From Erythrobasidium yunnanense (lineage: Eukaryota; Basidiomycota; Cystobasidiomycetes; Erythrobasidiales; Erythrobasidiaceae): DNA of 64,000 nucleotides. Shown piece after piece: positions 1 through 64,000 of the stretch (positions within the stretch are counted from its first letter, which is position 1; each line of letters starts with the position of its first letter). The stretch lies in contig BCJC01000005.1 in the NCBI GenBank assembly GCA_001600175.1, positions 104,471 through 168,470 of the forward strand, written 5' to 3'. Both the position numbers and the translations under genes were made by a program. Under the pieces are notes generated by a model. The model was not told where the DNA came from, ran no database searches, and saw only the letters and a program-made list of their open reading frames with translations.

Positions 1-314
1 AGTTGTGGAACCGGGAATGAGCTATCTGAATGTACGATTCGCGTAAAGTATTCGCATAGAGCGTACTTGGTGGTCTGCATTTTGTCGATGGAAGGTTGCT
101 AGCTGACACGGGGGCTGTCTCTGCCTAGCTACCCGTTTTCACTGTTTCTGTCTGGACGCAATGCACAAGTCACTTTGCGCTCTGATATAGCTACGCAGAA
201 TATGGGTTGATACTGTGATGCTTGCCAGCATTTATGACTGATACATACAGCTCGTCTTACATTAACTTTCCAGTACCACTTTACCCTCCAGCATCCTGAC
301 TGTACAATCTTATT
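1..314. other. 3' flank without a recognised gene
   Basis: This stretch lies downstream of the stop codon of the minus-strand MFS gene and probably includes its 3' untranslated region. I see no convincing coding exon, RNA gene or repeat in it. The left window edge cuts it off, so its other neighbour is unknown. Confidence 0.5.
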
Positions 315-2275
315 CTACTTCTCTTCTTCCGCCTCAATCTTCCTGTCTCTAATCTGTATGACGAAATAGGTGTAAGTCGGATCGCTTGTACTAGGCTGAC
401 GCATCACTTACTAGAAGAGCCGTTATTACCACTACGAAAGCTCCTGACGCGGAGAACAAAAAAGCATGTCGGATTGCGACTCTATAAGCCGCTCTTGCAA
501 TCTCTTGCGCAGATGGTGAGAGTTTGATGATATACTCTGTGGAGTGGCGCAGTTTATGGACCAGATCTTCGTCTTCAAAGCGTTTGCGCAGCTGTGTTGT
601 CAGACTAGCTTGGAAGATAGCTGAAGAGAGCGCCACGCCGAAGACTTGCCCCAAGCTTCTAAATGTGAAAACGAAACCTGAAGCAACGGCCATTTCTGCT
701 TTTGTGCTTTCGTTCATAATGCCGACGAGTGTCGCCGTGAGGAGGCCGGAGAAACCCAGTCCCATGGGGATGACGCAGAACCATTGACTTATTCGCGCAT
801 CCTTGCGAATAAAAGCCAGCCAGAGCATCGAGATCAATGGGCCGAGAGAGCAAAGTACGGTGATCCACTTGTATCGACCTGTCTTACGTACGTACCAGCC
901 TACAGCTGGCGCACCAAGAATCATTGCAATCTATCCATCGAGGAGTCAGCTGGTCCCTCCTGGGCGAAGGTAAGATAGGAAGCCTTACAGAGTTGGGAAG
1001 TAAGTGCGCGCCGGCTCGAGATACGCTGGCACAATATACGACTTCGAAAAGAGTAGGTAGAAAGTATACCATCGAGAAGTTGACAATTGCTGCGACCATT
1101 GCTATGATTCCGATGCAGAGGTGCGTACGCCGCTTGAGCATGTCGAGGGGAAGTACAGGGAATGGGGCGACTCTGGTTTCTACGTAGATGAAGACCAGGA
1201 AGAAGATGCCGAAAGTGACGAGAGCTCCAATCAGGCCTGGATCGGATGCAGCTGCATTGCTGTTTGCGCGGAGCGATAGAGCGAGCAGGAGTGCGCCGAT
1301 CTAAACAGGCAGAGCACAATCAGCTAGTAGTCTAGCCCTTTGCAATGGCTAGCGTACTCACCGAGATGAGCAGCGAGAGTGAACCCAGTATATCGACCTT
1401 TTTGATGAAGGCCTTGAAGCTTGTAGGCTTGGCTCGAGAAGGCGGTAGACAGAGTACAGCTAGCAGAATGCAGATGGCTACGATGGGGAGCTGGACTGGT
1501 ACAGGTCAATAGTCAGATTTGGGTTACGGAAGGCAAGGAAGGAAGTGAGAGCGACGTACAGTAGAAGGCTGCATGCCAGTCGAAGTGCTCTACGATCCAG
1601 CCTCCAACAGGTCCTCCAGCTGGTAGATTGCGCGTCAGATTGCATTGACTGATTATTTGAAGGCAGCAGCACTTACTGCCCATGCCTGCAGCGAACCCGA
1701 CAAAGAAGACTGACTGATACAGACCGCGCTCTCTAGGAGCAACGATATCGCCAATAATGACGCTGCCCACTGTTCCCATGCCTCCTCCTCCCATCCCAGC
1801 GAGAAATCGAGCAGCCGCCAGAGTAGGGAGATTAGGAGCTACACCGCACAAAGCTGTTCCAGCAGTGAAGAGCAAGGCAGCTTGGAGGTATGCATTGCGG
1901 CGTCCGAGCACATCGCACAGCCGGCCATACAAGGGAGTGCAAGTGACGGTCGACCACAGATACGCCGTTCCAAGCCAGGAGCCTTGATTGGATAGATTGA
2001 GCGCTGATGAGATGGTAGGAATGCACGTCGCGACGATAGTGAGGTCTAAGGAAGCCAGAAAAGCGCCTATAAAGATGGACAGTACGATGAGATTCTGCGC
2101 GATCCGGTCAGATCTGCAAGCTGCTCCACGTCGACGAGAACTACACAACGCTCACTCTCTTGATCCTGCTGACTTCTTCTGGGCGAATGGCATTGCTGCT
2201 GTTCTGACTGTCTTTACCCAGCAGAGGAGCCGTTTCGTCGACGCCTTCTTCGACAATACGCGACCGCGATGCCAT
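315..2275 (-). CDS. MFS transporter, DHA2-like (drug or amino-acid type)
   Basis: Predicted proton-coupled exporter of the major facilitator superfamily in the plasma or vacuolar membrane. Seven exons give 533 aa; introns are 354-411, 931-988, 1301-1361, 1496-1559, 1620-1676 and 2095-2155. A hydrophilic N-terminus (start MASRSRIVEEG) is followed by TM1 (IGAFLASLDLTIV), the motif-A loop GRLCDVLGRR, a glycine-rich segment (GMGGGGMGTVG) and GPVGGWIVEHFDWHAAF, the WRW-like motif of 14-helix DHA2 proteins. The last intron has a donor that reads straight into a stop; splicing it adds a charged tail ending EAEEEK. An in-frame ATG at 2148 is closer to TM1 but sits inside the 2095-2155 intron, so I prefer 2275. 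It shares a 272 bp divergent promoter with the sulfatase gene. The substrate cannot be told from sequence. Confidence 0.85.
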
Positions 2276-2461
2276 GGCAGCCTTTCAGTGATTATACTAT
2301 GCTACACCGTCTACGAGCACGCTCATCACCTCCAATTTCCCTCTATCTTTTCGCAAACTCCCTTCCCCTCGCTGTCGCCATTTCCAGCTGAATGACGAGC
2401 TGCTACGAGACAGTGCCGAACCGTAAAGGGACGACGGCCGTGCTTAGACTGATGTACAGAG

Positions 2462-2473
2462 ATACATATATAC
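2462..2473 (+). promoter_or_regulatory. TATA-like element before the sulfatase gene
   Basis: An alternating AT run (ATACATATATAC) lies about 75 bp before the sulfatase ATG in the 272 bp divergent promoter. Position and composition suit a TATA element. It is a weak motif and could be chance. Confidence 0.3.
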
Positions 2474-2547
2474 GGAAAAGTAAAACATCAGCTTGTCAAC
2501 CCAGTTGACTTTCCGTCGACCGCCCTCCTTCACCCTGAAGTCCGACA

Positions 2548-4829
2548 ATGCTCTCGAGCTGGAGTGCACCTCTACTGTTACTGAGCCTCTTAGGCTTGAG
2601 TACGGCTTCCACTGCATTATCTCCTTCCAAGCCAAACATCGTGCTCATCCTCACTGATGATCAAGATGTAACGACTTTCGACCAAGAGAGATTCCTACCA
2701 AGAATCTACAAACATCTCATACATGAGGGACAATACTTTCAAAACTTCTTCGCGCCCGTCAGTGTCTGCTGTCCATCTCGAGTCTCGCTTCTCCGTACCC
2801 AGCTTGCGCACAACCATAATATCACATTCGGTAAGGGCATCCTCCAGCAAGAACAGTCCGAAAGCTGACTTTGACAGTCATGTCGCCCTGGGGCGGGTGG
2901 AATGTCTTCAATCAGTACGGCTACAATAACCACCATCTGCCGGACTTCCTCCAACATGCAGGATACAAGACATACTATATCGGCAAGTATATGAACGAAC
3001 ATACAGTATCGAACTGCGTCACAAAGCCTGTCTCGGGATGGACAGGTTCCGACTTTCTAGTTGATCCCTTCACCTACGATTATTGGCATCCGGCCATTTC
3101 GCACGATAGTGAGTGGTCTCTGCGTTCGTACGGCTTTCTTCGTCTCTGACAAAGAGTTCTGCAGACGGCCCAGCTGTCGAATATCCAGGAAGATACAACA
3201 CAGATCTGGTATCGGAACTCGCTCAAACAAGACTGGACGAAGCTCTTGCATCAAAAGAGCCCTTCTTTCTTGGCGTAAGTACAGGAACCACTCAACTCAT
3301 CCTTCTTGCTCTGGAGCTGACACAGCTCGATCCCTCCAGATTGCTCCGATAGCCTCACATTCATGGCTGTCGACTACAGGCGATGAGGGCGGTCATGATC
3401 TTGAAAGCTTGAGGTTCGATATCCCTGCTGCGCATTACCGACATGCTCGCCTCTTCCAAGATGTACAAGCACCTCGCGTTGAGTCCTGGAACAAACAAGG
3501 CGGCGTCTCTTGGGTCAAACACCTGCCCCTCCTTGTGAGTAAAAGATCTCTGCTCATACACTAGAAGCAGTCATTGACTGGTTTTACGATACAGAACGCT
3601 ACAAATGAAGCCTATCTGGACGAGTTCTACCGAGGTCGACTGCGAAGCTTGCAAGCAGTAGATGAGCTGGTCGAACGAGTTGTAGAGAAACTTCGCGTTG
3701 CGAATCAGCTGGACAACACATACATCTTCTACACGTCCGACAACGGTTTCAGCATGGGTCGACACCGCAGACAACCTGGCAAAACTCTGGCTTTCGAAGA
3801 AGACATCCATGTGCCCCTCGTTGTCCGTGGCCCTGGAGTCCCTAGAGGCGTCAATAACACACTGTCGAGCCATTCTATTGTCGACTTGTCGGCTACTATT
3901 CTGGATCTCGCTGGAGCAAAGACGGATTACGTACATGACGGAAAACCGATACCTATCACCGGAAATCAGGCTTTGGATGTACAGCACAAGACATCCAGAC
4001 ATGCCATCACAGAGTACTGGGTGTTAGGAGTCAGTTCAATTACCACTCTGTGCCAATAGCCGCATGGCTGATCAATGCTTGCAACAGGGGACCGAAGGCT
4101 TCTATACGGTCGGGAACTTTGCCAACAATACATATCGCAACCTCCGCGTACACGATGAGGCCGAAGAAGGCAGCCATATCTATAGCTACAGTGTTTGGTG
4201 TGAGCGATGACATGAAACACCGTACATACATCGCTTAGAGAGACTGCTGCTTGACAGGTACCGGCGAAAGGGAGCTCTATGATCTACGAAAGGACCAGTA
4301 TCAGCTCGACAACCTGTTAGCACCGCTCAACGATGTCGGCGCCTTCGCTGCTTTCGACACCTACCGCAAGCATTCGCGAAAGCCTATTTTATCCAGACAG
4401 CTACAGAAACTTGCAAATCGTCTTGATGCTCTTACTTTGGTCCTTAAGACATGCAAGGTGAGCGTTTCTTTGGTTAGCTAATGCTGTGCCGCGGGGCTGA
4501 TGCTGTGGCACAACAGGGGGATATATGTACAAATCCTTACAAGGCGCTGTTTCCCGACTTCACGCATACGGGCGGCGACGTACACACCCTGGCGCAAGCA
4601 TTGGAGCCGCATATCGATCGATACTTTGAAGCGCTGCCGAAAGTGCAGTTCAGCTCGTACGTAGCTGCAAAGCTAGACTCGTCATCCTTTGTAAGCTACA
4701 GCTGACCTTCGCTACAGGTGTGCATTGGGCTATCAGTCCAGATTGGAAAAGCCAGAATGGGAAGAGAGATGGGCTTATGGATATACCGCTAGCCAGCAAC
4801 TCTTCATTCAGAACAAGAACAAGCTTTGA
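2548..4829 (+). CDS. secreted arylsulfatase-family sulfatase
   Basis: Hydrolyses sulfate esters, probably outside the cell or in the secretory path. Nine exons give 602 aa; introns are 2831-2877, 3109-3164, 3275-3339, 3535-3594, 4021-4087, 4200-4257, 4458-4516 and 4657-4717. A signal peptide (SSWSAPLLLLSLLGLSTAST) precedes PNIVLILTDDQD, whose aspartates bind the catalytic metal. The sulfatase signature CCPSR gives the cysteine converted to formylglycine, followed by the usual SLLRTQ. Further family landmarks are YTSDNGFSMGRH, KTLAFEEDIHVPL and the C-terminal ELYDLRKDQYQLDNL. The 4021 donor (GTGTTA) is weak but yields EYW-GTEG, as in relatives. Beside a TauD-type oxygenase it points to scavenging of organic sulfur. 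Choline-sulfatase is less likely because the protein has a signal peptide and is longer. Confidence 0.92.
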
Positions 4830-5050
4830 AGCGGATAGAAACACTCGCAAGTGATATTTTGGCGAGAGGTGTAGATAGCTCACGGCTGCTCTGGCGGCGC
4901 TGGTCCAACCTCCATCATTTCCTCGTACCGCGCTCGCTTTGACAATCTCAGATTGACGTCGTCACGAGTATAGTGCGATGTACGCTAGATTTGGTTGTCG
5001 ATTCTGGCTTAGTGCCGCAAGTATACCACTGATATCTAGCGAGACAACGC

Positions 5051-6408
5051 TCAAAGCGACGGACGCTCGGCCTGAGGAGTGATCCTCGCACCATGGCGAC
5101 GCGCTCCCGATCCATCAAAGTCTACAGTAGCCGTGTGAGCAGTGATCCGATCTAAAAAGCATGCAAATGTCAGCATCTAATCAGACCCTGCGACAAGGAA
5201 GGACGTCACTCACTATCCCATAGAGTGACGGTGCGAGGCTTCCAGCGCATCCTGACATGGAAGTCTGCTCCTCGTTCTATGTGGCTGAACAGTAATTCGA
5301 GAATTGCAGCTGATTCCTCCTCCTTCAGGCCAGGGATAGATGTAGTGAATTGACGATTGACGAACAGGGCTTTCTCGCCTGTGACGGGATGTCGCCTAAC
5401 GATAGGATGTACATTTGCTACAGGCTCTCGCTTGACGATCCCACCTCTCGCGCCTTTACGAGAGTATTCGGCTTGTGCGACTCCACTATGGACAGCTGTG
5501 AGAGTTTCTAGATACTGGCGGAAGGAGGGGGAGAGCTTGTTGTAGGCGGCTCGCTGGTCTGCATAGCCAGTGTCGCCGCCGGAAGGAGGTGAGTCGTAGA
5601 GAAATAGTGTCGTGAGGCCGGGAGGCTGTTTCTCATAAGTAACATCCGAATGCCAGACAGAAGAGGTCAGCTTCGCGTCGGTTTGGAAGTTGTACGTTTT
5701 CTGATCATCCTTGTAGACGAGATGAAATTCGGGATATCCTGAAATGCGAAGATTACAAGCTGTATCAGCTTTATATCAAGGTTGTACGAAAGAGAGTTAG
5801 TTCACCTTCTGGCGCCCCTGAAGTCGGATGTATATGCACTCTCCCAAAGAAAGCTCCCCAATCATTGAGCTGCCATTCTGGAGTTTGATCCAGGAAATCC
5901 TGGTCGCGGAAGGCTACGACACCTCTTTGCGCGACATAGAGTGCCAGCTCCTCCCTTTCGGGGTTCGTCAGCTTGGACAGCTGGATTCCAGAGACTTCGG
6001 ATCCGAAACGAGGCGTGACCTCTTCGACTTCTGCGTTTTTGAGGAAGCCACGAAAATCCTCGCGCTTCAAAGCTTTGCTGCCGGCTGTATAGAGACAGTC
6101 ACCTCGTGTAAGCGTAAACACCTCGCAGTTGCATGCATGAGCGACTTACGGTCCGAATGCTCGAAGAGGGTCAATTGAGGCAGCTTGAGATGGCCATCGA
6201 ATGTTGGCAGGAACCTTTCGTAAGGATATGGCTTGCCAGCCTTCTTTGCGTCAGACTGGCTCCAGAACCGCTTTTTGTCTTGAGGAAACTCTTGGTGCCA
6301 CTGATTATGTCCGGTCGTTGCAGAGGCATTGACTGGTCGAGCGTTGAGCAGGAGAGATGACTGCTGCTGATCGCTGCGGGATACAGTTTGAGTGGTTGTG
6401 TCTGCCAT
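5051..6408 (-). CDS. TauD/TfdA-family 2-oxoglutarate dioxygenase (sulfonate/sulfate-ester type)
   Basis: Fe(II)/2-oxoglutarate dioxygenase that would cleave an organosulfonate or alkyl sulfate and release sulfite or sulfate for assimilation. Four exons give 387 aa; introns are 5152-5213, 5739-5805 and 6085-6149. The first half has the family's FGSEVSGIQLSKL and GVVAFRDQDFLDQ segments. Iron ligands are in WHSDVTYE (His, Asp) and the distal His in ITAHTATVDFD; the 2-oxoglutarate-binding arginine follows in GARRHGARITPQ. An in-frame ATG at 6474 would add 22 residues; I chose MADTTTQT, which gives the usual N-terminal length. It faces the convergent sulfatase gene and shares a divergent promoter with the next 2-oxoglutarate oxygenase. 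A herbicide- or other acid-degrading role of TauD relatives cannot be excluded. Confidence 0.88.
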
Positions 6409-6834
6409 GATGGCGGTCCAGCTTGAGGGAAGAGCCAAGGAGGTAGCAGAAGCTCTTTGCCGGCAGGGAGTCAAGATGCTTTATTGTGTGGCTGATCCGT
6501 CGGTCTGAACGTCACTCAGCCTTTGCCTTCAGATTTTACGGCCGTACTAGTAGTATGGCACCTTCGCTCGCCATAGATAAGAACGTGAGGAGATGGCCGC
6601 CCTGGTGCCGACTTTGAACTATAAGCATACTTTACGGCGTCTTACGTTTCGGCGACTGTAAGGCGCGTGTCTTCGACGATGGTGCCATAGATGCTACCGC
6701 CCTGCATGATTAACCGAAGACTCTAGGTGTGCAGGGGATATGGGAATCAAGAGGAGCGTAGAGATGCGTTGTATTTCAGCTTGTTCATAGCATACTGTCC
6801 ATATTTCGATTGTCCATAGTTAGAACCGCAAACG
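6409..6834. promoter_or_regulatory. divergent promoter between two 2-oxoglutarate oxygenase genes
   Basis: The 426 bp between the start codons of the TauD-type gene (minus) and the IPNS-like oxygenase gene (plus) contain no exon I can support. The space is available for shared control of both genes. I did not find a recognisable binding site. Confidence 0.45.
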
Positions 6835-8255
6835 ATGGGAAGAACGAGCGAGATCCCAGCTTGGTCTCGACCAGCACCGACGAAAGAAGCGCTCGACTAC
6901 GTGCAACTGACGAGCATCGATTTGTCGAAATGGCCAGCCAAGAAGCACGAGCTGGTCGACGAGCTGCGGTACTGTGTCCAGAATGATGGATTCTGGTACG
7001 TCCAGAACTGCGGGATCAGCGACGACGAAGTCTTGCGCCAGTTTGCGATAGGTAGGTATAGCATTTCGCAGCATTTCATATGACCATGATCTGACACTGC
7101 TTTGACAGGCAACGCTTTCCTCGACTTGCCGCTGGAAGAGAAGCGCCAGCATCCCTGCGACTTCAAGAATGGCAACTTCTTTGGCTTCAGAGAAGGCTTC
7201 AGGAGTGTGTCGCAGCTGCTAACAATCCCCACTAATGATCTAACATTGACTCTGGCGTTCCTTGCAGTCATGGGCAGCTCCGGCGTCAAGGACAACTCGG
7301 AAGCACTATGCTTGCCCAAAATCACACAAAGCCTCGAGCATGAGTTTCCTGAATTCGAGTTTCTTCAGCCTTTCAAGGGCGAGATCGAAGCTTTCCAACG
7401 GAAAGTCCACAAGAACGTCCTCACTCCCCTTCTCAAGCTCTTTGCTCTCCTGCTAGAACTGCCAGAAGACTACTTCTCAGCAGTGAGTGCATGCGCGTTG
7501 CAGTGAGGCTCCGATCAATCATAGTTAACACGCACAATTTGCTGTATCGTCGCAGCCCCATGCTTGGGACAGACCTACCGAAGACCATCTGCGATACATG
7601 CGGTATACTCCCAATGCCAAGGAGGTTGACGCCCTGCTAGACGACCAGGCCTACGTTGGAGGACACACAGACTTCGGCTGTGTCACTCTCCTTTGGGCAC
7701 AGATAGTGCAAGGCCTGCAGATAAAAACCAAGGAAGGAGAATGGAAGCACGTTCCATACATTCCTGGCAGTATCGTCGTCAATGTGAGTCCCATGAGCTC
7801 AACTGCTGTACCGCGTCTGTCTGGCCTGACACGCTTCCTGAATGACGCAGACTGCCGACATACTTTCCTTTGCAACTGCTGGATGGCTCAAGTCGACCAT
7901 TCATAGAGTAATTAGACCTCCAGAGGATCAAGCTCACGTTCAGCGTATGGGAGTGAGTGATATGATGCCCATCTTCGATGCCGGACGCTTCCGCTGATGA
8001 CCCGTTCACCAGCTCTTCTACTTTTCGCGAGCAGCGCATGATTGGCCGACAGGAGTGATTGCGCCATCTCCTATCCTCGAACAGCTAGGCTTGTACAAAC
8101 CCGAAGAAGCAGACTCTAAAAAGCAGACCGTCTCAGGCTTGGAATTCACTAGAGCGAGAGTCAAGCATACGTGGGACAGACCGGTCTATGGCGATAAAGA
8201 CTATGCAAAAGGCTTCAAGATAGGTCAGCTCGAGGTGCAGACCGAGTACAAGTGA
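6835..8255 (+). CDS. 2-oxoglutarate/Fe(II) oxygenase, isopenicillin-N-synthase-like
   Basis: Soluble non-heme iron oxygenase of the DIOX_N plus 2OG-FeII_Oxy type. Six exons give 366 aa; introns are 7052-7108, 7205-7267, 7483-7555, 7784-7850 and 7953-8012. The N-terminal domain has the family pattern DGFWYVQNCGI. The catalytic domain has GGHTDFGCVTLLW (His and Asp ligands), STIHRVIRPP (distal His) and FYFSRAAHD near the end. A short-donor intron at 7205 (GTGTGT) is needed to join GFR to IMGSSG. Fungal relatives are often called flavonol synthase-like or 1-aminocyclopropane-carboxylate oxidase-like, but substrates are mostly unknown. Its neighbours are another oxygenase and a monooxygenase, so a catabolic or specialised-metabolite step is plausible. 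Confidence 0.87.
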
Positions 8256-8445
8256 TTATGCGCAGAACTAGTCGTGTATCGCCGACTTCTCGAACAACGC
8301 TTACAATTTGATCTATTTGATCTATCTTCATGGAGTTTATTGGTGTACAATCACACCTTGCATGTCCAAAGAAGCTCAATCAGTTACGGTGCTTGCGAGA
8401 GCTGCCTTGTGCCGATTCCTTGTGTCTCAAGGGAATCGCAGTTAT

Positions 8446-10702
8446 CTACAACGGCATGGACTCCGGCAAACCTGCCGGAGGCAGAACCGCATCCACCAGC
8501 TTATCTAACACAGGCTGTCTCGACTGATAGGTCATACGCTTTTCTAGCCAACGTTGCAGCCTAGGTGCCAGCTCATCTACGACTATGTTCCAAGGGAGCC
8601 AGCTTCGTTCTGTCTTGACATCCACTACGGTCGCTTTCTCCTGCCCCGGCAGTAGTTGCCAGGCTTCCCAGTCTTCCCATGCTATCTTGCGAGTTTTGGT
8701 CCATAGTTCGGCTGATGGTGGGACGCTAATGAGCAAAGCAATTGTGTATGTGCTTCATATCAAGCTTACTAGCGTTCCATGGAGCAGGAGCTACAATGCG
8801 CCCAGTATTCGGGTCTTTATACCACGAAAGCCCGCATGCGGGTAAAGAGAAGACAATCGTGCCGAGACGCTGGTCAAGGTCTTCATTGTAGCGAGTCATC
8901 ACTTCATCCTTGATGACGAGCGACGATAGCTTGTAGGTGTGCATGCCTTTGACGATTCGTGCTATAAATTCGGTCTGTACGGAAGAGATGGTTAGGCCAT
9001 AATCAGAAGCAGCGAGTACATGCGTTGACGTACATTATGACCGCAAGTGAAACCCCAGCTCATAGCTATGGCATTCGGGCCGAGAGGTGCGAAGTAGTTT
9101 GGTATTCTCGGCGCGGCAACCCCCAGATAGCCGTATGCCCCGTTTCTCTTCTTCCAGGTCTCTGCAAGCTCTTGCCCATCCCATCCGTAGACATTGTGGT
9201 TCAAGCCCACGCCGGTAGAAGCGACTTCGAAACCGGTCTGGGGAAAAATCCATTTAGATGGATTCAGAGCTCGCTAACTGATCACTCACAGCCCACATAA
9301 TGATATCAAACTCGTGAAGCTTGCCGTCCGATGTCCTGAGACCTGCTTCCTCGACGGAAACGATCGGTGTTGCGAGAAGGTGTACATTCGGCAGATGGAA
9401 AGACTCCAGCCAGCCAGCGTCATACGCAACTCGTTTGCAGTGGAGTGCTGACAAACGCAAAAGTATGTTTAGCAGAAAGCGCAAATTCCGTGTGAGGAAC
9501 TCACGATAGTCAGGAATCAGCGTCGAGTGATATTGCTCGGGCAGCTTCTTTTTCATATAAGCGACAATGTTCTGATTCATCAAGACTCAGCAGACTATCC
9601 GCTTCAGTCTTGCATCTGTACATACCGTTGTCATCTTGTCGCGCAGCTCTGTTGACCAATCTCCCAGCCCTCTGCTCATGACATTGGTGTCAAACTCGTA
9701 GAAGAGCTTCCACCGGTACAGTCGGAGATAGAATGGCATCCAACGAAAGAGCAAGCGTTGGAGTCGCGAGTATTCGAAGTTGACTTTGGGTCTGAAGTAG
9801 CCCGGAGATCGAATGCTGGCAGAGCGAGCGAGTTCTTCAGCCTCTGAATCTGACGAGCGTATGGTGCAAAGGCTTACAATTGTGTTATCTCAATGCCCGG
9901 AAGCTTGGAGATGTAGGGAACACTCTGGATGCCAGAGGAGCCATTGCCGACGATGGCGACTCTTTTGCCCGAGAGATCTACCGCATTGTTCCATCTTGAT
10001 GAATGCCATTGCAAGCCTTTGAAAGTGTCGACACCGGGTATCTTCGGAATTATGGGCTTGTTCAAAGCTCCGGTCGCAGAGATGAGGACTTGGGCTGCTA
10101 TGAGGAAGTTACGATCTGTATCGCAGTTGCGAAGGCGTATATCGTGCTGCTGGTTTGCAGAATTCCAATGCGACGATACGAATTCGGTCTTGAAGACAAT
10201 CTTGTCCAGAAGGTTGTGCTTTGCAGCAATACGTTTCCAGTCTGGACAGCAACGAAAGCAGTCAGCGCAGTTACTGAGGCTGTGGATCCACCATGACGCT
10301 GCTGCTGCTGCCACCAGCTGCTGCTCGCAACGTACAAGCAAGCACTTCGTGACCTTGGCACCACTTAGAACTGAACGCAGCATTGAGATGGGAGTAGAGA
10401 GAGTAGAGATGGATAGGGACGTCGACACTGCAGATGCGCCGTCAGATCAGCGCGATAACTGGCGATTATCTCAGCTCACGCTGTTCCCGGCCATGTCGAA
10501 TCCCTCCAAACGCCGCCTATATCGCTACCACGCTCGTATATCGTGTAGCTAACATCGCTACCTAGCTGCTCTTCAAGACGGATAGCTTGAGCGATGCCAG
10601 CTGAAACACCCCCGAAGCTGTCCTCTCAGCAAGGGTCCGTCTCCTGCAAAAGAAAGCAAACGTACATATTCCAGCACCGATAATGGCTACCGTTATCACC
10701 AT
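8446..10702 (-). CDS. Baeyer-Villiger-type flavin monooxygenase
   Basis: Class B flavoprotein using FAD and NADPH to insert oxygen into a ketone or oxidise a heteroatom. Ten exons give 567 aa; introns are 8712-8769, 8975-9033, 9238-9289, 9448-9504, 9572-9625, 9816-9877, 10242-10335, 10428-10479 and 10601-10665. The FAD Rossmann motif is IIGAGISGI at the N-terminus. The central part has FKGLQWHSSRW, matching the FxGxxxHxxxW fingerprint of Baeyer-Villiger enzymes, directly followed by the NADP motif VAIVGNGSSG. ATGF occurs later, formed across the 9238-9289 intron. No transmembrane helix is evident, so it is probably cytosolic. It diverges from the allantoate-permease-like gene across 503 bp. 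Substrate unknown. Confidence 0.88.
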
Positions 10703-11205
10703 ACTGCTCCTCAATGCGTGTCTGCAGCGAGCGTATTCCCCCTCTTCAGTTTTCTCAAAAGTCCTGCACTCTCCTCACTCTGCCTGCTGTGTACCTGGCT
10801 ACGGTACCGTTTCACCAGCGCCATACTGAATGTGTGCCGCTCCTTTCTCAGGCCGAATCTTTCTTGTGCCTGCTTCACGGTCAATATAATGGCGTGCCCA
10901 TCTCAAATGGCGTGCCCTCCCCAGTGGCGAGAAGAACGTACCCACACTAAATGGCCTCTGCTCTTATCGCGACTACTCAGTAAGCTTCGGCACGGTATCT
11001 TATTATGCAGACTCAGAGCCGCTTTCTGTGGTGATGCCGCTCCCCAGCTTCCATGGCTAAACTTCTGGCGATGTCGTGCTTTGGCAACCCAATGATGGAA
11101 TACACCTAAAGACTCTGTCACTGATGCTCAAGTCACGTTTCCTGCAAGCAGCCGATCTAACGCTGTTCCTCCCTTCCTTTCCTCCTTGCAGTCCACTAGA
11201 CAGCA
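10703..11205. promoter_or_regulatory. divergent promoter, monooxygenase and MFS gene
   Basis: This 503 bp region separates two genes that are read away from each other. It contains no exon I can support. A short direct repeat of an ATGGCGTGCCC-like word occurs near 10889-10919, which could be a binding site or chance. Confidence 0.4.
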
Positions 11206-13428
11206 ATGGCCAACCTGACAAGCCCTCCCTCCCCTTCGGAGAACAGCAGCAGTAAATCTGGCTCTCTTCTTGGAGATACCAAGGCACCTTCCCTCTCTGA
11301 AAAGAGATCGGACAGCCTGGAGGACGGACGAGATGCTTCCAACAAGCGCGATCTCAGCCGGTTCGCAGGTCTCGATAAGAGAAAGCTTCTTCGACGAACA
11401 GACTGGCGCATACTCCCATATCTATGTGTCGCATATATGGTAGTCAGACTGGATCTGAACAATATCAGGTGAGCTTTCAGCCTTCATTCGCCTATTACGT
11501 GTTGAAGCTTCTTGCTTATGTTTCCTGTCATAGTAACGCAGGAGGTATGCATGTACGAGACGGCCACAATGCACAATTTGATTGTCCTTTGTTCAGTCAT
11601 GAATTCAGAAAAGCACCACTCTCTCAAACAAGTCCTCAGGCTGGATGCACAAGAATGGGCATGGTCAATCGCATGCTTCTACTAGTCAGTTGTAGCATTT
11701 TGGGAAAGTATCGCAGCTGAAACAGAGTCTACGACTTATCTCCTCAGCCCATACATGGTGAGACCGCTCGCGTGAAGTGCTGGTATCATGTCACTGATAT
11801 GCAACTTCTCTTTCAAGTTCATTGAGCCTATCGCAACGATTTTTGTGAAGCTCATGTCGCCTTCAACCTGGCTTGGGCGAATCATGGTCAGCTGGGGAGC
11901 TGTCATGTGTTGTATGGCAGCTTTGACAAGCTATGCCGGTCTCATTACGACTAGGGTACTGCTGGGAGCGCTCGAGGGGTCGTGTGAGTATAGAAGCGGG
12001 CTTCCTCAAGCATTGCCCAGCTAATAGATTTTCTCTCGACAGTCTTTACTTCCATGATTTACCATCTGTCCTTCTGGTATACGGCAGACGAACTAGCACC
12101 GCGGATTATCCTGCTGTACGTCGCTAATGCGTCTTCCGGTGGATGTGAGTGCAGTCAGTCACTACGAAAGACTACCCTCACTAATGGTCTGATCCCTTTG
12201 CAGTCTCTGGCCTCTTTGCCTATGCGGTCAGTTTCGCAGACGGCAAGCTATACGGGTGGCAGTGGCTGTTCATCGTGGTGCGTGAGGCCCAGGCTCATCG
12301 ATGATCGATCGCTAATGACCACCCTTACTACAGGAAGGACTTGTTACAATCGCCCTTGGAATAGGAATGTTTGTCATTCTTCCCGACTTTCCGCAGAACA
12401 GCAAATGGCTCTCAGATATCGAAAAGGACTACATCATCTCGCACTTGCATAAAGACGCGCCTACTCGGGATGCCAAAAACTGGGATTCCAAGGCAATGCT
12501 AGCAATGTTCAAAGATCCTACGTTCTGGCTCTTCTCCGGCTTCTGGACCTTCTACTCTGTAGGAGCTTGGGGCATCTCGTCTGTTCTGCCTTTCGTCATC
12601 AAAGACATGGGAATTGCGGACTCTGCTGGAACCAATCTCCTGCAAATTCCTCCGGCTGTCACTGGCATTGTGATGTGTCTGATCTCCAGCTACCTTATTC
12701 GCGAGAGGAAGATCTCCGCCTTCCCAGTTACATTGGCCAGTGCGTATATGCTTTTCGGGTTTTTGATGCTGCTGATGACCTTTAAAAGTTGTATCCGGGG
12801 TGATCGTATCATATATCGTTCTTATCAAGGCCCAACCAGCAGGAGTTCGTTTCGCTGCCGCCTGTGTAGTGTCCGGCGCTGCGCCCACGTATGTTCAGTG
12901 CATGAGAATCACCTCACTGCTTGGCTAAAATCCGTTTGACCAGTGCTTATGCCTGCCTTTGGCCGCGGCGTGTGGCAGCTTTAAGAGGGACGAGTACGGC
13001 TGCTATAGGAATCGGCATCAACAATGCTATATCCCAATTCTCCGGCATCGTAGGCCCACAGTGAGTGGCTTGTACTGATTGTTCATGGAAGCGTCAAGTA
13101 CTGAACTCTGTGAAAGGCTTTGGCGGTCGGATTTTGGACCTCGCTACATCAAATCAGCTACAGCCGCATGTGCTCTGATTGCAATGGACTTCTTGATCGT
13201 CTGCGCTTTGGTAAGTCTACTTGGGTTCTGGCTTCAGCCGTCTTAAAGCACAATCTGACTTCTCAACTTGGTGGCCAGTGGTTTGTCATGGAAGGTCCTA
13301 TTCACAAAGTGCCCTGGCTGGCGAAGAATGTGCAGGCTCAAACGCAAATCAGTCAAGCAGATCGCGAAGCACAAGCTCGGGGAGAGACGGTTGGCGCAGA
13401 CAAAGACAATGAGGACTTGTTGAAGTAG
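11206..13428 (+). CDS. MFS transporter, allantoate-permease (DAL5/anion:cation symporter) family
   Basis: Plasma-membrane importer of an organic anion, 526 aa, encoded by twelve exons. Two exons are tiny: 11534-11544 (11 nt) and 11748-11757 (10 nt). The hydrophilic N-terminus leads to KLLRRTDWRILPYLC, TM1 and LNNISNAG, the family's start pattern. Later landmarks are RVLLGALEGSFF, SFWYTADELAPR (the family has FWY...E...R here), QWLFIVEGL and the TM-rich second half. A possible frameshift after PVTLA disappears when intron 12740-12788 is removed (donor GTGCGT, branch CTGATGAC). The donor at 11685 is GTCAGT, seen repeatedly in this genome. The first start codon gives a normal N-terminal length. 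Substrate could be allantoate, a vitamin or another carboxylate. Confidence 0.87.
11534..11544 (+). other. 11-nt micro-exon
   Basis: Exon 2 of the allantoate-permease-like gene. It is flanked by CATAG before and GTATGC after, and encodes the SNAG part of the conserved stretch after TM1. Removing it breaks the frame. Confidence 0.7.
11748..11757 (+). other. 10-nt micro-exon
   Basis: Exon 4 of the same transporter gene, preceded by CTCAG and followed by GTGAGA. It contributes the PYM of a YPYMFIEP stretch that matches the start of TM2 in related permeases. Confidence 0.7.
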
Positions 13429-13702
13429 AGTGTGGTGTCCGTCCGAAGGAAATGGATCGATTGGATGTCGCCCGCATCATCTGTATATCTTCGATGGACC
13501 CTCTAGATCGATCAGAATACAAGCATGGCGGAATGCGTACCAGACGGTCTGCACAAGCCTGTTCGACAAGAATCACAAACCCGCTACAAACCGGACTAGA
13601 GAAAACGAGCGGATTAGGATGATACGGATACAAATAATCACACAACAGCAGTATCGCCTACCTAGGTGTACACTGACTATTTGCACAATACACATCAACA
13701 AG

Positions 13703-15299
13703 TCAAACGCGCATCGGCATTACTTCAGCTCGAGAGCGCCTCTCTTTTGTCCTGGCTTGTGATCGCTTGACCGCCTTCTTCGCCATGCTATCAAAAATCT
13801 TGGTACGCGCTTTTTCTTTGTTCATGCCTGTTAACTCTGCACCGCCCAGTGCGACTCGCGCTACAAAGGTTGACAGGGATTGCAAAGGCTCGACTTTTTG
13901 GCGAACCGTCCAAGCTGCACGAGCCCGTGCCCAGTCCTGCAGGTTCCACGCTTCAAGGTCGATGGGATAGTCTCGCATGTCCTGCTTTGCCATCTGAGCC
14001 CGAACGGCGTAGGTCTTATCGTTGAATCTCGGAGCAGCTTGAAGAGCCATGCCCTGTGTATGACGCATGCAATCAACTGTTAGCAAGAACATTCTGTTCA
14101 ACTTGATTTATAAACGATACTCACGTTGAAGATCCCAGGCAGACCTTGTGTTTCCAGATGCGACATGGTAGCGAAGCGTTGGGCTGGTATTTGTCCGTCC
14201 ATATAGCTCAAACATTGTCGGGCCGTAACAGGATGAAAAGTGCTGGAGTTGGCATTGACGGGACCCTTAGTGCCGTAGGCGAGATGTACGAGAAGGAGGT
14301 TGCACACAAAGTCGATGGGCACTTCGTCGACGATGTTTGCGCCTTGGAGTTGATCTGGATCGGCATGAGTACAGACTAGATTGCGAGGCATTCTGTGAGA
14401 TAGGTAGAAGTAATTTGACATAGGCATGCTTTTGCGATAGGTCCACAAAGGCCATGGCTCGGAATAGCTACGAAACCTCATCAGCGACGATCAGGGAAGG
14501 AGGTGAGGATAGCACTCACGCTGGGCCAATCAAAGACGGGCGCAAGATCATCAAGGGTAGCTGAGGGAATCGCTTGGCAAGCAGGCGCTCTGCGAGGTTT
14601 TTCGTATAAGCGTAGTTGAAGACGAAGATCTCCTTGACATCATGCTCGAGAGTTTGCGAGAGGACAGCTTGCAGTTCGGCTTCCGGGTCGCCTAGGTCTC
14701 CCAGAAAATCTTCAGTCGTAGGCGAATTGCGATCCTGAGAGAAGAGGGAGGAGGTGTGGACCTCGAATACGATATTAGCAGAGAAGTGGAAGGCGTCAAG
14801 GGTAAGGATGACAGACAAATCTCTCCAGATGCTTGAAAGAGCATGCGAGTTCGGCGAGAGCCAGGGCAGCGATGATGTTGGGTTGCGCCAGTTGATACAC
14901 AGTCTTTGTCAAAGCAATGTCTGCAGCCATATGTATCACGATATGGACTTCTTCTGCCAGCCGGGCTCTATTTTCTTGCGATATCCCCAAGCCAGGGAGC
15001 GCGAGATCACCGTAGATTGCAACGACCTTGTTCATCGTCTTGATTGTGCCAGCGCATGGTGCCAGATACTTGCTCCACGCAGCTTCCAGGCGATCCTGAG
15101 GGTTCTGTCCGCGAACGACGGCATAGATTTTGGCGACCTGAGTCGTCCTCAGCAGCTTCTCGACGACAGCCAGTCCAAGGCATCCACTGCAATGATAGCG
15201 ATGTCAGCAAACACACGGTGCACACAGCAGAAGCTGCACTCACGTCGCGCCAGTAATCAGCACCGTTTTCTCGGCGAAGAAATCTGAAACTTTCGACAT
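13703..15299 (-). CDS. acyl-CoA reductase-like SDR (NAD-binding male-sterility type)
   Basis: Extended short-chain dehydrogenase related to the reductase domain of fatty acyl-CoA reductases; likely reduces an activated acid or acts on a related carbonyl. Five exons give 453 aa; introns are 14054-14124, 14468-14519, 14762-14816 and 15187-15243. The nucleotide-binding motif TGATGCLG is formed across the first intron. HMAADIALTK and ERFVHTSS match the family core, and the catalytic YAYTK fits YxxxK. ILRPSLIGPA, typical after the active site, follows. The 14816 donor is GTCTGT, a minor variant, but the branch GCTAAT is good. The basic C-terminal tail lacks the second domain of true fatty-acyl reductases. 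The gene is divergent from the FMO-MFS fusion. Confidence 0.82.
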
Positions 15300-15836
15300 C
15301 GGATCTTGCTACCGGTATGCCGCTGGGATGTGGGATAGCAGCGACGACAAGGACATTCCCAATATGCGTTTGGTCTGCTGTCCAGCCATGGCTTGATCGC
15401 TGGGGGTTCCCTGCGAAGCTGGCTGCTCGATGAACAGAACGTCTGGATCTCGCCGCATTTACGTACTTGAGGAACGCTGGCATGTCATGACAAACAGTCA
15501 CCGCAACACATGCATTTACCTGGCCCTGCATTTTTGGGATCAGCATGCCTCAGCGCGTTCTCAAAACAAACAAGGTCCAGCTCTTCCGCGGAGCCATAAT
15601 TCGATGTTGTGCAGCACGGAGTACACAAGATCTGTACGTATCTGCGGTGGATCTGTGCAGGGTCCTGGAATGCTTATGTCAAGTGTTCTCGACTGCGCGC
15701 AGGTCCGGATTGGACTGTCACGACACATCGAGTGTTATTTCGCTCATGATGCATTCTCGCATCGATACTGGACCAAGCAGCAGTCTTCTCTCGTCTCCAA
15801 CTGTAGCTCGACCACTCCACCAGCCCTTGCAGCAAG
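15300..15836. promoter_or_regulatory. divergent promoter, reductase and FMO-MFS fusion genes
   Basis: The 537 bp between the two start codons hold no exon I can support. The arrangement would allow common control of the reductase and the fusion gene. Confidence 0.4.
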
Positions 15837-18800
15837 ATGGGATCGCAGAGCTACGATGTCGTGATTGTCGGTGCCGGTACGCCCTTTACGCCTATAGTTT
15901 CGCATACACAGACAGATGCTGATCACGTATGCTCATTGAAGGCTCGAGCGGCCTGGCTGTGGCTGAACGACTACAGTACAAATCCTTGCGGATTCTGGTG
16001 TTGGAGAGCGGACCTACAGCAGGAACGAGTTGGCTTGAGCGGTATCAGTTTACTCGCATGACAAGTCCAAAGGGTAAGCGTTTGCGAATCGTCCCTTGAA
16101 CTCGGAGTCTGCTGATTCTGCTTATAGCTTTCGTAGCTCTGCCGCAACAGGCTTTCGTCGACGACATTCCTGAATATCCTACCTTCCGTCAATACGCAGA
16201 CTACCTTGCAAGCTATGCCGACAACCTCAATGTCTCCTACAACTCGACAGTCGCTGAAGCCGCCTTCGCCGACGACCTCTGGCATGTCAAATATCAAAGT
16301 CCAGACAGTGCGCACAACATCACTTGCAAGCATTTGGTACTAGCCAGTGGACGAAGCTGCTCGAAGCTGCAAGGCAGCACAATTTTAGGCCTGGATGAAA
16401 GCTTCGGCAGACCTATCTTGCGGGCCGACGACATTCACGATATCTCTGCTTGGAAGGGCAAGCACATCTTCATTGTTGGAATGGGAAATACAGGAATGGA
16501 TGTTGGCATGGCGATGCTGGAAGCGGGAGCGAAAGTGACATTTGGCATTCGCCGTATTCCGACAATCGCGAGTGTCAACATTCTCGGGCTCGGCATACAC
16601 TCTTTCGCTAAAAGTAAGCTCAGACAATGCTCGACGAGCGCCAAAGCTATTTCTGACAGCTTCACAACAGATGTACTTGATCATTGCCCTACGGCAATAG
16701 TTGACTTCGCTTGCAAGATCGCCATGTTTTACGCAGTGAGATTAGCCTTTTGACTGTCTCCCGTGGCATCTTGCTAATTCATTATGTGATTGACCCAGTT
16801 CCGCGGCTCTCATGCCAAGTACTTCCCAAAAAGTCTGCAAGATTCGCGATGGAAGTGCACGCAGGAGAAGCGCATACCAACGCTCGACTTTCCGGGGCGA
16901 TCTCTGGCTCAAGCTATCAAGGACAGACGGGTCGACATCGTGAAAGGACCTAAGCTCTGCCGTCCTGGCGGCATCGTCGAAGGCCAGGACAATGGTGTCT
17001 GGCTACAAGTGGATGGAGTCCTTCTTGCGACTGGCTTTGCAGAGCACCAACCCTCTTGGCTCAAGAAAAGCGACGCGGGCGCTTCTCAGCTTCACAGCGT
17101 CGGAATGCATCCAGTCGTGTCGTGGGTGCCTTGTAGTCTCGTCACTCAGAGCGTCGCTAATAACACGGTATAGGAACCCAATAGCTTCTACTGTCAAAGA
17201 AGCTCAACAAGTCGCAGATCGCATCGCAAATACTGCCTTTGCAGTTTCGGCGGGTCTCAAGGTCATTCTCCTATTCCTTCTTTGTCTGGCCAACTTCATA
17301 GAGATCTTGTCTGGATCTTCAGCAATTCCAATTCTCAGCGATATTTCGAAAGATCTACACATCGACATCAACTCCGTGCAATGGACATTGAGCGCCTACA
17401 ATCTCACCTTTGCAGCCTTCATGTTGCTTGCCGGCCGCCTCAGCGACACCTTCACTGCGAAATCAGTCTTTGTCGTCGGTCTCGCCTGGGCTGGCATCTT
17501 CTCTTTAGCGGCGGGATGGTGTAAGGGAGACGTAGTTCTCTACATTGTGAGGGCACTACAAGGCATCGGGGCCAGCTTCACCATTCCATCGGCAATACAC
17601 CTCATCTGTGAGCTAGATAATATCTGTTTCTCAAGGTGCTATGGCTGACCATCTCGTATGTCACTACAGGCAAGCTGTTCCCAGAGACCAAGGCGCAAGC
17701 TACAGCACTTATGGCATTTGGGACAGCAGCCGCCGTCTCGAATATCGTTGGATTGCTGATAGGAGGAGCCGTTGCTTCGGCAGGCAACTGGCGATGGTGC
17801 ATGTGGCTCATCGGCGTGGTCTCCCTTCCCGTCGCCCTCCTTGCAGCGATTCTTATTCCCAGCGGCTTGTCAGTCAAGACGACCAGCAAGCGGTCTCTTC
17901 GAGCTACTGTCGCCTCTCTCGATCTGGTGGGCTCCTCCGTGGTCGCAATCTTCCTTATACTCTTCGTGTACGGATTGACTGAAGGCAATATTAGCGGATG
18001 GAAGAGCGCCAAGGTGATTGTACCGATCGTTACAAGCTTCAGCATCGTTCTACCCTTCTTCTTCATCTACGAAGAGTTCGGCCGAACTCGAAGAGGTCTC
18101 GAAGCAGCTCTTCCCAATTCTGCATGGAAACTACCCAACTTTGCTATCCTGTTCATTATATCCCTTTCGTCCTTCTTTTACTATGGCAATCTTTTCATCA
18201 CCTACTCGGCTCTTTGGGGCGAAGGCTTCCACTGGACTCCAATGAAACAGGCCCAACACTTTGTTCCCGCTGGATTGGCAACCCTTATTGCCGCAGGCAT
18301 CGCCCCGCCCATCATTGAAGCGGTCGGCTTGCGATACTTCCTATCAGGCTCGATGGTCATATATTCAGCAGGAGGCGTACTCCTGGCACATGCGCTTGAC
18401 CCAGCGCAGTACTGGACACGCGCTGTACCGGGCATGAGCATATCAGCGATCGGAGCTGGAGCAACATATCTGGCATGTTCACAGTCTCTTGTCCAATGCG
18501 GCCCTCAATCAATGAGCGGTGTACTCGGAGCAACCTTCAACAGTGCCCTGCAGATCGGCTATGTTATTGCAATCGCAGTATCTTTAGCTTTGATACAGAA
18601 CGTCGGAGTGAGTTTGAAGAGAGATTGTCTTTCCTATCGATATTATTCGCTGACTGCTCGGGGCACAGAATCTTTACGCTGGTGATGGATTCAAGGCATC
18701 TTTCTACTCTATCACAGTCGTAGGAGGCATCATGGCAATCGCAAGTCTTGTGTTCGTCAAACAACCTACGCCTATCACACTGGCGAAAGACGATGCAGAT

Positions 18801-18905
18801 ATGCTCGAGAAGGTTCTCTATACTGGTGGACAGGATAGCTCCTGCGAATCGTCTCCCGACATGGTGTACTCGCGAACGTTCGTTTCTACGCATCAGCTCG
18901 TATAG
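15837..18905 (+). CDS. flavin monooxygenase fused to DHA2-type MFS transporter
   Basis: Eight exons give one 884 aa frame; introns are 15877-15941, 16074-16127, 16614-16670, 16736-16798, 17122-17173, 17608-17669 and 18608-18668. Residues 1 to about 365 are an FAD/NADP monooxygenase: VVIVGAGSSGLA, the second Rossmann site FIVGMGNTGMDVG and LLATGFAEH. Intron 17122-17173 (donor GTGGGT) joins VGMHPVVS to NPIASTVKEAQQVADRIAN, which looks like the monooxygenase C-terminus, and the same exon runs without a stop into MFS TM1 (LLFLLCLANFIEIL). The MFS half has SVQWTLSAYNLTFA, GRLSDTF, VRALQGIGA and NWRWCMWLIGV, typical of 14-helix DHA2 exporters. No ATG in frame precedes TM1 outside the monooxygenase exons, so a separate MFS gene has no obvious start. 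Expected to be a membrane protein with a cytosolic enzyme domain. Confidence 0.75.
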
Positions 18906-19273
18906 CTGCTGCCGGCAATAACTTCCGAAGCAGCATCTCAGACAGGGTTCGCTTTCAATGTAGGATATATAGGCAGGGCTGAGTAGTCGATTGCTGTAGA
19001 GAGCTGAGAGAATTGACGAAGGAAATTTACCACTTTCGCGCCATCCTACTGGACTTCAAGATTGATGGTGCAGAGTCCATCTTTGCTGGCCTCGAAAGCG
19101 CCGTACGAACCGTCCACGGAACGCGTCAATGACAACATCAAACGCTGCGCGTTACAAAGAGAAACAGCGCGCAGCGCCAAATTGTCGCTTTAACACAGAG
19201 CATTCGAAACTTCCTTGAGGGCTGATCATCGAACGCTGCACGTAGATGAGCGATTCTCCATTGCGATACTAGA
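18906..19273. other. convergent intergenic region
   Basis: Both flanking genes end here, so it should hold two 3' untranslated regions and polyadenylation sites. I see no further coding exon or repeat. Confidence 0.5.
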
Positions 19274-21989
19274 CTAAACCGGTACATCTTTCTTAGGCGG
19301 ACCGAAGGGCATCTGCAGGGCTTTTGGTGGCCACTCCGAAGGCGGCTGATACGCTTCTTTGTATCTATGCACTCCGCTACCAACTTTCAGAACTTGTTCG
19401 GCACTCCACCCAGGCAGATCGATGCTCGCAGTGCAATTTGGCGGAATCTCAACCTCCACGTCAAGTTCGCCTCCATCAACAAGTTGCCACTTGCAGCTGA
19501 TCATTCCATAAGGTGATAAATGCTGTACCGAAGCGTGGGTGATGCTGCCACCGGGCTGCGGCTTAACAAGGATGTGTCGCCAGCCAGGTTGAAGGGGAGA
19601 GATACCGCCAATGACTTTGTGCATCCATGAAGCTACACTTCCGAGAGCATAATGATTGAATGAAGTCATGTCGCCAGGATTGATACTGCCATCAGGCAGC
19701 ATGCTGTCCCATCGCTCCCACTGTTCATCGACAGATCAGCTTATGTATGGATGAAAGAAAAGGTGCTTCGCAACTTACGATCGTCGTTGCGCCCATCTTG
19801 ACAGGGTATAGCCAAGACGGATTCTCTCCCTCTTGCAACATCCTGTATGCAATCTGAAGTAGACCAGCATCGCTGAGCGCATGCAGGATGATCGGAGTGC
19901 CAGCAAAACCTGTTGATACTTGGAAGATAGCTTTGCGAACCAGTCTCTCCAGTCGTTGACGAGCGCCTTCGATATGCTGCTCTGGCAGAAGACCAAATTG
20001 CAGAGATAAGGCTATCGCAGTTTGACTGTCGGACATTAAACGTCCGTTCGAGGTGATGTACTCCTTCTGGTATGCTTCGCGAAGTTGTGCATGCTGCTCT
20101 CGATAGTGAGCTGCCTCGTTCTGCTTGCCCAGAGCGCTGCAGACTTGGGACATCTTGTTGGTTGTATGAACGAGATATGCATCGGATACCAAGATGTTGT
20201 CCGTTCTGCCGTCTTGAGGGGCATCGGGAGGAGCTTTCGGATCGAGCCAGTCTCCGAACTGCATCAATCCATCGCTCCATAACCCGGATGGACTTCTTCT
20301 GATGCCTTTGCTAAGCCAAGCCTGCATACTCTCATACTGTCGCTCCAAGACGGCTACATCTCCGTATGCATCGAAGAGATCGCTAGGTGTAAGAACGGCG
20401 ACGTCCCCCCAGATTGCTGAAGGAGGAGGAGGGAACATCGATCCGAGTGTGTCTGGCACGACGAGAGGTACTACGGAGTTGAACTCGTTCAATTGCTCGG
20501 CAGCAAGGTCTTGCAGCCAGCCTGAAAGCGTAGAAGCGGTATCGTAGAGGAAAGATGCAGTGGTAGCAAAGACTTGGAGATCACCCGTCCAGCCAAGACG
20601 CTCATCACGCTGAGGACAGTCTGTAGGCACAGAGACGAAGTTGCCGCGCAAACTTCGGACTACATTCGAGTGAAGCTGGTTTATGAGAGCATGCGATGAC
20701 TCGAACCAGCCAGTACGCTCCATGTCTGTATGAATGACTTGAGCGATAAGCGAGTGTGCATCAATGTCTTCCCATCCGTCAACTTGGCAGTATCGGAATC
20801 CATGGAAGGTGGATGAAGGGCGGTAACCGGATAAGGTACCTCCAGAAACAAGCTTGATCTGAGCTTGTGCTTGTCGCAGAGGTCTTGTTCCCAATTCTTG
20901 GTTTTCGAGAACTTCAGCATGGCGTAAGATGATCTCGCTGCCAGCTTGCTTTGCGGAAGGTTCCGACCGTAGTTGTATCCATCCTACGATGTTCTCTCCA
21001 AAGTCGAAAATCTTCTTGCCGCTGGGCGTGATGATGAGCTCGACAGGCTTAATCTCTTGAGTAACACGAACAGGAGGGCATTCTGCCGCCAGCAATTGCC
21101 CTGCCGGCATGCCCAAATCTCTCACGGATGAGCTCCACTGCACTTTGTCCGAAGAGCTTGCAAGGATAGGATTAGGGATCCGAGAATCGCAAGTCTCGCC
21201 GTCGTAGATTTCGCTGGAGAGGATTGGACCATACGCCCATTTCCACTCGCTTGTGGTATCCGTCGCCGCAACAATGCTTCCATCTACTTCTACCTGAAGC
21301 ATTGCACCAGTCTCAGAGCCCCATAGATTCCTCTTGCCTCCTCCAAAGTTGAGTCGCGTCGCCCACCACCCTTCGCCTACGACAGCTACCAGGTAATTCT
21401 CGCCATCAACGAGCAGTGAGGAGATGTCATGAGTCTGATAGTAGTGTCGATGCTTGTAGCTCTGCCATCCTGGCGCCAAAAGCTCGTTTCCGACTTTTTG
21501 GCCGTTCAAATAGACCTCGTAGCAGCCGAACGCGGTAGCATACAGTCTGCCTCTCTGCGTAGTGGAGCCTGAGGAGATGGTGAAGCGCTTGCTCAGGTAT
21601 TGCGGGCGTTTTGGCAGATCTACGGGCTGCCGTTCACCAGCGAGAACAGTCGCTTTCCAGTCTGTTTTGTCGAGCAGCGCTGCTTCTATCCTTAAGCTGG
21701 ACCATTCTGTCGAGCTGCCATCGACGCCTGTAGCTTTGACTTTGACATCTGCAGCCTGTCGCGAGTTGAAGGGCTGCGCAGGCCAAGGGACGAGGACCGA
21801 TTCTGACGACTGTTCTGTGAATGATTGGGTATCCCACCCTTCAAAGCTGACTTCTATCGTGTAGGACTGCTGCCTCCAACCAGCTGAGGATCCTTTGAAG
21901 CGCCAGGAAAGGCGAGGCCTTTCGTGTCGAATACCCAAGCCCGTAGAATAATGCTCGACTGACAAGACATCGATATTGACCGGCATCAT
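19274..21989 (-). CDS. alpha-L-rhamnosidase, GH78
   Basis: Releases terminal L-rhamnose from plant glycosides or oligosaccharides. Two exons (intron 19721-19778) give 885 aa, the usual size for fungal GH78 enzymes. The N-terminal beta domains contain RPRLSWRF and AFGCYEVYLNGQKVG; the carbohydrate-binding part has LYATAFG and YDGETCDSRI. The (alpha/alpha)6 core has DCPQRDERLGWTGDLQ, whose glutamate is the family's general acid, then WGDVAVLTPSDLFDAYGD, and TTIWERWDSMLPDGS across the intron. No signal peptide follows the start MMPVNIDVLS, so the enzyme is probably cytosolic and acts on imported rhamnosides. It diverges from a sugar-porter gene, a natural partner for uptake. Confidence 0.94.
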
Positions 21990-22412
21990 CCTTTCTTCTT
22001 CGACTGATCAACGACACAGCGTAGGCTTAGCGAATTGCAGGAAGCCTTTCCAGGCACGGCCTTCCTCATACTGCCAAGTTTTCTGTCCCACCTTACTCAG
22101 AGAGCATACACATTCCTCGACAGCCGGCATATTGATCCTCCAGCAGATTCGAGGTCCGATGTTCATCGGAGCCTAATTCTCCTGTCAGCCCCGCATAAAC
22201 CAAAACTCCGCCTCCATTCAAAGATCCAGGCGGGTGAGTCTTGGAGCGTCCACCTCTTCTCTGCCACTACCTAGGGGAAGGATAGAGAGAAGCAAGTCCA
22301 CCTGAGACTTCCTTGAAGAAATGCTATTGACGAAGGGAGGGCCCTCTCTTGCTTCCTGCCTCTCCATCTTTTACTTATCTCCTCACACACGTCTTCCATC
22401 CTCGCTGTCACC
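21990..22412. promoter_or_regulatory. divergent promoter, rhamnosidase and sugar porter
   Basis: The 423 bp between the two start codons have no exon I can support. A CCCCGC word near 22184 fits the known CreA/Mig1 glucose-repression site (SYGGRG in reverse), which would suit sugar-use genes. A single such hexamer is weak evidence. Confidence 0.4.
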
Positions 22413-24347
22413 ATGAACACCCTTTCTATCACTGAAGCCGAGCAGAAGCTCCAAGAAGCCCAAGTCGACGACACTTTCGATAAGGGAGAGTATTCGCAGA
22501 GAGAAGATGGCTCTGGGCAGACCCCGTATCCCGCACCTCTGGCGGCTATGGCAGATGCGCCGTCCGCTGAACTCCTCCAGCAAGGTCTTGAGCTCGAACG
22601 TCAAGACAATGAGAGATCACTTTGGGCTTCCTGCAAAAAGGATTGGAGACTGGTCGCTTGCTGCGTTCCTTACATCCTTCTCGCATGCAGCGCTGGGTTC
22701 GATCAAGGCGCCAACAACATCACCGTAAGAGGTTGAAGCGATTCAATCATGGCTCAAGTGCTGACCGCCCATTCTTTTCTGTCCTTTAGACTTCCATGCC
22801 TGGCTTCCGTATCGAGTTTGGGTATTTTGACGTCGTCAACAAGACACTTGCGATCGAGTCTATCTGGATCTCGCTATGGCCTTCCCTACTCTTCCTCGGC
22901 TACATTCTCGGATCTCTCGCATGCACATACCTGCTGGATCGCTTTGGCCCTCGAAAAGTGGCCTTTGCCGCTGCCATCTACATCATGGGCCCAATCATTA
23001 TCCAAGCTCTTACAGTCTCGAAAGAGATGCTGCTCGTCGGCAAGTTCCTCGCTGGTATTGGCATCGGTGCTTTCCAAGCCTGCTCAGGCAACTTTACTGC
23101 CGAGACCTCGACTCCTAAACTGAGGTCCTTCTTGACGTCGTCAATCGGGATGGCTTTGATCCTCGGTCTAGTCTTTGGCATCGCGGCGGGTTCAGCTGTG
23201 ATTGCCGATATCCGTCCATGGCATTCCTGGCGTCTTGTCTTGATGCTACAGTAAGTTTCACCAACATTCAATCTCGCCGAAACCGTCGATTTACGCGTTC
23301 AACAGGGCCGTCATCCCAGTCGTAGCCCTCCTGCTCCTCCCATTCACCGTCACTTCTCCCATCTACCTCATCAAGAAGGATCGGCCGGCTGAAGCTCGCA
23401 AGGTTGTCAAGAAGCTTACGGGCGAGCAGGATGAGTCAATCGTCTCGGCAAAAGTCGCTGCTATGCAGTATGCTGTTGCTCTGGAGATCGAAGAAAGATC
23501 TGCAATTGGCAAAGTCACCTTCTGGGACGTTGTCGCGGACCGCACAGAGCGTCGAAGGACCCTGCTGGCCATTGGTGTCTTTGTTGCGAATCAAGCTGGA
23601 GGGTGAGCAAACACAAAGAATGGCTTTGTTCCGAATCATGCTGACGTTGTCTTCCTCAGTACTGCCTTCCTCGGACAGGGTCTCTACTTCCTCGTTCAGC
23701 AGGGCATCGAAATCACAATCGCAACCGACATCACACTCGCCTGCTTGGTTGTTTCTGCTGTCTGCTACCCTCTCTCTTCTGTCCTTTCCAATCGATTCGG
23801 CAGAAGATTCTCCTTTGTCTACATGAGTCTGCTGCACTTGGTGGTCATGGCAGTCATTGGCTTTATCGGCTTCAAGAAGGGCAACGTCAGCGCCGGATGG
23901 GCATTGGCAGTCCTTGTCAACATCGGTATATCTACCCAAGCTCTCTCAACAGCGGCTTGCTGCTATACATTGGCTGCGGAGATCCCGTCCCTCCGGTTGA
24001 GAGCCAAGACCCAGTCTCTAGCTTTGACTGTCAACAATACGATCTCTTTGGTCACCACACTAGTCGTCCCGTACATCTTCCAAGAACCAGGCTATCTCGG
24101 TAAGTTTGACTCTCTTCGGATTCAGGGGATAGAAGCTGATAGACTCGCATTTGAAGGTGCCAAAACTGCATTGATCTTCGCTGGAACCTTCGTCTTCGCT
24201 ATCATATGGTCCTTCTTCTACGTGCCCGAGACCAATCGTCGGTCGCCTGCAGAGGTTGATGCGCTATTCGCGGCTGGCACGCCAGCACGAAGATTCGCAA
24301 GCACAGATGCTCAGGCGCTCATCGCGACTTCGCACGGCAAAGTTTAA
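22413..24347 (+). CDS. MFS sugar porter (maltose/alpha-glucoside permease-like)
   Basis: Proton-coupled sugar importer in the plasma membrane. Five exons give 566 aa; introns are 22725-22789, 23251-23305, 23603-23659 and 24100-24156. An acidic N-terminus of about 85 residues precedes TM1. Family landmarks are YLLDRFGPRKV (loop 2-3), GKFLAGIGIGAFQ, NFTAETSTPKLR, WHSWRLVLMLQ, SNRFGRRFSFVY (loop 8-9) and PETNRRSPAEVDALF near the C-terminus, close to the PETKG motif of the sugar-porter family. The position next to an intracellular-type GH78 rhamnosidase suggests it carries the glycoside or sugar that the neighbouring enzymes process. Confidence 0.9.
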
Positions 24348-24558
24348 CGTGTTTAACGGTATGAATCTATACTTTGAATGAGCTGGAAACCATGTTGTCG
24401 GGAGTAGAACATTGAATTTCGGCAGTTAGGCCACCATTCTTGTCTCATCCGATGTGTATCATTCTTCTATTCCTTTAGTACCAAGCACAAAGCGCCTGAC
24501 CGAAATAAGTAAGGGTTGCTCCAGAACTGACACCGATGCTTCAGCCCGCTCTGCTGTG

Positions 24559-27500
24559 ATGGGCGCCGCATCTGACGCTCCTTCCGCTTCATCTTCCTCG
24601 TCGACTGCCTACGTGTGCCATTGCGGCAAGTCCTACAGGTGACTTGAGAACATCGCGCTACGAATGAAGGATCCCGGATAAGCTGACAGTTGAAGCTGGT
24701 TGATATTCGAAGCTGGCCAGAGAATCTGCAGCGACATCAGGCATCTCACAGCAGTGCACCGCGCTTCACATGCCCCGATCCAACATGCTCCAAGACTTTC
24801 ACGAGATCCGACTTGCGCACGAAACATATCAAATCGGTGCATCCAGCGCTGCAGTGAGCCAAGCTTATAGCAGAACTCACCCACATGCAACATTCATGTC
24901 GCTCATTAAACCTTTCTTTGCTGTCCGCAGTACCGGTAAGAAAGCAGACGGTTCGCGACAGCGGTCACCGGAAGGAACGCCTCAAGGCAGCTCGAAATCG
25001 CAAGCTGCCACTACTGAAGCATTGAACGAAACAGACGGTGAAGATGAGCAAAGCAGTCTCGATCTACAGCCTTCTTCAGCCAAGAGACCGCGAGTGGACA
25101 GAAGAATCGAAAAGAACCCAGCCTTTACCCTTAGTGAAGAAAGCACAGCACGATCTTCCGTAGTCATGCAGTTCGCAGATCTCGCCGACACTCTGCTGCC
25201 CGCCGTGACGGACGAACAAGCCGCAGTGCAGCCTTCGACATCGGACGGAGGAAATGGTCTTTCTGTGTTCGAAGAGCCTGGACCGTCGCTCGATAGCCTT
25301 GTCGGGTCAAATACACAATTTGACATGTGGAACACAGGCTTGGAGAGCCACAACAATCTTATTTGGAGCGCCCTCGGGCTAGACGTTGGGGGACCTTCAG
25401 AGTACATCGATGGAGGAAATGATATACCCTGGATCTCAGACTACTCGTGGCTTATGCAGGAACCTGCTGTGGATACGGCTGCTGGCTTTACCCTCCTCGA
25501 TCAGCAAAGCGCACCCGCCAGACCAGCTGGCATCGACGCAGCTCTTCTGTCTTCCATGCTGCAGGATCTTCAGCCTCGCAGGACAACCGAGTTTGACGGA
25601 ACTAAAACTCGCTTCGGCAATGGCACCCCAATGAATATGGGAGCACAAAGTCGTGCCATTTCGCCGATTGAGGGTGCCGCCGAAGACGACCCTTGGCCAA
25701 TGAATTGGCGACATCCAGCTACAGAGTTTCCCAAAATAGGAGAGAGCAGCTCACTGATAGCAAACATCGTCACCGACGACATCGATGCTAATCTGCACAA
25801 ATGGAGAAACTACTGGATCGATGCGGAAACGTATGAAAAGGTCAAGAAGTGCTTCGGTGGGCATTCTGAGTCTTTATCAGGTTTTGAATCAGTACTGACA
25901 TTGCTTACAGCACTTGCCGAAGCCATGCCAGGTTCGGATGTCAAGAAACTACAAATGCCTACTAGCTTAGCTATAGTCAATACCTGCATATCCCGTGAGC
26001 ACGCTCTTCCTATGAAATCTATTTCTTATCAGTCATCTGACACTTGTGCAGTATATTTCGAACATTTCTACAATCAATTTCCCGTCCTCCATTTACCTAC
26101 GTTCCAGCCAAACAAGTCCCCACCCCTGCTTCTGGCGGGGCTCATCTGCATCGGTTCATGCTATTGTGAACTTCCCGGAGCACGCGACCTAGCTATGGAC
26201 CTGATAGAGGTTATCCGGAAGACTTTGAATGCACTTTTCGAAAATGACGCAAGAAATGTTAGTTCAACCTCAGAGTCATATTGAATGCATGAAGTTGACG
26301 TCGTAACTATACAGCTCCGTATGATTGCCTTCATTCATGTCTATCTGCTCATTGTCATTGCTGGCCTATTCATTGGCAATAAGCGTACCTACGAGCTTGC
26401 TGAGGCATCGCGCGGTACTCTGATCAATGTACGTATCTGTGATTCAGCGGTGATGCTGTTGAGCTGATCTGTCTAACACAGCTATGTAGACGTGCCGAGC
26501 TGCTCAACTCAATGGGTTCTGCGCGCGAGCTGGATGCTAGCGAAGACTCTCCGACACGATGGAAGCGCTGGGTCTCGTTCGAGAGTCGGAAGCGCTTGGG
26601 TATCGCCATCTGTCTGCTCGACACTATTTTCCCAGCATTCTTGGACATCCCAGCTTATCACTCGCATCGGGACATGATGCATCTGGCCATGCCATGCGAT
26701 GAACAATATTGGACAGCACCTACGGCGCATTCTTGGGCGAGCATGCTGGGTTTGAGTGCGGTGCCTCCCTCACCCTTCTTCCATGCATGGTACGTGATCT
26801 GTACCTATACCGACGCAAAGTCGGAGACTGACTGGTGCATTCTTCACAGCGTCACACCACTGCTCCTGCCGCATTTTTCTATCGCCAAGAATAAAGATGG
26901 CTTCGCACCAATACATTACTTGACCGACTTCTCATCGATAGTCGTCGTGTCATCCCTCCATCATCATCTATACGAATTCCGGACTCACCTAAGCTACTAT
27001 TTGGCAGGAGGCGTAGAGGTTCGGCTGCTAAACGAGGCCAACTATGACCGTGAAATGGGGTCTGGCTTCGAAGGAAGAAGAGAGGTAATTAGATTCGACA
27101 ATAGCCGCTCGACTACTCATTGACAATCTGCAATCCCCCCAGTGGCTTACTCAAGCTCTCGATAGCTGGAACATTCACTATTCACGCGGCGGCTTGTCCA
27201 CACATTCCAATGTTGGAAAGATGCTCTACCACCTTGGTCACGTATCTTTATACCTTTACATAGGAGGTCTGTATGACGCAGTGGGCAGTGAGTGTATCGA
27301 CTTGGTACGTGATCGTGAAGCTGACGGAGCTACCAACCAGAGCGTGGTCCTGCTGCATCCAAGACAGCAAGAACTGAATTGAAGCAATGGGCGAACTCGG
27401 CCGATTCGACCCATGCATTGGAACATTCTCTGGCAATGCTCGACCTCCTTCCATCCCTGGAGCGAAGCATTTACTATCCGCTCTGCGGTTTTGTATCCAT

Positions 27501-27750
27501 ATTGACAATCTGGGCTTACCTCAAATACTCCTCCAGCGAAGAAGCATTGAGCAGATCTCCGGTCGCCTCGCAAACTTTGAAGCGTGATCCTCGGCTCGTG
27601 CGGATTGTCGGCCTTGCTGAACCTTCGCCATCTGCCGTACTCGCCTGCGGAGCAGAATTACTGGCCAAAGGTAAAGCATGGAGAATTGGAGCAGCCCTGG
27701 CCCTCCTGCTGGCTAAACAGATGGAAGAAGAGATTGCTCACGGCACGTAG
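24559..27750 (+). CDS. C2H2 zinc-finger regulator with fungal transcription-factor domain
   Basis: Nuclear regulator, 882 aa, ten exons. The N-terminus carries two C2H2 fingers: YVCHCGKSYSWPENLQRHQ, joined across intron 24639-24712, and FTCPDPTCSKTFTRSDLRTKH. Finger one has a C-x-C instead of C-x2-C spacing but keeps 12 residues to its first histidine. A nuclear-type basic stretch (AKRPRVDRRIEK) and an acidic, glutamine/serine-rich middle follow. The C-terminal half matches the fungal-specific domain, including YFEHFYNQFPVLHLPTF, FESRKRLGIAICLLDT and HSNVGKMLYHLGHV. An ATG at 24454 would add 35 residues; I chose 24559, which leaves a normal short leader. It sits among sugar-use genes and is a candidate regulator of them. 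Confidence 0.85.
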
Positions 27751-27942
27751 AAGTTGGTTAGTATGCGACTTGTCGTTGTACATTAAGATTGACCCATGCA
27801 AGCACTCGTGTCGCCTGACGATATGGACTCGTCTTGGAAGGTGGTGAAACAAAGCTGTGCAGTCTTACAACAACCATCTGACCCCTTCTAGTTTCACAAG
27901 CGTGCTCAACAGACAAACTTAGGCTTACAGCGCGCAACGATG

Positions 27943-30862
27943 TCACAACAGTCCTTTCCACACGAAGCCCGCGCCCACATTGTACTGCAGCCTTCGTTTG
28001 ACGGCGTCGCTAGACGCAGCCAGCAAGATCTCATACGCTCCAGCTTCAACTTCCCATGCTTGTTGCTCAGTCGACCAGAACGAAAGGGCCCGACGACCAA
28101 TGCGAAGAGTGACTGTCTCAGAAGCGCCAGGTTGCAGAAGGCCGGTCTTAGCGAAGGCTTCAAGCGTCTTGGCAGACCGCTCGATCGGAGAAGCCGAAGG
28201 CCTTTGAATGTATAGCTGAACGACCTCTTTGCCGGGTAGAGACCCTGTGTTCCGGACGGTGACTTGTAATACGAGAGCAGCCGATTCAGAAAGGGCACCA
28301 GACAATTTCGGCTCTTTTAGCTCAAACGTGGTATAGGAGAGTCCGTGACCAAAGGCTAGGAAGTAAAATCAGGGCGATTCTGATGCTGGGAAGGAAAAAG
28401 TCAACTCACCATACAGGGGTTTCTTTCCTGACTTCTCAAACCCGCGCCAGCCCATGTGCAGACCCTCTTCATAGAGTATATCTAGGCCTTCATCGTGCGG
28501 GAAGTTACCGAAGGAGGGGCAATCTTCTAGTTTTGCTGGCCAGGTGTACGGCGAACGTCCAGAAGGAGTAACACGCCCGAAAAGGATGTCGGCGATGGCT
28601 GCGTGATCGATGTCAGTACAAAACGCACAGTACACCGCTGAGAAAGGATGACGCACCATTTCCTGCTTCTTGTCCGCTGTAATGTGCATGTAGGATGGCT
28701 CTGGCGCCTTGAGCGCAAGACAGGTCCACAGCTGCTCCACTTTGATTGACGACAACGACGTTGCCATCCTTTGCTTTGATGACAGCTTCGAGCAGCTCCC
28801 GCTGTCCGCGAGGCAGTTCAAGCGATGCTCGGTCGATGCCCTCCATCTCCCACTCCCAGGTATTGCCAACGAATACGACTGTCTCATCTGAAGCCAGCGC
28901 CAGATCTACACTCTCCCTGATTCGGTCCTGCATGTTCCATGTCTCCATCATACCGAAAAAGAGGCCTGTAGCAAGCGGTTCGGGCCCAGATTGCTTCTGG
29001 CTCTGGGAGATACACGATAGACTGTATGTTCGATTCGCTTCAAAGTGGTGGGTAAAGGTTTGTTCGAAGGTATGCTGGTAGAAGAGGAAGACTTGCACGT
29101 CGACAGGTCCAGCAGGAGTGAAAGTGAACACCTTCTCGCCATCTACAAAGACTTCCGCATCACTTGCTGACACGACCCCGAGCGTGTACTTGCCGCTGGC
29201 AGGCACCGTGATCTTAGTTGACATCTCGATCTCAAAGTCGGAATCGAGACCATCGACTTTTCGCATAAGGAAAGCGATCTTGGCTTCTTGATGGGACTCG
29301 GTTGTGACTGGTGTAGAAGATGGCCCTCGGCTGCGCTGTCCACGGTTCCAGAGATGGAAATCCACATTGCTTGTATACCTATGATCTATCAAAGGCATCA
29401 AGACGTTTGCGGGAGGACCATGAGCATGCTTGACAGTCCAATTTGACCTGCTCACTGCGGACTGTATGCCTTCAAGTGGAGATACAAGGTAGGAAGGTGA
29501 AGATAGGTGAGAAGTGGTGCGATCGGTAGCTAGAGCTCCAATGATTGCGAGACTGCCACCTTTGCTGAGGTCGAGCGGGAGCTTAGCATCCTCATTCTTT
29601 AAAAGAACTATCGAGTCTGCAGCAGTCTGTCTGAGTATCTTGCACCTTCCAGCATCGTTGTCCGTTGCCTTCTCGGCAGGCCGTTTAGCGGGAGCTTCCG
29701 AACGCTCGAGGAAGCGCAGAACGCTGAGTACTGCGCGATCAAGCTCTTCATGTGAGACTTCTCCGGAGGACGCAGCCTCCAGGAGTCGTTTCCCTCTGAA
29801 AGCAGGGAAGGGCATCTCTAGATCCATACCCGCCTTGAGCGAAGCGATACCGTCACTGCAGGACAAAGCAATGCACATTAGCACGGGGCCATAGCAATTT
29901 TCGGTTTGATTCAATGCTTACTATGTACCAAACCAATCTGACATGAGAAGGCCATCATATTTCCACTCATCACGCACAATACTGGTGAGCAATTTGCCAT
30001 TGAGGGATGCCGACTTGCCATTCTGTAGAAATACAAGGTATAAAGTATCAGAGATGGTTATCCTGAGGGGTTTCGGCAGAACTTACAATCTTATTGTAAG
30101 CCGTCATGATAGAGGCAGGATTGGCTTCCTCTACTACCATCTCGAAAGGGCGCAGATAGATCTCACGGAGAGGTCGTTCGTCCACTTGAACATTGTATTC
30201 TCTGCGCGACGTCTCGGAGTCGTTGCACACAAGGTGCTTTATGCAAGCTTGGAGTCCTTCACTTTGGATGCCTGGGGAGCCGCAGCGCAGTTCAGCATCC
30301 ACTATATATCATACCATTTCATCTGATACAGCTTACCTTTGACAATAGCTGTTCCACAAGCGCCTGCCAGGAACGGATCCTCTCCAAACGTCTCTTGGTT
30401 TCGGCCTGCGCGTGGATCTCGATGGAGATTGAGGTTGGGTGCGAGGAGGCACTCTACGTTCTTGAGCTTCATTTCGTTTGCGAGTTCTACGCCAACTTGC
30501 TGCAGCAGATTGCTATCAAAGGTTGCGGCCAACGCGGTGGAATTTGGGAAAATGGCAGTCGCAGGAGCATTGAAGATCTGGCTGCCGCGCACGTCGGTAA
30601 GAGCATCTGAAACAGCTACTTTGTGAAGGCCATGCGAGGGCGCGCCGCCGGTCATGGTGAAACTCGACCCAGATAGCAAGAAGACCTTTTCCGGGAGGGA
30701 CAAGGCAGCCAGGATATCTTGAAGCTGATGCTGATGCTGATGCTGACCATCATCGCCATTGCTGTGACCATTCGTGTGACCATTCGTCTTTTGATCTTTC
30801 TGTTTCTCGGTGGGAACGCTCAGATGGAGAGCTTCGACGACAGCGGTCAGGGCACTCGACAT
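27943..30862 (-). CDS. GH3 beta-glucosidase with PA14 domain (one-base frame break)
   Basis: Hydrolyses beta-glucosides from the non-reducing end. Six exons would encode about 870 aa, but the exon sum is one base over a multiple of three. The extra base is in an AAA run of the coding strand near 29999-30001, where NGKSASL should continue into NGKLL. Landmarks are NLHRDPRAGRNQETFGEDP, CIKHLVCNDSE, GLLMSDWFGT (nucleophile Asp), GLDSDFEIEMSTKI to FTFTPAG (PA14 insert), YSGQEAGNAIADILFGR and YAFGHGLSYTTFEL. There is no signal peptide after MSSALTAVVEALHL, so it is probably cytosolic. A histidine/glutamine-rich leader (GQHQHQHQLQ) comes from a CTGATG-type repeat. An in-frame ATG at 30928 is less likely, as a possible 5' intron ends near 30888. 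The gene is divergent from GH43 by 218 bp. Confidence 0.85.
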
Positions 30863-31080
30863 CGGGACTGATACTGATATGCCTGTCAAATGATAATATG
30901 AGAGGATGAAAGAGCATCCACACAACATAGAGACGTCCTATCTCCCTTCCTCCTTCTCCTTCTCGTCGGAAATAGCCTCGTCCACCTTCCACCCTATCCA
31001 CTTCGCAGGCGGGATAAGGATAGTTAGCTTTTGGGAGGCAGTATCATACACAGCACGCTTTTTAGAGCATCACAATCACA

Positions 31081-32999
31081 ATGGCAAGCTACAGAAACCC
31101 CATCCTACCTGGATTCAACCCTGACCCAACTATTATTCGCGTCGATGATGATTATTTCCTGTCCACGTCTTCGTTCGAATACTTCCCTGGGCTTCCCATC
31201 TACCACAGTAAAGATCTAATCAACTGGCAACTCATTGGACATGCTCTCAGCCGGCCGTCACAGCTGGATCTCCGGACGTGCGAATCGTCCTGCGGCATCT
31301 TTGCACCTACTCTCAGGCGCTGGAACGGCAGGTACTATATGACTGTCTGTGCCATGCATAGGAAAGGCGGTGAAGGGCCAGGAATGGTAAGATACAACTG
31401 GGAAGTGATTGATTGCTGAAGCTCAAATATTGCATAATAGCAATTTGTACCACCTCGAGGCTTCTACGTCTATACCGACAATATCTGGGACTCTTCAAGC
31501 TGGTCTGATCCTATATACTACGATGTCCTGGGCATCGACCAAGACGTGAGTTGCGCAAAACAGCTAGCTGCGACAAATTGATGTGCTGATGTATGTCCCG
31601 TCTGTAGCTTTTCCATGATGACCGCACAGGCAAGACGTACCTCTGCTATGCCACCTATGCAGACGATTCAGAATATGACCGGCCGAAAGGAATGGTCCCG
31701 ATCTCCTCATTCATTTGCGAAATAGACCTAGCAACAGGTTGCCAGAAGACTCCTTCTAAGCTTCTACGCTACAGCAAAGCTGGCACAGGTGTTTGCGAAG
31801 GACCACATCTTTTCCGAAAGGACGATTATGTCTATCTGAACACAGCCGAAGGCGGAACAGAGCTTGGTCATCAACAGTGGATCTGCCGAACGAAAGATGA
31901 GCATCTCTACAACGCAAAATGGGAAATTGCGCCTGAGCCGGATGTTAATCCTCTGATATTCAACAATGATCACCCAGAAGTGCAGCAAACAGGTCATATG
32001 GATATTGTAGAAGGAAGCGATGGTAGATGGTGGGCTGTCTTCTTGGGCGTGAGACCAGTCTACCAGGGCAAAGAACGACTTGGCTCTCCTCTCGGTCGCG
32101 AAACCTTCTTAGCTCCTCTTGAGTGGAACTCGGATGGCTGGCCTATCGTCAATCAGAGACAGCCGGTGTCTATCGAAGGACTTCCTGATGTGGGCCTTGC
32201 CAGAGCTAGTCAAACATTTGAGGTCAAACTGCCGATGAACCCCGGTCGAGGTCAGCTTGTTTCCCGCCTGATCTCATAGAATCCCACTAAAGGTGAATCC
32301 TAGATATCTATACCGACGGATGGTACCACCTGCGTACGCCTCTCAAGCTAGAACACGATCTAGATAGTCATCCCGGAAGCCTGACTCTGCACGGCGGTCC
32401 TTACAACCTCGAAGTGGATGAATGCCCGACTATGCTTCTCCAGAAGCAACCCGACTTCCAATGTACCTGGTCATTTGTACTGGACTTCCAAGGAACCTCC
32501 CTCCACGCTTGTGCTGGCACTGCTGTCTGGTGGTCTCGGTACGCCTATGCTTCCATGTTTGTTCGAGTGAGCAAACTCAAGGACGCTGGTGGGAATACTA
32601 CTCGCGAGATAGTATTTCGCCGCCCAGATCTAGACAGTGACGACTTTGAGGTAGGTTGGCTCTCTCTAAGTCCGCTTCCGGCCAAGCCTGATTTTGTGAC
32701 CTGTGACAATCTAGGAGGACGTATCCGTCTACCCTGGCAAAGGTCCTGTTACGATGGTGGTGGAGACGGAAGCCGACAAGTACTCGTTCTACGTTGGCAG
32801 TGTTGGATTATCGATGATAAGTAACGCCCAACTTACCCTCATTGGCTCGTGCACATCCCAATCTCTTGTCAGGTCGAGAAAGTTCGATGGCCAGAACACA
32901 GGCACTCATTTGGGTCTCTTCGCCCATGGAGGCGGTGGAGACTCCGCCTTGGGTCCCGCAATCTTTAGCAATATACAGCTATCCGGTGTACGAGCGTAG
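31081..32999 (+). CDS. GH43 beta-xylosidase/alpha-L-arabinofuranosidase
   Basis: Removes xylose or arabinose from xylan-type oligosaccharides. Five exons give 561 aa. The N-terminal five-bladed propeller has NPILPGFNPDPTIIR with the catalytic base Asp in PDPT, YHSKDLINW, and GVCEGPHLF with the likely general acid Glu. DIYTDGWYHLRTPL starts the C-terminal jelly-roll domain common in this GH43 branch. The third donor (32251, GTCAGC) is a minor variant. There is no signal peptide: the ATG is followed at once by the catalytic motif, so the enzyme is probably cytosolic, like the GH3 and GH78 neighbours. It converges with the quinate repressor gene, whose stop lies 104 bp away on the other strand. 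Confidence 0.92.
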
Positions 33000-33102
33000 G
33001 GAGTAGACCACTTATGAGGCTGCTCTCGCGAGACGCCAGCATGTGTCCAAAAGGCGTGGCCTATCCAGCTATGTCATGTCTGACATTCTGCCTGCCGAAC
33101 GA

Positions 33103-35571
33103 TCACGGAGCCGGCGCTTCTATACCGGTGACAGCACGACTTGGGCATGCGAAGCCTGTCAATAGCTTGAACGTCATTGCCGAAGCTTCCCTTTCCACCT
33201 CATGATGATCGACGATGACCCATCCTTCCGGGTTGCTGCTACTGGCTATTGCATTTCGTATAGCTGTTGCAGTTGTCGTACCAGCTTCGCCTCGAAGAAG
33301 ATTGACGACCGTACCGCCAGTGTATGACCCGAATGGATTCTTGGACGGCATCACATCTCCCAGAGACAGGCTTCCTGACACGATGATGACGGTCGGTTGT
33401 AAGACTCCCATATCTTCCGACAAGACCGTCACATTTGGCGACCCAGCTGTATCCCATTGATCTTGATCGCTGGCGAGAAAGACTTCCGGTGAGTCTGAGC
33501 CAGCAAGGTATATCTGCATAAAGCCCATCGCAACGAGAGCTGCGAATGCGCTCCTGCTCTCCTTGTCTGGGGCACCGATGAGTAGTGCCGAGGATGTGCG
33601 TGTGACAGCATTGATCGGAGATAGCTTCTTTAAGGTTGTCTTGGCCACAGCGCCAGAGTATACGTTGTGCAGAATCGCGGGATGAGAGGTGAGAAGGTCG
33701 AAGTGTCCACTGGCTTTGACTAATGTCGATCGCCGGATAGCGCTTTCCAAGTCTCTTGGTAAGACAATTTCCGGCGTAAGATCGGCCACAGCGCCGCTGT
33801 TTGCGGTGTGGGAGCTTTTCAACCAAGGTAGGATATGGTCCAGCGAGTCCGACATTTCGACGATGTGGGGTATATGCAGCAGTTGGAGACCATGCTGAAG
33901 TATACGGATGCGCTCTCCCAGTTGCTCGTCCGTCGAAGTCCGTTTTGATGTGGTGATTTCGGTGTCAATAGAGTTGGAAGGAAGCGCACAGATCCGGACT
34001 GCACTCTCCAACCCCGTATGGTAGAGAGAGTTGACCGCGTGGTCAAAAGAAGAGCTTTCCCAACCAATCGGAGATGCCAAGATTTGGTGAGCGACCGGTG
34101 TGAATATCGTATTGACGATGGGCGTCAATTGCGAGTGATGTCCGACGATTACTGTGATGCACGGAGGAGTGCCGGCTCGGGAGATTTCCTCGTGAAGAGA
34201 AGACGCAGATAGAGCGGCTGAAGCGCTGCTCGCTTCTAGTTCTAGCCGAACAAGGTCGGCACCAGCGTGGACTGCCTGAGCATATGCGCTCCTTACGGCA
34301 GGATGAGTCCATGTAGAGACGTCTGGACCAAAGCAGTGCGAGACGATAATTCTAGTATTCCTCGGTTTGCGTTCCAGGATCTTGGCCAGAATACTCTGCG
34401 AGAGGCTGAGATCCAGAGTGAGATATTCGGCTCCGATGCGGAAGCACAAGAATGCCAAAGCGAGGTAGTCAGACTCTGTCCACCGGGTGTGCAAGCCTGC
34501 GTGCTGCAGCTGGTTACGGATGTTGCGCATCGAGAAGATGAGAGGAAGACTTGTGAGTCGACGAATCTGTTCAAAGACAAGAGCGAGAGCAAGCAGATCC
34601 GGAGCTGCTCCCGTCTGATGAGCTCCTGTATAAACAGCAGGGGTAGCGCTTGGGGAAGGAGGTAGTTGATTGATGAAGACCTCCACGGCATGTGCGCGAC
34701 AGGTTGCCTCGACGAAGCTGGCACGGTCCATATTGCGTATGCTAGATGTGTCTACGAGGATAGTATAGCTTCTCTGGTGTTGCGGAATGATGGGGCCATG
34801 TTTGCAGAGGATGATGCGGAGATACCGCAGAAAGCTCTCTTCTAGTGGCTTCAGAGCCAATGTTGGCGCTGTTCCGCTGTCGAGTGGTGGAACGGCTAGA
34901 TTTGCGAAAGTGTATCTCGTCGTCTCGAAGAAGATCTTGGTCCGCCGCTGCCATACTATCGATATCAACATGGTCAGACTTGTTGCGTGATAAAGGCGAG
35001 AGCCGAGAGAATACAAGAACTCACAAGCTCTCACTTTGGGTCTGTCCTGCTTATAGAGTAGGTGATCGGAAGCCGCTTGGGTTAGATCCTTCTCTCGACT
35101 GACGTGAATAGCTATTCCACCTGCAGCGACATACTGCTCGAGTAGAGTGCGGTTCTCTGGGCGGTCACAGATGCCCCCTCCGCAGGCGATCACATAGCCG
35201 GTACCACAATCGTTTAAGACAGCAGCGAGGACGCTGGATTCAAGGTCGCGGAATCGCATCTCGCCATGGATTTGGATGTATTCAGCTAGAGGTATGTCGC
35301 ATTTGCGCGACAGAATGCGATCTGTATCGAGGTACTGCCATCCAAGAGCTGCAGCAGCGATGAGGGCGAGCGTCGATTTGCCAGTCTATAGGAGAAGTCA
35401 CAGTCATCGAAGAACGTCAGCTTGCGCGCAATCTCTACGGCAATTCGAGCGTACACCCGGCATCCCGACGATGAAGATGCTTCGATTTGTTTCAACTCGC
35501 AGTCGCCGCGCTGGTCCATCATCTTCCAGGACGCTCGCTGTCATCGCTGAATCTTCGTCGTTGTCGTCCAT
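33103..35571 (-). CDS. qutR: quinate pathway repressor, AROM-derived (QutR/Qa-1S type)
   Basis: Regulator that in ascomycetes holds quinate genes silent by binding the activator; it derives from the last three domains of the AROM pentafunctional protein. Two exons (intron 35386-35454) give 799 aa. Residues about 35-210 are shikimate-kinase-like with Walker A GMPGTGKST made across the intron and the family motif IACGGGI. A dehydroquinase-I-like middle has SLPLIFSMRN and IIVSHCFGP, and a shikimate-dehydrogenase-like end has SPINAVTRTSSALLIGAP. Several catalytic positions differ from the enzymes, as expected for a repressor (for example NAVTRT at the shikimate-dehydrogenase site). It is divergent from a Zn2Cys6 gene, a pairing known for quinate repressor and activator. 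An enzyme remnant is less likely given the neighbours. Confidence 0.88.
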
Positions 35572-35917
35572 CAGAACGAAGTGACCTTTGCGAAAAGCGT
35601 AGAGGCCTCCCGGATCGAGATACAGCGCAAGCTACGGCAAGACCGGCCAGTCTGGGTTGAAGGAGCAATGAAGCTGTAGACACGCTATACGCGCACTTTC
35701 ATAGCAAGAAAGCTCAGTAGCGGTCTATTCGGTGGAAGCAAGCCTTGCTCTCGATTCTTGCGGTCCGACTTGGTCGAAAGCGCTATCAACAACGACTTGA
35801 AAGAAGCCGCAACTGCAGAAGCCATATCAAAGCTACCTTTCTGTCTCTACCGTGTTTCAATACGCTCGAAACAGGCTGGAGAAGCCTCGTTGCGCGAGAG
35901 CGCCAATCATACTATAG
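35572..35917. promoter_or_regulatory. divergent promoter of repressor and Zn2Cys6 regulator
   Basis: The 346 bp between the start codons of the two regulator genes contain no exon I can support. I looked for the 16-bp inverted GGRTAA...TTAYCC element reported for ascomycete quinate activators and did not see a full copy. Confidence 0.45.
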
Positions 35918-38804
35918 ATGTCTGCAAGTCAAGGAAGCACGACTATTTCGACCAGCACTGGAGAAGCAACACCCTCGCAGCCTGCAAGAAAACGAGTGCG
36001 CCAGTCTTGCGTAGTTTGCAGAAGAAAAGCAAGTCTCCTCCTTGGGTCCGCTTGTCGCAATCCATTGCTGATATCTGTTTCTCCCATCTACAGAGATGCA
36101 AATGCGATGGAATAGCTCCAACATGTGGTTCATGCGCCTCGAGAGGCATCAAGTGCGAATGGACAGACGTGCGAAAGCGGGGACCACCTCCTGGAAAGGA
36201 GCTCAAAGCCGAAGTGCAGCAATACCAGACTCTTCTCTGGCATCTTTTCAAACTGCTACCGCCAGTACACGATGTGTGTAAGGCGATGCTGGGTGTTGGG
36301 GAGGATCAACCAGACGGTCACATACAGCAGGCGTTCCATTCCATTAGACTGCCAGACAAGATCCAGCGGATAGACTTCAAGGAACTCAAAGATCATCTAT
36401 TTCGTAATCTGGAGATAGCGCCATGCTTTTCGCGAGAGGCGATGGAGAGCTCAGAGATAGACGCCAGCGGGCGGGAGCAAACGCAGGAGATCCAGCCGAG
36501 AGCCTCAATCTTGTCGTCAGATGCACAGCGATCCTCCCTCGACGACGGCGACGACATGGATCTCGATCCCCTCTCAGCTTTACCGCCGTCACTGCTGTCG
36601 AGGCCTTCACAAGCAGATGGCTTCCAACTTTCGAGCAACCCGCCGCCAAGTATCAGCCAGCTGGTCGACTCTACGTCAGATTTGGACGTCCCTTCGTTCC
36701 CCTTTGGCTCGGATCCCAGCGGATTCGACTTTTCGGGCTTTGCGACCGAAGAACCGCAAGCTTCCACGTCTTCTGCACAAGCAGGCTCATATAACAGTAA
36801 GTGAAGGCTTAGTAAAGGTGACCTAGCTCTAACACAGTCACTCCATATCCAGACGATCATGGCCATGCGAACGATATTTTCAGCCGCCTTAGTCCCATCC
36901 CTTCGCATTCCGGCAATCTCAACAATCAAACAATGGTGAATGGAGAAACAATGTTTATGCTTGGCTATCTTCGCGACATGACACCGCAGAATATTACCAA
37001 CGTCAATCAAAACAACTCTGCTTCTACGCATTCCTCCAACCTGGTCAACGCAGCTATACAGCCTATCAAGACTCATTCAAGCATCGATATGCCAGTACAC
37101 ATGGAGACCAAAGCGGGCCCCGCTCCGCCAGCTGCAGGCCTAGCCGGTCCTCTCTCAGAATCCAGCGCAACTCTTCGAGCTGCCATTGCCGATGCATATC
37201 TCACATACCTACATCCTGCTCTTCCCATGTTATCTCGCGCTAGTCTTCTCATGTGGGCACACCAAGGTGCCGATTCAGATGGTTCTCCTGGCGATTTCCC
37301 CGCACCCGGTCCAGTCATCAGCCGAAGCCTGAGCCTGGCCTTGACAGCGTTGACACTTCCATACATAAATTCTGGAGAACTCGACACTGCAGTCGATGTC
37401 CGGGCAATGGAGCGTGAAGCCTACCGCTCGGTGCAGCAATCGGGGTACCACCCAAGCTTAGGAGATGTGCAGACCCTCTTGCTGCTCACTTTGCTTGCTT
37501 GGCAGAATGATTGTCGTCAGCTGGCTCGCAACTATCTTGGTACGCTCCCATTAGTGCTTGTCTGGCTCGATGCTGAGATTTCATACCAACTCTTCCAGCT
37601 CAAGCCATTGCAGGAGCTTTCTGTTTGGCCATTCATCAGGCGGTGCAAGCTGATAGCAATCAGACGTCAGACCATACCTGCACCTGGCTAAGTCTCTCTA
37701 TCGTGGACTTACTTCTGGCAATCTCCTTGCAGCAACCTCCTCTTCTTTCCGGCAACTTTCAACTTCCCTCTGTGGCTTCTCACGGCGCTGATGAGTGGGA
37801 GCTATGGAAGCCCGAAGCACTATCTGACCTCATCAGCACATACGGAGCCGAAAGTAATTCTCCAGACAAGAAGAGAATCGCTCCGACATCTTGCCCTGCT
37901 CGGACTTTCTCCTTCTTCAACATGAAAGTACAGATCTGCAAGGCTATCCGCCAGGTTTACGAGGCGCAAATATTTACAGACTTGGAGATCCAGCGGGACG
38001 CGGTGCTGCGCACTATAAACGAGTTTGCGCCTCCCGCCGCGGACTCCCTCGACAAGTGGATGCGGCGCATACCCCAGCATGGCTTGGACTGCTATGCTCT
38101 TTGGATACACCTGAATGTACTCTTGCATGGCGCTAGGTATGTGTGCTTGCCGTGTTTAGCTAAGACAAGCTGAGCGATTCTCTAGCAGTTGTGCGGACAA
38201 TATACATACTTTTGCAACTACCCTCTTCGAGCATCGGATCGAGAAGTTCACGTACTACCGCACTCCCGTAATGGCTCACGCATCTTTGGTAGCCATCGCT
38301 GGCTTGCAGGCTGCTTCACAATCACCACTTCAAGGTTTGCTTAGAACGGCATTCACGCAGCTCGGACAGATTCTGCCAGTTGGAGCTAAGTACGCGGCAT
38401 CGATGGTGCAGGAGCCTGCCGTTCAACAGCATAGTAGCGGCGGGGCTTCTCAGATTGTGGCCGCCGCTCAGATAGATGCGACTGCTTCTACTCAGCTTAC
38501 GGGGTATGCAAGCTTGGAAGGATCAGACGCAGTACCTTTCAGTTGGGAATCTGCCTTCTCAGGCTCGAGTGAGACATTCCAGGACTCCACGCTGCTAGAC
38601 CTGTCTAGCAAAGTCTTCATGGAGCATGATTCGTAGGTCGTGTAAACATTTCTTGCGAGTCCCGCTAATGTCAAGCTCTGTAGAAACCAGCTAGATGTCA
38701 TTTCGCTGCTAGGCTACATAAAGGGACCTGCTAATATGGAAGCGAACCACGATCCTCCCACGGGTATGCTAGATGCGTGGCAACATGGATCTTTCTTCTC
38801 CTGA
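35918..38804 (+). CDS. Zn2Cys6 transcription factor, candidate quinate-cluster activator
   Basis: Nuclear DNA-binding regulator, 873 aa, six exons. The binuclear zinc cluster is complete only after splicing a GC-AG intron (36029-36093): CVVCRRK joins RCKCDGIAPTCGSCASRGIKC, matching CxxC-x6-C-x6-CxxC-x6-C. A basic linker (VRKRGPPPGKE) follows. The fungal-specific middle domain includes YLTYLHPALPML, SGYHPSLGDVQTLLLL and CTWLSLSIVD. An acidic low-complexity section lies near residues 190-270. The last intron (38633-38683) has its donor right after GATTC, so unspliced mRNA stops at 38636; splicing adds a 40-residue tail ending HGSFFS. Its place opposite the QutR-type gene suggests it is the pathway activator. 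Binding of another inducer cannot be excluded. Confidence 0.85.
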
Positions 38805-38834
38805 AGATGCCAGCGTTCCAACCAGTGCCTATCA

Positions 38835-40183
38835 TTATGGCCGTTGCCCCTCGTATGCATTACGAAGCAGGACAAGGAGCTTTTCCCTTTCCAGCGGTGC
38901 CGGATTCGGGTATGGAGTCTTGCTTGCAATGTCGGCGGCTCTTTCAAGATCTGCTTCGGCGAAGCCAAGCTCTTTGAGAGATGTCGGCGCATTCAGGCTC
39001 TTGGCCAGATCATAGAGACCGGTCGCCGCATCTTCCGCACCCAGCGCGTGTGCGAGCTGTGACATCCCTTTCTCGATGAATGTCGAGTTGTAGCGAACTG
39101 CGTGAGGCAGGATGACAGTGTGCGTTTCGGCATGCGGCATGTCGAAGCTTCCACCGAGCTGTTCAAATGTAGTCAGACCCAAGTCTTCAACCGGTACCTG
39201 ACAAAACCTACTGTATGACATAGCTTGTGATGCAAGCCCATGCCAACGGAGCCGAGGCACATTCCACAGATCATGGCTCCGAAGAGTGCTTCTGATCGAG
39301 CTTTTATGTCTTGCGGCGATCGCTGAAGAACTGGCAATGCGCCAGCAAGGCTAGCGACACCTTGAAGAGCTAGAGCATTCATTATGGGATTTGCTTCTGG
39401 CGCATAGAGTGCTTCCACCTGCATCCGATGGCGTCAGGTCCACCTTCTACTTGCGAGAATCGCAATAGCTTACGGCGTGTGCTATAGCGTTCATTCCGCT
39501 TGTAGCCGTCATTGACAGTGGCAGTCCTATGCTGAGATTGACATCATAAATGATGGTGGAAGGCAGTACTTTGAGCGTTCTCTGTGTTTTCTTCTCTCCG
39601 TTCTTGGTTTCGCCTAAGATCGGTGTGCACTCGGATCCAGCACTGTTGAGAATCAGCTCATGTTAGCTAGGCTTTATGAGCGTGAGCAATAAACACTCGC
39701 TAGGTGGTCGGTACGGAGATTTGCTTGATGCGACCATCTGAATAGAGAGCCAAAGCTTTGCCCAAACCGATGGTAGAGCCTCCTCCTACAGCGACTACGC
39801 AGTCGGCTTGTATCTTATTTGCATATTCGAGCGCTTCCAGAGTGATGTGTTCCGGGGTATGCATTGTCGCCTTCGTGTAGATGCCTCCGACCAGCTCTGG
39901 GTTGACGGCAGCTTTCAAGGCTTCTCCAACATCGACCTGCTGTGGTGTTGTGAGGAACAACGTCTTTGAACAGCCTTGGAGAAGCGGATTCAGCTTGGAC
40001 AGATGCAACCTCAGTTCGATAAAGAGCTCACCAAGCTTGCGGATTTCAGCTTCGAGAGACTCTCTGAAACCACAATATGTCAGAGATCCAAATATCACGG
40101 CTTTCTTGCGTCAACGAGGCGTACATTGCTAGGCCTTGACCAAAGACGACTCGATACGGAAGTGATTGGTAAACGAAGTTCAT
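38835..40183 (-). CDS. maleylacetate reductase, iron-type alcohol dehydrogenase family
   Basis: Reduces maleylacetate to 3-oxoadipate with NAD(P)H at the end of the hydroxyquinol branch of aromatic catabolism. Six exons give 354 aa, the normal length; introns are 39159-39211, 39419-39473, 39643-39700, 39975-40031 and 40064-40124. The N-terminal start MNFVYQSLPYRVVFGQG is typical. Cofactor site ADCVVAVGGGSTIGLGKA is followed by SVPTTYAGSECTPILGET, the signature of maleylacetate reductases, and SGMNAIAHAVEALYAPEANP. The intron between PTT and AGSE is of GC-AG type (donor GCGAGT). GMGLHHKLCHTLGG and PHAETHTVILPHAVRYN supply the metal-site region. It shares a 266 bp divergent promoter with the ring-cleavage dioxygenase that makes its substrate. 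Confidence 0.92.
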
Positions 40184-40350
40184 GATGCGTGTCAGACCGT
40201 TGTAGCAGAAGATAGTATTTGTGCTAGGAAGGCTGAGTCGAAAGGTGTCTTCATGTTCTTCTCTGGGCTCTCTGCCCTGGCGGGAGCTTCGTTCCGCTCG
40301 CTTGGAGAGAGGTCTCGCCGGAACACGAGGTCAGGATAAGATGCCCAGAC

Positions 40351-40388
40351 GATACGAGGCGATACGAGAAGAGAAGAGAAGAGAAGAG
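40351..40388. repeat. short tandem repeat in the reductase/dioxygenase promoter
   Basis: Two adjacent copies of GATACGAG at a 10 bp spacing run into a purine tract of GAGAA units. It lies between the divergent maleylacetate reductase and dioxygenase genes. Such tracts are common in fungal promoters and may exclude nucleosomes. Confidence 0.5.
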
Positions 40389-40449
40389 GTGTCATAGAGC
40401 TTCTGCCTTTTCCATCAGTTTCAACGATTCTTGCATCGTCACATCCATC

Positions 40450-41971
40450 ATGTCGCATCCTTTTGGAGAGAAGCATATAGGAAAGGCCGTCCAGGAAGCC
40501 ATTTCTCGTGAGTGCAGGGCAGCGGTAGGGCATCAGTCATGACCTAACGTAGTGATTCCTGCAAACAGGCGGAGTACGTCTTATGCTCTCGAGTGGATCC
40601 AGACAGCAAGCAGCAGGCTGACCGTGGGTTTCTCGATTCAGGCTCCCAGCGTCGAAGACCTCGCAAAGCTGCCCAACGTTACAGACAGTCAGTGGACACC
40701 TGTGTCGCTGGCTTGCATCGCGAGCTGATCCATATCAATAGTCCGCGCCGATACGATAACCGAAAAGGTCATTGAAGTCAACGCTGGCTGCAAGAATGAA
40801 CGACAGAAGTTCCTCCTCGAAGCTCTCGTCCGACATCTCCATGATTACACCCGTGAAGTCAGCTTGACCAGCGATGAGTGGATGTGAGCACGCCGTCTAA
40901 ACTTCGCTTTGCCCTGCATCTGGTCTGAGGTGAGGATATTTCGCAGGATGGCCATCAAGTTCCTCACAGAAGTCGGACAGACATGCACTGATTTGAGACA
41001 AGAGTTCATCCTGCTCTCAGACGTGGTCGGCCTGTCAGCACTCGTCGACTGCATGAACCATCCCGTCAACAGAGAGACCAAAGCGACCGAAGCTACAGTA
41101 CTAGGTCCTTTCTTCGTGGAAGACTCAAAGGATGTAAGGCGAAACCATGGGCTACGCAAGGCTGGAAATGGTGCTGAAACGATTCACTATACAGATCGCA
41201 ATGGGTGAAGCTATCGCTTCTGAAGGCAAGGGAGAGTACATGTATGTTACTGGAAGGGTTCTGGACCTCGACGTGAGTCTCCTGCTAGGTTCATATTCAG
41301 CTTAGCGTTAATGCAGGGTTCTTGCAGGGAAGTCCGGTCGCAGGATGCGTGATCGAGACGTGGGAGACCGATGAAGATGGATACTACGATACTGTAAGCA
41401 GGATAAGGTATTGATGAAGCGTATCTCTCGCTGAAAGTCTGTCCATGTTGCCAGCAATACTCTGATCGTGCAGAGGCGGACTGCCGCGGCCGTCTCACCA
41501 CAGACAGCGATGGAAGATACGCCTTCCGTGGTGTGCGTCCAGTAGCCTATCCCATTCCCAACGATGGTCCCGTTGGAAAGCTTCTGCGCACAATGGAGCG
41601 ACACGTCTTCCGACCATCTCATCTACATATGTGGCTCAAAGCGGAGGGCTTCGAAGATCTAGTTACGGCTCTTTATCCGAAAGGCGGTGACGACTACCTG
41701 GGTTCTGACGCTGTCTTTGGAGTCAAGACCTCGCTCATCTGCGAGCTGACGCCCTGCTATGACGAAGACAAGGCTAAGAAGCTCGGCTTCAAGAGCGGTG
41801 CTCCTTTCTGGGAACTCGAATGGGATTTCTACCTGCAAACGGTCGAGCAAGCCTTGGTGGAAAAGAAGAAGAGCTTGCCTCACTACTATCAGTTTTCGGA
41901 ACAGTAAGCCAATTTGCAGCATAAAAGTTGAGTAACTGCTGATGTTATTTGTTTGCAGATCATCCTCGTAG
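40450..41971 (+). CDS. intradiol ring-cleavage dioxygenase, probable hydroxyquinol 1,2-dioxygenase
   Basis: Non-heme Fe(III) enzyme that would open hydroxyquinol to maleylacetate. About 347 aa. The N-terminal domain has TITEKVIEVNAGC, LVRHLHDYTREVSLTSDEW and FLTEVGQTCTDLRQEFILLSD; the catalytic domain has ATVLGPFFVEDS, DEDGYYDTQYSD (first Tyr ligand), RPVAYPIPNDGP (second Tyr) and FRPSHLHMWLKA (both His ligands). This matches the catechol/hydroxyquinol branch rather than protocatechuate 3,4-dioxygenase. Two points are open. The N-terminus joins either by a 5-nt micro-exon (40569-40573) or by one longer intron (40525-40641). The last intron (41904-41958) shifts the end from 41907 to 41971 and adds SSS. 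It is paired head to head with maleylacetate reductase. Confidence 0.88.
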
Positions 41972-42320
41972 CTTGTACCGGTCAGCCTGTCTTTAGACGA
42001 GACTAGCGGGTGGCTTCGACAGCGATTTAGCTGATCTCGATCAAGCTGCGTTATATCTTGTTCAGGATGTATATAAGAGCTGGGTTAGCAAACTGTTCGT
42101 CGCTCTGCAGAGGGCTCAAGCCAAAGTAGGCGGCCAATCAGATATTGCCTGACTTCTATGTTTGAAGCTGAGCCGAACTCTAGCACTGAGCACAATACAA
42201 CCAGCGATTGTGGAACATTATACCTGTCAGGCTTGCGGCTGCTAGCGTCACTACACAAGCTCTATCAACAAGCCTAGCATCCAAGCACGACATTGCGCGT
42301 GTCCTGACAAAGTCGGGCCT
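41972..42320. other. convergent intergenic region
   Basis: The dioxygenase and the dehydroquinase genes both end here. I see no further exon; the sequence should hold their 3' untranslated regions. Confidence 0.5.
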
Positions 42321-43185
42321 CTACTTCGCCACGTTTTGCACATAGTTGACGATACCACGGCGAGCGAGCTAACGACAGACTGGATTCAGCTTTGCTTCAA
42401 GCTTACACGTAGACGCGCGAAGCTCACCTCGTAGCCAAACATTCCGCATCCGAACAGGCAGCCGGCTTTACAGACCGCAGCAGTCTTTGACTTGCGAAAC
42501 TCTTCTCTGGCTTCGATGTTGGAGATGTGGATCTCGAGTACTGGCGTATCAACTCCGGCAATCGCATCTCGGACGGCGTATCTGTCGAAATCGAATTAGG
42601 CTTGTTTTAGTGACGGATAGCTGATAAGCTCACGAATCGTGGCAGAAAGCTCCAGGACTACACAAAGGCAGAGCACAGGTTAGCCAAACTGCTGGATTGG
42701 GTTGGCCATGACTTGCTTCATCAGGATTCCGCCAAGGCATCGCGAGTAGTGAATGAGGTCTATGAAGACTCCTTCGTGATTCGTCTGTGCGCAAACCCTG
42801 AACATTTCAGAGTATCAGCAGGCTCCCAGACTAACGAGCTTTCAGCTCCCATCAAACTCACACATTCACACCGAGCTCTTTGCCCAGCTCTGTTACGCGC
42901 TGCTCAATCTCTGCCATTGTGGTAGTGCCATAGATCTTGGGATCCCGTGCACCGAACAGGTTGCTTTTTGGACAACATCAGCTTCTGGAAATGGGGTGAA
43001 GGAGTGTAGGCGGACTGGTTGGGGCCAGACAGCAGAAGGAATGTCTTGCTATCTCGAGGAATACGCCCACCGTCATCTGGGTCGACGTTCTTGAGCCGTC
43101 TTACACCATCGCTAGCCTTGAGATCTCGGATGTCAGACTATGGCAGAGCCAGCGCGGCACAGATGCTTACTGCTGATGCACTCAT
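42321..43185 (-). CDS. qutE: type II (catabolic) 3-dehydroquinase
   Basis: Converts 3-dehydroquinate to 3-dehydroshikimate in quinate breakdown; forms a dodecamer in relatives. Exons were found by hand and give 181 aa: 43171-43185, 43016-43137, 42862-42963, 42717-42797, 42634-42657, 42428-42581 and 42321-42368. Motifs are KTFLLLSGPN, GARDPKIYGTTT with the active-site Arg and Tyr, QTNHEG, LMNPGAFCHDSYAVRDA with the catalytic His, and LEIHISNIEAREEFR. The intron inside LMNPGAF (42658-42716) is GC-AG with donor GCAAGT. The first exon is uncertain: it needs a 33 bp intron and the start could lie elsewhere. The 42964 junction gives GPNHN where relatives have GPNLN, so that border may be slightly off. 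It is the classical companion of the permease and dehydrogenase genes nearby. Confidence 0.85.
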
Positions 43186-43361
43186 GGCGCTCGTCGATGT
43201 CCTTCAAGCGAAGCCTCCAAAGAAACGAGAGGCCCATGGATAAGGCTAGCGGAATACGATTTGCCTGAATCTGCAAAGGGAGGCCAGAAGATTGAGAGGG
43301 CTCCTTCAGCATCATACCCACCTCCTTACCGTCATCCACACCCACATTTCGAGCACCCATT

Positions 43362-44727
43362 ATGGCGCTATCGCAAGAGACCAAATCAAAGCCGGGCAAG
43401 ACATTCTTGTTCGGGTACCCTCTTCAAGGCACATGTAGGCTGCTGGGTCTAATGTTGTTTCAAGCAAGTCTTGAACTAACTTGCTGTTACAGATGCTCCC
43501 TTCTTGCACAACACAATCTACGAACTGGCTGGAGTGCCGCAGTGCGTAAAGATCTGCCATCCTAACCCCAGGAACAGCTTTGTTACTGACTATGTTGGCT
43601 GTACAAGAAAATACACCAAAGTCGCGACACGGCGCTTCGAAGACATCCTGGAAGCCACGAAGCAGCCAGACTTCGTAGGCGCAGCTGTCACAATGTAAGC
43701 ATACTCTTTCTCCCAGCATGTAGTCAGTGAATCAAGCTCATGTCGTTTGCTGCAGGCCCTACAAGGTGCAAATCGTAGCGCAGTGCGATGACTTGACACC
43801 AGAAGGACGTGCCATCGGTGCCTGTAACACTATATGGTTGAAGAAGGGCAGTGCCGGCTACACCAAGCTCGTTGGACATAATACCGAGTAAGCTTACCAT
43901 CTCATTCTGCGCTAGACTTAATGAGTGACCGTGTCCTGCTTAGCTGCGTAGGTATTCGCGACGCCTTTGTGCATGCTGGCTTTCCGGCTCAGAAGGGCCA
44001 GACTCCTCGAGCTGGTGCAATAGTTGGAGGAGGAGGAGCTTCTCGGTAGGTCGGCCTTCTGACTGTGCTTTCAAATGCCCGCTGATTGGATCTTACAAGA
44101 TCTGCCGTTTACGCCTTGGCCGTCAGCTTTGGGTGCTCTCCCATCTACGTGATCAACCGTGATATAGCAGAAGTAGAAGCGATGCAAGAGTCTATCAAAA
44201 TCGCTGCATCGGCGAACTACCAGCCAAATCTGATCCACGTCAAGACCGCAGAAGAGGCAGCAAGCATGGCTGCTCCAGCATTCATGTATGTTGCGTTTCA
44301 GTTTAGTATTCATTATCATGCTAATAAGCTGGGCAGTGTATCTTGTATTCCAGATTCTCCTCCTCAGACATCCGAGGAGAAGGAAGCACGAGCGGTCTTG
44401 AGTGCGATTCTGAACAAGCCGGGGAAAGGCGCGTTCTTGGAGATGGTAAGACAGCAATTTGGAAATTACGTATAAAGGCAGGGACGTGGCTGACGCTCTT
44501 CCGGGCAGTGCTATCATCCCAGTCTCGATACAGCTATCTCGCGCTTGGCCGAGGCGGCAGGATGGCATGTCATAACTGGAGAGAAGGCAATGATATACCA
44601 AGGCATCGAGCAACAGAAAGCATGGCTAGGATGCCGGGAGGAGGACCTCAAAGTAGCCGAGGTGGTGCGCATAGTTGGCGAACGTGTCCGCGGCGACAAA
44701 GCTGCCAACCGGGCTCCACCGGAGTAG
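43362..44727 (+). CDS. quinate/shikimate dehydrogenase-like protein, copy 1
   Basis: NAD(P)-dependent oxidation of quinate or shikimate, the entry step of the pathway. Eight exons give 318 aa. The substrate domain has YAPFLHNTIYELAG and GAAVTMPYK, whose Lys is catalytic; GACNTIW and HNTDCVGIRDA give the partner Asp. The nucleotide domain is AIVGGGGASRSAVYALA, with IYVINRD after the second strand. The usual SxS substrate motif is missing (GYPLQGTYAPF), which suggests a substrate other than plain shikimate. The gene is divergent from the dehydroquinase by about 180 bp, the same order of steps as in the pathway. It may be the true quinate dehydrogenase, but three related genes in this cluster make the assignment open. 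Confidence 0.87.
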
Positions 44728-45090
44728 GATTACTTTCAAGCGCCGAAGGCTCTGTGACTTGATCCGTCCCGTCTATACTTGACAGCATGCATCGAGCGGA
44801 TCCGTGATGAGCCATCAACGGTACATCTCGCTCCTATCCCAGGCTTTGAGTTCCAGGACGCTAGGATGTCCTATCCGTATTATTGCTTGCGTGATTGAGA
44901 ACCCCTTCCAGGCCCTGGAACCTGTAAGCGCGGGGCACGAAGGTCAAACTCCACCCGGAGACCCCTGACACGGATATCCACAGGAGCTATAATCCGGGTC
45001 TCCTTCTGCCTTTCGCTTCTTCTTGTTTCTTCTGCTGCTTCATCTTCTTCATCAATCTCCTTCCGCCTCCCAATTCTACCTTCTCACAAG
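44728..45090. promoter_or_regulatory. quinate permease promoter with two inverted repeats
   Basis: This 363 bp stretch before the permease ATG contains a 7-bp-arm palindrome, TTCCAGGCCCTGGAA, at 44906-44920. A wider inverted pair, GGAGACCC at 44957-44964 and GGGTCTCC at 44996-45003, lies nearer the start. A half copy of the first (TTCCAGG) occurs near 44850. The permease-proximal end is pyrimidine-rich, like many strong fungal promoters. Which protein binds is not known from sequence; the Zn2Cys6 regulator is an obvious candidate. Confidence 0.5.
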
Positions 45091-46919
45091 ATGGGCAAGT
45101 TCTTAGACAAGATCAAAGCTAGCAAGAATGACACTGCTCCCGATGCCATCTACAACTGGAGACTCTATGCTGCTGGTGTCTGTGCAGCCAGCGCTGCTGT
45201 CATGATTGGATATGACTCTGCCTTCTTTGGAACCTCGCTCGCCCTTGCTTCTTTCAAGAACGAGTTCAGCCTCAATCCTCCATCGTATCCGGCAGCCAAG
45301 TTCCGCACCATGTCTGCTAGTATGTCAGCTGGCTGGTGGGAGCAGGCACACTCACTGACATTGCCTTCGCAGACATCGTATCGTGCTATCAAGCTGGAGC
45401 TTTCTTCGGTGCACTCGGCGGCTACCCAACAGCCTTCTTTGCTGGTAGAAGATACGGAATGCTTATTAGTGCCATCGTCTGCTTCCTGGGTTCGGCCATC
45501 ATGCTGGCAGCCGGTGCGCATACTGGTCTTGCACCCATCTTTGCTGGCCGTGCTATCGCCGGTGTTGGCATCGGCATGGCTTCTTCTATGGCTCCCCTGT
45601 ACATCTCGGAAGTCGCCCCTCCCCAAATTCGTGGTCAGCTCATCGGAATGTACGAGATTGCTTGGCAGATTGGCGGCCTCATCGGCTTCTGGTGAGCAAC
45701 GCCTTACTTTAGAAACCTGAATATTCGTCTGATTGCCTGATTCGCAGGATTAACTACGGCGTCTCAAAGCACTTGCCGTCCGCACGCGTTCAATGGTTCA
45801 CTCCCTTCGCTGTTCAGCTTATCCCTGCCGGTATCTTCGCTGTCATGCTCCCTTTCGTCATCAAGGAGTCTCCACGATGGCTTCTATCCAAAGGCAAGCG
45901 CGATAGAGCTGTAGCCAATCTCTGCTACCTCCGCAGACTCCCGGCAGACCATCCTTACATTGTACAAGAGCTCAACATGATGACCACTCAACTCGAAACC
46001 GATGTTGCACAAGTCGGCAGCGGGTTCGCAGCCCCCATCAGAGCCATCTTCCGCAACTGGCGTCTGTCGCGTCGTCTCTTCCTCACTACCTCCCTCTTCA
46101 TCTTCCAAAACGGAACCGGCATCAACGCTGTCAACTACTATTCCCCTACCTTCTTCAAGTCGATTGGTGTGCAAGGCACCAACACTGCTCTTCTGACAAC
46201 TGGAGTGTTTGGCGTTATTAAGTCTCTCGGTGCTCTACTATGGGCTTTCTGGTGGGTCGACAAGTATGGCAGACGTGCAGTCCTCGTCTGGGGTTCGGTC
46301 GGCGGTGCTATCGCGATGGCTGTCATTGGAGCAATTCTTGGCAAGACGAACCCTGCCGCTCATCCGACCACCAGTCTCCCTCCTTCGGGACAAGCAGCCA
46401 TTGCCTTCTTCTACATCTGGACTGCCTTCTACGCAATCGGCTGGAATGGTACCCCTTGGGTCGTAAACTCTGAATCCTTCCCTGGATCTGTCAGACTTGT
46501 CTCCTCTACTACAGCAGCTGCATCCAACTGGGTGAGTCCTCTACTAGAGGACACTACAGCAAATGTTCTGATGATGATTCCTTTCTTAGCTCTGGAACTT
46601 TGTCATCTCGCGAAGCACGCCTACTATGTTTATCAAGATGGGTCACTCCGGATACGGAGTATATATCTTCTTCGCTGCCATGCAGACGCTGGCCGTCTTC
46701 TACGTTATCTTCCTCCTTCCCGAGACGAAAGGTGTCCCTCTGGAGTACATGGATGCTCTGTTCGACGATTCCAAGCCCATCACCGCTCATCGACGTGTCA
46801 TGGCCGAGGTAGAGAGGGACCAGCAAGACCGGCCAGCTTCAGGAGAGGCTACTCCACCCGCAAAAGAGGAGGTCGACCTCGTTGAAGACGCTGAAGCTCA
46901 TGTTCAATATAGGCACTGA
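45091..46919 (+). CDS. qutD: quinate permease (MFS sugar-porter family)
   Basis: Proton symporter expected to import quinate. Four exons give 553 aa; introns are 45320-45372, 45692-45747 and 46532-46589. Landmarks are YAAGVCAASAAVMIGYDSAF in TM1, GRRYGMLISA (loop 2-3), GRAIAGVGIGMASSMAPLYI, SEVAPPQIRGQL, ESPRWLLSKGKRDRA, NGTGINAVNYYSPTFF, DKYGRRAVLVWGS and PETKGVPLEYMDALFDD. This combination, with NYYSPT and a short charged N-terminus, is that of fungal quinate permeases. The sequence cannot fully exclude another carboxylated or neutral cyclitol, but the surrounding catabolic genes support quinate. The soluble C-terminus carries many acidic residues and could be a target for ubiquitin-dependent turnover. 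Confidence 0.9.
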
Positions 46920-47367
46920 AGAGGGTTCGCTGTGCAGAACGGCAAGGAGAGAATAGGGCAATAGCAGAAAGGTGCTACGGTTATATCAGCATGTTCAGGG
47001 GGTTCTGTAAATATCAATGTCTGCCTGCAAAATCCGAACGTTGACTATAATGCGCCGCGTCGATAGACTGTTCGCCCTTGCACATCTCGCACTGTCTAAG
47101 GCTCAGCGAGTCAGATAGCTAACATGAGGTACTCTTGGACTGAGCCGGCTCTGTTCCGAGTTCTGACAGGTGACACGCCTAATTGTTTGGCCAAATAATG
47201 CTCTTCTCAACTCGTTCGTTTCCTTGCTTTCGCGAAGAGTTCCCAGAATGATCGGGATGAGCGGATGAACTTGTTCCATGCGGCATGGCCCAAAGCCCGA
47301 GAAGATTCAGAGAATTGTGTGTAGACTGCTCTTGGTGTTTCTTCAATATAACAACACATCGTTTACA
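46920..47367. promoter_or_regulatory. intergenic region before the SnoaL-like gene
   Basis: The 448 bp between the permease stop and the next start contain no exon I can support. It must hold the permease 3' end and the promoter of the downstream gene. Confidence 0.45.
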
Positions 47368-48410
47368 ATGGTTCTCCCTCTCGGTGCCCAGGTAAGCTGA
47401 TTCTGTCCAAGTATTCCAACTTGGAGCATCATCTCACTTCTTGTCCTGGTCTGCAAGCCCGCTCTTCCGCCTACCTCCCTGTCCATCTCCCTCAATGGCC
47501 CAGATAACGTTGCCCTGGAGCGCTTCAAGATTCGCGAGCTGATGGAAGGCTTCCCGGCTCACCGAGATGCCTGCGAATGGTCCAAGATGCGAGCTCTCTT
47601 CGCTGCACAAGATGCATACGTTTTCACAACCTGGTCCGGAGGCGTTCCAATTGATGACTTTATCAAGGTAATGTCGCGCATATTAAAGATCTAGTATGGT
47701 AGCTTACCGTTGTGTCCTGACAGATTTCCGAGATTGGCTTCTCAAAAGGTGTCAAAATTGCGGTATGCCCTGTCAAGCTTGTGCATTCCACGACAGCGCT
47801 GATTAAGAGGCGCTACAGCATCGAGTAAATGGAGGAACAGTCGACGTTGCAGTCTCTGGACCCAAAGCTGGTCTTCGAGCTCTGGGCAAGCTGAAGGCGT
47901 AAGTGCATGTATGCATACAGTCTGCCAGTATTATGGTCTGACGCGAAACATCCCCTGTTACAGCACCATCACGCAACGATTCACAATGCCCTGCGCGAAC
48001 GGAGATGGTGACTGTCTGGTCGACATCGATGCCGACTGCCGCCTGTGCTTCTTCCTCGAGAAACACGATGGAGAGTGGAAGACACACTTTTTCAAGGGCT
48101 TCTATGAGAAGGACAAGGCTACACCTGTAGATCCTCGCAAAGTCCCACACTTCGACGATGCAAAGCTCGCAACATTCCCCGAGGGCTATCGTACGTAGCA
48201 GCCATCTTTCACCAACAGCTTGAGATTCCGCTGATGTATAGGCAATGTGACTTTTTAGGCTACCTCGCATATGGCCAGTCCGCTGCATACAAAATCAAGC
48301 TCGACCTTCCGCAAGGTCACGGAGAAGAGCATGACCACTTCTACGAGACTTTCATTGAATGGCTTGAAGGCAAAGATTTAGACCATATGAAGAAGGTCTT
48401 GGGAGTTTAG
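47368..48410 (+). CDS. SnoaL-like (NTF2-fold) protein of unknown role
   Basis: Small soluble protein of 243 aa, six exons: 47368-47391, 47458-47667, 47724-47762, 47819-47898, 47964-48190 and 48259-48410. The fold is suggested by IRELMEGFPAHRDACEWSKMR, DAYVFTTWSGGVPIDDFIK, an HRVNGGTVDV strand and HDGEWKTHFFKGFYEKD, the usual order in the SnoaL group. The family includes cyclases, dehydratases and hydrolases with a hydrophobic pocket, so function cannot be told from fold. The gene lies between the permease and a dehydrogenase gene inside the quinate cluster. A role on a ring intermediate is therefore possible but is inference only. No signal peptide or membrane helix is seen. Confidence 0.75.
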
Positions 48411-48803
48411 ATGGCTCAGCAAAACGCCGATGATCCATCTGGTATAGGCTGTCGAGAGCATGTCTCGAGAACATTATGAGGGCTGTTGTACTTTTGGCGT
48501 AATGTCACAAGCAGTGCACAAGCTGCGAGCCATCTGGCTTTGAGTATCTATGAGCGTCATTGACCGCAACAACCTCTACTCTCAATTCAGGACTATATTG
48601 CTCCCAAGCATCACAGCTCCGCCTGTATGACGAGTCTGTTACAGGAGCTCAATGACGTGCGAGAATACAGCTACGAGCCAGCTCTTTAGCTACGATGCAT
48701 TGAAGCACAGGTATTGTCTACCTATGAGTGCGAAGAAGCGTCTTTGCAGCCGATGCAATTCTATTCTACCGTATTCTATGCATCATATCCATGTCAAGGC
48801 CGA
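48411..48803. other. convergent intergenic region
   Basis: The SnoaL-like gene and the second dehydrogenase gene both end here. I see no further exon, RNA gene or repeat. Confidence 0.5.
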
Positions 48804-49971
48804 TTAACCCTCCGCTTCGTAGACCTCTAGGACCGCCGCCTCGATTGTTTCGACAGGAGCTTCATGTCCCGTCCACATCTTGAATTGCGCATAGCCTTGC
48901 TGAAGTAGGACATGTATCCCGGTCGCAATCTGCCAGCCCTGCTGCTTGGAAACTAGCTGGACCAAGGGTGTATCTTTCGGTAGATCTGCAGAAGTTCCGA
49001 TGATTAGCTTGATCCACTTGCATGCTGAGATATATCGCATACATGCCATTTCCACGGCTACTCCTCCGAGTGGATGAGCAAGCATATCATCAGATAGCTC
49101 TATGCCGTCGGACGCCTCTGAACCGGGCAGAGCGAGACCTTTGGCTGGAACGGTGCCCACGATAGCCAAAGGCGGGCCTTGAGTGTATTGTTCCGCCTGT
49201 AAGCTCTCGATGATCTGGATGTCGAAGGACGCTGGAAAAGATGCTGCAACCTCCTCGGCTTTCGACTTGGTCCTGTTCCGTAGGTAGATTGGCTTGAAGC
49301 CTAGGTCTGCCAATGCATATACTGTACAATGCAGCGTCAGAATCATGAAACAAGCGTAGTCTGCTGCTTCGTGAGCACGTACTTGCGGCTCGAGCAGCAC
49401 CACCTGCACCTAACACCAAGCCAGGCTGATTACCCTGGACCTCGATACTTGCACGCTTCATCTGCGCTTTGAGGAGATCGCGGATGCCTATCCAATCTGT
49501 ATTTTCGCCAGCTAGTACCCGCTTTCCGTCTCGCTTCTGTGCTATGACTGTATTGACAGCGCCTAGTTTCTGTGCCATTGGAGTTATCTCGTCTAGGAAG
49601 GGCATGATCTGTGAATCAAGCTTCAGTGGGCTGACATCTGCGCGCTGAAGACAGACGCTGCTTACCTCTATCTTGTATCTGGACGCGGGAAGACGGTCAG
49701 CCAGATAGTAACGAGGTACACAGCTCAGATCAAGCAACGCTCACGGCATGGTCAAGCTAGCTCCGCCAAAGCTGTCCTGCGACAATTTGTCCAGGAACGG
49801 GGTTATCGTTTGGCATTCGTGGAAATGGTATGTATGCGGGAGGCCAAGCTTCTTGAAGCCAGTGTTGTGCAGAAGAGGAGACTTGCTCTTGGACACGGGA
49901 TAGCCGACGATATAGAAATCCAGCCCTTTGTCTTGCGCTGAGCCCATTTCGAGTGATGGAAGAAGATTCAC
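48804..49971 (-). CDS. quinate/shikimate dehydrogenase-like protein, copy 2
   Basis: Four exons give 327 aa: 49745-49971, 49666-49678, 49383-49608 and 48804-49321. The substrate domain has YPVSKSKSPLLHN, an SxS-type motif, and SLTMPYKIEIMPFLD with the catalytic Lys. That Lys is encoded in a 13-nt micro-exon. The partner Asp is in GENTDWIGIRDLL, and the nucleotide-binding motif is LVLGAGGAARAAIYALADLG, with YLRNRTKSKAEEVA after it suggesting NADP preference. The C-terminus (QQGYAQFKMWTG) is like AroE. Of the three copies this is closest to a true shikimate dehydrogenase. It may act on quinate or shikimate in catabolism. An alternative start at MGSAQDKG would shorten it by eight residues. Confidence 0.88.
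49666..49678 (-). other. 13-nt micro-exon carrying a catalytic lysine
   Basis: Exon 2 of the second dehydrogenase gene, bounded by GTCCAG on the acceptor side and GTAAGC on the donor side. It completes TMPYKIE, where the Lys is the conserved proton-transfer residue. Skipping it would remove the active site and shift the frame. Confidence 0.8.
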
Positions 49972-50313
49972 TATCGAGTTGCCTTATAGTTGCGAGCAGA
50001 GGTCTATTAATCACAAGAGTATCGTCTTGTCGTTTCATTATCGTTCCCTTCATGATTATCTCAGGAAGGGGTCAAGAAAGCGGATCGAAGGATCCCGGTG
50101 ATTTATCCTTAAGCAGGAACGAGGGAGGAAGGGCGACATCCATCATATCGGATATCAGGGTGTAAAGTCATTCGTTCTGTCAGCTAAAGCAACGGAGCAT
50201 GCAATTTGTGACAAATTGTCAAGCGACAAACAGGCTTGCGGCATGCACAAAACAACTGACGGGACGTATGCCCTCACTTCGCGAAACGCACAACTTCATG
50301 CAATAATGCATGT
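49972..50313. other. intergenic region, start of one gene and end of the next
   Basis: Both neighbours lie on the minus strand, so this 342 bp stretch is the promoter of the second dehydrogenase gene and the 3' end of the dehydratase gene. A TTATCC half-site, like half of the known quinate activator element, occurs near 50103. I see no exon. Confidence 0.45.
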
Positions 50314-51592
50314 TCACATCTCCAAATTACTCTTCAGAGTCTCCCAGCTCTTCCATCCTCTACTAGCATGATCTTGAGGTATGTCCGGCGACTCGGACGA
50401 CATGAATCGATTGAATAGCTCGAAGCTGTGCCCAAGCCAAGTCAATCAGTCATACTTCAGCTACTAGCTGGCAACTGTCTCACCTTATCCAGCCAGAGAA
50501 GCCAGTCTCGAGAAAGGCTTTGCAGACTTGTTCGATAGGCATATGAGCACCTCTTTCCTCTTCGTAAGGAAACACTCGACAGTTGCGTGACCAACTCATG
50601 CGAGGCTGCTGCGAAGGATTGTAGTACGGGTTACCACTTCCTTTTGCGATGGGTAGGTCTTGCTTTTCAGCATCGACCAGCTGTATGTAGAAGACTCGCT
50701 TCCCGTCCACAGTTGCTACCAGTTCCCTCAATGATTCATCCAGCCTGGCTTGTCCATCCGGGCGAATCCCTCCTTCAATGGTAGGATCAGCAAACTCCCA
50801 TCCAGCTATGTGGAAAGAATCGAGGACAAGGCCAAAGTTGGGACGGTCAACAGCTTGCACGATCCTCCACGAGTCTTGCCATCTGTAAGCATAGGTTGAC
50901 CAGCACATAGCTTCGTAGACTAGTCGAATAGGAGGGCTCTGGGTCAAGCCGATGTCCTGGTGGTGAGAGCATTTCGTTAGCGGAGACACAAGATCGTCAT
51001 GAATTGATATTCCATGCTCACTGCAAGTTCTCGTAGGTCGCTGACGATAGCCTGCTCATCGCCTGTGATGCCATCGTCTAACCGGAAGTTGGCTGGGATC
51101 TGCATCATATCTGTTCCCAAGAGTTTGCAGAGCTGTTAGTAAAGGGTGAGTTAGTGATGTGATAGAGCAGTGCTTCGCTATGCTACGCTATGCGCTGTCG
51201 CACCTCCATGCGAAAGGTGATCTCTTCGATTCTGGCCGCATGTTCTGCCTTGTCCCGGATGCCATCGTAGTTGAGTATTGGCTGCAGCACGACGATGACC
51301 AGACCGAGTTCTCTTGCGATGATTGCTGTTTGTTTCGCGGCTGCTCGTAGGCGGCCTCTGGGCGTGTCGTCCGGCATCTGTTTCGCAAACGATTCAAGAC
51401 ACATGTAGAAGATCTGGAACCGCACAGCTGATCAGCTGAAGCACCTCTGAGTCTGTAGATCGTATATCTACGCACCTCGACGCCCTCAAATCCAGCATCT
51501 TTGGCAGCGCGAAGCTTTTTGGGCATATCATGGCCGGCGTCGCCGTGCCCAAGCGACATGGTCGGAATGCATGGCCTACAGATGCGCGACAT
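50314..51592 (-). CDS. qutC: 3-dehydroshikimate dehydratase (QutC/Qa-4 type)
   Basis: Metal-dependent TIM-barrel enzyme making protocatechuate from 3-dehydroshikimate, the committing step of quinate catabolism. Five exons give 340 aa; introns are 50426-50483, 50957-51021, 51133-51203 and 51414-51475. It has the sugar-phosphate isomerase/AP-endonuclease-2 pattern: CIPTMSLGHGDAGHDMPKKL, GFEGVEIFYMCLESFA, VVLQPILNYDG, LVYEAMCWSTYAYRW (metal Glu), GLVLDSFHIAGWE (metal Asp and His) and VFYIQLVDAEK. The C-terminal segment KAFLETGFSGWISFELFN is conserved in the family. Its position between the second and third dehydrogenase genes fits the pathway. The length suits the single-domain fungal form rather than the two-domain bacterial form. 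Confidence 0.92.
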
Positions 51593-51815
51593 CGTAGACT
51601 GGTGCTGATGATGTGATGCAAGATGGATCCATGATGGCTTTTGGCCTCCTGCTCGGGTTCCTCGAAGCCCCGGCTTGTGCTCTATACAATTTCCGGCAGA
51701 CCGATACGCCCCAGGAAGAAAGCTAGAAGGCCTTGAATGAGATGCCTCCCTCTCCTCCATACACTGATCATTGTCTCGTCTTCCTCTCTCCCAAATACCT
51801 CAACTATAATCAGTC

Positions 51816-53267
51816 ATGACCACCTATTGCGAACAACGCCCGAAAGCTGATCCCAAACAGCAAAGAAAGTACACAGCGATATACGGCGTAAGCTTCATCC
51901 AGAGCATACTTGCGCGCACTGCTCGCTGAAGTGTAGCCTTCCGCAGACTCCAATCTCCCACTCTGTTGCTCCGTCCCTCTTCGATATCATCTTCGCCGAC
52001 TTGGATCTGCCCGACTTCAAATACACTATTCGAGACACGAAAGAGGTGGAAACAAAAGATTCGGAATGGCGCATAGATATCCTAAAGCCCGACACAGTCG
52101 GTACCTGCGTGACCATGCCATTGAAGGTGAGTCGCAAAATCAATACAGACGAGATAGAGATCAATACACTGACTATGTCAATTACAAAGCTCGCTGTCAT
52201 GCCGCACGTGGACGAGATGACCGATCAAGCCAAAGCTGTCGGAAGCGTCAACACAACCTACTTCCGAGAGAGGCCTGATGGCTCTTCAGTGCATGTTGGA
52301 ACAAATCTAGATGTAGCTGGAGTAGGCAGCTCCCTGCTCTCTGCTTTGCTGGGACAATCCACGCCCTTTTCTGAAGAGACTCCGTTGACCTTCAGCAAAG
52401 GATCAGCTGCTAGTCTGATGATTGGTGCGTCTTCTTCTGCTTGTATTCGACCGGCACAGCCCGCTGAATTACTTCTCGACTCGACAGGTGGTGGTGGTGC
52501 AACGAGAGTGGGTGCCATCGCATATAAGGCGACCCTCCGGCTAATGCACCAGACTCGCAGGCAGCAATTTACGCAATGAACAAAGCTGGTCTATCTCCGA
52601 TATTCCTCCTCAATCGAGATCAAGGAGAAATGTGCGTATTTCGCTCACTCTGCAAGGCATGAGATATCGAGAAAGGAAAGACCGCTGATCTATTCACCTG
52701 TGATTATAGTGACGCGACTGTTCAACAATTCCCACAACTAGATATCCGACCCCTCACTTCTGTTGCGCAAGCCAAAGAAGCCCTGAAGCAGCTAGACGAT
52801 AGCGGCGTCACCCTGTGCGCTGGCGTTGGAGCCATCCCAAGTATCGAGCCCCAAAGCGATGCCGAGAAGAACGTATATGAGATCGCCAAAGTCCTCTTCG
52901 AATACCCGTATCCTTCGGAGCGAAAGTCGCAGCCAGCTGGATCGATGCAGCTGCCCGCAAAACCCTGCTTCCTAGAGATGGCCTACAAGGTGAGCTCAAG
53001 TATCGTTCGCGAGAGACAGGAGCTAATTCGAAATGGGTCACAGCCACGGGAAACGATCATGCGTGGAATCGCGGAAGCAAGAGGCTGGCATACGATTTGT
53101 GGTGTCGAAGTCGTCCTCGAAGGCTGCGTGAGTCTAATTTATCACCTTCCAAGTGTATAGATGCTGATACAATCGTTCTCTTTCAGTTTGAACAAGCCTA
53201 CCTGTGGACCGGTCGAATCGTACCTGCAAGCACGCGCGAGAAAGGTCGCAAGGCCCTGCGCGGGTGA
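51816..53267 (+). CDS. quinate/shikimate dehydrogenase-like protein, copy 3
   Basis: Eight exons give 340 aa: 51816-51887, 51947-52126, 52190-52424, 52488-52507, 52561-52631, 52710-52989, 53044-53127 and 53187-53267. The substrate motif is GTPISHSVAPSLFD, the catalytic Lys is in TCVTMPLKLAV, and the pair NLD in VGTNLDVAG replaces the usual NTD while keeping the Asp. The nucleotide motif is MIGGGGATRAAIYAMNKAG, assembled from a 20-nt exon and its neighbours. Fungal relatives of this branch are longer at the C-terminus and carry PRETIMRGIAEARGW and EGCFEQAYLWTG, as here. The last donor-like GTGAGT after ALRG could extend the protein, but the TGA inside it is the simpler end. Substrate within quinate, shikimate or a related acid is open. 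Confidence 0.86.
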
Positions 53268-53805
53268 GTCTCTTCAGTAAGGACCTTAAAGCAATACGCT
53301 AGGGCCATGACAAGGTCTTCAGATGCCTCTTGGCTTTGCGGAAGCTCAGGCTGGGAAGTAGATTCGGGCAGACTTGTTGTGAAGTGCCGATTGTAATGAC
53401 GGAGCACGTTCTCTTCGTTCTGCAACAATGACTTTGTTCTGCAATCGAGTTAGATGATTCTGCGACGTCGCCATTGAGAGCCTCTCCTCGGCGATTTTGA
53501 CAAGCCAGTTTGACTATGTAAGTTTCGTGAGTCTGACCTGGAGTTCCTGTATCAGACCTGAGCGTAGCGTGTTGTGACAGACAATGTCCATTCGAGCAAC
53601 CGAAGATGTGAAAAGACAGCTCTTGTCATCTTACTTTGGAAGCATTTCAAAGCTTTGCATTCTGAAGCGATATCTAGCATGTCTGAAGACAACAACCTTT
53701 ACTTCTTTTTGACCTCTTTCATCCATATGTCTTGTTCTGTATCTCGCTGCACTCTCCCCCCGCGCCGGATACTAGCTAGCTTGATTAATAGTCTGTAAGC
53801 GACTT
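53268..53805. other. convergent intergenic region at the cluster edge
   Basis: This 538 bp stretch separates the last quinate-cluster gene from the first ubiquitin-containing gene. A 40-codon open stretch after a possible donor near 53265 exists but does not resemble the dehydrogenase family. I see nothing else in it. Confidence 0.45.
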
Positions 53806-56234
53806 CTAGAAGGAATAATCTTCAGAGTCCGAGCTTAGCTCTGAAGAGTCATCGTCATCTTCATCATCGTCGGAACCCTCGTTGGAGTCTGTTTCCCAAT
53901 TCATGCTATCGTCGGTCAAAGGTGTGGGAGAAGGAGCTGGCGGAGCCTTTCTCGTAGTCTTGTGGAGCGGAGCGACATTATCTGCGCTGAGGTCAATAGG
54001 TACAATTGCTCCGGTACGACCGTCTTGCCATCGAGCAGAGAAAGTAGCCTCGTCATCTTCTTCGTCCTTAGCCAGGCGCAGCTTCTTGCGAGGCGGTTGT
54101 GAGTCTAGGTGGGCGACACTCTGAACATTCACAAAGCCTCTGCCATGTGTGGTTATCGCTTCTGGTTCATTGTACGTCTCGAACCAAGGCAAGTTCTGCG
54201 TACAATAGCAGAAAGTTCAGACAATCTCAGCCAGGACCAGTCCGTGTACATGTCCACGACTCACGAAGTTGCGATATGTCGATTTCTTGATCGCACTGAC
54301 TGGGCATTCTGCACCTGTGATGGACCTGGAGAAGGTGAGGGAATGATCTCAGCTTCATTGGCCCAAGCAATCGCTGACACCTGTACGTACTTCCAATATA
54401 TAGCGTTAATAGCGTGAATATAGACCCTCTGGCCACCTTCATAGTCGTAGTGGGATGCATCGTTCGTGTCGGCATAGATCTTCTGTCGAATCTGCCCTCC
54501 TACGGCAATCCCCATCTCTTTGACCGGGCCACCTCCACCACCTCGAAGGCGAAGTACTAGATGAATTGTAGCCTCCTTGACGATCTTGTAATCTGAAGAG
54601 AGGAGTCAGTGTGCCCTTGCATAAGAAGCTAAGAATATACCCTGTAGTCTTCGACCATCCTCTAACTGATTCCCGGCAAACACTAGTCGCTGCTGATCGG
54701 GAGGAATGCCTTCGAACCCCTGGATTAGGCGCTTCACTTTGTCGATGGTTTCGTTTTCTCGACACTCTGTACCAATACCTCAGTCATGATCATAACATAA
54801 CAGGCTCTCAGGCCGGCTGTACGTTGCTGACTGACCGATAGTTATTGTCTTACCCGTCAGGGTCTTGATGAAAATCTGCATCTTTTTCTCATAGTTGGCT
54901 TTCATCGACAGGTTGCCAAAGAGACTAGCGGTCTGGGACAGTGTGTATGCATCGAAACCATAAAGCGGTAATAATTCGATCTCTGCTCCTGCTTCCAGTT
55001 CCAAGCCATCGGGGCTCTCCTGATTGTCGAATATTCTTGCGGCCGCCTTCGCAATGAAGTCTTGACGCTTAGGTGAAAATACATCGAATTGAAGCGTAGC
55101 TTCCGAGTTCTGAAAGGATGCACAGCTGTGTCAGAGATGATTACGGCTTCGGCCGTTGCGTTTAATGCCAGCTCACCTTGCCTGTGAGCTGTTCCTCCAC
55201 AGTGTAGCCCTCGTCTACTGCCATTGCTACAAACTGTCGTACTATACCGGGCTCTTTGGCTATTCCGTCCAGCCAAGGTTGGGTTGGCGCAAGGTAGTCC
55301 TGGATTGCATCTTCGGGATCTTGTACTGTTGCTTTGCTCAATCCAGTGATTGCATTGATCCCTCCAATGGACACCTTGACAGCAGATCGTCGGTGATGTG
55401 GAAGGGAGATCCACAGTGCCTCTCGATTGTGTATAGCCTGAAAGGTGAGTGCCGATGCGTCGGCATAGCGTCTATGTGTGAGAAGTAGGAAGGTGCATGT
55501 TTACGGTGATGTAGCCGCCTCTGGCGACTATTGACGCGGGTAGAGTCGATTCGTACTTGCTTACGGGTTCCAATGGAAAGGTTCCCAGGCTCTGTAAAAG
55601 GGAGACAGCATAAGACAAGCTTCGAAGGTGTACTGGATGTAGCGTTCACGTACCGGAGGCAATTGATGTGCTTTTCCATCATCCGGGACTCTTAGGGTGC
55701 GATGTAGCTGAATCTCGGTTCCGTTGACATGGATAGTGGAGCCGCTCGATACCGTATGAGCAGGTCCTTGCGGTACGGCTTGTGTATTGAAGTACGTCCA
55801 CCAGGAAGCGAGCGTCTCATCGCTTCAATATGACAACATGGATTCAGTCAGTTCACGTGAGAGGAAAGGGGTCAGCAAAAGCGTACGGTCGAATTCGCAA
55901 ACCGCCGGGCGATGCAGCGTCGTAGCTTGAAGAGTCATCAGCTACAGCAACTCTGAGGATGGCTGCTGGAGGATAAGCGATGTCGGTTCCCGTTGGTCTG
56001 GCGTAGCCCTGCGAGTCGGACGCGACATAACACATCTCAGATCAGGGAACTCCCGCGCGTAGCTAGGTAGCTACAAACCTGCTGTTCTAAGAAGTCACCG
56101 ATCTTGAGCTCCAAAGCTTCGTGTTTGAGAGCGAGCCAATCTGGCTGAGGTGGTCCGGTCCAGGTGAGATGACCTGGAGCTGATCTGTCGCTGCCATCGT
56201 TAGCTAGCTTGAGTCCTGAGATGCTGATGTTCAT
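53806..56234 (-). CDS. multidomain protein with internal ubiquitin, paralogue A
   Basis: Ten exons give 615 aa; the introns lie at 54196-54264, 54326-54390, 54593-54640, 54767-54835, 55110-55176, 55438-55504, 55592-55653, 55823-55886 and 56009-56078. Order: an N-terminal region starting MNISISGLKLANDG with TWTGPPQPDWL; ASWWTYFNT and a repeat-free beta-rich part; RQFVAMAVDEGYTVEEQLTG; a ubiquitin domain at about residues 342-417; then [40 protein letters not shown] and NLPWFETYNEPE; last an acidic tail (SDDDEDDDDSSELSSDSED). The C-terminal part resembles, from memory, an uncharacterised domain of many fungal and bacterial proteins. I do not know its function. No signal peptide or membrane helix is seen; a basic patch (PRKKLRLAK) could send it to the nucleus. 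Confidence 0.85.
54537..54881 (-). other. ubiquitin domain inside paralogue A
   Basis: Three exon parts join to 76 residues that begin [15 protein letters not shown], include EGIPPDQQRLVFAGNQLEDG and end LVLRLRGG. Leu8, Val70 and a Val at position 44 keep the hydrophobic patch. Lys6, 11, 27 and 63 are present; Lys29, 33 and 48 are replaced by Leu, Phe and Asn. It is followed directly by GGGPVKEMG, so a ubiquitin-like cleavage site sits inside the chain. Confidence 0.9.
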
Positions 56235-56650
56235 CGTTTGGGCTGAATCGACGCGTTTCCGAGTTGGGTCAGCTCGTGTTGGACAAAGAAGATACGCTCG
56301 ACACAATCGAAATATGAACTGGATGTATATGTACAGTATCTTTGAGAGCAATGCTTGCTACAATATACATGACGGCTTGGCCTTGACCTCACCCCACAAC
56401 AACACACTCCTGCCAACAGGATCCCGATTCATAGCCCGTTTCTCGCGCTTCCAGCGTTGCCTCCACCTATGCTACGTAGATTCAAGCATTTCAAGCAGAC
56501 TGATTCTTTATCAGCAGAGTAGATGAAGCTAGCAGAAAAGAAGGCTTACCTCAGATAATCTCACATGCTCCAGCTAGTCCGACGAGATTGTCGGTCTTGG
56601 CCATACCACAGAATACTTCATTCAGTCAATTATCCGATGTATTCCGGTTA
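56235..56650. other. spacer between paralogues A and B
   Basis: Promoter of paralogue A and 3' end of copy B, 416 bp. No exon I can support. Confidence 0.45.
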
Positions 56651-58999
56651 TTACGAGACCGAAATCTTGAGGCTGCGGCTCGCACTGCGCAGTGATGAGA
56701 CGGCGTCCTTAGTCCGGTCAAGCGGAACAACCAAGCCGGTATTACCCTCTTGCCATCGATGAGCGAAGCGCTCCTCCGCGTCCTTCTCGGCTTCGATCGA
56801 CCGTCGACGTTTTATAGTGGGACGCGAGTCAATTTCCAAGATGCTCTCAACGCTAGCAATAGCTTGCTGGCGTTTGTTAGCCCTTCGGGCTCGTTGTACA
56901 TCTCGTACCACGGCGTTTTCTACGCACAGAGAGCAGTCAGACAAAGTCGATCGATTGCGAGTGCTTAGCCTCAGATCGTGGGTTGACTTACGAAACACTT
57001 ATAAGTAGACTTCGTAATCTCACTATGTAGAGGGCCTCGCCCAGTGATTGATCTGCCCAATTATCCAGAGGCTCGTCAATTGGGCAAGAATCGCATGAGA
57101 ACGAGAGCGGCGAACTGAACTTACTTCCAGTGTGCAGCGTTGATGGCATGAATGTATACCTTGTGTCCACCTGCAAAGTCGTAGACTGAAGCGTCGTTCT
57201 CGTCCGCATACATCTTTTCCTTGATTTGACCGCCCACGGCGATCCCCATTTCTTTGGTAGGCGGATTTCCGCCGCCTCGTTGGCGGAAAATCAGATCCAG
57301 CCTAGCTCCGGTCTGGATATCGTAATCTTGAGGATGTAGGTGCCGTTTCGACAGCAAAAGCATCAGCGAGAGGAAGCAAGCGCTGGCCGAGCAAACACTG
57401 ACCTGATAGCGTCTTGTGGGACATCAGAGGATGACCTAGGCAGAGACACCGTATCTCTTGAGGGTCGACGCTCAAGCTTTCAGAGATAATCTTCACGATT
57501 GACCAGACAGTATCGGAAGGTTCACACACTGGCAGGCAGAAGTAGAGAGGCCACAGTCAGTAAGCATGCTGTTTCCAGGCCTTATATACCTCAGCATCAT
57601 GCTTACGGAACGGGATGATGTCGCGGACGCCGTCCCGAACAAAGATCTTCACTCTTCCTTGTTCGTAGTTTGCCTGCAGCTTCACTCCCTCGCCAAAGAG
57701 CTTGAGCATGTAAGATAAGGGTCTGCCTCTCAGGTATGCCTTCGGAGAGAGCTTGGCGTCTCTACTTCCGCTGCGAGCCCTAGGGCGTTCAGCGTCCTGT
57801 GGTGGTAGTCGCCGGGTAAAGCTTTAACTTCGAAGTCGGTGCGATTCCTAGGACATATGGGTATTTCAAGAGTAGCTTCGGAGTTCTGCTCGAAGTGATA
57901 TGACAGGTCAGCCTACCCGTACAATCGTCGCCGTTCGGAAGTATCAACTGACCTTGCCCGTCAATTGCTCCTCAACAGTATAACCTTCTTTTACATTCAT
58001 TGCAACGAATTGTCGTACGCTACCTGGCTCCTTTGCTATTCCATCTAGCCAGGGTTGAGATGGAGCCAGGTAGTCCTGGTTGCAATCTTTCGGATTCTGA
58101 AGCATTCCTTTGCTGAGGCCGGTGATAGCGTTGATATCTCCTACAGAGACCTTCACTGCTGACGTACGATAGCCAGGCAGGGAAATCCACAGAGCTTCAT
58201 AGTTGTACATGAGCTGCAGAGAAACGCTTATGTATCAGCTTTGCATGGTCACTGGAAGGGACATGATAGAACTCTTACAGTAATGTAGCCACCTCGTTGA
58301 ACAATAGCTGGTGGTCGATTCGCCGCATACTTGCTCACTGGTTCGAGAGGAAAGGTGCCCAGACTCTGCAAGGACGGCTTTAGGTGTGGAGGGGCTAGAG
58401 GCGCAGAGGTATGAGACATACAGGTGGTAGCTTGTGTCCTTTTCCGTCATCTGGTACGCGTAAAGTACGATGCAACTCGATACGTGTTCCATCCACATCC
58501 AGACCTGATCCGTCCGAGACAATCTTAGGTGCTACATTGCTACCATGTCGCGCGTTGAAAGTTGTCCACCATGAAGCGATAGTCTCGTTGCTAATTCGTG
58601 CAAGTCAGAAAGTATTACACATCAAAGCCGGCTTGAAGAGCAGCCTTACGGTCGGATCAGCAAGCCCTCTGCGGACGTAGCGTCGTAGCTTGACGACTCA
58701 TCAGTACCAGCAACTTTCAGTATGGCTTCTGTCTCGAAAGATATAGCGATTTCTTCGGTCGAGCCAGCCCCTAAAGAGTGAAGCGCGCCAGAAACGCGTT
58801 GAGAAAGCTGACCAGTCGAATTGAGGATATCGCTGCGCCCTACTTGCTGTTCTACAAAGTCACAGACGGCCTGGCTTAGTTCTTTGGGTTGCATTTCGAG
58901 CCAGTCTGGCAGAGCTGCGCCGGTCCAGCTGAGTTGGCCAGGAGCTGCTTTGTCGATGCCATCGCGTGCCAGCTTCAGTCCGGTGATGTTGACGTTCAT
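56651..58999 (-). pseudogene. paralogue B of the ubiquitin-containing family, probably decaying
   Basis: Same layout as its neighbours: MNVNITGLKLARDG start, QLSWTGAALPDWL, SYDATSAEG, ASWWTTFNARH, SLGTFPLEPVSKY, ALWISLPGYRTSAVKV, RQFVAMNVKEGYTVEEQLTG, then [37 protein letters not shown] and TPWYEMYNEPEG. The ubiquitin part is strongly changed: VKIFVRDGVRDIIPF replaces the start and IRCLCLGHPL the middle, though RQRGGG remains at the end. Here the first intron of the other copies is absent, so the N-terminal exon is longer. Reading frame breaks occur in two places, between EATLEI and KLSPKAY (a 32 bp intron could explain this one) and after EPEG before QAIASVES. Most splice sites are intact, so loss is recent or the gene still makes a shortened product. 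Confidence 0.65.
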
Positions 59000-59340
59000 C
59001 CTTGACAAGCTCTCAGGCCAGGCGAAAGCCTGCTTCGTGTCGGGCGGAGTCAGGAAGCGAGGGGTAAAGCGATGGCGGATACTAGCAAAGCATTTGTTAC
59101 AACGATGTGTTACTCAAAACTGTTTCATCATATAGATAGCGCTCGCCTTCTACAGCCAGCGTCTGGATACTGACTAATGTTCGATAGGGAGGCCTGCTCA
59201 AGTGACCATCGCTGCACCCTAACTCGACGCTAGCCTTTCTTATTATTCTCTCTCGACAATGTCATGCTCATAGCTGCTCCCAGTCAGAAGCTTTCTTGAG
59301 TCCGCTGAAAGATCGAGGAGCATCGAGCTTCTTGCCCTTT
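59000..59340. other. spacer between paralogues B and C
   Basis: Promoter of copy B and 3' end of paralogue C, 341 bp. No exon I can support. Confidence 0.45.
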
Positions 59341-61113
59341 TTAGTTGTCTTGTGAATGAATAGAAACCGCATGTAGCTTCTGCCAATCGATAGGTACTAC
59401 TTTTCCTGAATTGCCCTCTTGCCATCGAGCACCGAAGGTGCCTTCGTCATCGTTCTCGATGCGGGGTCTCTTGGAAGCTGGCTGCGAATCGATAATCGAG
59501 ACGCTATGGATATTGACGCATCCTCGACCGGTCTGTGTGACTGCTGCAGGCTCATTATACATTTCGAACCAGGGAAGATCCTGCGGAAGGATGTATATTG
59601 TTAAGAAGACCCTGTCGTGCGGGATTCATTGACTTACGTAGAGTCGATAAGCTGCTTCGTTAATCTCGCTGACAGGAGGATCTTCGCCGGTGACTGACCT
59701 GTGTACCAGTATGCGGAATAAGTATCTGCCAATTTGCGATGGGGCTAAAAGAACAGACTTACTTCCAATGTACAGCATTTATAGTGTGTACATATACCCT
59801 GTGACTACTCTCCATAGTGTAGCTGGACACGTCATTCGTGTCTTTGTATATTTTCTGCTTGTTTTGGCCGCCAACAGCTATACCCATCTCTTTGACAGGT
59901 CCACCTCCACCTCCTCGTAGGCGAAGAACCTGGTGTAGGGTACATTCGTTCTGGATGTGGTAGTCTACATGTTTAGGAAAGGGAATGAAGGTCAGTACCT
60001 CATCTCAGTGAAGTACAGATATTTGGTACCTACCTCTCAGGCACTTGCCATCCTCGAGATTCTGACTGTTAAAGATTAGGCGTTGCTGATCGGGTGGAGC
60101 TCCTTGTTGGTCTTGGATCTTCAGTTTCACTCTGTAGATTCCGTCATTCTCATTACAAGCTGTGCCAGAGGGAAAAGGAGCGAAGAACGCAGAGATCAAT
60201 CAGTCTACAGGCTAGACCATATCGACGTACTTCACAAGCGTACAGAGAGGAATTGTCTTGCCAGTAAGGGTCTTGACGTAGACGTTGAAGTTTGGCTGGT
60301 AGTTAACTTGCATGATCTGACGGTCGCCGTAAAGCTTGAAGATACAGGACATGGAGAATGATGCTATTGGCGGTTTGGGCAAGAATGTGATGACAGTTCC
60401 GGAAGGGAGTTCGACAGTGCTGCCATCCATTCTTATGGCATCCCCGGGCAAACTGTGGCACTTGATGTATCGACAGCTCCAGGTTGTAGCAGAGAAGCCT
60501 GCTCGTCCATAGTCTTGGTAATACCGATAGTTTGAGAGACTGCCTTGGGAAGCGACATCGAGTAAGAAAGAAGCGACCGAGTCGGTGACGACAGCTGGAG
60601 AGGCCAGACCGGTATTTGACGATCCGTTAAGAGCGATAAAGTTTGACCACCACGAAGCTAGAGTTTCAAGACTGTCATCGCAGATGTAAAGTCGTAAGAT
60701 GTAAAGTCGTAAGGTGAGCAAGGTCAGAGACACGTGCAGGAAAGGGGCCATTTAGGAACATACGGTCTGATGCGTAGTCCTTGAAGGGAAGTAGCGTCGT
60801 AGCTGGATTCTTCACCTTCAGAAGCGACGACGATGCTTGCTTCGGGTTTTAGGACGAAGTTAACGCTTAGCGGTCTGATGTAGCCCTGGCGCGTGAAACA
60901 ATTCATGAAGAACAGCGCTCAACGTACGCCTTCATAGCAGATACTGATACTCACTTGCTGCTCGATGAAGTCCAAACTACGCTCCTCCATTTGTTGTGGC
61001 TCCAGCTCGAGCCATTCTGCCAAAGGTTCGCCTGACCAGCTGAGAAGACCAGGAGCGCTTGCATCGACGTTGCTGTCGCTGGTTGCTTTCAGTCCTTTGA
61101 TAGTAAGATTCAT
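59341..61113 (-). CDS. multidomain protein with internal ubiquitin, paralogue C
   Basis: Seven exons give 445 aa; introns are 59581-59638, 59699-59762, 59965-60033, 60160-60243, 60673-60763 and 60886-60954. It starts [13 protein letters not shown] with [12 protein letters not shown], then GLRIRP and [11 protein letters not shown]. It lacks the RQFVAM...TVEEQLTG part of A and B; a different stretch with GYSATTW-like and [13 protein letters not shown] segments leads into the ubiquitin domain at about residues 222-297. After the ubiquitin come [55 protein letters not shown] and [16 protein letters not shown]. There is a basic KRPRIE stretch but no acidic tail. Splicing signals and divisibility of the exon sum support an intact gene. 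Function unknown. Confidence 0.83.
59909..60289 (-). other. ubiquitin domain inside paralogue C
   Basis: Begins [14 protein letters not shown], includes [18 protein letters not shown] and ends QVLRLRGG. Leu8, Ile44 and Val70 of the patch are kept; Lys48 is Gln and Lys63 is Asn. It is followed by GGGPVKEMG, as in paralogue A. The first residue is Asn instead of Met, so it cannot be translated alone. Confidence 0.88.
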
Positions 61114-61420
61114 GGCTGCAGCTTCGTGACGAAGAGAAAATCAGCTATCGTGTCGGACGAAAGACAAGGTCGAGCTATGGGTGAGATAAGAGGATGAAAT
61201 GAAGTATACTATATACAACCCATCAATAGAAAGAGAAAACATTGATTTCAGCTGCTATCCTGCTTCTTCCCAGCTTGGTTTGGATGAGCATGTCCAGCAG
61301 ATCTCCAATCAAACCTTACTCTCCTTCATCAAGCTTTGCTAGAGTTCGATATATCGTCTTCTGAGCAAGAAAGCTTGGGAACAGGCTTCACAGAGCCACA
61401 TCAACGCTGAAGGAACATTC
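61114..61420. promoter_or_regulatory. promoter of paralogue C and 3' end of the GH5 gene
   Basis: Both neighbours are on the minus strand. A TATA-like TATACTATATA run lies near 61205-61215, about 95 bp before the paralogue C start. I see no exon. Confidence 0.4.
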
Positions 61421-63515
61421 CTAGTTCTTCGAATCGGCTTTAAGGATTTCATTGAGTTCTTCGCGCTGCTGGCAGTTCTCTGCACCTCTTATAGTCAGCA
61501 TACAATGCTCTTCTACTCCACCACTATTCTCCAACTCACCAAACGCAAAGCTCTTAGCCATATCGTCCAATTCCTGCATGCTAAGTCCATCGAAGTACTC
61601 CGCATATTCATGGACCAGTTCTTCCGACAACAGTATGTTTCGTACAAGTCGGCCGATGTGCGTTGCGGGTTTCCAGGTCTGGGGATAGCGGTGGTTCAGG
61701 CTTGGGACGGCGTTCAGGAACCATTCTTCGAGGGGTTCAAAGACGGATTTCACGGTCGTGTCGTCTACGCCCCATTCGTCCGCTGCGAGGAGCTGTACAC
61801 CACCGAATCCGTACAATCAGCAAAAGCTCATTTATGGAAGACAAAGCTATAGGGGCTGAACCCACCTTCTTCTTCTCCAAGAAAGGCTTCAGACGCTTCA
61901 TGTACGCCGTATCTTTCTTAGCATACACCATGCCTTGGAAACCTAGATCTTTGTAGAGCCAGATAGACCAGGACGTATTGTTCTGCGCATAGATACCGAG
62001 CTGCGTTTTGAGGACATGATAGCGGGTCGTGTTGATCTTTTCCCAGTCTGCAATACCATCATCTTCGTTCTGGTATACAGGGCCGAACTCGCCGTTCCAG
62101 ATAGGGAGCTGTGATCGCACAAGACATGTTAGCGCAGCTCATGCAATAAGCAAGGAAGCGTGACACACATTGTACTTTTTCATATAGTCGATCTTGCGGC
62201 CGAATGACTTTTCATGGTAGGCAACTTGCTTTTCCGAGCCCTACGAAATGGAGTAGCAGAAGAAAAGAACGTCAGCCAAGTATATTGAGTACATCGAAGG
62301 ATAAAACAAAGAGGCGTGCTATTGAGGCGGGATGGCGCTTACAGTGAAGGTCTCCGGCGGGTTAGGGAAGCCGTAGCGGGTGTAGTCATGGCATGCATAG
62401 ACGCAGTGTGGCAGGGGCTCCCCAAAGTGCGAAAAGTCGGCTCCGAAGGTGCTGCGAAAACACGAATCAGCCTTGTTCTTCAGCATGTTTCGTTGATGAG
62501 GTTCGCGGGGTAGCTTACTTTCCGCTGTGAGTGTCAACCAGATTCCCTTTTCAGCTATGTTCTTACGTTGATAGCCGTGAAGAGCGACTCACTCTAGGAA
62601 CAAGATATGGTTCGAATCGATCTTTCGGATAGCTTTTTCGCATCTATCGTAGAATGCCAACAAGCGTGTATGTTCGATATCCGTAGGCTCGTTCAGAGGG
62701 TTGTATCCCGCGATCCACGTGTTATCTTTGTAGTGCTGTATCCGGTCTCGAGGTCAGCAAGGCCTTCTACAAATGCCATTTCAGAAGAGCCGACTCGCCT
62801 CGGCTAGATGCTCCCAGATCAGAATAGTCCTGTCTTGGAAGTCTTTGTGGTCCCAGAAGAGAGCTTGGTGGTTTCCGGCATCTGAATGCCAATCGATGTT
62901 TTGCTGGAAACAGACGGAAGTATGAGTATGGCGTATCATTGACAGAGCGAGAAGAACACTCACACCACCAGGTGCTGCGTGTAAGTCAATGACAGTGTAA
63001 ATGCCGTACTTGCTGCACTGTGTATCGAGGATTTCGTTAGTTCGGTTCGCGTTAACGGGGTACGAGCAATGACACCCACGATATCGATAACCCTATCCAG
63101 ATGCTTCAATCCTTCCTTCTTGAACACTCTTGGATTCATATCATCTTCGAAATGGCGGTAGTTGACGGGTAGTCGGATACAGTTGAGTCCTAGTTCCGCA
63201 AACCATTTCGCGTCCTGTTCGCCGAAGAAGTATTCGAGGAACTGTATATCACCTCAATCAGCATATATACAAACTCAAGCAATGCGAACTTGTTTTTGGT
63301 CGCACCTTGTCGAAGAAGTATTCGTACTTCTCCGGTCCGAGTTTCTTCAGCAGTGCCGCTCTCACTTGATGTTCATGTCCTGGATATCCAGTGATGAAGT
63401 TTTCCATGTTCATCCATCCTCCTAGTCCAGCTCCCTTCAGTAGGATAGGCTTGCCGTCTGCTCCGACAATGTCGTTGCCTTGGACGCGCAGGAAATTGTT
63501 AGTGGTGGGTGCCAT
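61421..63515 (-). CDS. GH5 beta-glucanase/glucosidase-type glycoside hydrolase
   Basis: Retaining beta-glycosidase of clan GH-A. Ten exons give 491 aa: 63306-63515, 63080-63241, 62964-63017, 62799-62903, 62593-62735, 62519-62524, 62343-62451, 62169-62240, 61866-62108 and 61421-61792. The family's N-terminal LRVQGNDIVGADGKPILLKGAG is followed by LGLNCIRLPVNYRHF, VIDLHAAPGGQNIDWHSD, AGYNPLNEPTD (acid/base Glu), LFLDGNTFGADF and IWNGEFGPVY (nucleophile Glu). A 6-nt micro-exon (62519-62524) supplies part of DGN. The intron after HLAE is GC-AG (62736-62798, donor GCGAGT). There is no signal peptide, so it may act on intracellular glycosides such as sterol glucosides; that is inference. Substrate cannot be set from sequence. 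Confidence 0.92.
62519..62524 (-). other. 6-nt micro-exon in the GH5 gene
   Basis: The six bases CGGAAA (coding strand) lie between a CACAG acceptor and a GTAAGC donor. They join LFLD to TFGAD as DGN, a conserved GH5 stretch. Without it the two flanking exons do not join in frame to that motif. Confidence 0.75.
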
Positions 63516-64000
63516 GATGGATTGTTGTTATGAGATGGAAGTTGTGTAGAGAAGAGAAGAGAGAGAAGATGTCAAGATGGTTTGTCCTGTCAAGCTGCCC
63601 CCAATCCCCCCGATTCTCCTCCGAAGCCGTCTACAGAACTCTCCACGACCTCAGTGCCTATAAGTGTACATCTGCAGAACGGTCTTGCTGAGATCTTGTG
63701 CATAGTCGCTGCCTTTGCCCGTCGCAGCATGTTGACGCGAAAGTGAACGAGTAAGAGCCAGATCCTGGCCAGATCATGCCAACGCTCATAGTCAAATTCC
63801 CTCCAACATTCGAAAAGCAGCATGATCCGCTTACGGTTATGATATGCATGTCGTTATCTACCTCCTACGGCAATGGACCAAGGTCTGAAGCTAAATACAG
63901 CTAGACTACCTGCTCCCAAGCCTGCGTGAATGGCCCTAGGGCATGAAATGAGCAGCCAATCCACCATCACGATTATTCATGTCCCCATCTGCTTCTCCTG
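63516..64000. other. upstream flank of the GH5 gene
   Basis: Holds the GH5 promoter, with a purine-rich tract near 63547-63568. Short open stretches exist on the minus strand near 63600-63850 but nothing in them resembles a known protein. The window edge cuts off the next gene, if any. Confidence 0.45.

Follow-up and report, generated by a model that had tools for sequence, protein, structure and literature searches.

Two open genes of Erythrobasidium yunnanense (A and C) are predicted to encode proteins with a near-canonical ubiquitin in mid-chain, and in C it sits between the two halves of a protein whose stand-alone relatives occur in bacteria and phages. The architecture is already published as a kind, i.e., the "ubiquitin-IMP" fusions, and A, C and a third, disrupted copy (B) probably add further fungal examples; no role for it was found in the literature searched, including the accessible part of the paper describing these fusions (Sibbald, Hopkins, Filloramo and Archibald 2019; PMC6332867). 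We tentatively read the genes as fungal ubiquitin-IMP paralogues in which the ubiquitin, carried in the linker of its partner, may be a permanent in-cis mark for ubiquitin-binding proteins, maybe nicked after Gly76, and give this reading somewhat less than an even chance.

A tandem of genes with an internal ubiquitin

The window, i.e., the whole stretch of DNA analyzed (64,000 nt; assembly GCA_001600175.1, contig BCJC01000005.1, 104,471 to 168,470), holds the genes at window positions 53806-61113. Their features are listed below, with domain coordinates in A and C counted from the exons of the spliced models.

53806..56234, minus strand: gene C, open, 10 exons, 615 aa; N-terminal extension, partner N-terminal half, ubiquitin, partner C-terminal half and acidic tail (spliced model, Pfam, family profile)
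55035..55728, minus strand: gene C, partner N-terminal half (residues 125-290), introns within; family profile 179.9 bits, model positions 11-178
54537..54881, minus strand: gene C, residues 342-417, ubiquitin domain with two internal introns; N in place of K48, K63 retained, ends LRLRGG
54082..54521, minus strand: gene C, partner C-terminal half (residues 423-524); family profile 82.1 bits, model positions 203-304
56651..58999 (low end approximate), minus strand: gene B, probable pseudogene; alignment tolerating introns and frameshifts over 58999-56675, low end from the ORF
57271..57652, minus strand: gene B, decayed ubiquitin; 26/76 identical to ubiquitin, 20/76 to C, tail FRQRGG
59341..61113, minus strand: gene A, open, 7 exons, 445 aa, without the partner N-terminal half
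59909..60289, minus strand: gene A, residues 222-297, ubiquitin domain; Q in place of K48, N in place of K63, ends LRLRGG
59473..59893, minus strand: gene A, partner C-terminal half (residues 303-402); family profile 81.8 bits, model positions 203-302

The limits given in the initial annotation proved exact: the gene C stop codon ends at 53806, and the ATG of gene A begins at 61113. The splice models of A and C were made by eye and from homology, and all 15 modelled introns are GT...AG and 48-92 nt long. In C, exon 55109-54836 joins the partner to the start of the ubiquitin, and exon 54592-54391 joins the ubiquitin end to the partner C-terminal half; gene A is built likewise, with exons 60671-60244 and 59964-59763 spanning the two ubiquitin borders. 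Because single exons cross both borders in A and C, a transcript of its own for the ubiquitin is unlikely under these models.

The introns of gene B are at the same nine positions as those of C in the intron- and frameshift-tolerant alignment, which also has three frameshifts (near 58746, 57759 and 56862). Given these and its decayed ubiquitin, B is probably a pseudogene, with assembly errors as the other possible source of the frameshifts. The open models of A and C and their Pfam matches bear out the initial description of a tandem family with a ubiquitin between large flanking regions. That all three genes share one architecture, as had also been proposed, stands for the internal ubiquitin of C and A, but A lacks the partner N-terminal half according to the family profile, and B is disrupted.

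The ubiquitin flanks are two halves of a bacterial and phage protein

The part after the ubiquitin had been taken for a domain of its own. The family profile instead identifies it as the second half of a prokaryotic and phage protein, the first half of which lies ahead of the ubiquitin; both halves are found in C and only the C-terminal half in A. In the alignment of C to the family, the match stops at model position 178, ahead of the ubiquitin, and resumes at 203, beyond it. At least 576 stretches of this family were confirmed in genome contigs, and stand-alone members have both conserved halves in the same order with a linker between them. A search with 100 residues of C gave a best E of 3e-17 in a plasmid collection, and a phage collection search gave 8e-16. 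Among 105 relatives the best matches were L104 from a viral contig (2.5e-46) and the bacterial L030 (7.9e-42), with E values relative to that small set. A viral-contig scan yielded no matches with the C flanks as query and 17 loci with the family alignment.

BLAST detected no ubiquitin among the 105 relatives (best E 0.64), and a scan of 67 relatives against Pfam gave no family at E 0.01. Profile searches of A and C recovered the ubiquitin (PF00240) and left the flanks without a Pfam or PDB match: Pfam, NCBIfam, PHROGs and PDB sequence searches gave nothing above curated thresholds except ubiquitin-type models. Likewise, nothing exceeded the curated thresholds for seven relatives (Pfam, PADLOC, NCBIfam) or for a 67-row alignment of relatives (Pfam, PDB).

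The AlphaFold model of the bacterial relative L014 is confident overall (mean pLDDT 90.9, pTM 0.88), and residues 184-200 are its only stretch of at least three residues under pLDDT 50. In terms of this predicted structure, the ubiquitin is where the model has a low-confidence linker between the partner halves, and should therefore lie on a surface loop. Fold comparison of the model gave no PDB matches at E 0.001 or less and 17 matches at this level among predicted viral proteins, of which the best two are Harvfovirus proteins (1.4e-21, 4.5e-21) and the third is a Hyperionvirus protein named ubiquitin-like (2.3e-8).

The partner is probably a soluble protein of ~330 residues, predicted to be rich in beta strands. 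By hydropathy scan, a crude test for membrane segments, no transmembrane segments were detected in A or C (19-residue Kyte-Doolittle maximum 1.39 and 0.95, respectively; threshold 1.6), and 0 of 103 relatives reached 1.6 once upstream stretches were trimmed. Two of 105 untrimmed ORFs did so (L035, L041), in N-terminal segments that lie beyond the conserved part. One phage relative is annotated as a "putative membrane protein". "Integral membrane" is a label, for which the criterion of Sibbald et al. was similarity rather than membrane segments, as far as the available part of that paper tells (PMC6332867); judged from the sequences, the label is doubtful for this partner.

A V/I-x-x-G-x-W/F tail ends 49 of the 105 relatives. 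Separately, 28 of the 105 come after a helix-turn-helix gene, and at 15 of these 28 loci the helix-turn-helix protein and the relative both carry a similar C-terminal tail. A DNA pattern for the tail, searched in six whole genomes, gave 19 matches; the reversed control gave 10, and the difference is too small for the result to be used. A quick tree of C and 100 of the 105 relatives (L001, L019, L084, L085 and L105 left out) placed C next to myxobacterial members (support 81), with a very long branch leading to it, and was not usable as a guide to origin.

Conserved and lost features of the internal ubiquitin

Both open copies pass the PF00240 gathering cut-off of 25.4 bits (C: E 1.3e-23, 83.0 bits; A: E 2.6e-22, 78.8 bits). 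Counted against a canonical ubiquitin sequence, identity is 56/76 in C, 48/76 in A and 26/76 in B. The PPDQQRL and LRLRGG motifs, named when the ubiquitin was first called near-canonical, were found in both A and C, as were the hydrophobic patch (L8, I/V44, H68, V70) and R42; K48 is lost in all three copies. The 14 residues following LRLRGG are identical in A and C. Of the 76 positions, 40 have the ubiquitin residue in both copies, among them the whole of 71-76; the chance of six given positions all matching is ~0.018, a value computed after the tail had been seen.

Non-synonymous changes between A and C are fewer than synonymous ones in all four regions, i.e., the N-terminal extension (pN 0.326, pS 0.691), ubiquitin (0.306, 0.656), the partner C-terminal half (0.214, 0.883) and the tail (0.352, 0.662). 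The comparison is of two open paralogues from one genome with dS of 1.6-1.9 (not computable for the C-terminal half), so that synonymous sites are at or near saturation and the argument for selection is weakened.

No Gly-Gly stands directly before the ubiquitin, which is preceded by 341 residues in C and 221 in A; being mid-chain, it cannot be freed as ubiquitin from its N-terminal side.

Comparison with known ubiquitin fusions

Ubiquitin-ribosomal protein fusions (S27a/eS31, L40/eL40) carry an N-terminal ubiquitin that is released, with LRLRGG before the partner. A and C share the in-frame ubiquitin and LRLRGG and differ in that their ubiquitin is internal; as it starts at residue 342 (C) or 222 (A), they have neither the polyubiquitin arrangement nor this N-terminal, releasable one. 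Rad23-type proteins likewise contain a ubiquitin fold within a larger protein, possibly as a docking module, whereas the ubiquitin of A and C is internal, near-canonical and keeps LRLRGG; the Rad23 model scored 28.3, below its cut-off of 207.3. The stand-alone bacterial and phage family has the same two halves, differing in having no ubiquitin in the 105 members examined and, in 49, the C-terminal tail missing from A and C.

The guess that other fungi might have similar fusions is borne out by Sibbald et al. 2019, who reported ubiquitin-IMP fusions in 88 species (87 plus B. natans), of which 63 read as fungi in an ambiguously worded passage (PMC6332867). These too join ubiquitin to a partner that has stand-alone relatives in bacteria, and the similarity of our partner to bacterial proteins reaches the level used there for B. 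natans (E at most 1e-10). Most fungi that carry the fusion have the ubiquitin mid-partner (PMC6332867), as in C but not in A, which has the C-terminal half only; the two parts are in frame in A and C, and in B only through three frameshifts. The E. yunnanense locus is distinct in having three copies in tandem, of which B is disrupted and A lacks the partner N-terminal half. We tentatively liken the partner to the IMP of that paper, indirectly, by the membrane-protein annotation of a phage relative and by ubiquitin position.

Possible roles of the fusion

As an in-cis mark, the ubiquitin would bring its partner to ubiquitin-binding proteins, such as shuttle factors, Cdc48 or proteasome receptors, and deubiquitinases, and would itself carry no K48 chain. 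A deubiquitinase may nick the protein after Gly76 of LRLRGG, with the partner halves perhaps remaining together; the conserved LRLRGG is no better explained by permanent display than by cleavage. In gene A the ubiquitin is retained and the partner N-terminal half is missing, so that a whole partner plus mark fails for A.

Cleavage could also be the purpose of the fusion. A deubiquitinase would cut after LRLRGG, E1/E2 would attach the N-terminal part to targets through its free Gly-Gly as a very large modifier, and the C-terminal half would be released. The GG tail is usually lost from ubiquitin-like domains whose sole function is binding, but A and C keep LRLRGG and R42 despite 28 and 20 differences of 76, respectively, and even B retains R72, R74 and GG. 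However, the cut would split halves that form one confident unit in the bacterial model, and the residues after the site are equally invariant between A and C, so the tail may be held structurally. We regard this rival reading as unlikely.

It is less probable again that the ubiquitin entered a tolerant linker and drifts without a role while copies decay by birth and death. The disrupted B, the half-partner of A and the many departures from canonical ubiquitin in A and C suit such a history, as does the greater change in the B ubiquitin (20/76 identical to C) than in its flanks (33/56, 67/87 and 32/43). Against it are the excess of pS over pN in the ubiquitin, the retention of patch and tail by A and C, and the mid-partner location seen in most fungi carrying the fusion (PMC6332867).

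A more speculative and rather improbable scenario is that the bacterial and phage partner is a regulatory or conflict module, with many members of one branch after a helix-turn-helix gene and often sharing the V/I-x-x-G-x-W/F tail for recognition, and some members of the other branch near metallo-, caspase- or trypsin-like peptidases; fungi would have acquired the partner, lost the tail and inserted a ubiquitin not releasable from the front as a replacement recognition or turnover mark. No published description of such a module was found. Finally, although the splice models are our own predictions, it is very improbable that ubiquitin and flanks are separate genes, given the exons crossing both borders, the introns shared by B and C and the union of the flanks in one bacterial protein.

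The initial annotation knew of no assigned role, and our literature searches found none either. Fusions of this type, which join ubiquitin to a prokaryotic-type protein, are widespread, and their distribution has been published; no function, Pfam family or solved relative was found for them, including in the accessible part of the published account. Here the ubiquitin site, a linker between the halves of one protein, and the surfaces that are kept are now fixed, and the analysis indicates a doubtful membrane label and bacterial gene neighbours that may reveal the partner's job; with these, the role of the fusion becomes testable.

Two genes with ubiquitin inside a larger protein

Genes A, B and C form a head-to-tail array on the minus strand, from 61113 to 53806. 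Splice models of A and C were built by hand from GT...AG introns and are open from ATG to stop.

61113-59341, minus strand: gene A, 7 exons, 445 residues
56234-53806, minus strand: gene C, 10 exons, 615 residues

In both models, one exon leads from the N-terminal flank into ubiquitin and another from the last part of ubiquitin into the C-terminal flank, so that a separate ubiquitin transcript would need breaks within exons; this supports the joining of ubiquitin exons to their flanks proposed in the initial annotation. Protein-to-DNA alignment of gene B against C, with introns and frameshifts allowed, recovered all nine intron positions of C but required frameshifts near 58746, 57759 and 56862. 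The ubiquitin of B is its most changed part, sharing 20 of 76 residues with C, compared with 33/56, 67/87 and 32/43 in three flanking stretches that we chose. Gene B is thus unlikely to be a functional third copy; the frameshifts could instead stem from three assembly errors within this gene, but this seems less likely.

Elsewhere in the window, Pfam searches revealed, at 33103-46885 and 51851-52579, a minus-strand shikimate kinase/dehydroquinase-type ORF, an ORF with a sugar-transporter domain and a shikimate dehydrogenase N-domain, which together are possibly a quinate-use cluster. The sugar-transporter ORF overlaps another frame near 45713, indicating an intron or a frameshift. Alpha-L-rhamnosidase and glycosyl hydrolase family 3 ORFs lie on the minus strand at 19725-22007 and 28613-29917 (Pfam).

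Conserved residues of the ubiquitin domain

Pfam detected ubiquitin (PF00240) at residues 344-415 of C (E 1.3e-23) and 224-295 of A (E 2.6e-22); the related Rad60-SLD was the sole further model above the cut-off. Both retain L8, I/V44, H68, V70, D39, R42, R72 and R74, and also LRLRGG, as noted in the initial annotation. K48 is replaced in all three genes (N in C, Q in A, H in B), and K63 is retained only in C. Non-synonymous change between A and C is lower than synonymous change in each part compared, a sequence pattern that shows constraint but not its strength, because synonymous sites are at or close to saturation.

The flanks belong to a bacterial and phage protein family

Direct searches of Pfam, NCBIfam, PHROGs and PDB sequences with the A and C flanks gave no meaningful match. 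Phage and plasmid records, searched in translation with 100 residues from ahead of ubiquitin, yielded matches in three phage records (one only at E = 1) and six plasmids. These bacterial and phage relatives, of about 290-385 residues, also hold the conserved stretch found after the fungal ubiquitin. A total of 105 members were collected, a few of them fragments: 8 gathered outside the two scans, 80 from a scan of genome contigs (the best 80 of 576 confirmed stretches, hence those closest to the query and not a sample), and 17 from a viral scan. A family profile (alignment A3, 67 of the 97 genome and viral loci) matched C twice, by model positions 11-178 at residues 125-290 and 203-304 at residues 423-524, with ubiquitin (342-417) between the two matches. 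One profile therefore covers both flanks, and the initial description of the C-terminal part as a separate domain is not supported. Gene A is matched by model positions 203-302 only. The proposed single architecture of three genes accordingly stands for ubiquitin between flanks in A and C, but not for the frameshifted B, nor for the partner's N-terminal half in A. BLAST with ubiquitin against the 105 members found nothing below E 0.6. The family is patchy: of 299 genomes sampled from a single bacterial phylum, 4 carry it, including the genome on which the sample was centred.

An AlphaFold model of one relative (L014; 67 sequences) had a mean pLDDT of 90.9 and a pTM of 0.88. The only stretch of at least three residues with pLDDT <50, residues 184-200, lies between the two halves, at about the place where ubiquitin sits in the fungal protein. 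Against the PDB, the fold gave no match with E ≤0.001; among predicted viral structures, two Harvfovirus proteins matched best, and a Hyperionvirus protein named ubiquitin-like matched less well.

No 19-residue window of A or C reaches a Kyte-Doolittle value of 1.6, nor does any in 103 relatives cut to the family part; two of the 105 untrimmed ORFs (L035, L041) reach it near the N-terminus. The family gene of phage record Rctr197k (L001:3738-4846) is spread over two overlapping frames and annotated 'putative membrane protein'. Four Verrucomicrobial members (L046, L056, L057, L059) have a long C-terminal extension, helical-repeat-like by eye.

Genomic context of the bacterial and phage members

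Neighbours of the 105 loci were profiled by crude ORF calling and BLAST clustering, with one representative scanned per cluster for identity. A helix-turn-helix gene (HTH_31) directly precedes the family gene, on the same strand, in at least 28 loci (17/80 genome loci, these being the best 80 of 576, 10/17 viral, 1/8 others); this is a lower bound, as an annotated, tailed gene of the same kind at L004 escaped ORF calling.

Helix-turn-helix upstream: L006, L062, L065, L068, L070-L073, L076, L078-L083, L086-L089, L092, L093, L096-L098, L100, L101, L104, L105
Astacin-like metallopeptidase within three genes: L003, L009, L010, L012, L015, L016, L019, L022, L023, L029, L036, L048, L051

The C-terminal pattern V/I-x-x-G-x-W/F occurs in all 28 upstream helix-turn-helix proteins and in 49 of the 105 family members; since it was defined after the tails were seen, the counts are descriptive and not a test. 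Family members carry it in 15/28 helix-turn-helix loci, 34/64 loci with neither neighbour and 0/13 peptidase loci. Both proteins thus share the tail in only 15 of the 28, and family members beside helix-turn-helix genes have the tail no more often than those with neither neighbour. Of the remaining 1109 neighbouring ORFs, a set with many doubtful calls, one has the pattern, a phage protein adjoining L099, whose family member is also tailed. The helix-turn-helix gene downstream at L007 lacks it.

The 13 astacin-like loci (from the same 105, with 80 the best of 576) do not overlap the 28. In a quick tree, the midpoint root, which has weak support, separates tailed or helix-turn-helix members from metallopeptidase-near members. 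Caspase- or trypsin-like peptidases were also seen near the family gene at L005 (annotation), L016 and L017 (Pfam), and L003 and L049 (by eye). Two eLife papers (PMC8195603, PMC7159879) deal with conflict systems of bacteria that include caspase and trypsin peptidases; passages of these papers do not describe the partner family.

Published fusions and a possible role

Similar fusions in other fungi, anticipated in the initial annotation, are published: passages of Sibbald et al. 2019 (PMC6332867) report fusions of ubiquitin with proteins resembling bacterial 'integral membrane proteins' in 87 species in addition to B. natans, with ubiquitin mid-partner in the majority of fusion-bearing fungi. 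On our reading, 63 of these 88 species are fungi. Fungal partners branch together there, and outside this group eukaryotic and bacterial members are intermixed. A and C fit the published description of these fusions, on which our comparison is based. The passages on the fusion in a 2021 review citing that work (PMC8122580) give no role, and we found no functional study among openly licensed papers, judged by titles and the starts of abstracts, in line with the initial statement that no role is assigned.

In A and C, 221-341 residues precede the ubiquitin, without Gly-Gly ahead of its first residue, so that no cut after Gly-Gly can set it free as ordinary ubiquitin. The fusion could instead be a putative precursor cleaved after Gly76, a reading favoured by the conserved LRLRGG (with 40 of 76 positions conserved, its chance probability is about 0.018, a figure derived post hoc). 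We prefer a reading in which the internal ubiquitin would be a permanent mark, acting in cis, to which ubiquitin-binding proteins are drawn; the bacterial model, in which the two halves are predicted as one unit, favours it.
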